Shown here piece by piece: positions 1 to 64,000 of a stretch of DNA of 64,000 bases (positions within the stretch are counted from its first letter, which is position 1; every line of letters starts with the position of its first letter). The DNA comes from Methylobacterium sp. FF17 (GTDB lineage: Bacteria; Pseudomonadota; Alphaproteobacteria; Rhizobiales; Beijerinckiaceae), in assembly GCF_025813715.1 (NCBI RefSeq), contig NZ_CP107532.1:1798001-1862000 (forward strand), given 5' to 3'. The translations under genes and the position numbers were made by a program. Below the pieces are notes generated by a model. The model was not told where the DNA came from and ran no database searches. It saw nothing but the letters and a program-made list of their open reading frames with translations.

Positions 1-849
1 CATGATCGCGCCGGTGGCGCCCCGCGTCGAGAAATCGAGGCCGTTGTCGCCGAGCTGCTGGTGGCGCGGGTTCACCTCGTAGACGCCCGCATGGACGAAC
101 ACCCGGTCGGTCAGCCAGGCCTTGGCGTGGGCGCCCCAGCTCGCGACCGGCCAGAAGGTGAAGTTCGAGGTCTTGAACACGAAGGTCGGGTTGCCGCAGG
201 CGGAGTTCGTCTGGAAATTGCAGTAGATCGGCGAGTTGAGGAAGGCGATGTTGGCGACCAGCCGGCCGAACTCGACGATCAGCCGGTCGTCGAAGAGCTT
301 CTGCTCGTAGCTGAGCAGGGTGAGCCGGGTGGTCTGGCCGCCCCCGAAGATCTCCTGCACCGAGGTGTTGTTGCCGATGAACCGGTCGGAGAGATTGTTG
401 CCGTGCCGGTTCGTCACCGCGACGTGGAGGGCTCCGCCCGCGATCCCGGCGAGCCGGTTCAGGTCGGCGTCGATGCCGAAGAAGACCTGCCCCGCATAGG
501 CGCCGCCCTGCCGGATGCCGCCGATGGGATTGGCCGCCGCCTGCCCGGTGTAGTTGGCGATGAGGTTGAGGCCGTTGCCGAGGTCGAAGGTGCCGGCCGG
601 CAGGGTCGGGGGCGTCGCGGTCTGGCCCAGCGTGTCGGCGGCGCCGGCCGCGCTGTCGGCGCCCGCGAATCCCTGGCCGTCCGGCTGCGGCGGCCGGCGG
701 GAAGCGCGCCGCAGGGCAGGCCGCTGCACCGTGTCCGGCAGGCCGATGCCGGTCGCTTGCGCCCGCGCTTCCGGTGCGAAGGCCAGCGCCGCGAGGCCGA
801 GGCCCAGAGCGCTCGCTCTCAATCCCGCCACCGTCGATATCTTGCCCAT
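1..849 (-). CDS. oprB: Carbohydrate porin, OprB family (3' end outside window)
   Basis: The frame is open from ATG at 849 to the window edge (283 codons), so the C-terminus is missing. The N-terminus has a signal peptide (basic MGK start, Ala/Leu core, cleavage near ARAQA). The mature part has OprB-like stretches such as GGIRQGGAYAGQVFFGID, NRHGNNLSDRFIGNN and an ending near VNPRHQQLG. OprB porins let sugars cross the outer membrane. The gene follows fruA in the same direction after 137 bp, so it is probably the outer-membrane entry step of the fructose system. Whether it shares the fru transcript is inferred. The family call is good; fructose specificity rests on context only. Confidence 0.85.
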   Translation of the reverse strand, partial: MGKISTVAGLRASALGLGLAALAFAPEARAQATGIGLPDTVQRPALRRASRRPPQPDGQGFAGADSAAGAADTLGQTATPPTLPAGTFDLGNGLNLIANYTGQAAANPIGGIRQGGAYAGQVFFGIDADLNRLAGIAGGALHVAVTNRHGNNLSDRFIGNNTSVQEIFGGGQTTRLTLLSYEQKLFDDRLIVEFGRLVANIAFLNSPIYCNFQTNSACGNPTFVFKTSNFTFWPVASWGAHAKAWLTDRVFVHAGVYEVNPRHQQLGDNGLDFSTRGATGAIM

Positions 850-986
850 TGGTCGTGCCCCCTCGAGTTTCGTGGTGTTCGCGTGGCCGGTCTTGGCGCC
901 GGGTTGGTGGAGTGCGGCCCTCCGCGATGCGTGAGGCGTGGAGGCTTCGAAGAGGCTCCACGTCGCACCCGGGAAAGCACCGCCCC

Positions 987-2690
987 TCAGGCCGCCCGCT
1001 TCTTCAGGAGCCCGACGAGGAGCCCCGTCGTCAGGGTGCCGGCGACCAGCGCGATCAGGGCGCCGGGCAGGTTGGTGACCGCGTTGGGGATCGGCAGCAC
1101 GAACAGGCCGCCATGGGGCACCTTGAGCTCGACGCCGAGGCTCAGCGCGAGGGCGCCGGCCAGGGCCGAGCCCGCCACCATCGCGGGGATGACCCGGAGC
1201 GGGTCGGCCGCCGCGAAGGGGATCGCCCCCTCGGTGATGAAGGCCGCGCCCAGCACGGCGGCGGCGCCGCCCGCCTCGCGCTCGGGCTTCGAGAAGCGGG
1301 CCGGGAACAGGCGGGTGGCGAGCGCGATGCCGAGCGGCGGTGTCATGCCCCCGATCATCACCGCCGCCATCGGGGCGGTGATGCCCGACGCGATCAGCGC
1401 CGCGGAGGACGCATAGGCCGCCTTGTTGACCGGCCCGCCCATGTCGATGGCCATCATGCCGCCGAGAACGAGGCCGAGCAGCACGGCGCTGGTGCCCTGC
1501 ATGCCCTTCAGCCACTCGGTCAGCGCGGCCAGGATCGCCGCCACGGGCACGCCGACGACGTAGATCATCAGGAGGCCGCTGATCGCGGTGGCCAGCAGCG
1601 GCAGGATCAGGACGGGCTTGAGGCCCTCCAGGTTCCGGTGCAGGCGGATATGCCTGTTGAGGAAGGAGGTGGCATAGCCGGCTATGAAACCCGCCGCGAT
1701 GCCGCCGAGGAAGCCGGCCTGGAGGTTGGCGGCCAGCATGCCGCCGATCATGCCGGGCGCGATGCCGGGGCGGTCCGCGATGGAATAGGCGATGTAGCCG
1801 GCGAGTGCCGGAACGATCAGCGCGAAGGCCGCCTTGGCGCCGATCTCGCCGAGCGCGAAGCCCAGCGTGCCGGCGTGCTCGGGCTTCATGGCGTCGATGC
1901 CCCCGAGCGCGAAGGCGAGCGCGATGAGCAGCCCGCCCGCCACGACGAAGGGCAGCATGAACGAGACGCCCGTCATCAGGTGCTTGTAGGCGCCCGCCTT
2001 CGCCTCGGCCGCCGCCGGACGGGCGGGCTCCCCCGCCGCCGCCGCGCCCCCCTGCACCTGTGCCGCGTCGAACGCTGTGGCGATCAGGCCCTTGCCGTCG
2101 CGGATCGCCGCCTTGGTGTTGGTGGCATAGACCAGTTTGCCGGCAAAGCGGGAGCGGTCGACCCCGGTATCGGCCGCGATCAGGACGAGGTCGGCCGCCG
2201 CGATCTCCTCCGGCGTGAGCGCGTCGTGGGCGCCGACCGAGCCTTGCGTCTCGACGCGGACCGCGTAGCCCAGCGCCTGCGCCGCCGCCTGGATGCCTTC
2301 CGCCGCCATGAAGGTGTGGGCGATGCCGGTGGGGCAGGAGGTGACGGCGACGATCGTCCTGGATGCCGTCGCGGGCGCCGCGCCGGCCTCACCGGACAGG
2401 ACGCGGTCGAGCACCGCGTGCGCGTCGGTGAGCACGTCCTCGATCCGGATCCGGGCCCGGCGCATCGCCCCGAACCGACCCTCGCCGAGGTCGCCTTCGC
2501 CGATCAGGAGGACGGTGTCCGCCCCCGCGATCGCGGCGGCGCTGAGGGGATGGCCGCCCACGCCCTTGCCGCGCAGTTCCACCTCGACGGCCTGGCGCCG
2601 CCTCTGCGCGGCCTTGCGCAGGGCCTCGCCGGCCAGCACCGCGTGCAGGCCCTGGGCCCCGCCTCCCACTACCGCCAGAACCTGGGTCAT
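987..2690 (-). CDS. fruA: PTS fructose-specific EIIB'BC permease
   Basis: This 567-residue membrane permease takes phosphate from the EIIA-HPr-EI fusion and delivers fructose 1-phosphate to the cytoplasm. Residues 1-100 form a degenerate EIIB' domain without the active cysteine. Residues 110-205 form a true EIIB domain with Cys119 in TSCPTGIAHTFMAAE. From about residue 230 there is a hydrophobic EIIC domain. The length matches enterobacterial FruA (about 563 aa). The ATG at 2690 is preceded by a strong AGGAGG-like site. It is the third gene of fruB-fruK-fruA, 89 bp after fruK, and is followed by an OprB-type porin. Confidence 0.95.
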   Translation of the reverse strand: MTQVLAVVGGGAQGLHAVLAGEALRKAAQRRRQAVEVELRGKGVGGHPLSAAAIAGADTVLLIGEGDLGEGRFGAMRRARIRIEDVLTDAHAVLDRVLSGEAGAAPATASRTIVAVTSCPTGIAHTFMAAEGIQAAAQALGYAVRVETQGSVGAHDALTPEEIAAADLVLIAADTGVDRSRFAGKLVYATNTKAAIRDGKGLIATAFDAAQVQGGAAAAGEPARPAAAEAKAGAYKHLMTGVSFMLPFVVAGGLLIALAFALGGIDAMKPEHAGTLGFALGEIGAKAAFALIVPALAGYIAYSIADRPGIAPGMIGGMLAANLQAGFLGGIAAGFIAGYATSFLNRHIRLHRNLEGLKPVLILPLLATAISGLLMIYVVGVPVAAILAALTEWLKGMQGTSAVLLGLVLGGMMAIDMGGPVNKAAYASSAALIASGITAPMAAVMIGGMTPPLGIALATRLFPARFSKPEREAGGAAAVLGAAFITEGAIPFAAADPLRVIPAMVAGSALAGALALSLGVELKVPHGGLFVLPIPNAVTNLPGALIALVAGTLTTGLLVGLLKKRAA

Positions 2691-2779
2691 GGCTTCCTCC
2701 TCGTCGTTCGGGTTGCGTCTGATCGTTCGTCGCCGATGCGCGCGGCGCGGCGGGGGCACCCGGGTCCCGTGCCCTCGGC

Positions 2780-3724
2780 TCAGCCCGTGAGGCGCTCCAC
2801 CCGCACCGTGGCGGCGATGGCCTCCACCGCCGCGCGGGGCGGCAGGTTCGCGCCGGCCCGGGCCAGCTTGCCGGCCGCGAAGGCAAGGGCGAGGCGGGCG
2901 GTGTCGGGCAGGGCGAGGTCCGCATGCAGACCCGCCACCAGCCCCGCCACCAGGGCGTCGCCGGCCCCGACGGTGCTGGCGATCGCGGTCGGCGGGGCCA
3001 GGGCGTGCAGCGTCCCGTCCCCGTCGCAGAACAGCGCGCCCTCGGCCCCGAGGGAGACCACCACCAGGGCGATGCCGCGCGCCCGCAGGTCCTGGGCCGC
3101 AGCCGCAACGTCGGCCAGCCCCGGCAGGGTGCGCCCGGCCCATTCCTCCAGCTCGTGCCGGTTCGGCTTGATCGCGAAGGGGAGGACGGGGGCCGCCAGC
3201 GCGGCGGCGAGCGGCGGGCCGGAGGCGTCGAGGATCACGCGGGCGCCGCGCGCCCGCAGCTCGGCGGTGAGGTCGGCATAGGTCCGGGGTCCCAACCCGC
3301 CCGGCAGGCTGCCGGCCAGCACCACCAGCCCCTCCGGGGCGGTCAGGGCGCGCAGGGCGGCGCGCACGGTCACCAGGGCATCCGGCGTGAGGTCCAGGCC
3401 CGGCAGGTTGATGTCGGTGGTGTCGCCGCTGGCCCCGTCGAGGAGCTTGAGGTTGGTCCGGGTCTCGCCGGGAATCCAGGCGAAGCGGTCCTCGATGCCC
3501 TTGGCGTCCATCAGAGCCTGGAACGGGGCGGCGTTGTCCCGGCCGAGCACGCCGGTGGCGGCGACGGATAGGCCCCAATCGGCGAGGCAGGCGGCGACGT
3601 TGACGCCCTTGCCGCCCGCATCCCGGCGCACGCTGCGGGCGCGGTGGACCGCGCCGGGGGTCAGGGCCTCCAGCACCACGGTCTGGTCGAGGGCCGGGTT
3701 GAGGGTGACGGTGACGACACTCAC
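2780..3724 (-). CDS. fruK: 1-phosphofructokinase
   Basis: A 314-residue PfkB-family sugar kinase that phosphorylates fructose 1-phosphate to fructose 1,6-bisphosphate. It shows the N-terminal TLNPALDQ start, the GGKGVNVA sugar-binding glycines, and the C-terminal STVGAGDALVAG signature holding the catalytic Asp. The GTG start overlaps the fruB stop by four bases (GTGA), implying translational coupling. An in-frame upstream extension exists but runs through fruB sequence and has no family similarity. Being the middle gene of the fru operon makes a tagatose-6-phosphate kinase role unlikely. Confidence 0.95.
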   Translation of the reverse strand: MSVVTVTLNPALDQTVVLEALTPGAVHRARSVRRDAGGKGVNVAACLADWGLSVAATGVLGRDNAAPFQALMDAKGIEDRFAWIPGETRTNLKLLDGASGDTTDINLPGLDLTPDALVTVRAALRALTAPEGLVVLAGSLPGGLGPRTYADLTAELRARGARVILDASGPPLAAALAAPVLPFAIKPNRHELEEWAGRTLPGLADVAAAAQDLRARGIALVVVSLGAEGALFCDGDGTLHALAPPTAIASTVGAGDALVAGLVAGLHADLALPDTARLALAFAAGKLARAGANLPPRAAVEAIAATVRVERLTG

Positions 3725-6273
3725 GCGGCATCCCCCGTCCATGCGCGGGCGAGCGCCCGGACGCCGGCCGCATCCTCCTGGGCGCAGGCGCGGGCGGCGA
3801 GCGCCCGCAGCTCGCCGATCCCGGCGGATCGCAGCCGCGCCTTCACGGCGGCGACGTCGCGGGGCGTCATCGAGAGTTCGTGCACCCCGAGGCCCGCGAG
3901 CAGGCCGGCGCCGAAGGGGTCGCCCGCGATGCCGCCGCAGACGCCGACCCAGCGCTTGTGGCGCGCGGCCCCCTCGCAGGTCATGTGGATGAGGCGCAGC
4001 ACCGCCGGGTGCAGGCTGTCGGCCTCCGGGGCGAGGTCGGTGTTCTGACGGTCGATGGCGAGCGCGTACTGCGTCAGGTCGTTGGTGCCGATGGAGAAGA
4101 AGTCGCAGTGCCGCGCCAGCGCATCCGCCTGGATCGCGGCGGCCGGCACCTCGATCATGATGCCGATCGGCACCGCCGGCGCGTCGAGTTCGAGCCGGAT
4201 GCGCTCGCAATGGGCGCGCAGGGTCAGCACCTCGGGCACCGAGGTGATCATCGGGAACATGATGGAGAGCGGCGCGTGCTGGCCGAGGGGGGCGCCGGCC
4301 GGCACGCCGTCCCGGGCGGCCCGGTAGAGGGCGCGCAGCTGCGGCTCCATCAGGTCGGGCCGGCGCAGGAGCAGGCGGGCGCCGCGCACGCCGAGGAAGG
4401 GGTTCTCCTCCCGCGGCAGGTGCAGGTGCGCCACCTGCTTGTCGCCGCCGATGTCGAGGGTGCGCACGATGAGCGGACGGCCGGCGAGCGCCGCCAGCAT
4501 GGCCCGGTAGGTGGCGTACTGGTCGTCTTCCGTGGGCGTGTCGCCGCGCTCCAGGAACAGGAACTCGGTGCGCATCAGGCCGACGCCCTCCGCGCCCTGG
4601 TCGAGGGCCAGCGGCACCTGCTCGGGGTTGTTGACGTTGGCGCCGATGGCGATCGCGTGCCCGTCCGTGGTGCGGGCGGGCAGCGCCCGGGCGCGGGCCT
4701 CGTCCGCGGCCGCGGCGCGCTGGCGCGCGCTCCAGGCCCGGGCCGAGGCGAGGTCCGCTTCGCTCGGGTCGAGGTAGAGGCGCCCGGTACCGCCATCGAG
4801 GATGGCGGGGGTGCGGTTCGCGAGGGCGAGCAGGCTCGCGCCCCCCGCCACCAGGGCGGGGATGCCCAGCGTCCGGGCCAGGATCGCGGTGTGCGAGGTC
4901 GGGCCGCCCTGCGCGGTGGCGAGGCCGATGACGCGGGCGGGGTCGAGCCCGGCGGTGTCGGAGGGGGCGAGATCCGGCGCGATCAGGATGCAGGGCACGT
5001 CCGGCAGGTCGTGGCCGCTCTTCAGGGCGGGGTCGATCTGCGCCAGCACCCGCCGGCCGACGTCGCGCAGGTCCGCCGCGCGGGCCGCCAGCACCGGGTT
5101 GCCCAGCGCCGAGAGCTTGCCCGCCATCCGCTCCACCGCCTGGTTCCAGGCGAAGGCGACGCCGTGGCCCTCCACCATGAGCTGGCAGGCCAGCGTGATG
5201 AGGTCGGTGTCGGCGATGAGTTCGCCCTGCGCCTTGAAGATCCCCGCATCCGCCTTGCCGAGGCGGCGCTCGGTGTCGTCGGCCAGCGCCCGGAGCTGTC
5301 CCGCGGTGGCCTCGAGGGCCGCGTGCAGGCGGTCGCCGCCGGAGGTCAGCGGCTCCGGCTCGTCCGGCACCGCGACCTCGGCCTGGCTCAGCACGTGGAT
5401 CGGGCCGATGACGAGGCCCGGCGAGGCGCCGAGGCCGGCATGGATGCGCGGCGCGTCGGCCGGGTTCCAGCCCGCCACCGGCCCGGCGGCCTTCGCGGCG
5501 GCGGCGGCGGCCGCCTGCGCCGCCGCCTTTTCGCCGGCGCTGAGGCCGGTCACGGCCTTGCAGATCTTCGAAAGGGCGCCGGCCTCGTCGTCGCCCTCGG
5601 CCGAGATCGTGACCCCGTCGCCGCAGCGCAGGCCGAGCTGCAGCAGCGCGATCAGGTTCTTGGCATCCGCCACCTCCGCGCCGTGCCGCACCTGGATGCG
5701 GGCCGGGCAGGAGCGCGCGACCTCGACCCAGTGCGCGGCCGGGCGGGCATGCAGGCCGGTGGGGTAATCCACCGTCCAGTCGAAGCGCTGGCTCAGGTCG
5801 GTGGCCGGACCGGCGCTGCCGGGGCTCGCCGCGTCCTCGGTGAGGGCCGCCGCGATCTCCTCCTTGCGCGGGGTGGCGCGCAGGGCGGTGAGGCGGGCCT
5901 CGTCCTGGATCAGGCGGGTGAGCCGGCGCAGCAGCGTGATGTGGGTGTCGGACTGCGCCGCGATGGCGACCACGAGATGCGCGACCTGGCCGTCATGCCA
6001 CGCGATGCCGCCGGGCACCTGCAGCACCGCGAGCCCGCTTTCGCGGACGAGGTGGCGGTCGTCGACCATCCCGTGCGGGATCACGACGCCGTGCCCGAGA
6101 TAGGTGTTCGACACCGCCTCCCGGCGCAGCATGCTCGCCTCGTAGGCCGGATCGATGCAGCCGCCGGCGACGAGAAGCTGGGCCGCCTCGCGAATGGCCG
6201 CCTCCTTGGTCGTGGGCGTGGCGCCGAGGCGGATGAGCAGGCGCGGATTCAGTGGCGGCGTCGGTGCGAGCAT
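3721..6273 (-). CDS. fruB: PTS fructose EIIA-HPr-EI fusion (multiphosphoryl transfer protein)
   Basis: One 850-residue cytoplasmic protein carries the soluble phosphorelay. EIIA occupies about residues 10-145, with the phosphorylated His67 in VVIPHG. HPr occupies about 163-250, with His175 in GLHARPA. After an Ala-rich linker, enzyme I runs from about 285 to the end and contains GGPTSHTAILAR (active His) and the PEP-binding segments LMRTEFLFLER and CGGIAGDP. Phosphate flows from PEP through EI, HPr and EIIA to FruA. The ATG has a GGGAGGAG site upstream. A perfect LacI-type operator lies 35 bp upstream, so FruR repression is expected. Confidence 0.95.
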   Translation of the reverse strand: MLAPTPPLNPRLLIRLGATPTTKEAAIREAAQLLVAGGCIDPAYEASMLRREAVSNTYLGHGVVIPHGMVDDRHLVRESGLAVLQVPGGIAWHDGQVAHLVVAIAAQSDTHITLLRRLTRLIQDEARLTALRATPRKEEIAAALTEDAASPGSAGPATDLSQRFDWTVDYPTGLHARPAAHWVEVARSCPARIQVRHGAEVADAKNLIALLQLGLRCGDGVTISAEGDDEAGALSKICKAVTGLSAGEKAAAQAAAAAAAKAAGPVAGWNPADAPRIHAGLGASPGLVIGPIHVLSQAEVAVPDEPEPLTSGGDRLHAALEATAGQLRALADDTERRLGKADAGIFKAQGELIADTDLITLACQLMVEGHGVAFAWNQAVERMAGKLSALGNPVLAARAADLRDVGRRVLAQIDPALKSGHDLPDVPCILIAPDLAPSDTAGLDPARVIGLATAQGGPTSHTAILARTLGIPALVAGGASLLALANRTPAILDGGTGRLYLDPSEADLASARAWSARQRAAAADEARARALPARTTDGHAIAIGANVNNPEQVPLALDQGAEGVGLMRTEFLFLERGDTPTEDDQYATYRAMLAALAGRPLIVRTLDIGGDKQVAHLHLPREENPFLGVRGARLLLRRPDLMEPQLRALYRAARDGVPAGAPLGQHAPLSIMFPMITSVPEVLTLRAHCERIRLELDAPAVPIGIMIEVPAAAIQADALARHCDFFSIGTNDLTQYALAIDRQNTDLAPEADSLHPAVLRLIHMTCEGAARHKRWVGVCGGIAGDPFGAGLLAGLGVHELSMTPRDVAAVKARLRSAGIGELRALAARACAQEDAAGVRALARAWTGDAA

Positions 6274-6307
6274 GGCGCGCTCCTCCCGTGTTGTGTGTTA
6301 ATGCCAC

Positions 6308-6321
6308 TGAAAACGTTTTCA
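6308..6321. promoter_or_regulatory. LacI/FruR-type operator upstream of fruB
   Basis: TGAAAACGTTTTCA is a perfect 14-bp palindrome with the central CG typical of LacI/GalR-family operators. It sits 35 bp upstream of the fruB start, where a bound repressor would block the fru promoter. A second near-copy lies 101 bp away beside the regulator start. The palindrome is seen directly; its use by the divergent LacI-family protein is inferred. Confidence 0.8.
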
Positions 6322-6401
6322 CATGCAATGTCAACGTGTATTGGCGTAATAGTGCAGCATCCCGCCTTGCGAGGTGCGCGAGGGGCTGGCATGACGGGGC
6401 C

Positions 6402-6431
6402 ATGAGCATGAAAACGTTTCCCGTCCGATGA
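6402..6431 (+). CDS. Possible leader peptide upstream of fruR
   Basis: A nine-codon frame (MSMKTFPVR, then TGA) begins at ATG 6402, and its stop overlaps the regulator start as ATGA. The second operator lies inside this frame. The regulator has no recognisable ribosome-binding site of its own, so translation through the leader followed by reinitiation could supply it. The frame is very short and could be chance; nothing shows that it is translated. Confidence 0.25.
   Translation: MSMKTFPVR
6409..6422. promoter_or_regulatory. Second LacI/FruR-type operator, at the fruR start
   Basis: TGAAAACGTTTCCC matches the first operator at 11 of 14 positions and keeps the central AACGTT core. It ends 6 bp before the regulator ATG, a position suited to autorepression. 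Centre-to-centre spacing to the first operator is 101 bp, so simultaneous binding and looping are possible. Function is inferred. Confidence 0.65.
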
Positions 6432-7411
6432 CCGTCGGGATCCGCGATGTCGCCCGGGCCGCGGGGGTCTCGACCGCCACCGTATCGCGGGCGCTCGGCC
6501 AGGGACCGGTCAGCGAGGCCCTGCGCCGGCAGGTGGAGGCGGCGGTGCGCGCCACGGGCTACCGGCCCAACCTGTCGGCCCGGCGCCTGCGCTCGCAGAC
6601 GACCCGGACGATCGGGCTGATCGTGGCCGATATCCGCAACCCGTTCTTCACGGCGGTGAGCCGGGCGGTGGAGGACGCCGCCTACGCGGCCGGGATGCGG
6701 GTGATCCTGTGCAACACCGACGAGGACCCGGCCCGCGAGGCGCTCTACCTGCGCCTGATGGAGGAGGAGCGCGTCACCGGCCTCATCTTCGCGCCGACCC
6801 GGATCACCGCCGAGGCGATGAAGGCCGGCGACCTCGACGTGCCGGCGGTGTTCATCGACCGGCCCGGGCCGCCGGGCGCCCATGACAGCGTGGTCCTCGA
6901 CAACGTCGCGGCGGCCGCCGCCCTCGTCGACCACCTCCGGGCCCAGGGCTACCGCCGGATCGGCGGCCTGTTCGGCGCCACGAGCTCCACCGCGCAGGAA
7001 CGTTGCGCGGGCTACACGGAGGCCCTGGGCCGGCACGGGGCGGACCCCCTCGCGCGCGTGGCCGCGCCGAACGCCGCCGCCGCCGAGGCTGCGCTGACGG
7101 CGTGGCTCGCGCAGGGCGACCGCCCCGATGCGCTGCTCCTCTCGAACGGCCTGATGCTGATGGGGGCGGTGCGGGCCGCGCGCGGCCTCGGCCTCGCGGT
7201 GCCCGGCGACCTCGGGCTCGCGGGCTTCGACAACGAGCCCTGGACCGACCTCGTGGAGCCCGGCCTGACGGTGATCGAACAGCCCGTCGCGGAGATCGGC
7301 GCGCAGGCCATGGCGCTCCTGTTCGACCGGCTGAAGGCGCCGGACCAGCCGGTGCGCAAGGTGACCCTGAGCGGCCGGCTCATCCTGCGCGGCTCCTCGC
7401 AGCGGGGATAG
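6428..7411 (+). CDS. fruR: LacI-family transcriptional regulator of the fructose operon
   Basis: A 327-residue LacI/GalR-type repressor. Residues 4-25 (IRDVARAAGVSTATVSRAL) form the helix-turn-helix and hinge entry, followed by GYRPNLSARRLRSQ and a periplasmic-binding-like effector domain (TIGLIVADIRNPFF to the end). It is divergent from fruBKA and flanked by two matching palindromic operators, which makes fru repression with fructose 1-phosphate as probable inducer the best hypothesis. The effector is not readable from sequence. No Shine-Dalgarno motif precedes the ATG. A hairpin lies just after the stop. Confidence 0.9.
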   Translation: MTVGIRDVARAAGVSTATVSRALGQGPVSEALRRQVEAAVRATGYRPNLSARRLRSQTTRTIGLIVADIRNPFFTAVSRAVEDAAYAAGMRVILCNTDEDPAREALYLRLMEEERVTGLIFAPTRITAEAMKAGDLDVPAVFIDRPGPPGAHDSVVLDNVAAAAALVDHLRAQGYRRIGGLFGATSSTAQERCAGYTEALGRHGADPLARVAAPNAAAAEAALTAWLAQGDRPDALLLSNGLMLMGAVRAARGLGLAVPGDLGLAGFDNEPWTDLVEPGLTVIEQPVAEIGAQAMALLFDRLKAPDQPVRKVTLSGRLILRGSSQRG

Positions 7412-7412
7412 G

Positions 7413-7447
7413 CGGCGTTCCGGATTTCGGGAACGCCGGTCTTTCTC
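7413..7447 (+). terminator. Rho-independent-like terminator after fruR
   Basis: A perfect 9-bp stem (CGGCGTTCC paired with GGAACGCCG) encloses an 8-nt loop and is followed by GTCTTTCT, two bases after the fruR stop. The short T-rich tail is imperfect but typical for a GC-rich genome. Confidence 0.65.
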
Positions 7448-7805
7448 CGCCCGCGCGGGGGCGGGATGCGGGCGGAAATTCGGCCCGTGCCGGGTGAGGG
7501 CCTGCCCCGCCTGCGTCCGAGGGTTGCGCTGACCGCAGGTTGTGGCGGCTTCCACGTCGATGCCATGCGTGGAAAGGACATCGGGGCGGGATTTGGCGGT
7601 CAAGGCGCCGGGTGCGGGTCCGGAAACCCAGACAAAAAAATTCAAACCCGTAACAAACTTCGCCGAACGACCATTCTGCCTTCCGACGAAGCCATTGCCA
7701 CAAAACATGAAAATTGCTTGGGTGGGTTTGGCACGAAGGCTGCTCAACGGCGCCCAGCCAAATAAGCGGGTCTCACGACCCGCATAAAATCCCAGGAGGA
7801 TGCCC
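7448..7805. other. aceE upstream region, no gene seen
   Basis: About 360 bp without a credible coding frame. The stretch from 7620 to 7720 is clearly richer in A and T than its surroundings (it includes GACAAAAAAATTC and CACAAAACATGAAAATTGC) and presumably holds the aceE promoter. I could not fix -35/-10 boxes or a convincing operator. An AGGAGG ribosome-binding site lies just before the aceE start. Confidence 0.6.
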
Positions 7806-10469
7806 ATGGAGCGTAGCCGCGACCTCGACCCGGTCGAGACCCAGGAATGGCTGGATTCGCTGGACGGCGTCCTCGACGTCGACGGGCCGGAACGGGCGCA
7901 TTACCTGATCGAGCAGGTCATCGACGGGGCCCGCAAGAAGGGCGCCCCCGTCCCGTACTCGGCCAACACCGCCTACCTGAACACGATCCTGCCCGAGAAG
8001 CAGGACCCGCATCCGGGCGACCGGGCGATCGAGCACCGCATCCGCTCGGCCATCCGCTGGAACGCCATCGCGATCATCCTGCGGGCGAACAAGGATTCCT
8101 CCGAGCTCGGCGGCCACATCGCCAGCTTCCAGTCGGCCGCGACCCTCTACGACACCGGCTTCATGCACTTCTGGCGCGGGGCCGATTCCGAGCATGGCGG
8201 CGACCTCATCTACGTGCAGGGCCATTCCTCGCCCGGCGTCTATGCCCGCGCGTTCCTCGAGGGGCGCCTGACCGAGGAGCAGCTCCTCGGCTTCCGCCAG
8301 GAAGTCGGCGGCAAGGGCCTGTCCTCCTATCCGCATCCCTGGCTGATGCCGGATTTCTGGCAGTTCCCCACCGTCTCGATGGGCCTCGGCCCCCTGATGG
8401 CGATCTACCAGGCGCGCTTCCTGCGCTACCTGCACCACCGCAACCTCGCGCAGACGGACGGCCGCAAGGTCTGGGCCTTCATGGGCGACGGCGAGATGGA
8501 CGAGCCGGAGAGCCTCGGCGCCATCGCGCTCGCCGCGCGTGAGAAACTCGACAACCTCGTCTTCGTCATCAACTGCAACCTGCAGCGCCTCGACGGGCCG
8601 GTGCGCGGCAACGGCAAGATCGTCCAGGAACTCGAGGCCGATTTCCGGGGCGCGGGCTGGAACGTCATCAAGGTGCTGTGGGGCTCGGGCTGGGATGCCC
8701 TGATCCAGCGCGACACCACCGGCATGCTGGCGCGCCTCATGGAAGAGTGCGTCGACGGCGAGTACCAGGACTTCAAGTCGAAGAACGGCGCCTACATCCG
8801 CGAGCACTTCTTCGGGCGCTATCCCGAGACCGCGGCCCTCGTCGCCGAGATGAGCGACGACGACATCTGGCGCCTCACCCGCGGCGGCCACGACCCGCGC
8901 AAGGTCTTCGCCGCCTACAGCGCCGCCTCCAAGCACAAGGGCCAGCCGACCCTCATCCTCGCCAAGACCGTCAAGGGCTACGGCATGGGCGAATCGGGCG
9001 AAGGCCAGAACATCACCCACCAGCAGAAGAAGATGGGCGAGGCGGTCCTCAAGCAGTTCCGCGACCGCTTCCAGATCGACCTGACGGACGACCAGCTGAA
9101 GGAGATCCCCTTCATCAAGTTCCCCGAGGGCAGCCCCGAGCACCGCTACCTGATGGCGCGGCGCGAGGCGCTCGGCGGTCCGCTCCCGGCCCGGCGCTCC
9201 AAGTCCAAGTCGCTCGAGATCCCGCCGCTCTCGGCCTTCTCGGCCCAGCTCAAGGAGACCGCCGGCCGCGAGATCTCCACCACCATGGCCTTCGTGCGCA
9301 TCCTCAACACGCTGCTGCGCGACAAGAACATCGGCAACCGCATCGTGCCGATCGTGCCCGACGAGAGCCGCACCTTCGGCATGGAGGGCATGTTCCGCCA
9401 GTTCGGCATCTTCTCCCAGGTCGGCCAGCTTTACCGGCCGGAGGATGCCAACCAGCTCATGTACTACAAGGAGGACAAGAACGGTCAGATGCTCCAGGAG
9501 GGCATCAACGAGCCGGGCGCGATGTCGTCCTGGATCGCGGCCGCGACCTCCTACTCGCACTCCGACGCGCCGACGATCCCGTTCTACGTCTACTACTCGA
9601 TGTTCGGCTTCCAGCGGGTCGGGGATCTGGCCTGGGCGGCGGGCGACATGCGGGCGCGCGGCTTCCTCATCGGCGGCACGGCCGGGCGCACGACCCTCAA
9701 CGGCGAGGGCCTGCAGCACGAGGACGGCCACAGCCACCTCATCTCGTCCACCATCCCGAACTGCGTCTCCTACGACCCGACCTTCTCGTACGAAGTCGCG
9801 GTGATCGTGCAGGACGGCCTGCGCCGGATGTATGCCGAGCAGGAGGACGTGTTCTACTACATCACCGTGATGAACGAGAACTACGAGCACCCCGGCATGC
9901 CGGAGGGCGCGGAGGCCGACATCATCAAGGGCATGTACCTCTTCAAGGAGGGGGCGAAGGAGACCACGCAGGGGCACCGGGTCCAGCTGCTGGGCTCGGG
10001 CACCATCCTGCGCGAGGTCATCGCGGCGGCCGAGCTCCTGGAGACGGATTTCGGCATCGCCTCCGACATCTGGAGCTGCCCGAGCTTCACCGAACTGCGC
10101 CGCGACGCGATGGCGGCGGAGCGCTGGAACCTCCTGCACCCGCTCGAGGGCAAGCGCCTCTCCCACGTCGAGACCTGCCTCGCCGGCCGCACCGGCCCGG
10201 TGATCGCCTCGACGGACTACATGCGCCTGTTCGCCGACCAGATCCGCGCCTGGGTGCCCGGACGCTACCGCGTCCTGGGGACGGACGGCTTCGGCCGCTC
10301 GGACTACCGGGTCCGCCTGCGCGACTTCTTCGAGGTCAACCGGCACTGGGTCGTGGTGGCGGCCCTGCACAGCCTCGCCGCGGACGGCGTGATCCCGGCC
10401 CAGACGGTCGCGGACGCCATCGCCAAGTACGGCATCGACACGGACCGGCCGGCACCCTGGACCGTCTGA
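7806..10469 (+). CDS. aceE: Pyruvate dehydrogenase E1 component, homodimeric type
   Basis: This 887-residue subunit, the same length as E. coli AceE, decarboxylates pyruvate with thiamine diphosphate and acetylates the E2 lipoyl group. It shows the thiamine-binding segment GDGEMDEPES with the downstream Asn-rich half (INCNLQRLDGPV), GRTTLNGEGLQHEDGHSH, and the AceE-type N-terminus. An ATG at 7800 is also in frame, but it abuts AGGAGG; ATG 7806 has ideal 6-nt spacing and was chosen. aceF and lpd follow. Many alphaproteobacteria use the heterotetrameric PdhAB form instead, so the single-chain type is notable. Confidence 0.97.
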   Translation: MERSRDLDPVETQEWLDSLDGVLDVDGPERAHYLIEQVIDGARKKGAPVPYSANTAYLNTILPEKQDPHPGDRAIEHRIRSAIRWNAIAIILRANKDSSELGGHIASFQSAATLYDTGFMHFWRGADSEHGGDLIYVQGHSSPGVYARAFLEGRLTEEQLLGFRQEVGGKGLSSYPHPWLMPDFWQFPTVSMGLGPLMAIYQARFLRYLHHRNLAQTDGRKVWAFMGDGEMDEPESLGAIALAAREKLDNLVFVINCNLQRLDGPVRGNGKIVQELEADFRGAGWNVIKVLWGSGWDALIQRDTTGMLARLMEECVDGEYQDFKSKNGAYIREHFFGRYPETAALVAEMSDDDIWRLTRGGHDPRKVFAAYSAASKHKGQPTLILAKTVKGYGMGESGEGQNITHQQKKMGEAVLKQFRDRFQIDLTDDQLKEIPFIKFPEGSPEHRYLMARREALGGPLPARRSKSKSLEIPPLSAFSAQLKETAGREISTTMAFVRILNTLLRDKNIGNRIVPIVPDESRTFGMEGMFRQFGIFSQVGQLYRPEDANQLMYYKEDKNGQMLQEGINEPGAMSSWIAAATSYSHSDAPTIPFYVYYSMFGFQRVGDLAWAAGDMRARGFLIGGTAGRTTLNGEGLQHEDGHSHLISSTIPNCVSYDPTFSYEVAVIVQDGLRRMYAEQEDVFYYITVMNENYEHPGMPEGAEADIIKGMYLFKEGAKETTQGHRVQLLGSGTILREVIAAAELLETDFGIASDIWSCPSFTELRRDAMAAERWNLLHPLEGKRLSHVETCLAGRTGPVIASTDYMRLFADQIRAWVPGRYRVLGTDGFGRSDYRVRLRDFFEVNRHWVVVAALHSLAADGVIPAQTVADAIAKYGIDTDRPAPWTV

Positions 10470-10477
10470 TCCGGCAC

Positions 10478-10505
10478 GCGCCGGCCGCCCGAGCGCGGCC
10501 GGCGC
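10478..10505 (+). terminator. Hairpin between aceE and aceF (attenuator-like)
   Basis: A perfect 9-bp GC-only stem (GCGCCGGCC with GGCCGGCGC, 10-nt loop) begins 9 bp after the aceE stop, inside the 116-bp gap before aceF. There is no T tract, so it may be an RNA-stability or partial-attenuation element rather than a full terminator. Function is inferred. Confidence 0.4.
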
Positions 10506-10585
10506 CCCGACGTCCCGACCCTTTCATCGAACAGACCGCACGAGGGGGCCCGCGAGAGGCCCCGCCTCACCAGGGAGACTACGCA

Positions 10586-11908
10586 GTGGGCATCGAGATC
10601 CAGATTCCGGACATCGGCGACTTCAAGGACATTCCGATCATCGAGATCCACGTGAAGGAGGGCGACACGATCGGGCCCGACGACCCGCTGGTCTCGCTGG
10701 AATCCGACAAGGCGACCATGGACGTGCCCTCGCCGAGCGCCGGCGTGGTGGAGCGGATCCTGGTCAAGCTCGGCGACAAGGTGAGCGAGGGCTCGCCCCT
10801 CCTCGTGTTCAAGGGCGAGGGCGCCAAGGGTGACACCCAGGCCGCCGCGAAGGCCGCCGACGCCCCCGCCGGCGCCGACAGCGCCGCGTTGCTCGCCAAG
10901 CAGGAGCCCGCGCCGGGTGTGGCTCCCGCGCCGGCTGCCCCCACGCCTGCCGCATCGGCCGGCAACCTCCCCGATTTCTCGCAGGTCCATGCCAGCCCCG
11001 GCGTGCGGCGTCTGGCCCGCGAACTCGGCCTCGACCTCACCGCCGTGAAGGGCACCGGCGAGAAGGGCCGGATCACCAAGGAGGACGTGAAGGGTCACCT
11101 CACGCGCGCGGCCGCCCCGGCGCCTGGCGCGTCCGGCACCGCCGCGTTCGCCGGCGGCGGCATGGGCATCCCCGAGATCCCGGCCGTCGACTTCTCGAAG
11201 TTCGGCCCGATCGAGACCCAACCCCTGTCGCGGATCAAGAAGATCTCCGGCGCGCACCTGCACCGGTCCTGGCTCAACGTGCCGCTCGTCACCCACCAGG
11301 ACGAGTCGGACATCACCGAGACCGACGCCTACCGCAAGGAGCTCGACAACGCCGGCAAGGAACTGAAGGACAAGGGCTACCGCGTCACCCTGCTGGCCTT
11401 CCTGATCAAGGCCGCCGTCTCGGCCCTGCGCAAGCACCCCGAGTTCAACGCCTCGCTCAGCCCCGAGAAGGACGCGCTGATCCTCAAGCGCTACTACAAC
11501 ATCGGCGTGGCGGTCGACACGCCGGACGGCCTCGTCGTGCCGGTGATCAAGGATGCCGACCGCAAGGGCATCGTCGAGATCAGCCGCGATCTCGGGGCGA
11601 TCTCGGCCAAAGCCCGCGACGGCAAGCTCAGCGCCGCCGACATGCAGGGCGCCACCTTCTCGATCTCCAGCCTCGGCGGCATCGGCGGCACCTCCTTCAC
11701 GCCGCTGGTCAACGCCCCCGAGGTCGCGATCCTCGGCGTCGCCCGCTCGAAGATGAGCCCGGTCTGGAACGGCACCGAGTTCAAGCCGCGCCTGATCGTG
11801 CCGCTCTCGCTCTCCTACGACCACCGCGTCATCGACGGCGCGCTCGCCGCGCGCTTCGCCCGCCACCTCGCCCACGTCCTCGAGGACGTCCGCCGCCTCG
11901 TCGTCTGA
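10586..11908 (+). CDS. aceF: Dihydrolipoamide acetyltransferase (PDH E2)
   Basis: This 440-residue core subunit moves the acetyl group from lipoate to CoA. It has a single lipoyl domain (residues 1-80, lipoylated Lys42 in ESDKATMD), an Ala/Pro-rich linker, a peripheral subunit-binding domain (about 132-168, SPGVRRLARELGLDL to EDVKGHL) and the catalytic domain ending with DHRVIDGALAARF, which holds the active His and Asp. The GTG start at 10586 is preceded by CAGGGAG; extending upstream would read through aceE. E. coli AceF has three lipoyl domains, so this is a short form; a second lipoyl domain sits on Lpd next door. Confidence 0.95.
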   Translation: MGIEIQIPDIGDFKDIPIIEIHVKEGDTIGPDDPLVSLESDKATMDVPSPSAGVVERILVKLGDKVSEGSPLLVFKGEGAKGDTQAAAKAADAPAGADSAALLAKQEPAPGVAPAPAAPTPAASAGNLPDFSQVHASPGVRRLARELGLDLTAVKGTGEKGRITKEDVKGHLTRAAAPAPGASGTAAFAGGGMGIPEIPAVDFSKFGPIETQPLSRIKKISGAHLHRSWLNVPLVTHQDESDITETDAYRKELDNAGKELKDKGYRVTLLAFLIKAAVSALRKHPEFNASLSPEKDALILKRYYNIGVAVDTPDGLVVPVIKDADRKGIVEISRDLGAISAKARDGKLSAADMQGATFSISSLGGIGGTSFTPLVNAPEVAILGVARSKMSPVWNGTEFKPRLIVPLSLSYDHRVIDGALAARFARHLAHVLEDVRRLVV

Positions 11909-11948
11909 CGAGGTCCGGCCCGCGCGAAACAACGAGTGAGGTGAAGCG

Positions 11949-13814
11949 ATGAGCAGCAACGACATCCACCTGCCGGATATCGGCGACTTCAAGGACGTGC
12001 CGGTCATCGAGGTCAGCGTCAGCCCCGGCGACGTGATCTCGGTGGACGACGTCATCGTCGTGCTCGAATCCGACAAGGCGACCATGGACATCCCGTCCCC
12101 GGTGGCCGGCACGGTGGCCGAGGTGAAGATCAAGCCGGGCGACACCGTCAGCCAGGGCGACCTGATCCTGGTCATGGCCGCCGCTGCCGGGGCCGGCGCC
12201 GCCAAGCCGGCGGTGACGGACACCACCAAGGCGGACACCTCCAAGGCGGGCGCCGGCGCGCCCACCAACGGCGCGCCCGCCCACGCCCCGGGCGAGGGCC
12301 AGGCCGGCTACGGCTCGTCGGCCACCGCGACCGGCGGGGCGGCTCCGGCCCCGGCTCCGAAGGGGGCCGCCCCCGTCTCCGGCGAGGAGATGCGGGCGCA
12401 GGTGCTCGTCATCGGCGCCGGGCCCGGCGGCTACACCGCCGCGTTCCGGGCGGCCGATCTCGGCCAGTCGGTGGTGCTGGTGGAGCGCTGGCCGAATCTC
12501 GGCGGCGTCTGCCTCAACGTGGGCTGCATTCCCTCCAAGGCCCTGCTGCATGCGGCCAAGGTCATCGACGAGAGCCACGCCATGGCGGCGCACGGCATCT
12601 CCTTCACCGCGCCGCAGATCGACATCGACAAGCTGCGCGACTGGAAGGACGGGGTGGTCAAGCGCCTCACCGGCGGCCTCACCGGGCTCGCCAAGCAGCG
12701 CAAGGTCACGGTGGTGACGGGCGAGGCCCGCTTCGTCAGCCCGAACCAGGTCGCCGTCGAGCACGAGGGCCAGACCCGGATCATCGGCTTCGATCACGCC
12801 ATCATCGCGGCCGGCTCCGAGCCGGTGCAGATGCCCTTCATCCCGCACGACGACCCGCGCGTCATCGACTCGACGGGAGCGCTCGAACTCGACGGCGTCC
12901 CGGCCCGCCTCCTCGTGATCGGCGGCGGCATCATCGGGCTGGAGATGGCCACCGTCTACCATGCGCTCGGTTCGAAGGTGACCATCGTCGAGTTGATGGA
13001 CCAGATCATCCCGGGTGCGGACAAGGACATGGTCACGCCGCTGATGAAGCGGATCTCGAAGCAGTACGAGGCGATCCACCTCAAGGCCAAGGTCACCGCC
13101 GTCGCGGCGACGCCGGAGGGGCTGAAGGTCTCGTTCGAGGGCGGCACCGCGCCGGCCAGCGACACCTTCGACAAGGTGCTGGTCTCGGTGGGGCGGCGCC
13201 CCAACGGCAAGCGCATCGGCGCGGAAGCGGCGGGCGTCGCCGTGGACGAGCGCGGCTTCATCGCCGTCGACAAGCAGATGCGCACCAACGTGCCCCACAT
13301 CTTCGCCATCGGCGACGTGGTCGGCCAGCCCATGCTCGCCCACAAGGCGACGCACGAGGGCAAGGTCGCGGCGGAAGTGGCGGCCGGCAAGGCCAGCGCC
13401 TTCGACGCCAAGGTCATCCCCTCGGTGGCCTATACCGATCCGGAGGTGGCCTGGGTCGGCATGACCGAGAACGAGGCCAAGGCGAAGGGCATCAAGGTCG
13501 GCAAGGGCGTGTTCCCCTGGGCGGCCTCGGGACGCTCCCTGGCGCTCGGGCGCGAGGAGGGCCTGACCAAGGTGCTGTTCGACCCCGAGACCGACCGCAT
13601 CCTCGGCTGCGGCATCGTCGGGCCGTCGGCGGGCGACCTCATCGCGGAAGCCGCGCTCGCCATCGAGATGGGGGCGGATGCCGAGGATATCGGCCTGACC
13701 ATCCACCCGCACCCAACCCTGTCGGAGACGATCGGACTGGCGGCCGAGGCCTTCGAGGGCACCATCACCGATCTCTACATGCCTCGGAAGGACGGGCCGA
13801 AAAAAGCCCACTGA
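11949..13814 (+). CDS. lpd: Dihydrolipoamide dehydrogenase with N-terminal lipoyl domain (PDH E3)
   Basis: This 621-residue flavoprotein reoxidises dihydrolipoamide using NAD+. Residues 1-80 are a lipoyl domain (Lys43 in ESDKATMD) closely resembling that of AceF. An Ala/Gly/Pro linker follows to about 140. Then come the FAD-binding VIGAGPGGYTAAFRA, the redox disulfide GGVCLNVGCIPSK, the NAD-binding GGGIIGLEMA, and the C-terminal HPHPTLSE with the active His-Glu pair. Lipoyl-bearing E3 proteins are known from Neisseria and betaproteobacteria. It lies 40 bp after aceF, and GAGGTGAAGCG precedes the ATG. A GC hairpin lies beyond the stop. Confidence 0.96.
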   Translation: MSSNDIHLPDIGDFKDVPVIEVSVSPGDVISVDDVIVVLESDKATMDIPSPVAGTVAEVKIKPGDTVSQGDLILVMAAAAGAGAAKPAVTDTTKADTSKAGAGAPTNGAPAHAPGEGQAGYGSSATATGGAAPAPAPKGAAPVSGEEMRAQVLVIGAGPGGYTAAFRAADLGQSVVLVERWPNLGGVCLNVGCIPSKALLHAAKVIDESHAMAAHGISFTAPQIDIDKLRDWKDGVVKRLTGGLTGLAKQRKVTVVTGEARFVSPNQVAVEHEGQTRIIGFDHAIIAAGSEPVQMPFIPHDDPRVIDSTGALELDGVPARLLVIGGGIIGLEMATVYHALGSKVTIVELMDQIIPGADKDMVTPLMKRISKQYEAIHLKAKVTAVAATPEGLKVSFEGGTAPASDTFDKVLVSVGRRPNGKRIGAEAAGVAVDERGFIAVDKQMRTNVPHIFAIGDVVGQPMLAHKATHEGKVAAEVAAGKASAFDAKVIPSVAYTDPEVAWVGMTENEAKAKGIKVGKGVFPWAASGRSLALGREEGLTKVLFDPETDRILGCGIVGPSAGDLIAEAALAIEMGADAEDIGLTIHPHPTLSETIGLAAEAFEGTITDLYMPRKDGPKKAH

Positions 13815-13881
13815 GGACGGCCCAGCGACGACAGCCTGACGAACGCCGCTCCGCGTGAGGGGCCGGCTCGATCGGAAGACG

Positions 13882-13906
13882 GGGCCGCGCCGGACCGGCG
13901 CGGCCC
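13882..13906 (+). terminator. GC hairpin downstream of lpd
   Basis: A 10-bp perfect stem (GGGCCGCGCC with GGCGCGGCCC, loop GGACC) lies 68 bp after the lpd stop and 43 bp before the phasin-like gene. There is no T-run. It could reduce readthrough from the PDH operon or protect its 3' end. Confidence 0.4.
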
Positions 13907-13948
13907 TCGCGGAGCCGGTGGGGGCTCCGGCTTCAGGAGACGCGCCAC

Positions 13949-14584
13949 ATGTCATCGAACGAGACCGACACGCCGGCCGATCCGGCCCTGCGGCAGGCCG
14001 AGGCCGCCCGCGACGCCGTCATCCGGGCCATGGGGGACTACGTCGATCGCCTCGCGGCCCTGAGCCGCGCGGCCCGCAACGACCTCGACGCCGACCTGCA
14101 GGCGGCGGGCCGGCTGATCACCCGCAACACCCACCGGCAGCTCGCCGCCAACCTCACCCTGGTGCGGCGGATGATGGAGGCGCGCAGCCTGCCGGCGCTG
14201 CTCCAGCTGCAGCAGGAGTTCCTGCAGCGCCAGGCGCAATGGGCGGTGCGCGACTGGGAGCGGATGAGCGCCCAGGCGCTCGCCCTCCTCCAGGAAGGCC
14301 GGCAGGCGGCGGCGCTGGAGCGGCCGGAACCGCAGGATTTCGAATCACCGGATTCGACTCCTCCGAGTCTCGAACCCCCGGGCTCGGATCTCCCGGGCTC
14401 GGATCTCCCGGGCTCGGATCTTCCGGGCTCGGATCTTCCGGGCTCCGAACCCCCGGGCTCCGAGTCTCGCGATTCCGAGTCTCCCGACTCCGCGTCTCCG
14501 GATTCCGAGTCCCTCTTGCCCCCCGTGGAGGCGCCGGCGGCCGGTCCGCCCGCCGCCGATCCGGATCGGCCGGGCTCGTCCTGA
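13949..14584 (+). CDS. Phasin-like protein with Pro/Ser/Asp repeat tail
   Basis: A 211-residue hydrophilic protein. Residues 10-120 are an Ala/Leu/Arg-rich, probably coiled-coil helical region (RLAALSRAARNDLDADLQAAGRL, then MMEARSLPALLQLQQEFLQRQ) that resembles the phasin fold of polyhydroxyalkanoate granule proteins. Residues 135-190 are a low-complexity acidic tail built from PGSDL-type pentapeptides. CAGGAG precedes the ATG by 9 nt. Lying between PDH and malic enzyme genes, a link to acetyl-CoA storage as polyhydroxybutyrate is plausible. The phasin assignment comes from pattern and context only. Confidence 0.6.
   Translation: MSSNETDTPADPALRQAEAARDAVIRAMGDYVDRLAALSRAARNDLDADLQAAGRLITRNTHRQLAANLTLVRRMMEARSLPALLQLQQEFLQRQAQWAVRDWERMSAQALALLQEGRQAAALERPEPQDFESPDSTPPSLEPPGSDLPGSDLPGSDLPGSDLPGSEPPGSESRDSESPDSASPDSESLLPPVEAPAAGPPAADPDRPGSS
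14377..14511 (+). repeat. 15-bp tandem repeat encoding PGSDL-type pentapeptides
   Basis: Nine head-to-tail 15-bp units. The first three are identical (CCCGGGCTCGGATCT), the fourth and fifth carry one to four changes, and the last four are degenerate. Unit length is a multiple of three, so copy-number changes would lengthen or shorten the tail of the phasin-like protein without a frameshift. Confidence 0.95.
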
Positions 14585-14705
14585 ACCCGGACGGTCCCGC
14601 CCTCGGCACCACCCGACACCCGAACCGGACGCCGCCGCCCCGATGCCCTGCGCGGGGCGATGGCGTCCGTCACTCCAAAGCACGACGAAACCGGGAACGA
14701 CGACG

Positions 14706-16946
14706 ATGAGCAAAGACACCGACCTGCGCACGGCGGGCGCCGCGGCGAACGCGGATGCCGGCACCGAGGCCGCCCTGACCCGGGCCGCCCTCGATTACCA
14801 CCGCTTCCCCGCGCCGGGTAAGATCTCGGTCCAGCCCACCAAGGACATGAGCACCCAGCGCGACCTCGCGCTCGCCTATTCGCCGGGCGTCGCCGCCGCC
14901 TGCATGGCGATCCACCACGAGCCCGAGGAGGCCTACAGCCTGACCTCGCGCGGCAACCTCGTGGCGGTCATCACCAACGGCACGGCGGTGCTGGGCCTCG
15001 GCAACATCGGTGCGCTCGCCGGCAAGCCCGTGATGGAGGGCAAGGGCTGCCTGTTCAAGAAGTTCGCCGGCATCGACGTGTTCGACATCGAGGTGGACGA
15101 GACCGACCCGGAGAAGTTCATCGAGACCGTGGCCCGCCTCGAGCCGACCTTCGGCGGCATCAACCTCGAGGACATCAAGGCCCCCGAATGCTTCGTCATC
15201 GAGACGAAGCTGCGCGAGCGCATGAAGATCCCGGTCTTCCACGACGACCAGCACGGCACCGCCATCGTCGCGGCCGCCGCCCTCATCAATGCGCTCCAGG
15301 TGGTGGGCAAGCCCATCGAGAGCGCCAACCTCGTCTGCTCGGGCGCGGGGGCCGCCGCCATCGCCTGCCTCAACATCCTGGTGGGCCTCGGCCTGCGCAA
15401 GGAGAACATCTTCGTCTGCGATTCGCGCGGCGTGGTCTCCACCGAGCGGATGGCCTCCCTGGACGAGCAGAAGCGGGCCTATGCCCGCGACACGCAGGCC
15501 CGCAGCCTCGGCGACGCCATCCGGGGCGCCGACATCTTCCTCGGCGTCTCTCAGGGCGGCGTGCTCAAGGCCGAGATGGTCGCCGCCATGGCGGACCGGC
15601 CCATCATCCTGGCGCTCGCCAACCCGGACCCGGAGATCCTGCCCGAACTCGCCAAGCAGGTCCGGCCGGACTGCCTCATCGCCACCGGCCGCTCGGACTA
15701 CCCGAACCAGGTCAACAACGTCCTGTGCTTCCCCTTCATCTTCCGGGGCGCCCTCGATGTCGGTGCCACTGAGATCAACGAGGCGATGAAGCTCGCCGCC
15801 GTGCGCGCCATCGCCGACCTCGTCCATGCCGAGCAGTCGGACGTGGTGGCCGCCGCCTACGGCGCCAACGACCTGCGCTTCGGCCCCGATTACCTCATCC
15901 CGCGCCCCTTCGATCCGCGCCTGATCACCACCGTCGCCCCGGCGGTGGCCCAGGCGGCCATCGACAGCGGCGTCGCGACCCGGCCCTTCCGGGACGTGGA
16001 TTCCTACCGCCGCTCCCTGGAGCGCCTCGTCTACACCTCCGGCACCGTGATGCAGCCCGTCTTCGCAGCGGCCTCCGAGGCCGGCGGCAAGCGGATCGCC
16101 TTCGCGGAAGGCGAGGAGGACCGGATCCTGCGGGCCGCCCAGGTGGTGGTGGACGAGCGCCTCGCCCGCCCCGTCCTCGTCGGCCGCGCGGACGCGATCG
16201 CCGAGACGATCGCGCGCCTCGGCCTGCGCATCCGGATCGGCACGGATGTCGACGTCGTCGAGGCGGACGGCGCCCACACCGCCCGGGCCGCGCAGCTCCT
16301 GGCCGAGGGCGGCGTCGACGGCATGCTCTGCGGCACCACCGGCACCTACCCGGCCCACCTCGCCGAGGTCTCGGGCACGATCGGCCTGAAGGCCGGCGCC
16401 CGCGGGCTTGCCGCCATGGGGCTGCTGCAGCTGCCCCGGCACACGCTGTTCATCTGCGACCCCTACATCCACCGCGACCCCAGCGCGGAGGAGATCGCCG
16501 AGATGACGGTGCTGGCGGCCGCCGAGATGCGCCGCTTCGGCCAGATCCCGCACGCGGCCCTGGTCGCCTCCTCGAACTTCGGCAGCGTGGACGATCCCGC
16601 GTCGCGCAAGATGCGGGAGGCCCTGGAGCTCATCCGCGCGCGGGCGCCGGAGCTCGAGATCGACGGCGAGATGTCGGCCGACACCGCGCTCAGCCGGACG
16701 ATCCTCGGGCGCGTGCGGCCGGATTCCAGCCTGACGGCGGAGGCCAACCTCCTCGTCATGCCGAATCTCGACGCGGCCAACATCACCTTCAACGCCCTCA
16801 AGGTGATCGCCGGCCAGGGGGTCTCCATCGGCCCGATCCTGCTCGGCGCGGCCCGGCCCGTGCACATCCTGACGCCCACCGCCACGGTGCGCGGCATCGT
16901 CAACATGACGGCCCTGACGGCGGCCTCGGCCGACATAGCGGGCTGA
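14706..16946 (+). CDS. maeB: NADP-dependent malic enzyme with phosphotransacetylase-like domain
   Basis: A 746-residue two-domain protein that oxidatively decarboxylates malate to pyruvate. Residues 25-430 are the malic enzyme domain ([22 protein letters not shown], and the nucleotide-binding [15 protein letters not shown]). Residues 440-740 resemble phosphotransacetylase ([24 protein letters not shown]), a regulatory extension typical of rhizobial and enterobacterial MaeB. ATG 14706 (MSKDTDL) was chosen; an in-frame ATG at 14643 adds 21 unconserved residues. With aceEF-lpd upstream, the block converts C4 dicarboxylates to acetyl-CoA. Confidence 0.95.
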
Positions 16947-16997
16947 GCCTGGATGCGCCTGTCCGGATCCCCGCAAGGGGCGCGGGCAGGCGCGCGA

Positions 16998-17035
16998 TCA
17001 AAAAATAAGCCGGCTCTCCTGTAGGTGAGCCGGCT
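16998..17035 (-). terminator. Intrinsic terminator for the L,D-transpeptidase-like gene
   Basis: Read on the minus strand, a perfect 9-bp stem (AGCCGGCTC with GAGCCGGCT, 10-nt loop) is followed by TTATTTTTTGATC. It lies 66 bp after the stop of the minus-strand gene. The same hairpin could also halt maeB transcripts arriving from the other side, though that side lacks a T-run. Confidence 0.85.
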
Positions 17036-17101
17036 ACGGACGAACCGGGGTCGACGCCCCGGATGTTGCGTACCCGCAAGGGCGCCGTCGAAAATCCCCG
17101 G

Positions 17102-17638
17102 CTAGCCGATGTGCAGGCGGGTGCGCGGGCCGACCCGGCGCAGAAGGCGCACGAGGTCCGCCCGCCGGAGGGCGACGCAGCCTTCGGTCGGCAGGTAGCC
17201 CGGCCGCGCCACGTGCAGGAAGATCGCCGAGCCGTGGCCGCGCCGGATCGGATCCCGGTTGTAGTCGAGGTCGACCACGAGGTCGTAGAGTCCGTCCTCC
17301 CGCCACATCCGCTCGTGCCCGACGCCCGGCGCCGGCAGGCGGATCGGCCGGTTGTAGCGCCGGTCGCGCGCGTCGTCGCACCATCCGTCGCCCGGCGCGC
17401 TCGGCCGCAGGGGGAGGGGGCTCGGCGGGCGCCCGCCGAAATGGTCCGGCCGGTACACCCCCCCGCGCAGGCGGAACGCGCCCCGCGGCGAGGCGCCGTC
17501 GCCCTCCCGCTTGGTCTGGGCGATGCCCGCGCGCCCCAGGGCGCAGGGGATCACCGCCGCGCCCGCCAGGAGCTGCCCCCGCGTCCGGTCGGCGACGAGG
17601 GCGCGCACGCGCAGGCGGGAGAGGGTGGTTCGCTTCAT
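17102..17638 (-). CDS. L,D-transpeptidase (YkuD)-like protein
   Basis: A 178-residue protein with a YkuD-type C-terminus: AIFLHVARPGYLPTEGCVALRR supplies the His and the T-x-G-C catalytic Cys spacing. The middle holds GVYRPDHFGGRP and the Asp/Arg-rich GWCDDARDRRYNRPI common in small family members. Such enzymes form 3-3 cross-links in peptidoglycan or attach proteins to it. ATG 17638 is preceded by AAGGCGAGG; a GTG 15 bp upstream is possible. The N-terminus is Arg-rich with a short hydrophobic stretch (LLAGAAVIPCALG), so export is likely but not clear-cut. An intrinsic terminator follows. Confidence 0.8.
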   Translation of the reverse strand: MKRTTLSRLRVRALVADRTRGQLLAGAAVIPCALGRAGIAQTKREGDGASPRGAFRLRGGVYRPDHFGGRPPSPLPLRPSAPGDGWCDDARDRRYNRPIRLPAPGVGHERMWREDGLYDLVVDLDYNRDPIRRGHGSAIFLHVARPGYLPTEGCVALRRADLVRLLRRVGPRTRLHIG

Positions 17639-17734
17639 GCCTCGCCTTATCACCGCGGCGCGGCGCCGGGGCTACGAATTGCCGCGCACGTGTGAAACCT
17701 AAAGACACGCGCAGACGTTGTGGGGTAGTTTGAC

Positions 17735-17757
17735 TGCGCACAACCGTATTGTGCGCA
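17735..17757. promoter_or_regulatory. Dyad symmetry upstream of the response regulator
   Basis: TGCGCACAA and TTGTGCGCA form a perfect 9-bp inverted repeat around CCGTA. It lies about 180 bp upstream of the response regulator and 97 bp upstream of the divergent transpeptidase-like gene. The size and short spacer suit a dimeric regulator's operator. The binding protein is unknown. Confidence 0.5.
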
Positions 17758-17767
17758 TTCGGATTTG

Positions 17768-17783
17768 CTGCATAGGTATGCAG
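17768..17783. promoter_or_regulatory. Second dyad upstream of the response regulator
   Basis: CTGCATA-GG-TATGCAG is a perfect 7-bp inverted repeat with a 2-bp centre, starting 10 bp after the larger dyad. Two adjacent, different dyads in a divergent promoter region suggest regulation, though either could be chance. Confidence 0.35.
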
Positions 17784-17932
17784 AAGGCGAATCTGCGGAG
17801 GCGGGAAACGGCGTCCATGTCATCATCTTCCCAACGGACACCGCGTCGCGCGCGCCTGCTGTTTCTCTTCCATCGTGCGCGGAAGCCCGCCCGCCGCCCT
17901 GCCCTGAAATCTGCCTGAAAGTCCTTCGGTCG

Positions 17933-18619
17933 ATGCCGAATAAACACTGCTTGCTGATCTGTGACGACGATGAATCCCTGCGGGAGACATTGACCGAACA
18001 ATTCGACCTCCACCCCGAATTCACCGTGATCGGCGCCGCCGACGGGCAGAGCGCGGTCACCCGCGTGACGGAGGGGCGGGTCGACCTTGCGGTGATGGAT
18101 GTCGGCCTGCCCGACATGGACGGGCGCGAGGCGGTGCGGGCCATGCGCCGCAACGGCTATCGCGGCCCCGTCATCATGCTGACGGCCCAGGATTCGGAGG
18201 ACGACACCGTCGAGGGGCTGGAAGCGGGCGCCAACGACTACGTCACCAAGCCGTTCAAGTTCGCGGTCCTGCTCGCCCGCATCCGCGCCCACCTGCGCAG
18301 CCACGAAGCCAGCGAGGACGCGGTCTTCCAGATCGGCCCCTACACCTTCCGGCCCGGCGCCAAGCTGCTGGTGGGCGAGCGCGGCTCGAAGCTGAAGCTC
18401 ACCGAGAAGGAGACCGCGATCCTGCGCTTCCTCTACCGCGCCGGGCGCGAGGTGGTCGGCCGCGACACGCTGCTCGCCGAGGTCTGGGGCTACAACGCGC
18501 AGGTCACCACCCACACGCTGGAAACCCACATCTACCGCCTGCGCCAGAAGATCGAGCCGAATCCGGCGCTCGCCGCGATCCTGGTCACGGAGGGCGGCGG
18601 CTACAAGCTGCTGCCCTGA
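17933..18619 (+). CDS. OmpR-family response regulator (orphan)
   Basis: A 228-residue DNA-binding response regulator. The receiver domain (residues 5-120) has the acidic pair in LLICDDDE, the phosphorylated Asp in AVMDVGLPDMDG, and the conserved Lys in YVTKPFKF. The C-terminal winged helix (about 135-228) includes LTEKETAILRFLYRAGREVVGRDTLLAEVWGY and HTLETHIYRLRQKIEP. No histidine kinase is adjacent. The in-frame region upstream of ATG 17933 has no family similarity and no clear ribosome-binding site, so the start is moderately certain. The stop codon lies inside a 21-bp tandem repeat. Confidence 0.92.
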   Translation: MPNKHCLLICDDDESLRETLTEQFDLHPEFTVIGAADGQSAVTRVTEGRVDLAVMDVGLPDMDGREAVRAMRRNGYRGPVIMLTAQDSEDDTVEGLEAGANDYVTKPFKFAVLLARIRAHLRSHEASEDAVFQIGPYTFRPGAKLLVGERGSKLKLTEKETAILRFLYRAGREVVGRDTLLAEVWGYNAQVTTHTLETHIYRLRQKIEPNPALAAILVTEGGGYKLLP

Positions 18620-18674
18620 CGGATCGCAAGGTTGCCCTGACGGATCGCAAGGCTGTCCCGACGTATCGCAAATC
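18612..18674 (+). repeat. Three 21-bp tandem repeats over the response regulator stop
   Basis: Units start at 18612, 18633 and 18654. The first two (TGCCCTGACGGATCGCAAGG plus one base) differ only at the last base; the third is diverged. The first unit contains the response-regulator TGA. The array fills most of the gap to the next gene and shows no dyad. Confidence 0.9.
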
Positions 18675-18712
18675 CGCCGCCTCGGCTAAGCTCCCCGCCT
18701 GATCGCGACGGG

Positions 18713-19183
18713 ATGAGGCGGCACGTGGGGCTCGACGACGACATCGCGATCCTGAGCGCCGCGCCGCTGTTCGGGTTCATGGACCGGGACGCCCTGCGCC
18801 TGCTCTCCTTCGCCGCCGAGCGCCGGAGTCTGGCCGCCGGCGAGCGCCTGTTCGCCCGGGGCGAGCGCGCCGATGGCGGCTTCGTGGTGATGTCGGGCAC
18901 CCTCACGCTCACCCCTCACGGAGCCCAGGCCGCGCCCGTCACGGTGGGACGGTCGAGCCTGATCGGCCGCCTCGCCCTGTTCCAGCGCGGGGAACGCCCG
19001 TGCGACGCCGATGCGGCGCAGGCGGCGGAGGTGGTCCGCATCACGCCGACGCTGATGCGCCGCGTGCTGGAGGAATTCCCCGACGCCGCGCGGGCGATCC
19101 ACGCGGACCTGCGCTCCGATCTCGCCGACTTCGCGGGGAGCCTCGTCGGCCTGAGCGTGCGGTTCGACGCCATCGCCCCCTGA
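18713..19183 (+). CDS. Cyclic-nucleotide-binding-domain protein without DNA-binding domain
   Basis: A 156-residue protein made of one Crp/Fnr-type sensor domain: ILSAAPLFGFMDRDALRLLSFAAERR, then AGERLFARGERADGGFVVMSGTLTL, then a helical end (MRRVLEEFPDAARAIHADLRSDL). It ends before any helix-turn-helix, so it is not a transcription factor by itself. It lies 93 bp after the orphan response regulator. GTG 18725 with GAGGCGG upstream is an alternative start. Ligand binding and role are unknown; the canonical cAMP-contacting R-T/S pair is not evident. Confidence 0.75.
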   Translation: MRRHVGLDDDIAILSAAPLFGFMDRDALRLLSFAAERRSLAAGERLFARGERADGGFVVMSGTLTLTPHGAQAAPVTVGRSSLIGRLALFQRGERPCDADAAQAAEVVRITPTLMRRVLEEFPDAARAIHADLRSDLADFAGSLVGLSVRFDAIAP

Positions 19184-19203
19184 GGGCGCGCACGCACGGT
19201 CCG

Positions 19204-19215
19204 CGTTTCGAAACG
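19204..19215. promoter_or_regulatory. Palindrome upstream of the membrane protein gene
   Basis: CGTTTCGAAACG is a perfect 12-bp palindrome in the 136-bp gap before the small membrane protein gene. It might be an operator; no matching second site was found nearby. Confidence 0.3.
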
Positions 19216-19319
19216 ATTTGTCACCACATTGCGTCCATTCTGGCGAAGCGAAAGGGTCCCGCGCGGGGCCGACACGCCACCTCGGGGTTCGTCGGGGCCG
19301 CGCAGGGATTGGGGATGTG

Positions 19320-19748
19320 ATGACGGGGCGCGCGGAGGACGAGCGGAAGGGATGGCCCGCGCAGGCGGCGGCCATCGCCGTCTTCGCGACGGTGATCGCG
19401 GGGGCGGGCTACCTGCTCTACGAGCGATCGACCCGCCTGCTGATCTGCTACGAGACCAACGCCACCCTGCCCGACGAGGCCTATGTCGACATCATGATCC
19501 GCGACATCGTCAAGAACGGCGATCACGGCGGACGGGCCTATGCCAACCGGGTCGAATATCTCGAAGACAAGACCGAATGCTGCACCATCGAGCGGGTGCC
19601 CAGTGCCATCGTGGAAGGACGGACGGGCCGGCGCGAGGTCGCGGTCTCGGCCAAGTACTACAACACCGCGATGAAGGACTACTTCTTCATCGAGCGCCGC
19701 TACGACGCCTGCGGCCATGCCAGCGGGAAGCCGATGACTGCGGGGTGA
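19320..19748 (+). CDS. Single-pass membrane protein of unknown function
   Basis: A 142-residue protein with one N-terminal membrane helix (about residues 12-32, AAAIAVFATVIAGAGYLLY) and a soluble, presumably periplasmic domain with three cysteines (LLICYE and TECCTIE). I do not recognise the family. ATG 19320 has GGGGATGTG directly upstream; a GTG one codon earlier is equally possible. The last codons lie in a 14-bp duplication. The coding quality (conserved-looking aromatic and charged pattern, normal codon use) supports a real gene. Confidence 0.65.
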   Translation: MTGRAEDERKGWPAQAAAIAVFATVIAGAGYLLYERSTRLLICYETNATLPDEAYVDIMIRDIVKNGDHGGRAYANRVEYLEDKTECCTIERVPSAIVEGRTGRREVAVSAKYYNTAMKDYFFIERRYDACGHASGKPMTAG

Positions 19749-19760
19749 TGACTGCGGGGC
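19733..19760 (+). repeat. 14-bp direct duplication at a gene end
   Basis: GATGACTGCGGGG followed by T, then GATGACTGCGGGG followed by C, form two adjacent copies, and the start of a third (GATGACGGC) follows. The stop codon of the membrane protein lies at the junction. The 14-bp unit is not a multiple of three, so a slippage event here could change the protein end. Confidence 0.8.
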
Positions 19761-19913
19761 GATGACGGCATGCCGAGGCGGTCTCGTCGGTCACCCGCCG
19801 CCAGGGCCGGGATGATCGAACCGAAACGGCGTCTCGCGCGCGCGCGGATGCGTGTCCCCGCGTGACGCTCAGGGTGGAGGGAACCGTGTCCGGGCCGGTG
19901 TGAACGACCCGCT

Positions 19914-19976
19914 GCTCCCGAAAGTCCTTCGACTGCTCCCGAAAGTCCTGCGACGGCTCCCGAACGTCCTGCGACG
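19914..19976 (+). repeat. Three 21-bp tandem repeats upstream of dapD
   Basis: Units start at 19914, 19935 and 19956 with consensus GCTCCCGAAAGTCCTGCGAC plus one base; copies differ at one to three positions. They sit about 145 bp before the dapD start in a gene-free gap. The unit length equals that of the array at 18612, but the sequence is different. Confidence 0.9.
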
Positions 19977-20119
19977 CACCGGCTTCCCGGCAACGTCGCT
20001 CCGCACAGAACGCTTCACGGGAGGCCGCCCACGGAAGGCGCGCCGCGAAGGTGACAGGCCGGGCGGGCTTTTGTAAGCACGGGGCCCGTTCCCCGAGCCC
20101 CTTCCGGAAGGCCCCGTCC

Positions 20120-20962
20120 ATGTCCCACGCCGACCTCGCCGCCACCATCGAGTCCGCCTGGGAGGAGCGCTCCGGCATCGACACCGGCACCAAGGGCGCC
20201 GTGCGCGAGGCCGTCGAGGCGGCCCTCGACCTGCTCGATTCCGGCGAGGCCCGCGTCGCCGAGAAGGCCGGCGACGACTGGCAGGTGAACCAGTGGCTCA
20301 AGAAGGCGGTGCTGCTGTCCTTCCGCCTCAACGACATGGAGATCATCCATGGCGGCCCCGACGGCGCGACCTGGTGGGACAAGGTGCCCTCGAAGTTCGA
20401 AGGCTGGAAGAAGAAGCATTTTCGCGAGGCCGGCTTCCGGGCGGTGCCCGGCTGCATCGTGCGGCGCGGCTCCTACATCGCCCCCGGCGCGGTGCTGATG
20501 CCGAGCTTCATCAACCTCGGCGCCCGCGTCGGCGAGGGCACCATGGTGGACACCTGGGTCACCATCGGCTCCTGCGCGCAGGTGGGGAAGAACTGCCACA
20601 TCTCGGGGGGCGCCGGCATCGCGGGCGTACTCGAGCCGCTCCAGGCCAACCCGGTCATCATCGAGGACAATTGCTTCATCGGCGCCCGCGCCGAGGTGGC
20701 CGAGGGCGTGATCGTCGGCGAGGGCAGCGTGCTCTCCATGGGCGTCTACATCGGCGCCTCGACCAAGATCATCGACCGCACCACCGGCGAGGTCATGTAC
20801 GGCCGCGTGCCGCCCTACTCGGTGGTGGTGTCCGGCACCACGCCGGGCAAGGACCTGCCGGACGGCAGCCCCGGCCCCGGCCTGTACTGCGCCGTGATCG
20901 TCAAGCGCGTCGATGCCGGAACGCGCTCCAAGACCGCGATCAACGAACTCCTGCGCACCTGA
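20120..20962 (+). CDS. dapD: 2,3,4,5-tetrahydropyridine-2,6-dicarboxylate N-succinyltransferase
   Basis: This 280-residue cytoplasmic enzyme transfers succinyl from succinyl-CoA to tetrahydrodipicolinate in lysine and diaminopimelate synthesis. It has the N-terminal helical domain ([13 protein letters not shown]) and a left-handed beta helix of hexapeptide repeats ([59 protein letters not shown]), with length close to E. coli DapD (274). ATG 20120 (MSHADLA) was chosen; an in-frame start 69 bp upstream has no similarity. It stands alone here, without dapE. Confidence 0.96.
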
Positions 20963-21084
20963 TCCGCAGCGGGCCCCATCGCACGACCGGGCTCCGAGCG
21001 TCGTCCCATCCGGGGCGGCGCTCGGTCGCGTGCCGGTGCGGGCGGTGCCGCCCCATCTGGGGGCCGTGATATCGTCCGGGATGC

Positions 21085-21112
21085 CAGGATCCGGGATCCT
21101 GAGTCCCGGATC
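21085..21112. repeat. Nested GGATCC palindromes between dapD and the hydrolase
   Basis: CAGGATCC-G-GGATCCTG (21085-21101) is a 17-bp palindrome, and its GGATCCGGG also pairs with CCCGGATCC at 21104-21112. Related fragments (TCCAGGGTCCC, TATCCAGGACCC) follow to 21135. The cluster can form alternative hairpins just upstream of the hydrolase start; its role is unknown. Confidence 0.6.
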
Positions 21113-21157
21113 CAGGGTCCCGTATCCAGGACCCAGAAGGCGAGGACGAGGCGAGCG

Positions 21158-22033
21158 ATGACCGAACCGGCCCATTCCACCCGGACGTTCGAACTCGGGT
21201 TCGCCGGGCGCCGCGTTCCGACCCCCTACGACGTCGTCGGCAACGGTCCCGACGCCCTGCTGCTGCCGGCCCTGTCGTCGATCTCGGCCCGGGTGGAGAT
21301 GCGGTCCCTGGCCAAGGATCTCGGGCACGGCTACCGCTGCCTGGTGCCGGACTGGCCGGGCTTCGGCGATCATGTCCGCGCCCGGGTGCCGATGACTCCG
21401 GGGACGATGCACGCCTTCCTCGACGCCCTGCTGGCGGCGGCGCCCGGTCCCTACGCGCTGGCGGTCGGAGCCGGCCATGCGGCCGGCTACCTCGTGGCCG
21501 CCGCCCGGCGCCATCCGGGGGCCTTCGCGCGCCTCGTCCTCGTCGCCCCGACCTGGCGTGGCCCGCTGCCCACCGCCCTGGGGCCGGAGCGCCAGGGCCT
21601 GTTCGCCGGCCTGCGCCGGGCCGTCGAGCTGCCGCTGCTGGGCGACGCCCTCTACCGCATCAACATCAGCCGCCCGGTCATCGGCCGGATGATGCGCGCC
21701 CATGTCTACGCCGACCCCGACCACGTCACCCCGGGGGTGATCGCCGACAAGCACGCCATCACGCGCCAGAACGGGGGCCGCTTCGGCACCGCCGCCTTCG
21801 TCACGGGCGGCCTCGACCCCTTCGCGACGCGCCGGGACTTCCTCGACCAGTTCGAGGCGCCGGGCCTGCCGCCGATCCTGGTGCTGCGGCCGGAACGGGC
21901 GCCCCGCCGCTCGGGGGCCGAGATCGACGCGCTGATCGCCACCGGCCGGGTCGCCCGCGCCTCGGTGCCGGGCGCCCTCGCTCCGCACGAGGAATATCCC
22001 GGCGCGGTCGCGGACGCGATCCGCGCCGCCTGA
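21158..22033 (+). CDS. Alpha/beta-hydrolase-fold protein lacking the nucleophile serine
   Basis: A 291-residue protein with alpha/beta-hydrolase layout: VVGNGPDALLLPALSSIS near the oxyanion region, CLVPDWPGFGD, and a nucleophile elbow reading G106-H-A-A-G110 where G-x-S-x-G is expected. Position 108 is Ala, read directly from GGC CAT GCG GCC GGC. A possible acid lies near GGLDPFATRRDF and a His at APHEEYPG. The fold call is good; ordinary serine-hydrolase catalysis is doubtful. It may be a binding protein or use other chemistry. ATG 21158 lies 22 bp after GGCGAGGACGAGGCGAG. Confidence 0.75.
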   Translation: MTEPAHSTRTFELGFAGRRVPTPYDVVGNGPDALLLPALSSISARVEMRSLAKDLGHGYRCLVPDWPGFGDHVRARVPMTPGTMHAFLDALLAAAPGPYALAVGAGHAAGYLVAAARRHPGAFARLVLVAPTWRGPLPTALGPERQGLFAGLRRAVELPLLGDALYRINISRPVIGRMMRAHVYADPDHVTPGVIADKHAITRQNGGRFGTAAFVTGGLDPFATRRDFLDQFEAPGLPPILVLRPERAPRRSGAEIDALIATGRVARASVPGALAPHEEYPGAVADAIRAA

Positions 22034-22054
22034 GCGGATTTTTGCGCACGGATC

Positions 22055-22804
22055 GCCCTGCCGTTGCGGGGAGGGCCAGGGTGCCGGCACGCCGGTCCTG
22101 AATTCCTGCGAACCGGATCGCCTGGAGCGCTTCAGCTTCCGAAGTGAGGCGCCGGCACCCCCACCTCCGGCTCCTCCCCGCAAGGGGGAGGAGAGCGGTG
22201 CTGGACCTTTGTAGGCTTGCGCTCGTGCGATCGGTTTTCCTGCCCCGAGCGCGGATGTGAAAGCTGACGCTATCGGGAGTTCGAACCACAACGGCTTCCC
22301 CTCCCCCTTGCGGGGAGGGCCAGGGTGGGGGTGCCGGCACGCCGCTCCTGAGGTCCCCCAAACCGGATCGCCAAGGGTGCCTCAACGTCCGAAGTAAGGC
22401 GCCGGCACCCCCACCTCCGGCTCCTCCCCGCAAGGGGGAGGAGAGCGGTGCTAGACTGTCTTGGGTTCGTGCTGGGAGGATCGGTTTCTCTGCCCCGAAC
22501 GCGGCTGTGAAAGCTGGCGCTATACGGCGTTCGAACCACGACGGCCTCCCCTCCCCCTTGCGGGGAGGGTCAGGGTGGGGGTGCCGGCACGCCGGTTCTG
22601 AGTTCCCCCGAACCGGATCGCCAAGGGTGCCTCAACGTCCGAAGTAAGGCGCCGGCACCCCCACCTCCGGCTCCTCCCCGCAAGGGGGAGGAGAGCGGTG
22701 CCGAACGGACTTGGGTTTATGCTGGGCCAATCCGTTTCTCCCACCCGAACGCGGATGTGAAGGCCGGCGAGATCCGGCGTTCGAACCACGACGGCCCCGT
22801 TGCG
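22055..22804. repeat. Three tandem copies of a 250-bp repeat
   Basis: Landmarks recur at exactly 250-bp steps: GTGCCGGCACGCC at 22081, 22331 and 22581; the GAAGTRAGGC block at 22141, 22391 and 22641; TTCGAACCAC at 22280, 22530 and 22780. Each copy carries two inverted modules, one with CTCCTCCCCGCAAGGGGGAG and one with its complement-like CCCCTCCCCCTTGCGGGGAG, so large stem-loops are possible. A related element occurs at 46131-46239. The copies are diverged by several percent, and the first is degraded at its left end. Confidence 0.95.
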
Positions 22805-23043
22805 GCAGGGCGTCCGGCGGCATCGAAAGCCCCGCCACGCCGTGTCATCCCGGAGCGGCGCAGGGGAACCCGGGACCCACAAACCCAGGTTCGACAAGGT
22901 CCTGCTCCGGCGGCGCCCGGAATGCCAGCGCGGCCATCTGGGATCACCCGCCCGTCACGGCAGGGCTGAGGTGAGGTGGCGCCCATCTCCGGACAGGTCA
23001 CGCACCGCACCCCGTTCCTCTCTCGAAGGAGAGGAAACCCGAG
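22805..23043. other. Spacer between repeat array and manganese catalase
   Basis: About 240 bp with no credible gene. It is GC-rich and lacks a clear intrinsic terminator for the minus-strand catalase gene. With the preceding array it makes a 1 kb region without genes. Confidence 0.5.
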
Positions 23044-23898
23044 TCACATCTGCTGGGTCTGGGCGCCGCTGTCGGGCCGCGCCGGACCGAGGTTCGGCAC
23101 GTCGCCCATGGGCTCGTTCTGGACGACGGTGAACTCGCCCTTGCCGTCCAGCGAGGGGCCGCTGGTCCAGCGTCCGGCCGGCGGGGCCGAGCCGTCGCGG
23201 GTGGTGGCGAAGAAGTTGTAGTTGAACTTCTCGTGCTCCTTGCTCTGCGGGAAGCTGTTGGGGATCGGCAGGTTGCCCTCGTAGCCGCCGAGCTCCTCCA
23301 CCACCGCGAGCCATTGCTGCTGGTGCATGGTGTCCCGGGCGATGAGGAAGTGCAGCATGTCCTTCATGCCGGCATCGTGGGCGGCGTTGAACAGGCGCAC
23401 CGCCAGCACCCGGCCTGTCGCCTCGGCGGCGACGTTGCAGTACATGTCCGCCGCGAGGTTGCCGCTGGCATAGACGTGGCTCATGTCGAAGGGCAGGCCG
23501 TCGCAATTGGCCGGGTAGGCCGCCATGCCGGTGGAGAGCACGTGCCGGTGCAGCATGCCCTCGATGGTGTGGCGCGGGTTGCCGCCGCCCATCACGGCCC
23601 CGACCACGCTGTCGGCGGCGCCTTCCTCCTGCAGGGAGGTCGGAGCGTTCTCCAGGTTCAGCGCCACGGCCGTGGCGAGCATCTCGATATGCCCGACCTC
23701 CTCCGTGGCGGTGTTGAGGAGCATGTCACGGTACTTCGTCGTCGGTCCGCGCGCGCCCCAGCCCTGGAAGAAGTACTGCATGCAGACGCGGATCTCGCCC
23801 TCGATGCCGCCGATCGCCTGTTGGAGCATGCGGGCGAAGATCGGGTCCGGGCTGTCGACCTTGACCGGATACTGGAGGCGCTTGTCGTAGTATAACAT
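23044..23898 (-). CDS. Manganese (non-haem) catalase
   Basis: A 284-residue dimanganese catalase that disproportionates hydrogen peroxide. It opens with MLYYDKRLQYPV, typical of the family, and has four-helix-bundle ligands: Glu35 in GGIEGEIR, the TATEEVGHIEML E-x-x-H pair near 66-70, NVAAEATGRVL near 150, and RDTMHQQQW near 185. The C-terminal tail (NEPMGDVPNLGPARPDSG) is a short disordered extension. The promoter region (23899-24100) is richer in A and T than average. No neighbouring gene is functionally linked. Confidence 0.95.
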   Translation of the reverse strand: MLYYDKRLQYPVKVDSPDPIFARMLQQAIGGIEGEIRVCMQYFFQGWGARGPTTKYRDMLLNTATEEVGHIEMLATAVALNLENAPTSLQEEGAADSVVGAVMGGGNPRHTIEGMLHRHVLSTGMAAYPANCDGLPFDMSHVYASGNLAADMYCNVAAEATGRVLAVRLFNAAHDAGMKDMLHFLIARDTMHQQQWLAVVEELGGYEGNLPIPNSFPQSKEHEKFNYNFFATTRDGSAPPAGRWTSGPSLDGKGEFTVVQNEPMGDVPNLGPARPDSGAQTQQM

Positions 23899-24154
23899 GC
23901 GTTAATCTCGCTCAGCTCGAACAAAAAGAGCCCGCACGTCATGAAGACGGCGGTGCGATCGGGGCCGCATCGAAAGCATCGTGCTTCGATTAACCGGAGA
24001 ACCGACGTATTCACCTCGGGTTCAGTCCTTCGTTTGCTGAAATTTATCTCCGCCTTTGTGCCTGCCGCGGGCGAATCCGGGCCGAACCCGATCGCCGGAT
24101 CGGGGTTGACCGACGCGGCCGGACAAGCGGCGGAGTCAGGCGGGGGAGGGGATC

Positions 24155-24763
24155 GTGAGCGAGTGGCGGGGAGAACCCGGGACGCTGGGGGCGACGTGCC
24201 TGCACCTGTGCGTCGACATGCAGCGCCTGTTCCGGGAGGAGACCGACTGGCACACGCCCTGGATGAGCCGGATCCTGCCGAACGTGGAGCGCCTCGTGGC
24301 GTCGCATCCGGAGCGGACGATCTTCACCCGCTTCATCCCGGCCCAGCATCCCGGCGAGGGGCGGGGCACCTGGGCCGGCTATTCCCGGCGCTGGGCCGCG
24401 ATGACCCGGGACCGGCTCGCGCCGGGCCTCGTCGACCTCGTGCCCGAACTCGCGCGGTTCGTGCCGCCGGCGCAGACCCTCGACAAGGCGGTCTACTCGC
24501 CCTGGCTGGGCAGCGACCTCGACGCGCGCCTGCAGGCGCGGGGAATCGACACCCTGGTGGTGACGGGCGGCGAGACGGATGTCTGCGTGCTCGCCTCGGT
24601 GCTCGGCGCCGTCGATCTCGGCTACCGCGTCGTCCTCGTCACCGACGGCCTGTGCAGTTCCTGCGACACGGCGCACGACGCGCTGATCACGATGTACCAC
24701 GCCCGCTACGGCCAGCAGGTCCATCCCGCGACCACCGAGGAGGTCTGCCGGGCCTGGACGTGA
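24155..24763 (+). CDS. Cysteine hydrolase, isochorismatase-like family
   Basis: A 202-residue protein with the family triad: Asp in HLCVDMQRLF (about residue 21), Lys in TLDKAVYSPW (about 111) and Cys in VTGGETDVCVLAS (about 144), preceded by the usual non-proline turn. Relatives include nicotinamidases, ureido hydrolases and isochorismatases; the substrate is not readable here. The GTG start has GGGGAGGGG upstream. It is convergent with a creatininase-family gene, the two stops abutting at 24763/24764, which may hint at linked amide or ureide catabolism. Confidence 0.85.
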   Translation: MSEWRGEPGTLGATCLHLCVDMQRLFREETDWHTPWMSRILPNVERLVASHPERTIFTRFIPAQHPGEGRGTWAGYSRRWAAMTRDRLAPGLVDLVPELARFVPPAQTLDKAVYSPWLGSDLDARLQARGIDTLVVTGGETDVCVLASVLGAVDLGYRVVLVTDGLCSSCDTAHDALITMYHARYGQQVHPATTEEVCRAWT

Positions 24764-25546
24764 TCACCCGGCGAGGCTGAAGCGGTCCACGTCGCGCAGG
24801 AGGTCGAGGAAGGCGCGGGCGCCGTGGTCGAGGGCCCGGGCACCGGCCTCCGCCGTGCCGAGGCGGGCGTCCCCGATGGCGCCCGCCGGGTTGAGGTCCT
24901 CCGCCTTCCAGGCGAAGGCGGCGGGCCGGCCGGCGCGCAGGTGGGTGAAGGTCCGGGCCATCACCACGGTGCGGGGGGTGAAATCCGCGACGGCGTCGCG
25001 GCGGACGAGGTCGGGCCGCAGGGCCAGCATCAGGGCGGTCTCGATGCCGCCGCCATGGATGCCGTGGCGGATCTCCTCCTCCGGGAACAGCCCCTCGGGG
25101 TAGCCGAAGCGGCTCCAGGCGGTCGTCACCGCCACCATCCCGTGGCGCCCGCGCAACTCGCCCGCCACGAGGTCGATGAGGCCGCTGTTGCCGCCATGCG
25201 CGGTGACGAGGACGAGCTTGGCGCAGCCCGCGCGGTGGACGGCGTCGCCGAGGCCGGTCCAGGCGCGCAGGGCCGTCTCGGTGGAGAGCGTCAGGGTGCC
25301 GGGGAAGCCGTCATGCTCGTCGGACTTGCCGATCGCCTGCACGGGCAGCAGCAGCACGTCGAGGTCGTCCGCCGGCAGGGCCGCGAGGCGGGCGAGGTAG
25401 CCCTCGGCGATGAGGGTGTCGGTGGCCAGCGGCAGGTGCGGCCCGTGCTGCTCGATGGCCGCCACCGGCAGCACCGCGATGGCGCGGCCCATGTCGCGGG
25501 TCCGAAATTCGTCCGTGGTCAGTTCGGCCCAGTGGCGGATCGGCAT
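24764..25546 (-). CDS. Creatininase-family amidohydrolase
   Basis: A 260-residue metal-dependent amidohydrolase. Metal-binding signatures are AIEQHGPHLPLATDT, VTAHGGNSGLID and GIHGGGIETALML, as in creatininase and related enzymes such as MftE and formamide hydrolases. ATG 25546 (MPIRHWAEL) was chosen, with GGAGG 10 nt upstream; longer in-frame extensions are low-complexity. It is convergent with and directly abuts the isochorismatase-like gene. The substrate is unknown; creatinine itself is only one possibility. Confidence 0.88.
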   Translation of the reverse strand: MPIRHWAELTTDEFRTRDMGRAIAVLPVAAIEQHGPHLPLATDTLIAEGYLARLAALPADDLDVLLLPVQAIGKSDEHDGFPGTLTLSTETALRAWTGLGDAVHRAGCAKLVLVTAHGGNSGLIDLVAGELRGRHGMVAVTTAWSRFGYPEGLFPEEEIRHGIHGGGIETALMLALRPDLVRRDAVADFTPRTVVMARTFTHLRAGRPAAFAWKAEDLNPAGAIGDARLGTAEAGARALDHGARAFLDLLRDVDRFSLAG

Positions 25547-25677
25547 CCCGGTGAACCCTCCAGCGCCCGCGATCCACCGGGCGTCGCGGCCGGGATCGGC
25601 GGCCCGTATACCGATCCTTATCCCCGCCCGTGCCTTCAGGGACAAGAACGTTCGAGAGCGCCCGCCGGTCCTGCCCC

Positions 25678-26676
25678 ATGCCAAAGACGAACCGTGGCGC
25701 ATCCGGGCCCACCCTGGCCGACCTGGGGGAGGACGAACTCCGCCGGGAGGTCGAGCGCCTGAACGCGATGCTCGACACCAACTCCGACTGGATCTGGGAG
25801 GTCGACGCGCAGGGGCGCTACACCTACGCGTCGCGCCACGTCCTGGCGCTGCTCGGCTACGAGCCGCACGAGGTGCTGGGGCGGACCCCCTTCGACCTGA
25901 TGCCGCCCGACGAGGCCGCGCGGGTGGGGGCGCTGTTCGGCGCCATCATCGCGGAGAAGCGGGCCTTCGCCGGCCTGATCAACCGCAACCGCCACCGGGA
26001 CGGGCACATCGTCGTGCTGGAAACCAGCGGCGTGCCGCTCCTCGGCGCGGAGGGAAGCCTCCTCGGCTATCGCGGGATCGACCGGGACGTCACGCTCCGC
26101 GACGCGGAGAACGCGCGCCTGCACGACATCGCGCGGCGCGACGACCTCACCCAGCTCGGCAACCGCCTCGCCCTGCGTGAGCGCCTGATCGCGATCCTCG
26201 ACGGAGCCGGCCCAGGAGCCGGCCCAGGAGCCGGGCAAGGGGCCGGGCAAGGGGCCGGGCAAGGGGCCGGGGAGGCGCGCGGGCACCTCGTGCTCCTGCT
26301 CGATCTCGACCTGTTCAAGGCGGTGAACGACACCCTCGGCCACAAGGCCGGCGATGCGCTCCTCGCGCAGGTCGCCGCGCGGCTCGACCACGCGACCGCG
26401 CGCCATGCCGCCCGGGCGTTCCGGCTCGGCGGCGACGAGTTCGTGGTGGTCGGGCAGGGAGACGGGGTGGAGGATGGAACGTCCGTCGTGGCGGCGGTCG
26501 AGAACTGCTTCCTGATGCCGTTCGACATCGAGGGCACGTTCCTGTGCATCTCCGCGAGCCTCGGCGTCGCCCACTGCGGCGGCCCGGACACGCCCGAACA
26601 TGTGCTCGCCCGCGCGGACCAGGCTCTCTACGCGGCGAAGGACCGGCGCCAGCGCGGTCCTTCGCTCAGGGTTTGA
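25678..26676 (+). CDS. PAS-GGDEF diguanylate cyclase
   Basis: A 332-residue cytoplasmic signalling enzyme predicted to make cyclic di-GMP. A short coiled coil (EDELRREVERLNAMLD) precedes a PAS domain (about 30-150, WIWEVDAQGRYTYASRHVLALLGYEPHEVLG). The GGDEF domain (about 160-325) has an intact LGGDEF. The inhibitory RxxD site five residues upstream is absent (RHAA there), so product feedback through it is not expected. A Gly-Ala repeat (GAGPGAGPGAGQ and on) is inserted between the first helix and the DLFKAVND strand. GTG 25630 is an alternative start. Confidence 0.9.
   Translation: MPKTNRGASGPTLADLGEDELRREVERLNAMLDTNSDWIWEVDAQGRYTYASRHVLALLGYEPHEVLGRTPFDLMPPDEAARVGALFGAIIAEKRAFAGLINRNRHRDGHIVVLETSGVPLLGAEGSLLGYRGIDRDVTLRDAENARLHDIARRDDLTQLGNRLALRERLIAILDGAGPGAGPGAGQGAGQGAGQGAGEARGHLVLLLDLDLFKAVNDTLGHKAGDALLAQVAARLDHATARHAARAFRLGGDEFVVVGQGDGVEDGTSVVAAVENCFLMPFDIEGTFLCISASLGVAHCGGPDTPEHVLARADQALYAAKDRRQRGPSLRV
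26203..26274 (+). repeat. 12-bp tandem repeat inside the GGDEF domain
   Basis: Six 12-bp units (GGAGCCGGCCCA twice, GGAGCCGGGCAA once, GGGGCCGGGCAA twice, then a variant) encode GAG plus P, Q or E. It lies in a loop of the cyclase domain, so copy-number changes would only alter loop length. Confidence 0.95.
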
Positions 26677-26709
26677 AGGGCTCCGCCCGATAGAGCGATC
26701 CGGCGCGTC

Positions 26710-27093
26710 TCAGCGCGGCCGGCGCAGAAGCCAGCCCGCCCCGAAGGCGGCGGCGGCCACCAGCAGGAGCGTGGCGCCCCTGTTCTCGTCGGCCCGGCTG
26801 GCGACGGCCCGGCCCCGGCGGACGGCCTCGCCCCGATAGACCCGGCCCCGGTCCTGAAGCTCGTCGGCGAGGGCGCGGCCGCGATGCTGGGCCTCGCCCA
26901 TCAGGTGGGCGCCGTCGCGGTGCAGGTCGTCGGCCGCGTCGCGCGCCCGGCCATAGGCATATTGCACGGCCCCGGCGGCCTGGTCGAAAGCCCCCTCGGC
27001 CTGGGGACGCACGCGCCCCGTCACGGCACCGAGGGCGGAGCGCCCGCGACCCCGGATGTTGCGAAAGCCACCCTCGATCTGATCCCGGTTCAT
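26710..27093 (-). CDS. CsbD-like protein with C-terminal membrane anchor
   Basis: A 127-residue protein beginning MNRDQIEGGFRNIRGRGR, which matches the CsbD stress-protein start, followed by a long Arg/Ala/Asp-rich amphipathic helix and a C-terminal membrane helix (ATLLLVAAAAFGAGWLL) ending in RRPR. CsbD proteins are induced by general stress; their molecular role is not established. A second CsbD-like gene lies 177 bp upstream in the same direction, suggesting joint control. The arrangement resembles membrane-tethered CsbD/YtxH-type proteins. Confidence 0.75.
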   Translation of the reverse strand: MNRDQIEGGFRNIRGRGRSALGAVTGRVRPQAEGAFDQAAGAVQYAYGRARDAADDLHRDGAHLMGEAQHRGRALADELQDRGRVYRGEAVRRGRAVASRADENRGATLLLVAAAAFGAGWLLRRPR

Positions 27094-27270
27094 CGGCGAA
27101 TATCCTCATTCTGCCGGCCCGGACCGGCGCGCCCGGATCGAACCGGGGGCGCGGCCGCGGGCCTGTCGGGCGCGGGGCGGGGTCGAACCCGTCACCGCGC
27201 GACGGTCTGCGCTGCGGCGGTCCTTGAAGGACCGCGGCGATCCGCGAGGGATCGCGGGGCGTCCGGTGGA

Positions 27271-27483
27271 TCAGATCTTCTTGACGGCGTCGGCGGCGCT
27301 CTGGGCCGCGCCCTTGATGCCGTCCTTGGCATCGCCGACGGTCTTCTGGGCTTCGCCCTTCAGCTCCTGGGCCTTGCCCTCGGCCTGCAGCTTGTCGTTG
27401 CCGGTGGCCGAGCCGATGCCCTGCTTGATGTTGCCGACGGCCTCGTTGGCCAGACCCTTGATCTTGTCCGTCGTGCTGCTCAT
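27271..27483 (-). CDS. CsbD-family stress protein
   Basis: A 70-residue hydrophilic protein: MSSTTDKIKGLANEAVGNIKQ, then GNDKLQAEGKAQELKGEAQK, ending ADAVKKI. This is the classic CsbD pattern of Lys/Gln/Gly-rich helices with no membrane segment. AGGAG precedes the ATG at good spacing. CsbD expression in Bacillus is sigma-B dependent; in alphaproteobacteria the EcfG general stress response is the likely counterpart, but I could not identify a promoter with confidence. Confidence 0.88.
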   Translation of the reverse strand: MSSTTDKIKGLANEAVGNIKQGIGSATGNDKLQAEGKAQELKGEAQKTVGDAKDGIKGAAQSAADAVKKI

Positions 27484-27851
27484 CAAACGCTCCTGACTCT
27501 GCTGCTCCCCTCGAACGCTGGTTGCCGGATGCAACCGGTCGTCGGCGGCCAAGCGTAACGGCGAAGCCGCCGCATGGTTCCTTTTCCGACATTTCCCGGG
27601 CCGCCCGGCCTGCCGGCCAGGAGCACGCCCACCGAGGTTTCGCGCTGCAGCGCAAGGATCGGTCTGTTGCGGCGCAATAGAACGCCGAGATGTCCCGGGG
27701 TCCCGGCTTCGCAACTCAAATTTTTTCGCAGCTTACCCAAAAATTTTGCAGCCGACGTCAAGGCTTAGGCCTACCAAAGCTTCTTGAATTCAAAATAATT
27801 GCCGATAGAACCGGACGGCATCAATAAGAGTTTGAGCCGAGGAAGACGTTC
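27484..27851. other. Divergent region between CsbD and oxlT
   Basis: About 370 bp, no gene seen. It holds a 12-bp palindrome GCGCTGCAGCGC (27642-27653) and an AT-rich stretch from 27715 to 27830 that contains the likely oxlT promoter, including two similar motifs (TTTTTTCGCAGC and AAATTTTGCAGC) 21 bp apart. GAGGAAG precedes the oxlT ATG. Confidence 0.5.
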
Positions 27852-29165
27852 ATGACCGCGCGCACTGCTGCGCCTGCCTCCGCCGGGCCGACATCCCTTG
27901 CTCAGGCCGGCGTGGATTCCCCACCCCTGGGCCGTTGGGGACAGCTGTTCCTCGGCGTCCTGTGCATGTCGATGATCGCGAACCTGCAATACGGCTGGAC
28001 GCTGTTCGTCGATCCGATCCAGCAGAAATTCGGCTGGGAGCGCACCGCGATCCAGTGGGCCTTCACGATCTTCGTCGTGATGGAGACCTGGCTGGTGCCG
28101 ATCGAGGGCTGGTTCGTGGACAAGTACGGCCCGCGCCTCGTCACCATCTTCGGTGGCGCCCTCTGCGCGCTCGGCTGGGTGATGAACTCCTACGCCGACA
28201 CGCTGGGCCTGCTCTACGCCGCCGCCGCGATCAGCGGCATCGGCGCGGGCGCCGTCTACGGCACCTGCGTGGGCAACGCCCTGAAGTGGTTCCCCGACCG
28301 GCGCGGCTTCGCGGCCGGCCTCACCGCCGCCGGCTTCGGCGCGGGCTCGGCCCTCACCGTGATCCCGATCGCCAACATGATCCGCGATTCCGGCTACCAG
28401 CACACCTTCCTGGTGTTCGGTCTCGGCCAGGGCCTGATCGTGATGCTGGCGGCCCTGCTCCTCGTCTCCCCGAGCGCCGCCTTCAAGGACCGCATGCTCG
28501 CCGGCCGCAAGGTCACGGTGAACACCGTCACCCGGCGCCAGTATTCCACCGCCGAGATGGTGCGCACGCCGGTGTTCTGGCTGCTCTACCTGATGTTCGT
28601 GATGATGGCCGCCGGCGGCCTGATGGCGGCGGCGTCCCTCGCCCCCATCGCCAAGGACTTCAAGGTCGCGGGCGTGCCCGTCTCCCTGATGGGCCTGACC
28701 CTGCCGGCCCTCACCTTCGCGCTGACCATCGACCGGGTGCTCAACGGCGTGACGCGGCCCTTCTTCGGCTGGGTCTCGGACAAGATCGGCCGCGAGAACA
28801 CCATGGTCATCGCCTTCATGATCGAGGGCGCCGGCATCCTGGCGCTGGGCATGTTTGCCCATATCCCGATGGCCTTCGTGCTGCTCACCGGCCTCGTGTT
28901 CTTCGCCTGGGGCGAGATCTACTCGCTGTTCCCCGCCACCTGCAGCGACACCTACGGCGACAAGAACGCCGCCGCCAATGCGGGCCTGCTCTACACCGCC
29001 AAGGGCACGGCCGCCCTGCTGCTCCCCGTCATGCTCACCATCCAGGCCCAGACCGGCACCTGGCAGACGGTGTTCTACGTCGCCTCCGGCATGGCCTTCC
29101 TGGCCGGGTTCCTCGCGCTCTTCGTGCTGAAGCCGATGCGCGCCCGGTTCATCGCCCGGAGCTGA
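27852..29165 (+). CDS. oxlT: Oxalate:formate antiporter-like MFS transporter
   Basis: A 437-residue, 12-helix major-facilitator permease. OxlT hallmarks are the basic residue in helix 8 (RVLNGVTRPFFGWVSDKIGRE) and the Lys in helix 11 (GLLYTAKGTAALLLP), the latter being the substrate-binding lysine in Oxalobacter OxlT. The N-terminus MANLQYGWTLFV-like segment and NALKWFPDRRGFAAGL also fit. It heads a four-gene unit with a FAH-family enzyme, a PanE-like reductase and an oxalate-CoA ligase, so oxalate import is the likely role; the counter-ion is not known. Confidence 0.88.
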   Translation: MTARTAAPASAGPTSLAQAGVDSPPLGRWGQLFLGVLCMSMIANLQYGWTLFVDPIQQKFGWERTAIQWAFTIFVVMETWLVPIEGWFVDKYGPRLVTIFGGALCALGWVMNSYADTLGLLYAAAAISGIGAGAVYGTCVGNALKWFPDRRGFAAGLTAAGFGAGSALTVIPIANMIRDSGYQHTFLVFGLGQGLIVMLAALLLVSPSAAFKDRMLAGRKVTVNTVTRRQYSTAEMVRTPVFWLLYLMFVMMAAGGLMAAASLAPIAKDFKVAGVPVSLMGLTLPALTFALTIDRVLNGVTRPFFGWVSDKIGRENTMVIAFMIEGAGILALGMFAHIPMAFVLLTGLVFFAWGEIYSLFPATCSDTYGDKNAAANAGLLYTAKGTAALLLPVMLTIQAQTGTWQTVFYVASGMAFLAGFLALFVLKPMRARFIARS

Positions 29166-29171
29166 CCGACC

Positions 29172-29936
29172 ATGGCCCACTGGCTGCGCTACATCCACGA
29201 GGGCCGGGGCGGCTTCGGCCGCCTCGACGGCGAGACCATCGCGGTCCATGCGGGCGACCTCTTCGACGGGCCGACGCCCACGGGCGAAACCCTGGCGCTG
29301 TCGCAGGTCACCGTCGACCTGCCGTGCCGGCCCTCGAAGTACATCGCCCTGTGGAACAACTTCCACGCCTCGGCCGCGAAGCAGGGCCTGACCCGGCCGG
29401 AGGTGCCGCTCTACTTCGTGAAGCCGGCGAGCTGCTACCTCGCCAGCGGGCAGACGATCACGGCGCCGGACGGCGCGGGGCGCCTGCTGTTCGAGGGCGA
29501 GCTCGGGATCGTGATCGGCAAGCGCGGTCGCGACCTCACCCCGGAGACCGCGGGCGCGCACATCTTCGGCTATACCTGCGTGAACGACGTGACCGCCCTG
29601 GACGCGCTCAGGGCCGACCCGAGCTTCACGCACTGGACCCGGTCCAAGGGCCATGACGGCTTCGGCCCCTTCGGCCCCGTGATCGCCACCGACGTCGATC
29701 CGTCGGCCCTCGAGGTCGCGGTCCGGGTCAACGGACGCGAGCGCCAGCGCTATCCGCTCTCCGACATGATGCGGACGGCCGCCGAACTCGTGGCCGAGCT
29801 CTCGCGGGACATGACCCTGGAGCCCGGCGACCTCATCGCCTGCGGCACCTCGGTGGGGTCCGGCCCGATCCCGAAGGGCGCCACGGTCGAGGTCGAGATC
29901 GCCGGCATCGGCGTCTTGTCGAACGGATTTTCGTGA
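29172..29936 (+). CDS. Fumarylacetoacetate hydrolase-family enzyme in the oxalate operon
   Basis: A 254-residue FAH-fold enzyme. Metal and substrate signatures: PSKYIALWNNFHASAAKQG, PLYFVKPASCYL, the E-x-E ligands in FEGELGIVIGKRGRD, GYTCVNDVTALD, RSKGHDGFGPFGPVI, and ACGTSVGSGPIPKG. The family includes 2-keto acid hydrolases, acylpyruvases and oxaloacetate decarboxylases. It starts 6 bp after oxlT, so it belongs to the oxalate transcription unit. No FAH step is needed in the known oxalate route, so its role (for example acting on oxaloacetate or another oxo acid) is open. Confidence 0.85.
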   Translation: MAHWLRYIHEGRGGFGRLDGETIAVHAGDLFDGPTPTGETLALSQVTVDLPCRPSKYIALWNNFHASAAKQGLTRPEVPLYFVKPASCYLASGQTITAPDGAGRLLFEGELGIVIGKRGRDLTPETAGAHIFGYTCVNDVTALDALRADPSFTHWTRSKGHDGFGPFGPVIATDVDPSALEVAVRVNGRERQRYPLSDMMRTAAELVAELSRDMTLEPGDLIACGTSVGSGPIPKGATVEVEIAGIGVLSNGFS

Positions 29937-30033
29937 GCCGCCCGCCCGTCAACCCATCGGACGTGACCGGGACGGTTGGCGGGGGCAGATTTGCCGGGCA
30001 GGCTTGCAGGATGGATTTGAAGGACACCACAGC

Positions 30034-31044
30034 ATGAGCATCGCGATCGTCGGCGCCGGCGCCATCGGAGGATTCCTGGGCGTGCGCCTCGCCCATGCGG
30101 GCGAGGACGTCACCTTCATCGCGCGCGGCGCCAACCTGGAGGCCATCCAGGCCAACGGCATGCGGCTGATCGAGGAGGACGGCTCCGAGATCCACGTGAC
30201 CAACCTCAAGGCCACCAAGTCGATGGCCGAGGCGGGCAAGCACGACATCGTGCTCCTGACGGTCAAGGCGCATCAGGTCGGCCCGATCGCGGCCGACCTC
30301 CACCACCTCATCGGACCCGACACGATGGTGGTGACGATGCAGAACGGCATCCCGTGGTGGTACTTTTCGCAAGGGCACGGCGGCGATCTGACCGGCACCC
30401 ACCTCGAGACCGCCGATCCGGGCGGGCTCATCGCCCAGCACCTCGACCCGAAGCACGTCATCGGCTCCGTGGTCTATCCGGCGGCGGTGCTCACCGAGCC
30501 CGGCGTGGTGCAGGTGGTGGAGGGCCACCGCTTCGGCCTCGGCGAACTCGACGGTTCCATGTCCCCGCGCGTGCAGTCGCTGGCCCAGACCCTGATCAAG
30601 GCGGGTTTCCGTGCGCCCGTGACCAGCGACATCCGGGCGGAGATCTGGCTCAAGCTCTGGGGCAACCTCAGCTTCAACCCGATCTCGGCCCTCGCCCATG
30701 CCACCCTCGTGGACATCTGCCAGTTCCCCGAGACCCGGGCGCTCGCCGCCGACATGATGCGCGAGGCCGAGACCATCGCGAACCGCCTCGGCATCACCTT
30801 CAAGCTCGGCATCGAGCGCCGCATCGCCGGGGCCGAGAAGGTCGGCGCCCACAAGACCTCGATGCTGCAGGACGTGGAGGCCGGGCGCCCCATCGAGCTC
30901 GAGGCCCTCGTCGGCTCGATCATCGAACTCGGGCGCCTCACCGACACCCCGACCCCGCATATCGGCACCGTCTACGCCCTGATGCGCCTCCTCGCCCAGA
31001 GCCTGGAGCGGGCCCAGGGACGCCTCTCCATCACGCCGGCCTGA
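30034..31044 (+). CDS. panE2: 2-dehydropantoate 2-reductase-like protein (PanE2 type)
   Basis: A 336-residue NAD(P)-dependent reductase. It has the N-terminal Rossmann motif VGAGAIGGFLG and the ketopantoate reductase middle (TVKAHQVGPIAADL, MQNGIPWWYF), then the helical C-terminal half (EIWLKLWGNLSFNPISALAHATL) with the catalytic Lys. A PanE2 paralogue is linked to oxalate metabolism in Methylobacterium extorquens, and here it sits between the oxalate transporter and an oxalate-CoA ligase. Start ATG 30034 has GAAGGA upstream. True ketopantoate reduction for vitamin B5 remains an alternative. Confidence 0.85.
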   Translation: MSIAIVGAGAIGGFLGVRLAHAGEDVTFIARGANLEAIQANGMRLIEEDGSEIHVTNLKATKSMAEAGKHDIVLLTVKAHQVGPIAADLHHLIGPDTMVVTMQNGIPWWYFSQGHGGDLTGTHLETADPGGLIAQHLDPKHVIGSVVYPAAVLTEPGVVQVVEGHRFGLGELDGSMSPRVQSLAQTLIKAGFRAPVTSDIRAEIWLKLWGNLSFNPISALAHATLVDICQFPETRALAADMMREAETIANRLGITFKLGIERRIAGAEKVGAHKTSMLQDVEAGRPIELEALVGSIIELGRLTDTPTPHIGTVYALMRLLAQSLERAQGRLSITPA

Positions 31045-31072
31045 CCGCCACGCCATTCGAGGACGATTGACC

Positions 31073-32623
31073 ATGGCCGACACTTCGAACGCCCATTCCG
31101 CAGCCACCACCCTCCACGCCCTGATCCAGGCCGGCGCCGACGCGGCCACCGCCCTGTCGAGCCCCGGCGGCGTGCCGCTGACCTTCGGGCGCCTGCGCGC
31201 GCTCACCGACCGGACCATCGCGGCCCTGAACACGCAGGGCATCGGCCGGGGCGACCGCGTCGCCATCGTCCTCGACAACGGCCCCGAGATGGCCGCCGCC
31301 TTCATCGCCATCGCGGCGGGCACCACCTCGGCGCCCCTCAACCCGAGCTACAAGGCCGACGAGTTCACCTTCTATCTCTCCGACCTGAACGCGAAGCTCC
31401 TCGTGGTCGCCGAAGGCTCCGAGAGCCCGGCGGTGGCGGTGGCCGGACGCCTCGGCGTGCCGGTGGTGCGCCTGACGCCGACCCCGCAGGAGGGCGCCGG
31501 CAGCTTCACCCTGGCCTTCGAGGGCGCCGCCGCCGCCCCCGCCGCCCAGGGCGGCCCGGCGCACCCGGACGATATCGGCCTCGTGCTGCACACCTCCGGC
31601 ACCACCTCGCGCCCGAAGATCGTGCCGCTCAAGCAGTCGAACGTCTGCGCCTCGGCCCGCAACATCCGCAACACCCTCGGCTTCACGGCCGAGGATCGCG
31701 GCCTCAACATCATGCCGCTGTTCCACATCCACGGGCTCATCGCCGGCATCCTGGCCCCGCTCTCGGGCGGCGGTCAGGTCTCGTGCACGCCGGGCTTCAA
31801 CGCCCTGAAGTTCTTCGGCTGGATGGGGGAGGTCCGCCCGACCTGGTACACGGCGGTGCCGACCATGCACCAGGCGATCCTCGGCCGCGCCGCCCGCAAC
31901 CGGGAGGTCATCGAGGCCAACCCCCTGCGCTTCATCCGCTCCTCCTCCTCCTCCATGCCCCCGCAGGTGATGAAGGAGATCGAGGACGTGTTCGGCGCGC
32001 CCCTGATCGAGGCCTACGGCATGACGGAGGCCTCCCACCAGATGGCCTCGAACCCGCTGCCGCCGCGCCCGCACTATGCCGGCTCGGTCGGCCTCGCGGC
32101 CGGCCCCGAGATCGCCATCGTGGACGAGGACGGCGAGCCGCTGCCCGCCGGCGAGATCGGCGAGATCGTGATCCGCGGCGACAACGTGATGACGGGCTAC
32201 GAGAACAACGACAAGGCCAACGCCGAGGCCTTCACGCCACAGGGCTGGTTCCGCACCGGCGACCAGGGCTCGCTCAGCCCGGAAGGCTACCTGACCATCA
32301 CCGGGCGCCTCAAGGAGATCATCAACCGGGGCGGCGAGAAGATCTCGCCCCGCGAGGTCGACGAGATCCTCATGGACCACCCGGCGGTGTCGCAATGCGT
32401 CACCTTCGCGATGCCCCACGACAAGCTCGGCGAGGACGTCTGCGCCGCCATCGTGCTGCGCGAGGGCCAGCACCTCGCCGAGAAGGACCTGCGCGGCTTC
32501 GCCTCGGAGCGGCTCGCCGCCTTCAAGGTGCCCGCCAAGATCCTGATCCTCGACGAGATCCCCAAGGGCGCCACCGGCAAGCTCCAGCGGATCGGCCTCG
32601 CCCAGAAGCTCGGGCTGGTCTGA
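31073..32623 (+). CDS. Oxalate-CoA ligase (acyl-activating enzyme)
   Basis: A 516-residue AMP-forming ligase that activates a carboxylic acid with CoA. Motifs: HTSGTTSRPKIVPL (P-loop), EAYGMTEASHQMASNPL, TGDQGSLSPEGYL, GRLKEIINRGGEKISPREVD (hinge) and PKGATGKLQR (catalytic Lys). The sequence style is that of plant AAE3/yeast Pcs60 oxalyl-CoA synthetases. With oxlT and the PanE2-like gene upstream, oxalate is the best substrate prediction. Oxalyl-CoA could then be reduced to glyoxylate or decarboxylated; neither oxalyl-CoA reductase nor decarboxylase is in this window. ATG 31073 with GAGGA upstream was chosen. Confidence 0.88.
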   Translation: MADTSNAHSAATTLHALIQAGADAATALSSPGGVPLTFGRLRALTDRTIAALNTQGIGRGDRVAIVLDNGPEMAAAFIAIAAGTTSAPLNPSYKADEFTFYLSDLNAKLLVVAEGSESPAVAVAGRLGVPVVRLTPTPQEGAGSFTLAFEGAAAAPAAQGGPAHPDDIGLVLHTSGTTSRPKIVPLKQSNVCASARNIRNTLGFTAEDRGLNIMPLFHIHGLIAGILAPLSGGGQVSCTPGFNALKFFGWMGEVRPTWYTAVPTMHQAILGRAARNREVIEANPLRFIRSSSSSMPPQVMKEIEDVFGAPLIEAYGMTEASHQMASNPLPPRPHYAGSVGLAAGPEIAIVDEDGEPLPAGEIGEIVIRGDNVMTGYENNDKANAEAFTPQGWFRTGDQGSLSPEGYLTITGRLKEIINRGGEKISPREVDEILMDHPAVSQCVTFAMPHDKLGEDVCAAIVLREGQHLAEKDLRGFASERLAAFKVPAKILILDEIPKGATGKLQRIGLAQKLGLV

Positions 32624-32635
32624 CCGCGCCCGCCC

Positions 32636-33787
32636 TCACGCCAGCGGCGGGATCGCCAGCGAAAAATGGGCGCCCCGGACATCCGGGGCGACCCGCAGCG
32701 TCCCGCCGAGCTGGCGGGCCAGGCTGTTGATGATCCGCATGCCGAGGCTGGCGCTGCGGGCGGCCGTCGGGTCGAACCCGTCCGGCAGGCCCGCGCCGTC
32801 ATCCTGAACCCCGAGGATCAGGCCGCCCGACGCGTCGGGCTGCGCCGCGACGCGGATCTCGCCCTCGCCATCCGCGTAGGCGTACTTGATCGCGTTGGTC
32901 ACGAGCTCGTTGACGAAGAGCCCGAGCGGGATCGCGAGATCGGCGGGGATGTTGATGCGCGCCGCGTGGCAGATGATGCGGTGGCGCGGGGCGCTTTCCT
33001 GCAGCTTGATGCACAACGCCTCGAGGAAGCCCGCCACGTCGATCGCCTCCAGGCTGGGCTGGCGCCAGAGCTGGTCATGGACCTGCGCCACCGCCTCCAC
33101 CCGGGTCCGGGCATCGGCCAGGGCGTTCTTCACGTCGGCATTGTCGGAGCCCCGGGCCTGCAGCCCGAGGAAGCCCGCCACCACCGCGAGGCTGTTCTTC
33201 ACCCGGTGGCTCATCTCCCGCGACAGCAGCTCCTGGCGCTCCAGGGCCGCCTTCAGCCGGGCCTCGGCCCGCTGGCGCTCGATGGCGCCCCCGACGAGGT
33301 TGGCGAACCCCTGCATGAAGGCGATGTCCGCCTCCTCGAACCGGCCCTCGCGGGTGTCGTCCACCTCCAGCACGCCGTAATTGCCGTCGCGGTTGGCGAT
33401 CAACACGTTGATCGCACGGCGGATTCCGTGATCGGCCATCAGCTTCGGGGTGCGGAAGCGCGTCTCGTTCTCGAGGTGGTTCGAGATCACGGGCCGGCCG
33501 GTCTTGAGGGCGTAGCCGGCCGGCGAGGCGAGGTCGGCGCCGATGATCGTGGTGCCCACCGCGTCGGGCGCCCACCCGATTCCGGCGCAGACGAGGAGGC
33601 AATCCTGGTGCGGCTTGTATTCCAGGGCCTTGCAGAACTCGGCCTCCATGCCCTCGGCACAGAGTTCGGTGGCCCGCTGGAGGAGCGGCAGCAGCTCGGT
33701 GGCGCGCAGGGCCTCGACCCCGAAATCGGAGAGGATGGCCTGCTGCCGCAGGCGGATCGCCAAAGCCTTCGGCGCCAGGTCGGTCAT
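32636..33787 (-). CDS. GAF-domain sensor histidine kinase (HisKA_2/HWE-like)
   Basis: A 383-residue soluble kinase. A GAF domain (about 25-170) with EYKPHQDCLLVCAGIGW and NYGVLEVDDTREGRF is followed by a dimerisation/phosphoacceptor helix with EMSHRVKNSLAVVAGFL and an ATPase domain with NELVTNAIKYAY (N box) and DDGAGLPDGFD. This box order marks the HisKA_2 family, which is common in alphaproteobacterial stress and light signalling. There is no membrane helix and no adjacent response regulator. Start MTDLAPK at 33787 lacks a strong ribosome-binding site; an in-frame ATG at 33874 is possible. Confidence 0.88.
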   Translation of the reverse strand: MTDLAPKALAIRLRQQAILSDFGVEALRATELLPLLQRATELCAEGMEAEFCKALEYKPHQDCLLVCAGIGWAPDAVGTTIIGADLASPAGYALKTGRPVISNHLENETRFRTPKLMADHGIRRAINVLIANRDGNYGVLEVDDTREGRFEEADIAFMQGFANLVGGAIERQRAEARLKAALERQELLSREMSHRVKNSLAVVAGFLGLQARGSDNADVKNALADARTRVEAVAQVHDQLWRQPSLEAIDVAGFLEALCIKLQESAPRHRIICHAARINIPADLAIPLGLFVNELVTNAIKYAYADGEGEIRVAAQPDASGGLILGVQDDGAGLPDGFDPTAARSASLGMRIINSLARQLGGTLRVAPDVRGAHFSLAIPPLA

Positions 33788-33908
33788 CGGAAGAACGTCG
33801 CTTTTCTGGTTGGGCGGCCCGTTTATCGCCCCTTGTGCGACACCCCGGGTGATCGTCGCAAGGTCATGCGGCAACGGTTGACCGGGAGTTGATGTCCGGT
33901 CGCCGCGC

Positions 33909-35828
33909 TCAGATCTCGATCTCGGTGCCGACCTCGACCAGTTGGCGCGTCGGCACGCAGAAATGCGCGCCGGTGCGCTCGGCGTTGCGCAGGAGGAAGG
34001 CGTAGATTTCTTCGCGCCACGTCGCCATGCCGCGCGCGTTGCTCTTCGGAATGATGGTCTCGTGGCCGATGAAGATCGTCAGGTCTTCCAGACACGCGGC
34101 CGGCAGACGCTTGGCCTCGACCGCGCAGCGCAGGCCGTCCGGCACCGAGGCATCCTCCATGAAGCCGTAGCGCAGGATCACGCGGGTGATGTCGGGCGTG
34201 ATCGCGATGACCTCGGCGCGCCGGTCGCGGGAGACGGTCGGCTCCTCCTCGTAGCGGGTGGTGACGATGAGGATGCGCTTGTGCAGCGCGTGGCTGCGCT
34301 CGACGAAGCGCGACAGGTGCAGCGGGATCGCGCTGGTGGCCGAGGACAGGAAGGCGGCGTTGCCCGGCAGGGTGATCGGCGGATCGCGCTGCAGCTGCCT
34401 CAGGAACGCATCCTCCGGCTGCCGCAGCGAGACCCGGGCGGCCTCGACCAGCTGGTTTCCCTTGCGCCAGGTGAGCATCAGGAAGGCGACGACGGCGGCG
34501 AGAAGCAGCGGAAACCAGCCCCCCTCGAACAGCTTCACGCTGTTGGCACCGAGGAAGACGAGGTCGATCGCCAGGAAGAAGCCGTTGACGGCCAGGACCG
34601 CCACGGGGTTGTAGCCCCATTTCAGGGCGACCAGCGCCGCGAGCAGGGTGGTGATCGCCATGAGCGACGCCACCGCGATGCCGTAGGCACCCGCGAGCGC
34701 ATCCGACGAGCCGAAGATGAGGACCGCGCTCAGGGTCGCGGCCGCGAGCAGCCAGTTCACCATCGGCACGTAGATCTGCCCGCGCTCGTGCCGGGCGGTG
34801 TGCACCACCCGCATCGGCGGCAGGAATCCGAGCTGGATCGATTGCTGGGTCAGCGAGAAGGCCCCCGAGATGATCGATTGCGAGGCGATGACGGTGGCCA
34901 ACGTCGCGAGCCCGATCAGCGGGTAATGTGCCCAGTCGGGGCTCAGGCGGTAGAACGGGTTCTCGATGGCGTCGGGCTCGACGAGGAGCACGGCACCCTG
35001 CCCGAAATAGTGGATCACAAGGGCCGGCAGCACGAGGCCGAACCACGAGGCGCGGATCGGCCCGGCTCCGAAATGCCCGAGATCGGCGTACATCGCCTCG
35101 CCGCCGGTCACCGCCAGGAAGGCGGCGCCCAGCATGGCGAAGCTCACGTGCCAGCCCGCATGGGTCAGGAAGTCGACGGCCTTCAGCGGGTTGATCGCGG
35201 CCAGGATCTGCGGCGCGTGCCAGATGCCGCCGAGGCCCAGGAGCGCCAGCACGACGAACCAGACGAGCATGACGGGCCCGAAGATGCGGCCGATGAAGGC
35301 GACGCCCCGGCTCTGGACCAGGAACAGCCCGACCAGGATCGTGATCGTGATCGGAACCACGAAGCGCGCCAGGCCCGGTGCCTCGACCTTGAGACCCTCC
35401 ACCGCGCTGAGCACGGAGATCGCCGGCGTGATGGCGCCGTCACCGTAGAGGAGTGCCGCCCCGATCAGCCCGACGACGAGGAGCACGCCCGCCCACGACC
35501 CCGGCTTGGCGTGGCGAGCGCCCAGCAGCGCCAGCATCGCCACGATGCCGCCCTCGCCGCGATTGTCGGCGCACAGGATGAGCACCGCGTACTTGATCGA
35601 GACGATGAGGATCAGCGACCACAGGATCAGAGAGACGGCCCCCGTCACGGCGATCGGCGTCGGCGGCGCACCGGCGCTGGCCGCGCGCACCGCCTCCTTG
35701 AAGGCGTAGAGCGGGGAGGTCCCGATGTCGCCGTAGACGATGCCGAGCGCCCCCAGCATCACGGCTGGGCGCGAGGCCCCAGGCGTGGTTCGAGACTCCG
35801 ACCCCGTTCGGGATTGCTCTTGAGCCAC
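33909..35828 (-). CDS. kup: Low-affinity potassium transporter Kup
   Basis: A 639-residue KUP/HAK/KT-family K+ uptake protein. It has the opening ALGIVYGDIGTSPLYAFKEA, SIKYAVLILCADNRGEGGIVAMLALL, YGDGAITPAISVLSAVEGL, and GGEAMYADLGHFG, then about 12 membrane helices and a cytoplasmic C-terminal domain from about residue 440. The GTG start at 35828 is preceded by GGAGA with 8-nt spacing. Kup imports K+ with protons in the inner membrane. It is not adjacent to other K+ genes; Rhizobiales often carry several Kup paralogues. Confidence 0.95.
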   Translation of the reverse strand: MAQEQSRTGSESRTTPGASRPAVMLGALGIVYGDIGTSPLYAFKEAVRAASAGAPPTPIAVTGAVSLILWSLILIVSIKYAVLILCADNRGEGGIVAMLALLGARHAKPGSWAGVLLVVGLIGAALLYGDGAITPAISVLSAVEGLKVEAPGLARFVVPITITILVGLFLVQSRGVAFIGRIFGPVMLVWFVVLALLGLGGIWHAPQILAAINPLKAVDFLTHAGWHVSFAMLGAAFLAVTGGEAMYADLGHFGAGPIRASWFGLVLPALVIHYFGQGAVLLVEPDAIENPFYRLSPDWAHYPLIGLATLATVIASQSIISGAFSLTQQSIQLGFLPPMRVVHTARHERGQIYVPMVNWLLAAATLSAVLIFGSSDALAGAYGIAVASLMAITTLLAALVALKWGYNPVAVLAVNGFFLAIDLVFLGANSVKLFEGGWFPLLLAAVVAFLMLTWRKGNQLVEAARVSLRQPEDAFLRQLQRDPPITLPGNAAFLSSATSAIPLHLSRFVERSHALHKRILIVTTRYEEEPTVSRDRRAEVIAITPDITRVILRYGFMEDASVPDGLRCAVEAKRLPAACLEDLTIFIGHETIIPKSNARGMATWREEIYAFLLRNAERTGAHFCVPTRQLVEVGTEIEI

Positions 35829-35938
35829 GCGCAGATTCTCCGGGAACGGCGCTGATATCCGCCGACAAGCGAGGTAGGCCCGCGACCTTGGCCGTCCAGA
35901 GTAGGCAATGAGCATTCCGGGACGGATCCGTCGGCCCG

Positions 35939-36619
35939 TCACACGAGGCGGGCGAGGGCCTCCGGGCAGGCGCCATCGCGCGTGACGATGTGGCTCGCCG
36001 TCGCCCCGTGCCGGGCGATGGCGGCAGCGACCGTCCCCGGCGGCGTCGGCGCCTCCGCACTCTCGCAGATTACGGTCCCGAGGAGCGGTACGCCGTGCGC
36101 CCGCAGCACTTCGATCGCGGTCAGCGCATGGCTGATGGCGCCGAGATAGGAGCCCGAGACGAGGAGGGCGGGCATCCCGAGGGCCTTGAGCCAGTCGAGC
36201 CCGGTGGCATCCGCAGTGACCGGGCTCATCAGACCGCCCACGCCCTCGATCAGCAGCGTGGTGTCGGGGGGAAGCGCGGTGATCTGCGCACGGCACCAGC
36301 CGACGAGGTCGTTGAGGGCCAGGGAGCGGCCTTCGCGCGCGGCGGCCAGGTCCGGGCTCAACGGGGCGGCGAAGCGCCAGGGCGAGCAGGCCGCCACCGT
36401 CTCCGGCGTGACCGGCAGACCCTGTGCCGCGAGCAGGCGTGCCGTATCGCTCTCGCCGAAGCTCGGATCGTCGAGGGGAGGGACGCCACTGGCCAGGGGC
36501 TTCAGGGTGCGCACGGCGCGTCCCGAAACCCGAAGGCGCCGCGTCAGGGCGGCGGTGACGTAGGTCTTGCCGATCTCCGTCCCGGCACCGACGAGGAAGA
36601 CGGCCGGTGCGCGGCTCAC
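35939..36619 (-). CDS. bioD: Dethiobiotin synthetase
   Basis: A 226-residue ATP-dependent carboxylase that closes the ureido ring of dethiobiotin from diaminopelargonate. The P-loop region is FLVGAGTEIGKTYVTAAL, followed by LKPLASG and EGVGGLMSPV. Length equals E. coli BioD (about 225). GTG 36619 lies 13 bp after the fpr stop; a TTG at 36646 would overlap fpr. It appears co-transcribed with fpr, not with biotin genes. bioA is 21 kb away on the same strand, and bioB and bioF are not in the window. Confidence 0.93.
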   Translation of the reverse strand: MSRAPAVFLVGAGTEIGKTYVTAALTRRLRVSGRAVRTLKPLASGVPPLDDPSFGESDTARLLAAQGLPVTPETVAACSPWRFAAPLSPDLAAAREGRSLALNDLVGWCRAQITALPPDTTLLIEGVGGLMSPVTADATGLDWLKALGMPALLVSGSYLGAISHALTAIEVLRAHGVPLLGTVICESAEAPTPPGTVAAAIARHGATASHIVTRDGACPEALARLV

Positions 36620-36632
36620 GTCTCGACGCGGG

Positions 36633-37406
36633 TCACTTCTCGACAAACGCCTTCTCGATGACGTAGTGGCCGGCCTCGCCGTGGTTGCCCTCCTCGTAGC
36701 CGCCCTCGGTGAGGAGCTGGCGCGTATCCCGGATCATATCGGGCGAGCCGCAGAGCATGAAGCGGTCGTTCTCCACCGACATCGGCGGCAGGCCGATATC
36801 CTCGAACAGCTTGCCGGAGGTCATGAGATCGGTGATGCGGCCGCGATTGCGGAAGGGCTCGCGGGTGACGGTGGGATAGTAGATCAGCCCGGCGCTGATC
36901 ACCTCGCCGAGGAATTCGTGGTTCGGCAGGTCCTGCGTGATGGTCTCGCCATAGGCGAGTTCCTGCACTTGCCGGCAGCCGTGGACGAGCACCACCTTCT
37001 CGAAGCGGTCGTAGGTCTCCGGGTCCTTGATGATCGACATGAAGGGGGCAAGGCCGGTGCCGGTGCCGAGCAGGTAGAGGTTCTTGCCCGGCATGAGGTT
37101 GTCGAGCACCAGGGTGCCGGTGGGCTTCTTGCCGACGATGATCGGGTCGCCGACCTTGAGGTGCTGCAGCTTCGAGGTGAGCGGGCCGTTCGGCACCTTG
37201 ATCGAGAAGAACTCCAGCTCCTCCTCGTAATTGGCGGAGACGACGCTGTAGGCGCGCAGCAGCGGCCGGCCCTCGACCTCAAGACCCATCATCACGAATT
37301 CGCCGTTGCGGAAGCGGAAGGCGGGATCGCGGGTGGTGCGGAAGGAGAACAGCGTGTCGGTCCAGTGATGGACGCTCAGCACACGCTCCTCGTTGAACTT
37401 GCTCAT
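36633..37406 (-). CDS. fpr: Ferredoxin/flavodoxin-NADP+ reductase
   Basis: A 257-residue FAD enzyme that exchanges electrons between NADPH and ferredoxin or flavodoxin. It shows the FAD-binding RAYSVVSANYEEELEFFSIKVPNGPLTSKL, the NADP site GTGTGLAPFMSII, and the C-terminal FMLCGSPDMIRDT, ending in VEK as in bacterial subclass I-II Fpr. Biotin synthase needs reduced flavodoxin, so transcription with bioD may reflect a shared role in biotin supply; this is inference. It starts 18 bp into a gene-free region shared with a chemotaxis receptor gene. Confidence 0.95.
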   Translation of the reverse strand: MSKFNEERVLSVHHWTDTLFSFRTTRDPAFRFRNGEFVMMGLEVEGRPLLRAYSVVSANYEEELEFFSIKVPNGPLTSKLQHLKVGDPIIVGKKPTGTLVLDNLMPGKNLYLLGTGTGLAPFMSIIKDPETYDRFEKVVLVHGCRQVQELAYGETITQDLPNHEFLGEVISAGLIYYPTVTREPFRNRGRITDLMTSGKLFEDIGLPPMSVENDRFMLCGSPDMIRDTRQLLTEGGYEEGNHGEAGHYVIEKAFVEK

Positions 37407-37751
37407 CGACGGTCCGTCTCGAATCTCTCTCGAAGCTTTGCGTGGGGTCTTCTCGCACCTGCGGCACGCCCGTCAAGGCATAGCAGGCGCGCAGGCAGCG
37501 AAACCGCCAACTGTTTGGAATTGCTCCGACTTAGGGGTGCCGGCGCCGTGAGGGATATGATCGCGTCCCGAATCCTCACCCTGGGCGTTGCGGGAACGCC
37601 CGCCGCGGGAGGCGGTTCGGCGAGGGCTCCGCTGCTCCTCACCGAGGGACGGGTGTCACCAACGCTCCGGCGACGACGCACGCCGCCTGCCTCATCGCGA
37701 GGCAGGCGGCGCTCACAGCCCCTGGCGGAACAGGGGCGATCAGGCCTCGGT
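37407..37751. other. Gap between fpr and the chemotaxis receptor
   Basis: About 345 bp without a convincing gene. It contains the fpr promoter region and, near the receptor's stop, a strong hairpin listed separately. I see no operator-like dyad besides that hairpin. Confidence 0.5.
37681..37711 (-). terminator. Strong hairpin after the chemotaxis receptor gene
   Basis: A perfect 13-bp stem (CGCCGCCTGCCTC with GAGGCAGGCGGCG) and 5-nt loop, 40 bp past the receptor stop. No T tract follows on the minus strand, so it is terminator-like rather than a textbook intrinsic terminator. Confidence 0.5.
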
Positions 37752-39437
37752 TCAGGCGGCGCGGACCGTGTGAAGGAACGTCCGTACCTCCGCGCTCAGC
37801 CGTTCGGCCTGCCGCGCGAGTTCCGACGAGGCGGTGAACACCTGGCCGGCCCCGGCGCCGGTCTCCTGAGCCGCGCGGGCGACGCCAATGATGTTGGCGC
37901 TGACCTCGCCGGTGCCGATCGAGGCTTGCGCCACCGAACCGGCGATCTCCCGGGTTGCGGCATCCTGCTGCGCGACCGATGCCGAGATGGCGGCGGCCGT
38001 CTCGTCGATCCCGTGGATCGTCGAGGAGATCCCGTCGATGGCGCCCGCCGCCTGGCGGGTCGAGGATTGGATCGCCGCGATCTTCGCGGAGATTTCCGTC
38101 GTTGCCTTGGCGGTCTGGTTGGCGAGTTCCTTCACCTCCGAGGCGACCACGGCGAAGCCCCGGCCCGCTTCTCCGGCCCGCGCTGCTTCGATCGTCGCGT
38201 TGAGGGCGAGGAGATTGGTCTGTCCGGCGAGGTTGGTGATGAGGTTCACGACATCGCCGATGCTGGCGGCGACCTCGCGGAGTTCCGCGACCGCCAGTGC
38301 GGTCTGCTCCGCCTCGCGGACGGCGGCGGCGGTCATATCCGCCGAGCGGGCGACCTGACGGCCGATCTCCGCCACGGAGGTTCCCAGTTCCTCGGCCGAA
38401 CCGGCTACGGCGGTGACGTTGGCCGAGGCTTCCTCCGCGGCTGCCAGGACCGCACTCGACTGTGCCGACGTCTCCTCGGCGGATGCCGTCAGCTGCGAGG
38501 CGGTCGCTTGCATTTCGATGGCCGCAGCAGACACCCTGTTCACGATCCCGCCGACCGCCGCCTCGAACTCGTTGGCGAGGGTCTGCATCCCGGCCTTGCG
38601 TTCCGTCTCGGCGGCGAGGCGCAGGCGCTCGGTTTCCGACTCGAGGGCGCGGTTGCGGATCATGCCGTCCTTGAACACCTGCACCGCCGCCGCCATGGCT
38701 CCGAGTTCGTCCCCGCGCGTCCGATCCGGGATCGCGACCGCGACATCGCCTTCGGCGAGCCGGTTCATGGCGTCCGTCATTCCGCGTATCGGGCGTGCGA
38801 CCATCGTCATCGAGAAGAGGGCCGACCCGGCCTGAAGGAGGGTCGCCACAAAGCCGATCACGAGGCCCAGAACGGTGGCGGTTTCCACGGCGCTGGAGGA
38901 CGACAGCCGCGCCTCATCGGTGAAGCGTTGCGCATTGGCGAGAGATTGCTCGATCGCGACGAGCGCGTTCTTGCGGGCGGTCATCCGCTGGTCTGCCGTG
39001 GCCGCCAGGGCCGCCTCGTCGATCCTCTTGCGGCCCTGGTCGAAGGTCACGGCGGCCGCCGACTTGAGGGCCAGATCGGTGAATTGCGCCAGCGCGGTGT
39101 CGATATCCTTGAGGACGTCGGGTTTCAGGGCGATCCGGATCGGTGTCTTGAGCCCCTCGCGGGCGGAATCGAAGTTGGTCCGGATCCGGCCGACGGCCTC
39201 CTTGAAGGTTGCTTCCGTCTCGAACAGGCGCGTGTCACGGAAGGCGACCTGGATCTGCGCCAGGGCGAGCTGCGCGTTCTTGATGCCGTCGAGGATCGTC
39301 TGCTCCCGCCACACGGTCTCGATCGACTGGGTGATCCGCTGGTTGGCCATCCACTGATTCGCGACCATTCCGACCGCCAGGAGAATACCAAGGCCTGAGA
39401 AAAATCCTAATTTTTTGGCGATCGACAACTTGAACAT
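37752..39437 (-). CDS. Methyl-accepting chemotaxis protein
   Basis: A 561-residue inner-membrane receptor. Membrane helix 1 is about residues 8-28 ([19 protein letters not shown]). The periplasmic four-helix-type sensor is about 30-185, membrane helix 2 about 187-212, and a HAMP domain follows ([23 protein letters not shown]). The cytoplasmic signalling hairpin contains [34 protein letters not shown], the CheA/CheW contact tip. It ends in FLHTVRAA, with no CheR-docking pentapeptide. The ligand is unknown. The coding strand lies alone between two gene-free gaps. Confidence 0.95.
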
Positions 39438-40023
39438 TGTTCAGCCTGAATTCCAATGGGATGGGGGAATGTCGGAGCCTTATCATTGCTCTTGCCGACC
39501 GGAGGTTTTGCCTCCGGGATCCATCATCGCCAATACACGCTAAAACTTGTTTAATCGATTTTGTTTTCGCCGACGACTGTATTCGGACAGTCAGTACAGC
39601 TCAAACATTAGTCTGGTCGTCTTCTGGTCTCGCTCCCAGCCTTTCCATGGGAGAAGTCGCCCCTCCGGGAGTGGAGAATCGTGTTCCCCGCGGCGATGTA
39701 GGAGACAGGGTAAAACCAAGATCATCGGCTGGGCCGGTCCGATCAGCCTCACCAGGTCGGTAGGCTGGCGCGGGGATCATCGCCGAGCGGCGATAATACT
39801 TGTCGGCCCGAAGCAGAGGCCTCGCTGAACCATCCCTTCGCCGCTTCACTCGAGCCGGATCGCGCCGGTAGGACGAGTGATGGCGACCTCGTCGAGGAAA
39901 TGAGGGCGAGCCGAGCGGCCGGATCCCCCTCAGGGACCCTCGGCCGCAACAGATCATTCCGCCCAGCCGATCCGCCTCGGCGCGTTTCGTTTGCGAAACG
40001 CGCTTGGTACGGTGCTCTTGCGA
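39438..40023. other. Gene-free gap upstream of the chemotaxis receptor
   Basis: 586 bp without a credible gene. The part from 39480 to 39620 is relatively AT-rich and probably holds the receptor promoter. Short frames on either strand have no family resemblance. The right end carries the hairpin of the dioxygenase-like gene. Confidence 0.5.
39980..40003 (-). terminator. Hairpin after the dioxygenase-like gene
   Basis: GCGCGTTTCG and CGAAACGCGC form a perfect 10-bp stem with loop TTTG, 20 bp past the stop of the minus-strand dioxygenase-like gene. No T-run follows. Confidence 0.5.
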
Positions 40024-40959
40024 TTACAGGGGCTTCAGCCCTGCCTCGATCTCGGCGCGGCGACCTTCGAGGAAGGGCGGCAAGGCGAGGCGCTCGCCCA
40101 GCGTCTCCATCGGCTCGTCCGTCGCGAAGCCCGGTCCATCCGTGGCGATCTCGAACAGGATGCCGTTCGGCTCGCGGAAGTAGAGGCTGCGGAAGTAGTA
40201 GCGGTCCACCGGCCCGCTGGAGGGCATGCGGCGCTGCTTCAGGCGATCGGCCCAGGCGTCGTAAGCCGCGTCCGGGATCCGGAAGGCGACGTGATGCACG
40301 GCGCCCGCTCCCTGGCGCGCCTGCGGAAGATTCGGCTCGGCGACGAGGTGGAGTTCGGCCGCCGGGCCGCCATCGCCCATGCTGAAGACGCGAACCTCGC
40401 CCTCGGGCAACTCGTAGATCCGGTCGTGGCGCATGCCCAGCACCTCGGTGAGCACGGCCGCCGTGCGCTCGATCTGGGCTACGCTGAGCCGGATCGGGCC
40501 GAGGCCGCGGATCTGGTGCTCGGTCGGCACGGGGCTCTGCGTCCAGGGATGGGCCTCACCGATCCCGCCATCGTCCACCAGCATCAGGCGCTGGCCCTCG
40601 CCATCCTCGAAGTCGAGGGTCAGGCGGCCGTCGCGCTCCACCGGGACGGCGTGATTCACGCCCTGCCGCGCCAGATGTTCGCGCCACCAGTCGATGGCTC
40701 CGGAGCCGGCAACCCGCAGGGCGGTGCGGCTGAGGCTGTTGGTGCCGCGTCGCTCCGATGGAGCCGGCCAGTCGAAGAAGGTGATGTCCGTCCCGGGGGA
40801 GGCGAGGCCATCGGCGTAGAACAGGTGGTAGGCGGAGACATCGTCCTGGTTCACCGTCTTCTTCACCAGGCGCAGGCCCAGTACGCGTGTGTAGAAGGCC
40901 AGGTTGTCGGCCGCTTGCGCGGTGATGGCGGTGAGGTGGTGAATACCGGTGAGTTGCAT
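40024..40959 (-). CDS. Ring-cleaving dioxygenase-like VOC protein
   Basis: A 311-residue protein of two glyoxalase/extradiol-dioxygenase modules. Metal ligands appear as His in GIHHLTAIT (residue 7 or 8), His in [11 protein letters not shown] (about 220) and Glu in [13 protein letters not shown] (about 270), as in the MhqO/LinE/PcpA hydroquinone-cleaving group. [13 protein letters not shown] is also typical. It would open hydroquinone-like aromatic rings with Fe(II) and oxygen. No ring-degradation genes are adjacent, so detoxification of quinones is as likely as catabolism. Confidence 0.88.
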
Positions 40960-41010
40960 CGGCTGATCCCTGAACGGTGGACGGGCCCGTCAGATGGGTG
41001 CGCGAACGGC

Positions 41011-41041
41011 AAAAACAAAAACGGCCCCTCGCGGGGGCCGT
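41011..41041 (-). terminator. Intrinsic terminator for hupE-like gene
   Basis: On the minus strand an ACGGCCCC...GGGGCCGT stem with a CGCG-type loop is followed by TTTTTGTTTTTGCCG. It starts 23 bp after the stop of the HupE/UreJ-like gene. One of the clearest terminators in the window. Confidence 0.9.
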
Positions 41042-41063
41042 GCGAAGCGCGCAGGCGCGGCGT

Positions 41064-41669
41064 TCAGAGCGCGCCGGCCAGAAGGCCGAGGCCCGCGACG
41101 GCGAGGCCCGCGCCGGCCACCCGCAGGGCGGGAAGGCTGCGGGCGAGGCGCCCGGCGGACAGGCCGAGTCCGAGGCCAATCGCGTGGAGGAGCGCGGTCG
41201 CGCCGAGAAAGCCGAGGCCGTAGGCGAGGCCCGAACCTGTCTCCGGCATCTCGGCGCCGTGGGCATGCCCGTGGAACACGGCGAAGGCGCCGACCAGCAC
41301 CATGGCGGCGGCGACGGGCAGGGGCGGCCGCAGGGCGAGTGAGGCCCCGAGCACCACCACCGAAAGGGCGATGCCAATCTCCACGAAGGGAAGGCCGATG
41401 CCGCCGGCTCCCAGAGCCCCACCCAGCGCCATCATGCCGAGGAAGGACAGGGGCACCAGGACAAGGGCCCGGCCTCCGATCCGCGCGGCGATGAGGCCGA
41501 CCGCGACCATGGCGAGGAGATGGTCGAGGCCGCTCAAGGGGTGGAGGAAGCCCTGTGACAGCCCGCTGGCCGCCTCATGGCCCGGATGCGCCAGGGCAGG
41601 CGTTGCAGCGAGTCCCATCGCGGCGACGAGGGCGATTCGGCCCGGCAGGGAGGCGAGGCGTGATGTCAT
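41064..41669 (-). CDS. hupE: HupE/UreJ-family metal transporter
   Basis: A 201-residue membrane protein with an N-terminal signal-like helix ending ATPALAHPGHEA, followed by about six membrane helices. Conserved family motifs are HPLSGLDHLLAM (metal site) and FHGHAHGAEMP. Members import nickel for hydrogenase and urease, or cobalt. No hydrogenase or urease gene is present here, so the metal is uncertain. ATG 41669 (MTSRLASL) was chosen over a longer upstream frame because it begins the signal segment. Confidence 0.88.
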   Translation of the reverse strand: MTSRLASLPGRIALVAAMGLAATPALAHPGHEAASGLSQGFLHPLSGLDHLLAMVAVGLIAARIGGRALVLVPLSFLGMMALGGALGAGGIGLPFVEIGIALSVVVLGASLALRPPLPVAAAMVLVGAFAVFHGHAHGAEMPETGSGLAYGLGFLGATALLHAIGLGLGLSAGRLARSLPALRVAGAGLAVAGLGLLAGAL

Positions 41670-41815
41670 CCGGACTGTCCCGAGCTTGAAAGCGAGCGGC
41701 GCAGCATCGTCGCTGCTCCGGCGGAAACTAGCAACCGCCATGCCCGCGTACAGTCCCGAGAAGCCGCAAAGAGGCGCGGCGGTTCGTCCGAATCCGCGCG
41801 CAACCCTGCGGTCCG

Positions 41816-43108
41816 TCAGAAATCGGTGGGCCGGCCAGCGGCCACCACCAGCATCTTCCCATCCGCGAAGGTGCGGGCACCGGCGCGCCGGATATCGGCC
41901 TGGGTGACGTTGGCGACGAGGTCGTTACGCCGGGCGATGTAGTCCATGCCGAGGCCCTCGAAGGCGATCTGCACGAGCTGGTGCGCGATCTTGGTCGAGG
42001 TGTCGAAGCCGAGCGCGTAGGAGCCGGTCAGGTAATCCTTGGCCTTCTGCAACTCCTCGTCCGAGGGCCCCTCGGTGATGAGGCGGCCGATCTCCTCGCC
42101 GATCACCGACAGGGCTTCGCCGACCCGCTCGTTCTTGGTGGCGGTGTAGCCCCAGGTCATCGAGGCGGCGCGGTGGCTGACCAGCGAGGTTCCCACCGAG
42201 TAGGCCAAGCCGCGCTTCTCGCGCACCTCCTGGAAGAGACGGGAGGTGAAGGAGCCGCCCCCGAGAATATGGTTCAGGACGTAGGCGGGGATGAAGTCGG
42301 GGTCGCGCCACGGCACGCCGTTCATGCCGAAGCGGATCACGGATTGCGGAACATCGAGATCGACCACGTGGCGCTGGCCGAGGTTCTGCACCCGCGTCTG
42401 CGGCACGGCTGCGAGGGGCTCGGCCAGGTCGAGCTTGCCGAAGGCGCGATCGAGGGCCTCGGCGAGGCGGGCGGCGTCGATGGCGCCCACGGCCGCGACC
42501 TTCACGGCGCCGCGCCCGATGATCCGGCGATGCATCGCCACGAGGTCGTCGCGGGTGATCGCCGCGATGCTCTCGGCGGTGCCGGAGGAGGGACGGGCAT
42601 AGGGATGGCCCGCATAGGCTTCCGCGAAGAAGCGGCGTGACGCCATCACGCCTGGGTCGTTCTGCTGGTAGCGCAACCCGGCGAGAGTCTGGGCCCGCAC
42701 CCGCTCGATGGCGTCGGGGTCGAGGCGGGGCTTGGCCAGGGCGAGCGCCAGGAGGTCGATGGCCTCGTCCGCGTGCTTGACCAGCATCTTCAGGGAGCCA
42801 CCCAGCGCGTCGGCGCCGGCGTGGAAGGAAAGCTCGATGGCGCGGGAGGCGAGACGCTCCTGGAAGGCATCGGAGGAGAGGTCGCCGGCGCCCTCGTCGA
42901 GGAGGCGCGCGAGCATCTGCGCAACGCCGGCCTTGCCGTCGGGATCCTGTGCGGCGCCACCCTCGAAGGTGAAGGCCAGGGCGATCAGGGGCACCACCGG
43001 GGATTCGACGTGCCACGCCTCGATGCCGGTGGCGGTCGCGACGGGCACGGCCTGGGTCGGCGAGGTCGCGGAGCGGGCGGTATCGACGAGATTGACGGTG
43101 GCCGTCAT
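41816..43108 (-). CDS. pqqG: M16 protease non-catalytic subunit, PqqG type
   Basis: A 430-residue M16-fold protein without the zinc site: where catalytic partners read H-x-x-E-H, this has GVAQMLARLLDEGAGD. It keeps the substrate-gripping REKRGLAYSVG and GGGSFTSRLFQ. It follows the catalytic M16 gene by 83 bp, GAGG preceding its ATG. In Methylobacterium extorquens, paired PqqF and PqqG form a heterodimer that cuts the PqqA precursor during pyrroloquinoline quinone synthesis; the same pair with ileS-lspA upstream supports this name. A general periplasmic M16 pair is the alternative. Confidence 0.85.
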   Translation of the reverse strand: MTATVNLVDTARSATSPTQAVPVATATGIEAWHVESPVVPLIALAFTFEGGAAQDPDGKAGVAQMLARLLDEGAGDLSSDAFQERLASRAIELSFHAGADALGGSLKMLVKHADEAIDLLALALAKPRLDPDAIERVRAQTLAGLRYQQNDPGVMASRRFFAEAYAGHPYARPSSGTAESIAAITRDDLVAMHRRIIGRGAVKVAAVGAIDAARLAEALDRAFGKLDLAEPLAAVPQTRVQNLGQRHVVDLDVPQSVIRFGMNGVPWRDPDFIPAYVLNHILGGGSFTSRLFQEVREKRGLAYSVGTSLVSHRAASMTWGYTATKNERVGEALSVIGEEIGRLITEGPSDEELQKAKDYLTGSYALGFDTSTKIAHQLVQIAFEGLGMDYIARRNDLVANVTQADIRRAGARTFADGKMLVVAAGRPTDF

Positions 43109-43191
43109 GGAAACCTCATGCTGTGCGGGGCGCGGCGGCGGGCGCCGCGGCCTCCGAGAAGGGCGATAGCCGGCTTGAGGGCCGGGGCGGC

Positions 43192-44571
43192 TCAGGCCGA
43201 TTCAGCCTCTCGGGCCTTGGTCAGGTATCCGGTGACCGACCGGGACGGCGTCAGGTAGCGCTCGGCCACCGCTGCGAGGCGGGCCTGCGTCACGCCTTCG
43301 ATGTCGGAGGGCCAGCGGCGGACCTCCTCGATGCTCTCGCCGATGGCCAGCGCCGAGCCGTAGATGCGGGCGAGGGAGGATTGGCTGTCGGAGGAATAAA
43401 CCGTCTCGGCCACGAGCCGCGTCTTGGCCCGCTCGATCGCCTCCGCACCGAGCGCCTCTGAGGGAACGCGGCGCAGGACGCGGTCGACCTCTTCTTCGAG
43501 CTTCTCGAGGCTGACGCCCTCGGCCGGGATCGCGTAGACCGAGAAGCGGGTGTCGTCGATGGCGGAGCCCATGTACCAGGCCCCCGCATTCACGGCGACG
43601 CCGAGTTCCATCACCAGCTTGCGGTAGAGATAGGAGGTGGAGCCGCCGCCCATCACCTCGGCCAGCAGTTCCAGCGCGTGGCACTCGCCGTCGCGGGCGG
43701 TGATGCAGGAGGGTGTGAGGTAGAGCCGCTGCAGGGTGGGCTGCTCGACCTTCGGGTCGGCCACCGCGAGGCGGCGCAGAGCCTTCGGCTCCGGCTCCCT
43801 GGCCCGGACCCGCACGGGCCGGGCGCCCTGAGGGGTGACGCGGCCATAGGTGTCGTCGGCCATGCGGCGGACGTCGTCCGGCGTCACGTCGCCCGCCACC
43901 ACCAGAATGGCGTTCTCGGGTGTGTAGAAGCGCTTGTAGTAGTCGAGGGCGTGGGTGCGGTTCAGCTCCTCGATCTCATGCATCCAGCCGATGATCGGCG
44001 TGCCGTAGGGATGGTGCACGAAGAGGGAGGCGGCCATCGCCTCGGAGAGCTGGGCCGAGGGGTCGGTCTCGACCCGCATGCGGCGCTCCTCCAGCACCAC
44101 GTCACGCTCGGGCGCCACCACGGCGTCGTCCAGAACGAGGCCGGTCATGCGGTCGGCCTCGAACTCCATCATGGTCCGGAGGTGGTCGCGGGCCACACGC
44201 TGGAAGTAGGCGGTGTAATCGTAGGAGGTGAAGGCGTTCTCCTGGCCGCCGAGGCCCGAGACGGCCTTCGAGAAGGCGCCGATCGGATGCCGCTCGGTGC
44301 CCTTGAACATCAGGTGCTCGAGGAAGTGGGCGATACCGGACTGGCCCAGCGGATCATCGGCCGAGCCGTTGCGGTACCACACCATGTGGGTGACGACGGG
44401 AGCGCGATGATCCGGAACGACGACGACGTCGAGGCCATTGTCGAGGGCGAAGGCGCTGACCTCAGGACCACCGGCCTCGGAGCGCCCGAAGGGAGCGGCT
44501 TCCGCCCGGCCCGCGCTGGCATGGCCACGCGACGGTCCGAAGAGGGGCATGTCCTTCCTGAACAGGTGCAT
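43192..44571 (-). CDS. pqqF: M16 zinc protease catalytic subunit, PqqF type
   Basis: A 459-residue M16 metallopeptidase with an intact inverted zinc motif HFLEH (in SGIAHFLEHLMFKGT) and the distal Glu ligand in ERDVVLEERRMR. The second domain contains VMGGGSTSYLYRKLVMELGV. About 40 N-terminal residues precede the domain without a clear signal peptide, so a cytoplasmic location is likely, which suits PqqA processing. It sits between the secreted 211-residue protein and pqqG, all on one strand with ileS-lspA. Confidence 0.87.
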   Translation of the reverse strand: MHLFRKDMPLFGPSRGHASAGRAEAAPFGRSEAGGPEVSAFALDNGLDVVVVPDHRAPVVTHMVWYRNGSADDPLGQSGIAHFLEHLMFKGTERHPIGAFSKAVSGLGGQENAFTSYDYTAYFQRVARDHLRTMMEFEADRMTGLVLDDAVVAPERDVVLEERRMRVETDPSAQLSEAMAASLFVHHPYGTPIIGWMHEIEELNRTHALDYYKRFYTPENAILVVAGDVTPDDVRRMADDTYGRVTPQGARPVRVRAREPEPKALRRLAVADPKVEQPTLQRLYLTPSCITARDGECHALELLAEVMGGGSTSYLYRKLVMELGVAVNAGAWYMGSAIDDTRFSVYAIPAEGVSLEKLEEEVDRVLRRVPSEALGAEAIERAKTRLVAETVYSSDSQSSLARIYGSALAIGESIEEVRRWPSDIEGVTQARLAAVAERYLTPSRSVTGYLTKAREAESA

Positions 44572-44723
44572 CGAAGCTCTTCTTTCCGCGTCCGGCTGCT
44601 ACGGCGGCCGTCCGTCATGTTGGTATTGCGCCGGCTCCGCGCCACTGGGCTGCGTCGGAGGGGCAGGAGACGGGTCGTCTCGCGGTACCCGCTGCCCCTG
44701 CGGCAGCGGGCGGGACCCGAGGT

Positions 44724-45359
44724 TCAGTTCGCCGAGCGTGCGCGCACGTAGGCGGCCGGATCGGATTCCTCGCGCTCGCGGTAGGGGTTGTTCACGGGAT
44801 CACCGTTGGACTTGGCGACCTTGCGGGGCGCCTTCCGGTAGCCGGTCGGCGGATCGGTGAGCACGTCGCGGTCGGGCTCCACCGCGGATGGCTCCGACAC
44901 TTCTGCCGAACGCAGGCCAAAGGGGTTCGCCCAGAACGAATTGCGGTCGTCGTTGTCACCCTCGGTCCGACCCGCCTCGGTACGGACCTGGGCATCGGCC
45001 CGGCGCCCACCGCGCATTTCGTCGACGGACAGGGTCATGTTGTTGTCGTTCATCCGTCCCTGCGCACCGCGCAGGACCGGCTTCTTAGCCTCCTCGCGGT
45101 CCCGCTCGCGCTGGACGACCTCGGGGTCCTTGGGCCATTGCGCCGAGGCCTCGGGCTGGCGCGGCGGCGGCAGGGCCCGTCCGTCGAGCTTCGGTGGCAT
45201 GACCAGGGGAGCCCGCTCGCGGTAGGTGATCGCCGGCTTCTCGGGTTCAATCAGGCCGATATTGCTCAAGGCGTCACGCATGAACACGCCCTGCTGGGCC
45301 TGTGCGCTTCCGGCGCTCAGAATGCCCACCGCCACCAGCCAAACGCGATGCCCGATCAT
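44724..45359 (-). CDS. Secreted protein, DUF3035-like
   Basis: A 211-residue exported protein: signal peptide MIGHRVWLVAVGILSAGSAQA with probable cleavage before QQG and no lipobox Cys. The mature part opens GVFMRDALSNIGLIEPEKPAITYRERAPLVMPP, a pattern seen in DUF3035 proteins, some of which are annotated as outer-membrane assembly factor BamF. The rest is Arg/Asp/Pro-rich and probably disordered. GGGGAC precedes the ATG. It lies in the ileS-lspA-pqqF-pqqG run, whose lipoprotein and outer-membrane theme fits. The family call is from memory of the pattern. Confidence 0.7.
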   Translation of the reverse strand: MIGHRVWLVAVGILSAGSAQAQQGVFMRDALSNIGLIEPEKPAITYRERAPLVMPPKLDGRALPPPRQPEASAQWPKDPEVVQRERDREEAKKPVLRGAQGRMNDNNMTLSVDEMRGGRRADAQVRTEAGRTEGDNDDRNSFWANPFGLRSAEVSEPSAVEPDRDVLTDPPTGYRKAPRKVAKSNGDPVNNPYREREESDPAAYVRARSAN

Positions 45360-45568
45360 GCTGTCCCCGCTTTCCGCCCGGTGAGTTGGTCCCGGTTCCC
45401 CGAGTCCGGCTGGTCGCCGTGTGCCGCGATCCTGATCCGACCCGTCCGGCCTGATCCTGGTTTCGGGCGATCGTATGGCGCCTTGACCGCAGTGCACCAG
45501 CCTTGCCGGCACAACGAATCCGGGTGTGGTTTATGGAACACAGGCGCGCACCACCCGCGCGACCGCCC

Positions 45569-46105
45569 TCAAAGATCCGAACTGGTGCTTTTGGGTGTCG
45601 GCCAGAGGCTGTCGAGAATCAGGCCCACGACACCGGCGACGATGGCCGCATCGGCGACGTTGAACACGTACCAGGACCACGTCCCCCAGTGCAGGTGCAC
45701 GAAGTCGAACACCGCGCCGTAGGCGGCCCGGTCGATGGCATTGCCGATGGCACCCCCCGCCACCAGCCCGAGGGCCAGGCCCAGCAGGCGCGTTTCAGCC
45801 CGGCGCATCCAGATCGTCAGGGCGATCGCCGCGAGGCACGAGACCGCGACCAACACCCACCGGCCGAGGTTGCCTTCCTGCTGGAACATCCCGTAGGACA
45901 CGCCCCGGTTCCAGACCACCAGGAGGTCCATGAAGGGGGCAAGGCGCCAGGGCTGCGTCAGCACGAGGTCGGTGCCGAAATAGAGCCCGAGCTTAGAGGC
46001 CTGATCGAGGAGGAGGGTGGCGAGGAGTGCAGCGAAGCCGAGGCGGAACGGGGTCAGGCGCAAGGGCTGGTCCTCACGCTGTGGCAGGCTTTTGATTTCA
46101 TGCAT
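45569..46105 (-). CDS. lspA: Lipoprotein signal peptidase
   Basis: A 178-residue inner-membrane aspartyl protease that removes signal peptides from prolipoproteins. Four membrane helices are visible. The family motifs are [19 protein letters not shown] (first catalytic Asp) and FNVADAAIV (second Asp). ATG 46105 (MHEIKSL) with AAAGG upstream was chosen; a longer frame runs back through the repeat element between lspA and ileS and should not be used. ileS-lspA adjacency is conserved in many proteobacteria. Confidence 0.95.
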
Positions 46106-46130
46106 GCGGCCTTTGGAAGAGCCCACATGT

Positions 46131-46239
46131 CCCTCTCCCCTTGTGGGGAGAGGTTGGGAGTGGGGATGACTTCGCTGGCCTCGGGCGGCGGAGGGTTGCC
46201 CAGCCACCCCCACCTCCAACCCTTCCCCATAAGGGGGAC
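46131..46239. repeat. Palindromic intergenic element between ileS and lspA
   Basis: The left arm (CCCTCTCCCCTTGTGGGGAG onward) and right arm (CCCCCACCTCCAACCC to AAGGGGGAC) are imperfect inverted copies about 40 bp long, separated by some 45 bp; each arm also contains its own CCCC-TTRTG-GGGG mini-hairpin. The modules resemble those in the 250-bp array at 22-22.8 kb. Such elements recur between genes in Rhizobiales genomes. Confidence 0.85.
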
Positions 46240-46279
46240 GATGGCCGCGTCGCGTCTGAGAAGACGATGGTCGGTCCGC

Positions 46280-49249
46280 TCACGCGGCGCCCATCCCCGC
46301 ATGGGCGTCGTCCCACTCGCGCAGGGCGCGGGCGTCGCGGGGCGTCACGTCGGGATAATCCGGATCGCTGCCGACCTCGGGGGTCACACGCCACGAGCGG
46401 GCGCACTTGCGTCCCTCGGCGAGGGCGGGAACGACCCCGACGCCGCGCACATCGTCCAGACGGAAGGCGTCCGACGGGCCCTCGCCCTCCGCGATACGGA
46501 TGGCGGAGGTGATGCAGATATCGGCGAAGTCCACTCCCTCAATGACGGACCGCAAGGCCGCGTCGGCGATGAATACGGTGGGCGCCGCCTCCAAGCTTGC
46601 GCCGATGCGCTTGGCCGTCCGCTCGATCTCGAGCGCCCCGGTGACCACCCGGCGCACGCGACGGATCGCCTGCCAGCGGGTTGCCAGAGCCTCGTCCCGC
46701 CAGGAGGCCGGCGTCTCCGGCAGGGTCTGAAGGTGGACCGAGCCCGTCTCGGACGGGTAGCGGTCGAGCCAGGCCTCCTCGGCCGTGAAGGCAAGGACGG
46801 GCGCCAGCCAGATCGTGACCCGGCGGAAGGTCTCGTCGATGACCTGGAGAGCGGCCCGGCGCACAGCCGAGGAGGCCGGATCGCAGTAGAGCGCGTCCTT
46901 GCGAACATCGAAGTAGAAGGCCGAGAGGTCGCCCGTCATGAAGCCGTTGAGGAGCGCCACCACGCGCTTGGTATCGAAGGTGGCATAAGCCTCGCGGATC
47001 TCGCCATCGAGTTCGCTCAAGCGATGCCGGATCAGGCGCTCCAACTCGGGCAGATCCGCATGCGCGATCTCGGTGCCCGGCTCGAAATGGGCCAGCGAGC
47101 CCAGCATCCAGCGGATCGAGTTGCGCAACTTGCGGTAGGTCTCCGCGAAGGTCTTGATGATCTCCGGGCCGATGCGCAGGTCGTCGGCATAGTCGGAGGC
47201 GGCGACCCAGAGGCGCAGGATATCCGCGCCGGAATCCTTGATGACGTTCTGGGGCGCCACCACGTTGCCCTTCGACTTCGACATCTTCAGGCCCTTGGGG
47301 TCGAGCACGAACCCGTGGGTGAGGACGATGTCGTAGGGCGCGCGCCCGCGCGTGCCGGCGGATTCCAGCAGCGAGGACTGGAACCAGCCGCGATGCTGAT
47401 CGGAGCCCTCCAGGTACATCACTGTATCGGTGCCGCCGTCGCGCTTCCGCTTCACGCCGGAGAGCCCCGGGAACTGCTCCGGATCGTCCAGCACGAAGGC
47501 GTGGGTCGAGCCGGAATCGAACCAGACGTCGAGAACGTCGGTGACTTTTTCGTACTCCGACGGGTCATAGTCGGGCTGCAGGAAGCGGGCGCCGTCCGCA
47601 TCCGTGAACCAGGCATCGGCGCCCTCCGCCTGGAAGGCCTCCACGATCCGGGCGTTCACGCGGTCGTCGCGCAGCACCTCGTGGGTGCCGTGCTTGACGA
47701 AGACGGTGATGGGCACGCCCCAGGCGCGCTGGCGCGAGACTACCCAGTCGGGGCGGTTGGCCACCATGCCGTTGATGCGGTTCTTACCCTGCGGCGGAAC
47801 CCATCGCGTCTCCTCGATGGAGCGCAGGGCCACGTCGCGCAGGGTGTCGCCGTCGAGGGACGGCACGGGCTTGTCCAGCGCGATGAACCATTGCGGCGTG
47901 TTCCGGAAGATCACCGGTTTCTTCGAGCGCCAGGAATGCGGATAGCTGTGCTTGAGCGTGCCGCGCGCCACCAGGGTACCGGCCTCGGTGAGCGCCGCGA
48001 TGACCGCCTTGTTGGCGTCGCCCTTCTCGCCCTTGTGGTTAAGAACGAGTTTTCCCGTGAAACCGGGTGCTTCCTCGGTCAGCGCCCCGTCGGCATCCAC
48101 GGTGTAGGGGATGCGGGTCTCGATGCCGCGCGCGGCGAGGGCCCGACCGTTGGCCGTCCAAACCTCGAAATCCTCGCGGCCATGGCTCGGCGCCGTATGG
48201 ACGAACCCGGTGCCGGCCTCGTCGGTGACGTGCTCGCCGTCGAGGAGCGGAACGGAAAAGTCGTAGCCGGGGACATGGCCCGCGAGCGGATGGCTGAGGG
48301 TGAGGCCCGCGAGTTCGGCAGGTGCCACCGCGCGCAGGCGTTCGAAACCCTCGACGCGCGCAGCTGCGAAGACGGAAGCCGCGAGCGTGTCGGCGAGGAT
48401 GTAGGCGTCGCCCACCTTGGCCCAGTTGTCCTCGGCCGCCGCCGTCACCCGGTAAAGGCTGTAGGCGACCCGCCGCGAATAGGCGACCGCGCGGTTTGCC
48501 GGCATCGTCCAGGGCGTCGTCGTCCAGATCACGACTCGTGCAGCATCGAGATCTTCGGCCGCGCCGGCGGTGATCCGGAAGGCGGCGAAGATCGCGTCGC
48601 TGACGATGTCCTCGTACTCGACCTCGGCTTCGGCGAGGGCGGTCTTCTCCACCACCGACCACATCACCGGCTTCGAGCCGCGATAGAGCTGTCCGGTCGT
48701 TGCGAAGGCCATCAGCTCGCGGGCGATGGCGGCTTCCGCCGGGAACGACATGGTGACGTAGGGGTGGTCCCAGTCGCCGGTGACGCCGAGGCGCTTGAAC
48801 TCCTCGCGCTGCACGTTCAACCAGTGGCCCGCGAAGGTGCGGCATTCCTGGCGGAATTCGATGACGGGCACGTCGTCCTTGTTGCGGCCCTTGGCGCGGT
48901 ACTGCTCCTCGATCTTCCATTCGATGGGCAGGCCGTGGCAGTCCCAGCCGGGCACGTAGTTGGCGTCGAAGCCGAGCGACCCCTGCGCCCGGACGATGAC
49001 GTCTTTCAGGATCTTGTTCAGCGCCGTGCCGATGTGGATGTTGCCGTTGGCGTAGGGGGGCCCGTCATGCAGCACGAATTTCGGCCGGCCGGCGGCCTGT
49101 GCGCGGATCTGCCCGTAGAGAGCGATGGAGGCCCAGCGCTCCAGCAGCAGAGGCTCGCGCACGGGCAGCCCGGCCCGCATCGGGAACTCGGTCTGGGGCA
49201 GGAACAGGGTCTTGGAATAGTCGCGAGTCGGGACGGTCTGGTCGCTCAT
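46280..49249 (-). CDS. ileS: Isoleucyl-tRNA synthetase
   Basis: A 989-residue class I aminoacyl-tRNA synthetase that charges tRNA-Ile. The ATP motif appears as [16 protein letters not shown] (residues 66-80, HIGT form of HIGH) and the second as [11 protein letters not shown]. The CP1 editing insertion includes the [16 protein letters not shown] and [15 protein letters not shown] segments. Length is slightly above E. coli IleS (938). No C-terminal zinc-binding Cys cluster is evident. It is the first gene of a run ileS-lspA-DUF3035-pqqF-pqqG. Confidence 0.97.
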
Positions 49250-49625
49250 GGGAATCTGTCGGGTCTTCGGCGCGAAGGATGGAGCGGGTGGTGACGCGGC
49301 ACCGGCCCGGCGGAACGGAGGCGAAGCTTCGCCCTCCCGGCCTTCGCATCGGGCCGCCGCGGCGGCCCTCAGGCGGAGGCCGGGCTCATAATTCGCGGAC
49401 CGGACAGGGTCTGCGGACCAGCCCAGCTACGGGGATCACCATCAGCGCACATGCGGCGGCTTCTAGCAGTGGCACCGGCGTGAGACCAGCGAGCTTTGCG
49501 CTGCCGGAAGGCCGCGCGAACTTTGGATGCCACCTTTTTCAAGCTCGGCGGTTGTCTCACACGCGCTCGGGATTGGTTCGCCATGAGAACCCGGCCGAGA
49601 CGCAGCGTCATCAGGAGGTTCCGCC
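49250..49625. other. Divergent region between ileS and a small exported protein
   Basis: About 375 bp without a gene. It must hold both promoters. I see no T-box, attenuator peptide or clear operator. AGGAGG stands 6 bp before the small gene's ATG. Confidence 0.5.
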
Positions 49626-49892
49626 ATGAGAAAAGCTCTGCTCGCCGCCAGCCTCGTCCTCTCCGCCTTCGCCCTGTCGGGCGCGGCGCAAGCGCAGGGC
49701 CTGCCGGGCGGCATCCGGCGTGGCGCCGCCGAGGGCGACCGGGTCGCCGGCCCGGTGGGCGGCATCGTCGGCGGTGCGGTCGGCGGCGCGGTCGGTACGG
49801 TGAACGGGGCGCTCGGCATCGATCCGGGCCGTCGCGCCTACCGCACGCGCATGAAGTCGCGCCGTCCCGCGCATCGCCGCCGTCACCGCTGA
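49626..49892 (+). CDS. Small exported Gly-rich protein
   Basis: An 88-residue protein with a clear signal peptide (MRKALLAASLVLSAFALSGAAQA), a glycine-zipper-like core (GPVGGIVGGAVGGAVGTVNGALG) and a very basic tail (RTRMKSRRPAHRRRHR). A strong AGGAGG site precedes it. I do not know the function; glycine-zipper proteins often insert in or coat the outer membrane. Its last 10 bp overlap the 3' end of the convergent transporter gene. Confidence 0.75.
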   Translation: MRKALLAASLVLSAFALSGAAQAQGLPGGIRRGAAEGDRVAGPVGGIVGGAVGGAVGTVNGALGIDPGRRAYRTRMKSRRPAHRRRHR

Positions 49893-50782
49893 GGCGTCGC
49901 GCGGCGCTCCTGGGCCAAGAGGTAGAGCCCGGATCCGATGACGATGGATGCGCCCGCCAGCGTCCATCGGTTCGGCACGTCGCCGAAGACGAAGTAGCCG
50001 AGCAGCACCGACCAGAGCAGTTGCGTGTAGATGAAGGGCGCCAGCACATTGGCCGGTGCCCTCGCATGGGCCAGCACCAGCAGCCAGTGCCCCAACGTGC
50101 CGAAGAGCCCGACGCCGATCAGCAACGCCCAGGCGCCCCAGGCCCTCGGCGTCGTCCAGATCCAGGGCAGGAGCGGGCTCATCACCGCGAGCCCGGCGAG
50201 TCCCGAATAGAACACCGTGGTGGCCGTCGAATCGACACCCGCGAGCTTTCGCGTGGTCAGCACGTAGAACGCGTAGCACAGCATGTTGCCGATGCTGAGG
50301 AGCACCGCCGGCTGGAACGCACCGACCCCCGGCCTGACGATCACCAGCACGCCCAGGAAGCCGATCCCCACCGCCGCCAGGCGACGCGGTGACGACCACT
50401 CGCCCAGGAGCGGTCCGGCGAGCAGCGCCACCATGAGGGGCGTGGCGAACTGGATCGACAGGGTCTCGGCGAGTTGAAGCTGGCGCAGGGCCAGGAAGTT
50501 GAGGGCGGTGGAGCCGAACAGCAGCAGCGAGCGCAGGATCTGGAGCGCCGGTCGGTTCGTGCGCGCGACTCCCGGACTTCGCACCGGGTTGAGCACCATG
50601 AGAACCAGGGTGACGTTCACCGCGTAGCGCATGAAGGTCGAGAGCAGCGGATCGACGCCCATGCCGGCCAGGGATTTCGCGGAGGCGTCGAGGCAGGCGA
50701 AGAACGCCAGGGTCCCGCACATGAGCGCGATGCCGGCCAGTCGCCGGCCGGATGCCGGAGCGTCCCTCGAATCCCTCACCAT
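49883..50782 (-). CDS. DMT-superfamily (EamA) transporter
   Basis: A 299-residue protein with about ten membrane helices in two EamA repeats (IALMCGTLAFFACLDASAKSL to VIVRPG, and LLSIGNMLCYAFYVLTTRKLA to the end). The family exports metabolites such as amino acids, nucleotides or purines. Substrate is unknown. ATG 50782 (MVRDSRD) was chosen; the upstream in-frame extension adds hydrophilic residues only. Convergent with the small exported protein, overlapping by 10 bp. Confidence 0.88.
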   Translation of the reverse strand: MVRDSRDAPASGRRLAGIALMCGTLAFFACLDASAKSLAGMGVDPLLSTFMRYAVNVTLVLMVLNPVRSPGVARTNRPALQILRSLLLFGSTALNFLALRQLQLAETLSIQFATPLMVALLAGPLLGEWSSPRRLAAVGIGFLGVLVIVRPGVGAFQPAVLLSIGNMLCYAFYVLTTRKLAGVDSTATTVFYSGLAGLAVMSPLLPWIWTTPRAWGAWALLIGVGLFGTLGHWLLVLAHARAPANVLAPFIYTQLLWSVLLGYFVFGDVPNRWTLAGASIVIGSGLYLLAQERRATPQR

Positions 50783-50972
50783 GGCACGATCCCGATCGCC
50801 GGTGCTCCACCCCGGTGCGGGGTCCGCCAGGGAGGTGGCTTTAAACAACGTCGCCCCGGCGGACATCCGCACCCGGCGCGGGGCTCAGCCGGACGAGTGC
50901 GCGACTCCCATCCACCGAAAGTTATGATTTCATCTGGATGCTATAGCGCGCCGGAATACGGGGGTGGCTAAT

Positions 50973-51323
50973 ATGGCAAGGGCGATCCCCATGCTGGCGA
51001 GCGTTGGATTGATCAGTCTGATGGCCGTGCCCGCGCCTGGGATCTGGGGGCTCGTGATCGGCGTAGCCTGCTCCATCGCGATCCTCCTGTCCGCACTCCT
51101 GTTGCTGCTCGACCGGATCGCCGCAAACCTCGCGCTCCGATGGGCGCGGAGGAGCACGCGCCGCTCAGGCCGTCGGTTGCATGCCGGCTCGGGGATGACC
51201 CGCAAGCAAGGGGCGCCGGCGGCGACCGTGGCGCCGGCCCGCCCATCTCCAGCCCAGGCGCAGACCCGCCTCGCAGACCAGCGCCGCGCGACGGGCCGCC
51301 TCGAGCCGTTCCGTCTGCGCTGA
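50973..51323 (+). CDS. Small membrane protein of unknown function
   Basis: A 116-residue protein with two adjacent hydrophobic segments (about residues 6-22 and 28-50, IWGLVIGVACSIAILLSALLLLLD) and a basic, Arg/Ala-rich C-terminal half (WARRSTRRSGRR onward). ATG 50973 has GGGGGTGG upstream. No family is recognised, and the C-terminal half could be read as noncoding GC-rich sequence, so the exact gene is uncertain. It ends 5 bp before the convergent MarR-family gene. Confidence 0.5.
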   Translation: MARAIPMLASVGLISLMAVPAPGIWGLVIGVACSIAILLSALLLLLDRIAANLALRWARRSTRRSGRRLHAGSGMTRKQGAPAATVAPARPSPAQAQTRLADQRRATGRLEPFRLR

Positions 51324-51328
51324 TGGCG

Positions 51329-51865
51329 CTACGGGGCGTCCGACACCGCGAGAAGGTCGGATTCGTCTTCGTCCAGGTCGGAATCGCCCTCGACCTCGTG
51401 GCCGCTGACGCCTGAAACATCCGCGAGGTTGCGGGCCACCTTCCGCAGCAGCTTGCGCAGGCGCCGCTTCTCCTTGCCGTCGAAGCCGTCGAGAAGTTCG
51501 GCCTCGACCTCGTCCCAGAGGCGCTCGATGGCGGCGGCCTTGGCGAGGCCCGCTTCGGTGAGGCGAACGCGCACGATGCGGCCATCGCCGGCCTCGGCCC
51601 GGCGCTCGACGAAGCCGAGGGCGGCCAGCCGCGAGATGGTCTTCGAGGCGGTGGGCGGGCGCACCCGCAGGGTCGCTGCAAGGTCGCCCATCGTCATGGT
51701 GCCGGCCGCCGCAAGCGCCTGAACCACCTGCTCCTGGCCGGCGAAGAGGTCGAGGGCGGCGAGCCGGTCGCCGATCCGGGAGCGATGCAGGCGCGCGGCC
51801 TGGACCAGGGCCCAGCCGACGCTCTTGGCGCCGGGTGGGCGCAGGCGCTTGTCGGACTTCGTCAT
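51329..51865 (-). CDS. MarR-family transcriptional regulator
   Basis: A 178-residue winged-helix regulator: dimerisation helix (VGWALVQAARLHRSRIGDRLAAL), recognition helices (MTMGDLAATLRVRPPTASKTISRLAALGFVERR), wing (AGDGRIVRVRLTEAG) and a C-terminal helix. The tail (GHEVEGDSDLDEDESDLLAVSD) is unusually acidic. MarR regulators sense small phenolic or oxidant ligands. The nearest targets would be the sugar operon at 52.4 kb, which starts divergently beyond a 497-bp gap, or the gene itself; no operator dyad is obvious. Confidence 0.88.
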   Translation of the reverse strand: MTKSDKRLRPPGAKSVGWALVQAARLHRSRIGDRLAALDLFAGQEQVVQALAAAGTMTMGDLAATLRVRPPTASKTISRLAALGFVERRAEAGDGRIVRVRLTEAGLAKAAAIERLWDEVEAELLDGFDGKEKRRLRKLLRKVARNLADVSGVSGHEVEGDSDLDEDESDLLAVSDAP

Positions 51866-52362
51866 GGTTCGCTCGGGCCCCCCGTCGCCCTTCAAAGCCC
51901 TGGGGCATGGGTCCATCGCGGCGCCGGCCGAGCCCTCGCCGGGTTCGGCCCTCACGCGCTCGTCCGCCGCCCGCATTGTCCATCCTCTTCGATACGATAG
52001 CGTGCGGGCGATGCCCCCGCGCCGGTCGATCCGGGTGCGTCCACCGGCAAACGGGGTCACCGGGCAAGGTGCAACCTCGCCGCAAGCAGGGCCGCGCCGC
52101 CCGGTGGGGCATGGCCCGCGCATGTGAAGCTGGCATGACAGCGATGGACCGGCGTCCGATTCTCAACTCGAAAGCGCCTCTGCAGGGGGCACGCCGTTCA
52201 TCGGCCCGGCCTGATGGGCTGCCTGGACGAAGCTGGACCCCTCGACTAAGCCTTGCGACGGTCCTGCGCACCGTCCTTCCGGGGATTGCGATCTCCAGGC
52301 CCTGGAGGCTTTCGCCCCCGTCACGATCCGACCCGGAACCGCCCAAGGACTATCCAGGCCCC
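51866..52362. other. Divergent gap between MarR gene and sugar operon
   Basis: 497 bp with no credible gene. An open frame runs through it into rfbF, but the extra residues have no family similarity and the rfbF start is well defined. It presumably contains both promoters. No clear dyad was found. Confidence 0.5.
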
Positions 52363-53130
52363 ATGAAGGCAGTGATCCTCGCAGGCGGCCTCGGCACGCG
52401 CCTCTCCGAGGAGACGGTAACGCGTCCCAAGCCCATGCTGGAGATCGGCGGTCGCCCGATCCTCTGGCACATCATGCAGATCTTCGCCGCCCACGGGGTG
52501 CGCGAGTTCGTGATCTGCCTCGGCTACAAGGGCTACGTCATCAAGGAGTTCTTCCTGAACTACCGCCTGCACCTGTCCGACGTCACCATCGACGTCGGGC
52601 GCGGCCACGTGGATTTCCACCGCAGCACCGCCGAGGACTGGCGCGTCTCGCTGATCGAGACCGGCGAGACCACGATGACCGGCGGGCGCCTGAAGCGCGT
52701 GCGCGAGTACCTCGGTGACGAGGACTTCTTCATGACCTACGGCGATGGCGTCGCCGACGTGGATCTGACGGCGCTCGCCGCCTTCCACCGGGCGCATGGC
52801 AGGCTCGCCACCCTCACGGCGGTGACGCCGCCCGGCCGCTTCGGCGCCCTGGAAATCGAGGACGGGGCGGTCCGCAACTTCCGTGAGAAGCCGGCGGGCG
52901 ACGGTGCGACGATCAACGGGGGCTTCTTCGTGCTCTCGCCAAGCGTCCTCGATCGGATCGCAGGCGATTCCACCGTCTGGGAGGCCGAACCGCTGGAGGG
53001 TCTGGCCGCCGACGGGCAACTCGCGGCCTTCGTCCATTCCGGCTTCTGGCAGGCGATGGATACGTTGCGCGACAAGAACCACCTCGAAGCCCTCTGGGCG
53101 GGCGATGCCGCGCCCTGGAAGTGCTGGTAG
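52363..53130 (+). CDS. rfbF: Glucose-1-phosphate cytidylyltransferase
   Basis: A 255-residue nucleotidyltransferase making CDP-glucose from CTP and glucose 1-phosphate. The signature is MKAVILAGGLGTRLSEETVTRPKPMLEIGGRPILWHI, and the metal-site Asp is in FFMTYGDGVADVD. CDP-type family features include NYRLHLSDVTIDVG and the C-terminal FWQAMDTLRDKNHLEALW. It opens a five-gene plus-strand operon; rfbG follows after 60 bp. RfbF commits carbon to CDP-linked deoxysugars, usually for O-antigen. Confidence 0.96.
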   Translation: MKAVILAGGLGTRLSEETVTRPKPMLEIGGRPILWHIMQIFAAHGVREFVICLGYKGYVIKEFFLNYRLHLSDVTIDVGRGHVDFHRSTAEDWRVSLIETGETTMTGGRLKRVREYLGDEDFFMTYGDGVADVDLTALAAFHRAHGRLATLTAVTPPGRFGALEIEDGAVRNFREKPAGDGATINGGFFVLSPSVLDRIAGDSTVWEAEPLEGLAADGQLAAFVHSGFWQAMDTLRDKNHLEALWAGDAAPWKCW

Positions 53131-53190
53131 TCTCGAGATCCGCCTGAAATCCGCCGACGACGCGTCAAGCCACCGGAGACCGATCGAAGC

Positions 53191-54297
53191 GTGCAGCCCT
53201 CGCCCTTCCCCCTGCCGCGTACCCGCGACCCGAACCCGGATCCCGCCTTCTGGGCCGGGCGGCGGGTGCTCGTCACCGGGCATACCGGCTTCAAGGGCGG
53301 GTGGCTCTGCCTCTGGCTGGAGCGTCTGGGCGCGCGGGTGAGCGGGCTGGCCCTCGCCCCGGAGGAGACGCCGAACCTGTTCGCGGCAGCACAGATCGAC
53401 TCCGGCCTCGACTCGCACTTCGTCGACATCCGGGATGCGGGCGCCGTGCGCGACGCCCTCGCGGCGACCGCGCCCGAGATCGTCATCCATATGGCGGCGC
53501 AGGCCCTGGTACGGGCCTCCTACCAGGAACCGCTCGCCACCTACGCCATCAACGTCATGGGCACCGCCCACCTGCTGGAGGCGGTACGGGCGACACCCTC
53601 CGTGCGCGCGGTCGTGGTGGTGACGAGCGACAAGGCCTACGAGAACCGCGAATGGCCCTACGGTTACCGTGAGACCGAGGCCCTCGGGGGGCACGACCCC
53701 TACAGCAGCTCCAAGGCCTGCGCCGAACTCGTTGCGGCGGCCTACCGCGCCTCGTTCCTCGCCGAGCGGGATTGCCGTCTCGCCACCGCGCGCGCGGGCA
53801 ACGTCATCGGCGGCGGCGACTGGTCGAAGGACCGGCTCGTGCCCGACCTCGTCCGGGCCTTCGCGCGGGGCGAGTCCGTGGAAATCCGCGCGCCGCACGC
53901 CACCCGTCCCTGGCAGCACGTGCTGGAACCCCTGAGCGGCTACCTGCGCCTCGCCGAATGCCTGTGCGGCGAGGCGGGCGCCCGCTATGCCGAGGCCTGG
54001 AACTTCGGCCCGGCGGACGAGGATTGCCGGCCCGTGGCCCATATCGTCGATGAACTCGCGCAGGGCTGGGGTCCGGAGGCCCTGTGGCACCTCTCCGAGG
54101 CGATCCACCCGCACGAGGCGACCTTCCTCAAGGTCGATTCCGCCAAGGCCCGGGCCCATCTCGGCTGGGACCGGCGCCTGCGCCTCGACGCGGCGCTCGC
54201 CTGGACCGCCGCCTGGTACCGGGCCGAGGCCACGGGGGCCAGCGCCCGCGATCTCACCCTGGCGCAGATCGGCGCCTACGAAGCCCTGGGAGCCTGA
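53191..54297 (+). CDS. rfbG: CDP-glucose 4,6-dehydratase
   Basis: A 368-residue short-chain dehydrogenase-fold enzyme converting CDP-glucose to CDP-4-keto-6-deoxyglucose. It has the diagnostic GHTGFKGGWLCLWL NAD motif, VVTSDKAYEN, the catalytic Tyr-x-x-x-Lys in YSSSKACAE, and the GDWSKDRLVPDLVRA and PWQHVLEPLSGYL stretches. The GTG start has GGAGA and GAAG upstream. The expected next enzyme for tyvelose or abequose pathways (RfbH, a 3-dehydrase) is missing; a methyltransferase follows instead, 5 bp downstream. Confidence 0.95.
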   Translation: MQPSPFPLPRTRDPNPDPAFWAGRRVLVTGHTGFKGGWLCLWLERLGARVSGLALAPEETPNLFAAAQIDSGLDSHFVDIRDAGAVRDALAATAPEIVIHMAAQALVRASYQEPLATYAINVMGTAHLLEAVRATPSVRAVVVVTSDKAYENREWPYGYRETEALGGHDPYSSSKACAELVAAAYRASFLAERDCRLATARAGNVIGGGDWSKDRLVPDLVRAFARGESVEIRAPHATRPWQHVLEPLSGYLRLAECLCGEAGARYAEAWNFGPADEDCRPVAHIVDELAQGWGPEALWHLSEAIHPHEATFLKVDSAKARAHLGWDRRLRLDAALAWTAAWYRAEATGASARDLTLAQIGAYEALGA

Positions 54298-54302
54298 CCG
54301 GC

Positions 54303-55535
54303 GTGACCGCACTCCGCACCTGCCGTCTCTGCGGCGCGCGCCTCGATCGGAGCCTGGTCGATCTCGGGCTGTCGCCGCTCGCCAACGCCTATGTGCCGGC
54401 GGAGCGGGCGAACCGGGGCGAGATGTTCCACCCGCTCCATGCCTTCGTCTGCGAGACCTGCTTCCTCGTGCAGCTCGAAGCCTTCGAGACGCCGCAGGCG
54501 ATCTTCTCGGATTACGCCTACTTCTCGGGCTTCTCGGCGGGCTGGCTCGCCCATGCGGAGGCCTATGTCGCCGCCATGCAGGCGCGCTTCGACCTCGGCG
54601 CCGACAGCAAGGTCGTGGAGGTGGCGAGCAACGACGGTTATCTGCTGCGATATGTGGTGGCGCGCGGCATTCCCGCCCTCGGCGTCGAGCCGGCCGCCAA
54701 CGTCGCGGCGGTGGCGCGCGCGCGGGGGATTCCCACCGAGGTCGCGTTCTTCGGAGCCGAGACGGCCACCCGCCTTCACTCCGCGGGCCACGCGGCCGAC
54801 CTGATGGCGGCCAACAACGTGCTCGCCCACGTGCCCGACCTCCACGATTTCGTAGCCGGCTTCCGCATCCTCCTGAAGCCCGAGGGTGTGGCCACCTTCG
54901 AGTTCCCCCACCTCCTGCGGATGCTCGAGCAGCACCAGTTCGATACGATCTACCACGAGCATTTCTCGTATCTCTCCCTCGGGGTGGTGATCGGCCTTCT
55001 CCGCCAGCACGGCCTGCGGGTGTTCGATGTCGAGGAATGGCCGACCCACGGCGGCTCGCTGCGGGTCTTCGCCTGCCACGAGGGGGCCGCCCACGTTCCG
55101 ACCCCGGCCCTGGAGCAGGTCGTGCTCAGCGAATGGTCGGCGCAGCTCTTCGAGCCGGCGGGCTATGCGGGCTTCGGGCAGGCGGTGGCCGACATCAAGT
55201 GCGCCGCGCTCCGCTTCCTGATCGCCGAGCGTGAGGCGGGCCGGACGGTCTGCGCCTACGGGGCGGCGGCCAAGGGCAACACCTTCCTCAACTATTGCGG
55301 CATCGGCCCCGAACTGGTGCGGGCGGTAGCGGACCGCTCGCCGCACAAGCAGGAGACGCAGCTCCCCGGCAGCCGCATCCCGGTGGTTTCGCCCGACGCG
55401 CTCCTCGCCCTCAGGCCGGACTGCGTCCTGATCCTGCCCTGGAACCTCAAGGACGAGATCGCCTCCGAGATGACCGCCATTCGGGATTGGGGCGGGCGCT
55501 TCGTCACCGCGATCCCACGTCTGACCGTATTCTGA
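54303..55535 (+). CDS. Sugar C-methyltransferase (TylC3/NovU-like)
   Basis: A 410-residue three-domain methyltransferase. The N-terminal zinc module is CRLCG...FVCETC (residues 7-60). The SAM-binding core has VVEVASNDGYLLRYV, AANNVLAHVPDL and EFPHLLRMLEQHQFDTIYHEHFSYLS. The C-terminal domain contains YGAAAKGNTFLNYCG. This architecture belongs to enzymes adding a methyl to C3 or C5 of nucleotide 4-keto sugars. The GTG start lies 5 bp after rfbG. It is the gene that turns this operon toward a branched sugar. Confidence 0.92.
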   Translation: MTALRTCRLCGARLDRSLVDLGLSPLANAYVPAERANRGEMFHPLHAFVCETCFLVQLEAFETPQAIFSDYAYFSGFSAGWLAHAEAYVAAMQARFDLGADSKVVEVASNDGYLLRYVVARGIPALGVEPAANVAAVARARGIPTEVAFFGAETATRLHSAGHAADLMAANNVLAHVPDLHDFVAGFRILLKPEGVATFEFPHLLRMLEQHQFDTIYHEHFSYLSLGVVIGLLRQHGLRVFDVEEWPTHGGSLRVFACHEGAAHVPTPALEQVVLSEWSAQLFEPAGYAGFGQAVADIKCAALRFLIAEREAGRTVCAYGAAAKGNTFLNYCGIGPELVRAVADRSPHKQETQLPGSRIPVVSPDALLALRPDCVLILPWNLKDEIASEMTAIRDWGGRFVTAIPRLTVF

Positions 55536-55539
55536 AGCG

Positions 55540-56070
55540 ATGGTCTTCGAAGCCCTGCCGCTCGCAGGCGCCTTCCGCGTCAGCCCCGAGCCCCACGCCG
55601 ATGAGCGGGGGTTCTTCGCCCGAACCGCCTGCGTGGAGGATTTCGCGGCACTGGGGCTGACCGGCGCCTTCGCCCAGTCCAGCATCTCCTTCAACGCCCG
55701 GCGCGGCACCGTGCGCGGCCTGCACTTCTCAGTGGAGCCCCACGCGGAGACGAAGCTCGTGCGTTGCACCGCCGGGGCGATCCACGACGTCATCGTCGAT
55801 CTGCGCCCCGGCTCCGCCACCTACCTCCAGGCGTTCGGCGCCGAACTCAGCGCCGCCAACCGGCAGGCCCTCTACGTCCCGGCGGGCTTCGCCCACGGCT
55901 TCCAGGCGCTCAGCGACGGGGCGGAGGTGCTCTACATGATCGACCGGCCTTACGTGGCCGGCAGCGCGCGCGGCCTGCGCTGGAACGACCCCGCCCTGCG
56001 CGTGGCCTGGCCCGAGCCCGTCACCCTGATCGCCGAACGCGACCTCGCTTATCCGGACTGGGAGCGGTGA
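55540..56070 (+). CDS. Nucleotide-sugar 3,5-epimerase (RmlC-like)
   Basis: A 176-residue cupin epimerase: ERGFFARTAC, SSISFNARRGTVRGLHFS (catalytic His62), KLVRCTAGAIHDVIVDLRPGS, FAHGFQAL and VLYMIDRPY with the active Tyr. The length and motifs match dTDP-4-keto-6-deoxyhexose 3,5-epimerases, but in this operon the substrate is probably CDP-linked. It starts 4 bp after the methyltransferase and its stop overlaps the next start (GTGA). It could act at one or both carbons. Confidence 0.92.
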   Translation: MVFEALPLAGAFRVSPEPHADERGFFARTACVEDFAALGLTGAFAQSSISFNARRGTVRGLHFSVEPHAETKLVRCTAGAIHDVIVDLRPGSATYLQAFGAELSAANRQALYVPAGFAHGFQALSDGAEVLYMIDRPYVAGSARGLRWNDPALRVAWPEPVTLIAERDLAYPDWER

Positions 56071-56972
56071 GCGGCCGCGTTCTCGTCACCGGCGCCACCG
56101 GCTTCGTCGGTCGCCACGTGCTGCCGGCCCTGGCCGCGCGCGGCTTCGCGGTTCACGGCGTCGGACGCGCGCCAGGGGCGGATCCGCGAATCCGCTCCGT
56201 CGACCTGCTGGTTCCCGAAGCGCGGCGCGCCCTCATCGACGAGGTCCGTCCGACCCACATCCTGCACCTCGCCTGGGATGCCGAGCCGGGCCGGTACTGG
56301 ACGTCCCCGACCAACCTCGACTGGGTCGCCGCCAGCCTCGACCTCGCGCGGCTCTTCGCGGCGGCGGGTGGGCGGCGCTTCGTCGGCGTCGGCACCTGCG
56401 CCGAGTACGAATGGGGCGCGCCCCGCCTCGACGAGGCGACGACCCCGTGCCGGCCCGCGACCCTCTACGGGGCGGCCAAGGACGGCACGCGACGCATCCT
56501 GTCGGCTCATGCCGATACCGAAGGCGTCACCTTCGCCTGGGGCCGCCTGTTCTATCTCTACGGCCCGGGCGAGCGACGCGGGCGCCTCGTCTCCGATGCG
56601 ATCCACGCCCTGATGACCGGCGCGGTGTTCCCGACCTCCCCCGGCCATCAGCGCCGGGACTTCCTTCATGTCGCGGACGCTGCTGCCGCGCTCGCCGCGC
56701 TGGTGGCCAGCGACGTGACGGGGCCTGTCAATATCGGCTCCGGGGCGGCCATGCCGGTCCGCGCCCTTCTCGACGGGCTCGCCACCCGGATCGGAGGCGC
56801 CGAACGCCTCGCCTACGGCGCCCGCACGCTCGGCGCGATGGAGCCTCCGGTGATCGAGGCGGAGACGCGCATCCTCACCGAGGCGGTGGGCTTCCGGCCA
56901 GCCTTCGCGGGTGCACGCGGCCTGGACGATACGGTGGCCTGGTGGCGGGCACGGGGCACCGCGTCCGCCTGA
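56067..56972 (+). CDS. NAD(P)-dependent nucleotide-sugar 4-ketoreductase/epimerase
   Basis: A 301-residue extended short-chain dehydrogenase: VLVTGATGFVGRHV, GVGTCAEYEWG, catalytic YGAAKDGTRR, LFYLYGPGERRGRLV and RRDFLHVADAAAAL. As the last enzyme after dehydratase, C-methyltransferase and epimerase, 4-keto reduction to the final sugar is the likeliest step. The GTG start overlaps the epimerase stop by four bases. Whether NADH or NADPH is used is not clear. No glycosyltransferase follows; the operon ends here. Confidence 0.88.
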   Translation: MSGRVLVTGATGFVGRHVLPALAARGFAVHGVGRAPGADPRIRSVDLLVPEARRALIDEVRPTHILHLAWDAEPGRYWTSPTNLDWVAASLDLARLFAAAGGRRFVGVGTCAEYEWGAPRLDEATTPCRPATLYGAAKDGTRRILSAHADTEGVTFAWGRLFYLYGPGERRGRLVSDAIHALMTGAVFPTSPGHQRRDFLHVADAAAALAALVASDVTGPVNIGSGAAMPVRALLDGLATRIGGAERLAYGARTLGAMEPPVIEAETRILTEAVGFRPAFAGARGLDDTVAWWRARGTASA

Positions 56973-57000
56973 ATCGGTCCGCCGTGGCGGACCCGGTCTC

Positions 57001-57390
57001 TCAGCAGGGCAGCAGCCCCTTCAACTGCGAGAGGATGTCCTCGCCGGTGCAGGGGCGCGAAATGAACTTCGCGCCCGGCGGCATCCGCTCCGGATCGGGC
57101 GCGGCCCGGCCCGAGACGATGACGATCGGCAGGGTCGGACGGGCCTCAGAGACGGCGGTGGCGAGTTCGAAGCCGTTGGTCTTCCCCGACAATTCGACAT
57201 CCGTGATGAGGCCGCAAATGTCGGGTCGGGCCCGGATGATGCCGAGCGCCCGCTCGGCGGAGGCACATTGCACGGTCTCGTAACCGCCATTCTCGAGCAC
57301 GTCGCCCAGATCCATGATCGTCAGGGCCTCGTCCTCGACGAGAAGGATCACCGGCCGATCATCGTTCGCGTTCGTCGCCTCATCCACCAC
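57001..57390 (-). CDS. Single-domain response regulator
   Basis: A 129-residue receiver domain with no output domain: acidic pair in ILLVEDEAL, phosphorylated Asp in GLITDVELSG, Thr/Ser in VIVSGRA and a replaced Lys region (KFISRPCTGED has Arg-Pro where Lys-Pro is usual). GTG 57390 with GGAGGG upstream was chosen. Such proteins relay phosphate between kinases and phosphotransferases in alphaproteobacteria. It is convergent with the sugar operon; no kinase is adjacent. Confidence 0.88.
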   Translation of the reverse strand: MVDEATNANDDRPVILLVEDEALTIMDLGDVLENGGYETVQCASAERALGIIRARPDICGLITDVELSGKTNGFELATAVSEARPTLPIVIVSGRAAPDPERMPPGAKFISRPCTGEDILSQLKGLLPC

Positions 57391-57560
57391 GATGCACCCT
57401 CCAGCCTGATTGGCGGCGGGCCCCGCCCAGAGCGTCGTGACCGGCGCCTTGTGCGCGGAGCTTCGCGCGACACGGTCACAGGCGCGAGGCCGGTGCCACG
57501 TACCCCAACGAGCGACGGGGGCGCGGGTTGCACCGCGCGCCACGCGAGCCGGCGCAGCGA

Positions 57561-58814
57561 TCAGGACCCGCTTTGCCCGACCACAGCGCGCATCGCATCG
57601 AGAAGTCGCGCGAGGTCGTCGGGCGCGATGGTAAGGGCCGGCGTGAGGTAGACGATGTCGCCGAAGGGGCGCACCCAGGTGCCGCGCGCGAGGAAGCGGC
57701 GCTTCAGGTCGGCGAGATCCGGAGCGTGCCGGAACTGTACCGCGCCGATCGCGCCCAGGACCCGGATGTCGGCGACATGGGGCAGGCCGCGCAAGGGTTC
57801 GAGGCCCTCCGCCAGGGCGTCCGTGATGGCGGCGGCCTGAGACAGGCGCGGCTCCCGATCGAACAGGTCGAGGCTGGCATTGGCGGCGGCGCAGGCCAGC
57901 GGGTTCGCCATGAAGGTCGGTCCGTGCATCAGGGCCGCGGCGGGATCGTCGGAGAGGAAGCTCTCGAACACGCCGCGCGTGGCGACGGTGGCGGCGAGCG
58001 CCATCGTGCCCCCGGTCAGCGCCTTCGAGAGGCAGAGGATGTCGGGCACGATGCCCGCCTGCTCGCAGGCGAACAGGGTTCCGGTACGCCCGAATCCCGT
58101 GAAGATTTCGTCGGCGATGAGGGGCAGGCCATGCCGTCCGGCGAGGCGTGCCACCGTCGCCAGCACGTCGGGGGCGTGCATCCGCATCCCACCGGCCCCC
58201 TGGACCAGGGGCTCCACGATCACGGCCGCCAGGGTCTCGCGCTCGGCGGCCAGCGTTGCGTCGAGGGCGGCGACCTGCGCCGCCGTCCGGGGCAGGTCGC
58301 AGAAAACCTGGGCCGGCAGGTAGGCGCCGAAGCGCCGGTGCATGCCCTCGTCGGGGTCGCAGACCGACATCGCCCCGAGGGTGTCGCCGTGATAGCCCTC
58401 GCGGAACGCCAGGATGCGCGTGCGGCCGCGGATCCCCCGGTTGAGCCACATCTGCACGGCCATCTTCAGGGCGACCTCGACGGCCACCGAGCCGGAATCG
58501 GTGAAGAAGACGTGGTCGAGGTCGCCCGGTAGCAGCGCCGCGAGGCGCGCTGCGAGCCGCTCCGCCGGCGCGTGGGTCAGCCCCCCGAACATCACGTGCG
58601 GCATCGCCTCCAACTGGCTCGCCACGGCGGTGCGGATGTGGGGATGATTGTAGCCGTGGGCCGCCGTCCACCATGAGGCGATGCCGTCGATGAGTTCGCG
58701 CCCGTCGGCGAGCACGATGCGCGACCCATGCGTGCGCACCGCCTCCAGCGGTGGGGCTGCCCCCTGCATCTGCGTGTAGGGGCGCCAGAGATGGTGGGGG
58801 CCGGAGCTGTCCAT
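57561..58814 (-). CDS. bioA: Adenosylmethionine-8-amino-7-oxononanoate aminotransferase
   Basis: A 417-residue class III PLP aminotransferase converting KAPA to diaminopelargonate in biotin synthesis. It shows HLWRPYTQMQ at the start (a BioA-specific segment), SWWTAAHGYNHP, FREGYHGDTLGAM, IADEIFTGFGRTG and the PLP-Lys in LCLSKALTGG. ATG 58814 was chosen; a GTG 27 bp upstream is also in frame. The other biotin gene here, bioD, is 21 kb away with fpr. A DAPA-forming BioA is well supported by the WW and HGYNHP motifs. Confidence 0.94.
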   Translation of the reverse strand: MDSSGPHHLWRPYTQMQGAAPPLEAVRTHGSRIVLADGRELIDGIASWWTAAHGYNHPHIRTAVASQLEAMPHVMFGGLTHAPAERLAARLAALLPGDLDHVFFTDSGSVAVEVALKMAVQMWLNRGIRGRTRILAFREGYHGDTLGAMSVCDPDEGMHRRFGAYLPAQVFCDLPRTAAQVAALDATLAAERETLAAVIVEPLVQGAGGMRMHAPDVLATVARLAGRHGLPLIADEIFTGFGRTGTLFACEQAGIVPDILCLSKALTGGTMALAATVATRGVFESFLSDDPAAALMHGPTFMANPLACAAANASLDLFDREPRLSQAAAITDALAEGLEPLRGLPHVADIRVLGAIGAVQFRHAPDLADLKRRFLARGTWVRPFGDIVYLTPALTIAPDDLARLLDAMRAVVGQSGS

Positions 58815-59570
58815 GCGCCCAGGGAATGGGAGCGCGACCACGTCCGGTCAAGGCCGACGCGCGTCGGCCCCCGTGGCGGGCGGGACGATCCGTGTCGGGT
58901 CCTCGTCGGCAGCTTGCGATGTTCCGCCCAGACCTCAAGGAGGGCATCCATCGCGGGCGAACCCGACGTGGTTTCGTTCAACATGGAACGGTGCTGAATT
59001 CAGGTACGAATACAGATTAGATTCATGAAATTTAGCGGAATATGTATTGGACCAAAACAAGATTGTTCTAAGCGCGAGTGTGAGGATATTGAATGAGTTC
59101 ATCTTTTAGAATTCGATGGTAGAATATTTATATATTACGTTAAATTGGTATTTGCGCGTGCCGGTTTTCTATTGTTTATGGTAATAATTTATTGGTTCTG
59201 AGTAACATTCGTAATTACGGCGTGTTTGATGTATCGTATTGCTTGGGTATAAACTTTAAATACTTGGTGTGATCATGATGTTGGTGTGACCGGGAGGACG
59301 ATCCCTGGGGCCTGCGGATACGCCGGACAGGACGGCTCCGGACAGATCCCCCGATGACATCCCCAACTCCGGATTCGCCCGCGATCGGGGCAGCCACCCG
59401 TGTCGCCCGGACGTTCAATATCGGAAATCCTTTGTGTTGACGAAAATCATCGAATGTCGGGTGATTCAAAGTATTGTTCCCGATTTTATCGATTCTAATG
59501 TTTTGCGTTCCCCTTGCGACCTTGGATGCGGCGCACTACGGCGAAGCTTCCCTGTCGTCCGAGAGCCGAA
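58815..59570. other. AT-rich gap upstream of the TonB receptor
   Basis: About 755 bp without a credible gene. From 58985 to 59275 the DNA is far richer in A and T than the rest of the window (runs such as ATTTATATATTACG and TAATAATTTATTGG). Only very short frames occur, such as a nine-codon one at 59092. It probably holds the receptor promoter. No Fur-box match could be fixed with confidence. The base composition suggests a foreign or decayed segment. Confidence 0.7.
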
Positions 59571-61748
59571 ATGCCGCGCCCCACGCAACCGTCCCGTTCC
59601 TCCCGGCATCGTCGGCTGGCCGGTAGCGCCCTCTGGCTGCTCTCCGGTGGTGCGGCCCTCGCGCAGGCGACGCCGGGGTCTGGCGTCACCCTCGAAGAAC
59701 TCAGCATCGCGGGCCTCGGTGACGGGGGCGCCACCATCGGCTACCAGCCGAAGCGCTCGACCTTCGGTGCCGGGTCCGACACCGCGATCCTCGACACGCC
59801 GGCCAACATCGCCGTGGTCTCCGCCAAGGTGCTGCGCGACCAGCGCGTGATCTCCCTCGACGAGGCCCTGCGCAACGTCAGCGGCATCGCCCAGACCAAC
59901 AACGTCGGCGGCACGCAGGAGGCGGTGGTCCGGCGCGGATTCGGCACGTTCCGCGACGACTCGATCCTGCGCGACGGTCGGCGCACGGTCCTGCAGCAGA
60001 ACTTCAGCTACGCCATCGAGCGCGTGGAGGTGCTGAAAGGTCCCGCCTCGCTCCTCTACGGCATCACCGACCCGGGCGGGCTCATCAACCTCGTCTCGAA
60101 GCGGCCTGAATTCACGTCCCACGGCTCGCTCAACCTCACGAGCACCAGCTTCGGCGGCGGCCTCGTGCAGGGCGATCTCACCGGACCGATCGAGGGCACC
60201 AACCTCGCCTACCGGATGGTGGCCGACATCCAGAGCTACGATTACTGGCGCAACTTCGGGCACTTGAGCCGGCAGGTGGTGGCGCCCTCGCTCACCTGGA
60301 AGGGCGACGACACCACCGTGACGGTGGGCTACGAATTCAGCCACTACCGGGTGCCCTACGATCGCGGCACCATCTTCGACCCGCGCACGGGCCGGCCCCT
60401 GGCCGTACCGCGCAGCCGACGCTTCGACGAGCGATCGAGCCAGCACGAGGCCACCAGCCATCTCGCCACCCTCGACGTCGACCACCGCTTCGACGCCGAT
60501 TGGAAGCTCCACTTCGGCTACAGCTACTCGCATCTCGGCTACGACGAGAACCAGATCCGGCCGGTCACCTACTTTCCGGCCACCGGCCTTCTCACCCGCC
60601 GGGCCGACGGCACTCGCGACGCCGACTTCAACGCCCATGTCGCCCGCCTCGACCTGACGGGCCGCTTCGACACCTTCGGCCTGCGCCACGACCTCCTGGC
60701 GGGCGTGACCTACGAGAACATCGACTATGGCCGCTCCTACATCATCCGGGGGGCGAACCGGACCGGCTTCAATCCATTCCGGCCGGTCTACGGAACCCTC
60801 TCCACCGTGCCGGTGATCTCGGCCGCCGACAGCAACCTGCGCGAGCGCCTGTCGACTATCAGCCTCTATTTGCAGGACTCGCTGCACCTGACCGACCAGT
60901 GGATCCTGGTGGCCGGGTTCAGCACGCAGATCTTCGACCAGTTCGGCGCCAAGGGCACCCCGGCGGTGGCCTATACCGACATCGACGGTGTGCGGGTCCT
61001 GCCGCGGGTCGGGCTCGTCTACAAGCTCGCCCCCAACCTCTCGCTCTACGGCAGCTACTCGCAATCCTTCAAACCCAACACGTCGCTGGCCACCATCGTC
61101 GGGGCCCTCGCGCCCGAGGAGGGCGAGGCCTTCGAGGTCGGCGTGAAGGCCGACATCGCCGCCGGGCTCACGGTGACGGGTGCGATGTTCGACATCGACA
61201 AGTCGAACGTGCTGGTGACGCAGGTCGTCAACGGAAGCACCGTGGCGAGCACCGCCGGCAAGGTGCGCTCGCGCGGGTTCGAGCTCGACGTCGCCGGCCA
61301 GATCCTGCCCGACTGGGCGGTGATCGCGAGCTACGCCTTCACCCAGGCGGAGGTCACGAAGGATCCTCTGCTGGTGGGCAAGCAGCTGCTCAACACCCCG
61401 CGCGTCACCGCCTCGGCCTTCCTGACCCACCAGTTCGGCGCCGTGGCGGAGGCCGTCGAGTTCGGATCGACGCGCTTCGGTGCGGGCTTCCTCGAGGCTG
61501 GCTTCGGCGCGCGCTATGTCGGCGCCCGGCCGGGGGATGCCGCCAACAGCTTCAAGCTGCCCGAATACGTCGTCTGCGACGCGTTCCTGGCCTACAACAC
61601 CCAGGTGAACGGCCTGCCGACCACGCTCCAGCTCAACCTGAAGAACCTGTTCGACCGCACCTATTATTCCTCCTCCGGCGGCAGCAACCTGCTGGTGGCG
61701 GTCGGTGAGCCGTTCCAGGCCCTCGTGACCGCGCGGGTGTCATGGTGA
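59571..61748 (+). CDS. TonB-dependent siderophore receptor
   Basis: A 725-residue outer-membrane receptor. Signal peptide: RRLAGSALWLLSGGAALAQ. Plug domain (about 60-175): TPANIAVVSAKVLRDQRVISLDEALRNVSGI, YAIERVEVLKGPASLLYG and DPGGLINLVSKRP. The 22-strand barrel ends with the typical C-terminal aromatic (TARVSW). Sequence style is FhuA/FpvA-like, for ferric siderophores. ATG 59571 was chosen with GAGAG upstream. Its stop overlaps the following PepSY-protein start by 7 bp, so the two are translationally coupled. Fur control is expected but not shown. Confidence 0.93.
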   Translation: MPRPTQPSRSSRHRRLAGSALWLLSGGAALAQATPGSGVTLEELSIAGLGDGGATIGYQPKRSTFGAGSDTAILDTPANIAVVSAKVLRDQRVISLDEALRNVSGIAQTNNVGGTQEAVVRRGFGTFRDDSILRDGRRTVLQQNFSYAIERVEVLKGPASLLYGITDPGGLINLVSKRPEFTSHGSLNLTSTSFGGGLVQGDLTGPIEGTNLAYRMVADIQSYDYWRNFGHLSRQVVAPSLTWKGDDTTVTVGYEFSHYRVPYDRGTIFDPRTGRPLAVPRSRRFDERSSQHEATSHLATLDVDHRFDADWKLHFGYSYSHLGYDENQIRPVTYFPATGLLTRRADGTRDADFNAHVARLDLTGRFDTFGLRHDLLAGVTYENIDYGRSYIIRGANRTGFNPFRPVYGTLSTVPVISAADSNLRERLSTISLYLQDSLHLTDQWILVAGFSTQIFDQFGAKGTPAVAYTDIDGVRVLPRVGLVYKLAPNLSLYGSYSQSFKPNTSLATIVGALAPEEGEAFEVGVKADIAAGLTVTGAMFDIDKSNVLVTQVVNGSTVASTAGKVRSRGFELDVAGQILPDWAVIASYAFTQAEVTKDPLLVGKQLLNTPRVTASAFLTHQFGAVAEAVEFGSTRFGAGFLEAGFGARYVGARPGDAANSFKLPEYVVCDAFLAYNTQVNGLPTTLQLNLKNLFDRTYYSSSGGSNLLVAVGEPFQALVTARVSW

Positions 61749-63040
61749 AGCGCCTGCGCGCCGTCCTGTTCCGGCTTCACTGGCTGCTGGGCCTGGGGGC
61801 TGGCCTCATCCTGGCGGTGGCGGGGGTGACGGGGGCGCTCCTGAGCTACGAGGACGCGATCGGCGAGATCATCGACGCGGACCTGATCCACGTCGCCGCG
61901 CGCTCCGAGGAGGTGCTCGGGCCGGACGCGCTCCTCGCCCGCTTCCGGGCCCAGCGCCCCGAGAGCGTGGCGAACCTCACCCTCTCGGCCGGGCCCGGCA
62001 TGGCCGTGATGGTCCGCCTCGGGCGCGACCCCGGCACGGGCCAGCGCCCTCCCTCGCTCTATCTCGACCCGCATGATGGCACGGTACGGGGCGCGGCACG
62101 GACGGAGGACGTCTTCGCCACCATCCGGCGCCTGCATCGCTGGCTGCTCCTGCCGGGGGACGGCAAGGGCTGGGGTCGGACGCTGACGGGTGCCAGCGTG
62201 ATTGCCCTCCTCGTGCTGCTCTGCACGGGGCTCTACCTGCGCTGGCCGAAAGTGATGAGCCTGCGCATCTGGCTCAAGCCGAATCTGCGCCAATGGGGCC
62301 GGCCCACCTACTGGTCGCTGCATTCGGTCGCCGGCACTTGGGTGCTGCCGGTCTACCTCGTCATCGCTCTGAGCGGCCTGTGGTGGTCCTACGACGGGTA
62401 TCGCGAGGTTGTCACCGCATTCCTGACGCGGGGCGAGACCATCGCCCGGATGGCGGATGGCAAGCCTGCTGCAGGTAAGGAGAAGCGCCCGGCAGGCCAG
62501 GAGAAGCCGCCAGCAACCCAGGAGAAGCCGCCGGCAAGCCCAGAGACGCGGCCAGGGGCCGCTGGGGGGAGCGAGGCACCCGGGAAGCCCGGCCGGAAGG
62601 ACGAGGGCCTCGGCGGACCCGGGGCGCCGTCCCTCGACACGGCCTGGGCGGCCTTCCGGACGGCGGATGCGGGGCAGTTCACCCGTGCGACCCTGCTGCT
62701 CCCGGCAGGTGTGTCCGGCCCCGTGCGCATCCGCTCCGAGAATCGGAACGGCTGGCGGGACGACACCCGGATCGAGGCCGCCAGCGGGCGTATCCTCGTG
62801 CGCGAGGTCGGGGGGGAGCGGTCCCTCGGCGTCCGCATCGCCGGCAACATGCTCGACGTGCATAGCGGCCGCTTCTTCGGCGTGCTCGGGCCGCCCATCT
62901 TCCTCGTCGCCGCACTGCTGATGCCGCTCTTCCTGGTGACGGGGCTGCTGCTCTATGTCGGACGTCGCGCGGCGGCGGCCCGGCGGCGTGGGACGTCCAC
63001 CGTCACGCCGGCCGTAACCTCCGCCCGCTTGACCCCCTGA
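61742..63040 (+). CDS. PepSY-associated membrane protein (iron-uptake linked)
   Basis: A 432-residue inner-membrane protein with four main helices: FRLHWLLGLGAGLILAVAGVTGALLSY, SVIALLVLLCTGLYLRWP, VLPVYLVIALSGLWWSY and IFLVAALLMPLFLVTGLLLYVG. The HWLLG and HRWLLLPG His motifs are typical of PepSY_TM proteins coupled to siderophore receptors, which are thought to reduce ferric siderophores. A hydrophilic insertion (about 240-300) contains a seven-residue repeat. It overlaps the receptor stop by 7 bp. Confidence 0.88.
   Translation: MVKRLRAVLFRLHWLLGLGAGLILAVAGVTGALLSYEDAIGEIIDADLIHVAARSEEVLGPDALLARFRAQRPESVANLTLSAGPGMAVMVRLGRDPGTGQRPPSLYLDPHDGTVRGAARTEDVFATIRRLHRWLLLPGDGKGWGRTLTGASVIALLVLLCTGLYLRWPKVMSLRIWLKPNLRQWGRPTYWSLHSVAGTWVLPVYLVIALSGLWWSYDGYREVVTAFLTRGETIARMADGKPAAGKEKRPAGQEKPPATQEKPPASPETRPGAAGGSEAPGKPGRKDEGLGGPGAPSLDTAWAAFRTADAGQFTRATLLLPAGVSGPVRIRSENRNGWRDDTRIEAASGRILVREVGGERSLGVRIAGNMLDVHSGRFFGVLGPPIFLVAALLMPLFLVTGLLLYVGRRAAAARRRGTSTVTPAVTSARLTP
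62474..62557 (+). repeat. 21-bp tandem repeat encoding EKPPA-type heptapeptides
   Basis: Four 21-bp units start at 62474, 62495, 62516 and 62537, encoding GKEKRPA, GQEKPPA, TQEKPPA and SPETRPG. The middle two are nearly identical. The unit keeps frame, so copy-number variation would lengthen the loop between membrane helices. Confidence 0.9.
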
Positions 63041-63097
63041 ACGGTTTTCGACAGGTTCCGCCGCCACAGCCCCGACCCCGCGAACGCCCGAGATCCG

Positions 63098-64000
63098 ATG
63101 CCGTCTGGCGACGAACCCGCCGTCCCGTCCGCCGCATCCCCGCGCGCGCGACCCTTCACGATCTGCCGCGCGGACGAGGCGGTGCCTCCGGCCATCGCGG
63201 GCGCCATCGCGGCGATCGGGAATTTCGACGGGGTGCATCTCGGTCACCGGGCGCTGATCGCGGCCGTGCGCGAGACCGCGCGGGCGGCCGGGCGTCCGGC
63301 GGTGGCGCTCACCTTCGAGCCGCATCCGCGCGCCTATTTCGCGCCGCACCTGCCCATGTTCCGCCTCACCGACGCGCAGGCCAAGGAGATCGTCTTCGCC
63401 CATCTCGGTCTCGACGGGCTGATCGTCCGGCGCTTCGACGCGACGCTGGCGGGCACCGGGGCGCGGGATTTCGTGGAGGGGCTGCTGGTGCGTGACCTCG
63501 GAGTGGCGGGCGTCGTCATCGGGCACGACTTCCATTTCGGCCGGGGCCGAGAGGGCACCCCGGCGGTGCTCGCCGCGCTCTGCGCGGAAGCGGGCCTGAG
63601 CTGTCGCGTCATCCCCCCCGTCGCCCTCGACGCAACTGCCGAGCCGGTCTCGTCGAGCGCCATCCGGGCGGCTCTGGCCGAGGGCGTGATCGCACGGGCG
63701 AACGCGTTGCTGGGCTACCGCTGGTTCGTCTCGGGCGACGTGCGCCACGGCGACAAGCGGGGGCGCACCCTCGGCTACCCCACCGCCAACGTGGTGCTCT
63801 CCGATTGCGGGCTCGCCCACGGCATCTACGCGGTCCGGGTGCGTCTGCCCGATGGCGCCGTGAAGGACGGGGTGGCGAGCTACGGCCGGCGCCCGACCTT
63901 CGACGATGGGGCGCCGCTCCTCGAGGTCAACCTGTTCGACTTCGCGGGCGACCTCTACGGCCAGGCGATCGCGGTGGAATTCCTGGGCTACATCCGGGGC
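63098..64000 (+). CDS. ribF: Bifunctional riboflavin kinase/FAD synthetase (3' end outside window)
   Basis: The frame is open from ATG 63098 to the window edge (301 codons, no stop). The N-terminal FAD synthetase half has AIGNFDGVHLGHRALI, LTFEPHPRAYF, GHDFHFGRGREGT and SSSAIRAAL. The riboflavin kinase half begins at about residue 205 with VRHGDKRGRTLGYPTANV and continues FDFAGDLYGQAIAVEFLGYIRG. It makes FMN and FAD from riboflavin. The first 25 residues are a nonconserved Pro/Ala stretch. Probably only 20-30 residues are missing compared with the usual 310-330. Confidence 0.95.
   Translation, partial: MPSGDEPAVPSAASPRARPFTICRADEAVPPAIAGAIAAIGNFDGVHLGHRALIAAVRETARAAGRPAVALTFEPHPRAYFAPHLPMFRLTDAQAKEIVFAHLGLDGLIVRRFDATLAGTGARDFVEGLLVRDLGVAGVVIGHDFHFGRGREGTPAVLAALCAEAGLSCRVIPPVALDATAEPVSSSAIRAALAEGVIARANALLGYRWFVSGDVRHGDKRGRTLGYPTANVVLSDCGLAHGIYAVRVRLPDGAVKDGVASYGRRPTFDDGAPLLEVNLFDFAGDLYGQAIAVEFLGYIRG

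Follow-up and report, generated by a model that had tools for sequence, protein, structure and literature searches.

A row of five intact genes on the forward strand of Methylobacterium sp. FF17, at positions 52363-56972 of the window (the whole 64,000-nucleotide stretch of DNA that was analysed), probably forms the core of a widespread, CDP-vinelose-type pathway, and its product is likely to be a CDP-6-deoxy-3-C-methyl-L-hexose. Sugars with a C-methyl branch are familiar mainly from antibiotics that are built on dTDP. If the prediction is true, a CDP version of this chemistry across many loci would account for a gene set that recurs but has no assigned function, and CDP-vinelose would gain genes.

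Composition of the operon

The operon opens with rfbF (ddhA; 52363..53130, + strand), encoding a glucose-1-phosphate cytidylyltransferase of 255 amino acids, and rfbG (ddhB; 53191..54297, +), encoding a CDP-glucose 4,6-dehydratase of 368 amino acids. Both are assigned by scores above NCBIfam equivalog cut-offs (433 bits for TIGR02623, cut-off 300, with PF00483 also matched; 474 bits for TIGR02622, cut-off 278). Then come a GTG-initiated gene for a 410-residue sugar C-methyltransferase of the TylC3/TcaB9/MtmC type (54303..55535, +), a gene for a 176-residue RmlC-type 3,5-epimerase (55540..56070, +; PF00908, 194 bits), proposed to act at C5 of the C-methylated 4-keto sugar, and a gene for a 301-residue SDR (56067..56972, +; PF01370, 137 bits), proposed to be an NAD(P)H-dependent 4-ketoreductase. 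The five genes named in a first-pass annotation of this DNA are all there, intact and on one strand; the near-overlapping order that it described holds for the last three, which are set off by gaps of 5 nt and 4 nt and a 4-nt epimerase/SDR overlap, whereas rfbF and rfbG are 60 nt apart.

RfbG carries an Asp-Lys couple (D147, K148) and the motif Y171xxxK175, and these four residues are invariant in 52 aligned sequences, the window's included; Table 1 of PMC8987622 gives [ST]DK/YxxxK as the signature of CDP-Glc dehydratases. The marks of pathways to CDP-6-deoxyhexoses that start with RfbF and RfbG, namely both enzymes at equivalog level and the Asp-Lys couple in the latter, are found here, and the operon's rfbG is the only copy above cut-off in the genome. 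RfbH was said to be missing, and NF011936 indeed finds nothing in this genome at E≤0.001, in a search that lacks a positive control since 14 control genomes matched only below cut-off. At that sensitivity there is likewise no rfbH elsewhere in the genome to work with rfbFG. The pathway to CDP-3,6-dideoxyhexoses (abequose, tyvelose, paratose), which calls for RfbH as C3 dehydratase, was set aside on this ground, and rfbF with rfbG should not be annotated as abequose or tyvelose genes where rfbH is missing.

The methyltransferase combines a four-cysteine zinc module, a SAM domain and a C-terminal C-methyltransferase domain, with PF08421, PF13489 and PF08484 scoring 74.6, 45.9 and 186.8 bits, all above cut-off. 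It matches no NCBIfam profile, and plasmid records that carry annotation label it just 'class I SAM-dependent methyltransferase'. The genome has one PF08421 match. The closest relatives of solved structure are the D-mycarose 3-C-methyltransferase 4rv9 (E 2e-79), 5t64 and TcaB9 (3ndi); of 11 such matches, the ten best all bear the name 3-C-methyltransferase or TcaB9, and in last place comes a putative methyltransferase that matches weakly. Cys7, Cys10, Cys50 and Cys53 are invariant in 81 of 81 sequences, which together with the PF08421 score bears out the zinc-module C-methyltransferase of the first-pass annotation. Tyr71, Tyr217, Glu219 and His220 are equally invariant, and H176 is kept in 71 of the 81, with Gln in the remaining 10. 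Window residues Y71, H176, Y217, E219 and H220 align with Y76, H181, Y222, E224 and H225 of TcaB9, which we take, in role and numbering, to be its active-site residues. The sequence of 4e2y has Q at the position of the active-site Glu. Members of the TylC3/TcaB9/MtmC family act on 4-keto-6-deoxy NDP sugars. For TylC3, methylation with inversion at C3 is stated in PMC3539893.

The epimerase scores 153.4 bits against the RmlC equivalog TIGR01221, just below the cut-off of 155.75, and retains H62 and K72 in 69 of 69 sequences, Y132 in 68 and D168 in 66, presumably the catalytic His, Lys, Tyr and Asp of RmlC-type enzymes. The SDR exceeds the cut-off of no equivalog profile and belongs to the generic PF01370 family only; its Y134 and K138 are invariant in 36 aligned sequences, the window's among them. 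Of the proposed pair of 3,5-epimerase and 4-ketoreductase, the first is probably an RmlC-type enzyme, and the second is a prediction for a generic SDR. Elsewhere in the genome, a second RmlC-type gene has a lower-scoring dehydratase-like SDR as its neighbour at a distance of about 0.1 kb.

Conservation of the gene set and linked glycosyltransferases

The gene set is common in Methylobacterium, is spread over several phyla and is no peculiarity of the window. Among 80 fetched loci, in which some contigs stop inside the set, 50 have an rfbG on the same strand no more than 300 nt ahead of the methyltransferase gene, and 26 have the complete five-gene set in window order with no gap above 300 nt; no rfbG was detected in the 5 kb that precede the methyltransferase on its strand in 28, and neither rfbF nor rfbG lies in that stretch in 19. 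All 20 Methylobacterium/Methylorubrum loci in this collection have the five genes in the same order, a recurrence that rules out a chance arrangement. The 111 genomes of the genus that were surveyed hold 53 places with the methyltransferase, of which 42 are downstream of rfbG (41 separated from it by 148 nt or less, one by 1002 nt), including every one of the 40 methyltransferases at least 70% identical to that of the window, which directly follow rfbG; conversely, 22 of 64 rfbG places have no such methyltransferase downstream.

The first-pass annotation suggested a search for co-occurring glycosyltransferases. None is found among the four flanking genes scanned at the window operon. In 10 of 10 Methylorubrum-clade loci (L005-L012, L014, L015), rfbF is immediately preceded by a gene for a GT2-domain protein of about 766 amino acids (the L011 copy is cut by the contig end, and Pfam was applied to the L005 copy only). 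The best homologue in the FF17 genome, at 52% identity, is an unlinked gene of 741 amino acids whose stop comes only at the gene's own end. In the 111 genomes, a GT2 homologue at E≤1e-110 is present in 33 of the 40 with a methyltransferase of at least 70% identity vs 1 of the 71 without, many of these homologues being of the unlinked type; in the seven of the 40 that lack one, the methyltransferase is 70-76% identical. This co-occurrence may simply follow clades and was not counted as proof.

Proposed route and competing products

In the proposed pathway, RfbF would couple glucose 1-phosphate and CTP into CDP-glucose, which RfbG would turn into CDP-4-keto-6-deoxy-D-glucose; family membership above curated cut-offs is the basis for these two steps. 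The methyltransferase would then deprotonate C3 beside the 4-ketone and add the SAM methyl group with inversion of C3. The epimerase would invert C5 only, because the methylated C3 has no hydrogen left, and so lead into the L series. The SDR would finally reduce C4 to give CDP-6-deoxy-3-C-methyl-L-talose, which shares its skeleton with vinelose, or the corresponding 4-epimer, 3-C-methyl-L-rhamnose. These last three steps are proposed from homology, from conserved catalytic residues and from the conservation of the operon. The finished sugar would go to a surface glycan, possibly via a large double-domain GT2 enzyme. The regiochemistry, the order of methylation and epimerization, the configuration at C4 and the acceptor are given here as predictions from sequence. 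By stereochemical bookkeeping, C3 inversion with C5 epimerization yields L-talo or L-manno, and C3 inversion without it yields D-gulo (D-virenose) or D-allo. The earlier prediction of a CDP-linked C-methyl 6-deoxyhexose is well supported, but its likeness to virenose (6-deoxy-3-C-methyl-D-gulose) probably does not hold: the linked epimerase would lead to the L series, D-virenose requires no C5 epimerase, and virenose was set aside as the best reading of the product.

The gene content would suit equally well a route in which the RmlC-type enzyme epimerizes C3, the methyl group is then placed at C5, and reduction of C4 by the SDR yields a noviose-type CDP-5-C-methyl-L-hexose. The novobiocin set NovV, NovT, NovW, NovU and NovS comprises the same five activities on dTDP, NovU shares the TylC3/TcaB9/MtmC architecture, NovW (2c0z) is one of the epimerase's more weakly matching relatives of solved structure, and gene order does not fix reaction order. 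We nevertheless consider this outcome unlikely: among the solved structures compared, the best relatives of the methyltransferase are 3-C-methyltransferases or TcaB9, and a 54%-identical Azotobacter methyltransferase is putatively tied to a 3-C-methyl sugar (see below). Methylation would accordingly be expected at C3 rather than C5.

Two further products would follow if one enzyme of the set stood apart from the rest. Were the epimerase unused on the methylated intermediate, C3 inversion and 4-reduction alone would give a D-series product, D-virenose or the D-allose isomer, and PMC12369002 provides a precedent in the HS:41 reductase, which yields D- or L-series CDP sugars according to the epimerase. 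That is very improbable in our estimation, as the epimerase has the expected catalytic residues, its gene and that of the SDR share 4 nt, and it comes after the methyltransferase in all 20 Methylobacterium/Methylorubrum loci. Were it instead the methyltransferase that acted on another substrate, the other four genes would make CDP-6-deoxy-L-altrose, L-talose or L-rhamnose, counterparts of the HS:41 sugars; RfbF, RfbG, epimerase and reductase alone give CDP-6-deoxy-L-altrose in Campylobacter HS:41 (PMC12369002), and the 22 rfbG places without a methyltransferase downstream agree with this. The gene is, however, lodged between rfbG and the epimerase gene with gaps of only 5 nt and 4 nt, and its 40 close homologues in the genus all come after rfbG. 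The use of 4-keto-6-deoxy NDP sugars by its family also speaks against such a role, which we rate the least probable of all these readings.

Relation to known pathways

No experimental pathway to a CDP-C-methylhexose with the same gene set was found in the open literature, an absence that carries little weight because most subscription journals fall outside that scope. The first-pass annotation goes too far in calling the pathway undescribed, because a CDP-linked 3-C-methyl sugar is reported from the 1960s and genes of Sinorhizobium meliloti have been listed together. That sugar, CDP-vinelose, a CDP-linked 3-C-methyl-6-deoxy compound, is said to come from the biochemistry of Azotobacter vinelandii in that decade; even a wider search of the open literature found no paper on vinelose or CDP-vinelose. 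Its skeleton is 6-deoxy-3-C-methyl-L-talose, and it bears a 2-O-methyl group and an O-methylglycolyl ester (4-O-acyl).

One Azotobacter-like genome (G450), which has V-nitrogenase along with an additional delta-subunit gene and which we infer to be A. vinelandii, carries near flagellin an operon-like row of rfbF, rfbG, epimerase and methyltransferase genes (66%, 53%, 47% and 54.5% identical to those of the window), then a hexapeptide acyltransferase and two O-methyltransferases, RMNT_CmcI and TylF. The last three fit the substituents of CDP-vinelose, and we count this in favour of the link to vinelose; the methyltransferase is missing from five of the seven genomes with V-nitrogenase. The window prediction resembles CDP-vinelose in being CDP-linked, 6-deoxy and 3-C-methylated, with an L-talo skeleton possible, and RfbF, RfbG, C-methyltransferase, epimerase and reductase are present in both the window and G450. 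Unlike the Azotobacter cluster, the window encodes neither an acyltransferase nor an O-methyltransferase that could supply the 4-O-acyl and 2-O-methyl groups: the G450 proteins used as queries find no match in it, and in the genome RMNT_CmcI (PF04989) is marginal (23.6 bits, cut-off 23.2, with 45 of 206 positions covered). The SDRs of G450 and the window have no detectable similarity, so the C4 configuration cannot be transferred and may differ; another Azotobacter-like genome (G417) has a 38% homologue of the window SDR. A flagellin role is not carried over to Methylobacterium, because GT41, the flagellin-type glycosyltransferase of Azotobacter-like clusters, has no match in the FF17 genome. 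A broader hypothesis, to which we give even chances, is that the operon supplies the core of an orphan pathway, that to CDP-vinelose, that CDP-6-deoxy-3-C-methyl-L-hexoses are widespread and largely overlooked (Methylobacterium, rhizobia, Azospirillum, cyanobacteria, several other phyla) and that the full Azotobacter set serves flagellin glycosylation; a nucleotide sugar otherwise known to us only as an isolated compound would thereby acquire a function.

The methyltransferase shares its architecture and active-site residues with MtmC and TcaB9, and the operon shares with the dTDP routes to mycarose, tetronitrose and noviose, which use TylC3, TcaB9, MtmC and NovU, the logic of 4,6-dehydration, C-methylation, epimerization and 4-reduction; it differs from them in the CDP carrier and in having no genes for 2- or 3-deoxygenation. 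On S. meliloti pSymB, rfbF, rfbG and a 53%-identical methyltransferase stand in a row, which from the matching of names we infer to be SMb21416-SMb21418. These genes of strain 1021, annotated by 2013 as ddhA, ddhB and 'NDP-hexose 3-C-methyltransferase', appear by name in a list of species differences in PMC4053727. As in Azotobacter, a hexapeptide transferase, an SDR and RMNT_CmcI stand there in the same order. Unlike in the window, the S. meliloti set is split, with the epimerase about 10 kb away, and the 29 kb examined contain no homologue of the window SDR. The Campylobacter HS:41 pathway to CDP-6-deoxy-L-altrose and D-fucose matches the operon in its CDP carrier, cytidylyltransferase, dehydratase, RmlC-type epimerase and 4-reductase, but PMC12369002 gives that route without a C-methyltransferase and with a pyranose-furanose mutase in its place. 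The Coxiella virenose proposals (PMC3539893, PMC3204966) have in common with ours the TylC3-type 3-C-methylation of an NDP-4-keto-6-deoxyhexose, but they are dTDP- or GDP-linked rather than CDP-linked, the former reaching D-virenose by reduction alone and the latter beginning with mannose.

The operon and its products

Five intact genes lie in tandem on the plus strand (52363–56972), with spacers of 60, 5 and 4 nt followed by a 4-nt overlap: rfbF (52363–53130), rfbG (53191–54297), a methyltransferase (54303–55535), an RmlC-type epimerase (55540–56070) and an SDR (56067–56972). The first-pass annotation had described this gene set, predicted to make a CDP-linked C-methyl 6-deoxyhexose, and the lack of RfbH. 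The observation holds: the genes are intact and conserved, and no RfbH was found in a search of the organism's own genome. That genome (6.0 Mb) contains a single rfbG over cut-off and a single PF08421 protein. Elsewhere in it, at G000:C1:4948460-4950093, a further RmlC-type epimerase adjoins a dehydratase-like SDR, probably an ordinary dTDP-rhamnose locus; the window epimerase is therefore not the only one in this genome. Among the four flanking genes scanned, an upstream MarR regulator and EamA transporter and a downstream class III aminotransferase and TonB receptor, there is no glycosyltransferase.

RfbF and RfbG score above the NCBI equivalog cut-offs, and by alignment RfbG has the Asp-Lys pair and the YxxxK motif, the CDP-glucose 4,6-dehydratase signature according to Table 1 of a review (PMC8987622). 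The third protein contains the three domains of sugar C-methyltransferases and had no match in NCBIfam; its closest solved structure is the D-mycarose 3-C-methyltransferase 4rv9 (E 2e-79), the other top solved relatives being 5t64 and 5t6b ("sugar 3-C-methyl transferase") and TcaB9 (3ndi and variants). All five residues that we take to form the TcaB9 active site (Tyr, His, Tyr, Glu and His) are retained in the alignment. This protein and 80 relatives share all four zinc cysteines and the YHEH motif without exception; at the position matching TcaB9 His181, 71 of these 81 sequences carry His and 10 carry Gln. The epimerase scores slightly below the RmlC equivalog threshold; its presumed catalytic residues, as judged from RmlC, are nearly universal (His62 and Lys72 in 69/69 sequences, Tyr132 in 68/69, Asp168 in 66/69, the remainder being gaps). 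No equivalog name was assigned to the SDR.

Conservation and variants of the gene set

A scan of genome contigs confirmed at least 562 methyltransferase relatives, the best 80 of which were analyzed; the counts for these 80 loci are lower bounds, as certain contigs stop within the set. On the same strand and no more than 300 nt upstream, rfbG is present at 50 of the 80 loci; it is more distant at two (L049, L075) and undetected within 5 kb at 28, and under wider limits neither rfbF nor rfbG lies upstream at 19. All five genes occur in the same order with every gap at most 300 nt at 26 loci, and the set is complete at 20/20 Methylobacterium and Methylorubrum loci. Among the matches listed, the closest named methyltransferases, each 88% identical, come from M. 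goesingense DSM 21331, Methylobacterium sp. Leaf104 and a Methylobacterium MAG, which places the genome in that genus; the window protein also groups with these three in the tree.

Across 111 genomes of the genus, rfbG over cut-off was found in 62 (64 places) and the methyltransferase (E ≤ 1e-60) in 50 (53 places). The methyltransferase lies downstream of rfbG at 42 of the 53 places, with a gap of 24–148 nt in 41 and 1002 nt in one, and does not at the other 11; all 40 genus members at least 70% identical to the window protein have this arrangement. The operon is ordinary within Methylobacterium. The rfbG genes without a downstream methyltransferase (22/64) presumably serve other CDP sugars. 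A second methyltransferase type (39% identity), with rfbG not directly upstream, is found in eight Methylobacterium genomes (G006, G016, G020, G033, G042, G094, G097, G098).

A candidate glycosyltransferase emerges from these comparisons. A GT2-domain protein of ~766 aa is encoded upstream of rfbF at 10/10 Methylorubrum-clade loci, and homologues lie within ~7.5 kb of the methyltransferase at eight further loci, directly adjoining the set at two (L029, L032). A homologue is present in 33 of the 40 genus genomes with a methyltransferase at least 70% identical versus 1 of the 71 without, a co-occurrence that may follow clades and is not independent evidence. The top homologue in the organism's own genome is a 741-aa double GT2 protein unlinked to the operon.

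In a tree of 86 methyltransferases, one change separates 55 rfbG-associated from 10 Gln-bearing members, a count that omits 21 rows outside both groups from a tree with two very long outgroup rows and unsettled bootstrap. The rfbG-associated members span Pseudomonadota, Cyanobacteriota, Nitrospirota, Synergistota and Bacillota by taxonomy labels. The Gln-bearing group (nine members from Acidobacteriota, one from Bacteroidota) nests within the tree, and no adjacent rfbG was found at its 10 loci (L039, L041, L050, L055, L061, L063, L064, L066, L067, L076); a downstream NTP transferase distantly resembling rfbF (34–41% identity) is present at all 10. At four other loci a different SDR, with starts such as MRVLITGNMGYVGP or MKVLVTGTEGYLGS, stands between rfbF and the methyltransferase without rfbG (L022 6892–7950, L046 2610–3635, L052 5559–6662, L072 5594–6655), which may reflect a variant CDP-sugar route that skips 4,6-dehydration; the L022 copy, the one that was domain-scanned, contains PF01370.

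The predicted sugar, and related gene sets in Azotobacter and S. meliloti

TylC3 is described as methylating C3 with inversion (PMC3539893). Stereochemical bookkeeping with the epimerase left out gives a D-allo or D-gulo product, the latter being D-virenose; with C5 epimerization included it gives L-talo or L-manno. The proposed C-methyl 6-deoxyhexose is supported; the earlier likening of the product to virenose fits less well, as it leaves the linked epimerase no role. We favor CDP-6-deoxy-3-C-methyl-L-hexose, of the vinelose type. In CDP-vinelose, from Azotobacter vinelandii, CDP carries a 6-deoxy-3-C-methyl-2-O-methyl-L-talose whose O4 is esterified with an O-methylglycolyl group.

An OprF search picked 11 Pseudomonadaceae-like genomes from a phylum sample of 299, and the family of one of them was then searched for the V-nitrogenase delta subunit, which was found in 7 of 398 genomes. 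The methyltransferase is present in two of these seven, G450 (54% identity) and G417 (52%), and was not found in the other five. G450, which has a delta-subunit gene and a second, lower-scoring match, fits A. vinelandii, we infer. Its cluster (L096, G450:C1:2848000-2867500, 1–12627) runs rfbF (66%), rfbG (53%), epimerase (47%), methyltransferase (54.5%), hexapeptide acyltransferase, SDR, RMNT_CmcI O-methyltransferase, PhyH dioxygenase and TylF O-methyltransferase; its one acyltransferase and pair of O-methyltransferases match the needs of the CDP-vinelose structure. Flagellin and a TPR/GT41/GT2 protein flank it on one side, with a sigma-70-family factor ~6 kb past rfbF on the other, and the G417 set (L097, 6306–17968) likewise adjoins flagellin and a GT41 protein; these neighbors suggest a flagellin glycosylation island in Azotobacter.

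On pSymB of S. meliloti 1021, rfbF, rfbG and the methyltransferase gene stand in tandem (L089, 12112–15224); they are taken to be SMb21416–SMb21418, which a table in PMC4053727 names ddhA, ddhB and NDP-hexose 3-C-methyltransferase. Some 8–11 kb away on the other strand (23209–26036) are RMNT_CmcI, SDR and hexapeptide transferase genes, with a divergent epimerase nearby.

No paper on CDP-vinelose or vinelose was found in the open-access literature, even with a wider query, and as far as that literature shows the pathway appears to be without published enzymology. Compared with the G450 cluster, the window operon would supply no more than the bare sugar skeleton, in either configuration at C4, because the acyltransferase and O-methyltransferases are missing and its SDR has no homologue in the G450 or S. 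meliloti sets. At 69, 55 and 66% identity, the S. meliloti hexapeptide-SDR-RMNT_CmcI trio is arranged as in Azotobacter. The operon supplies a concrete gene hypothesis for CDP-vinelose.
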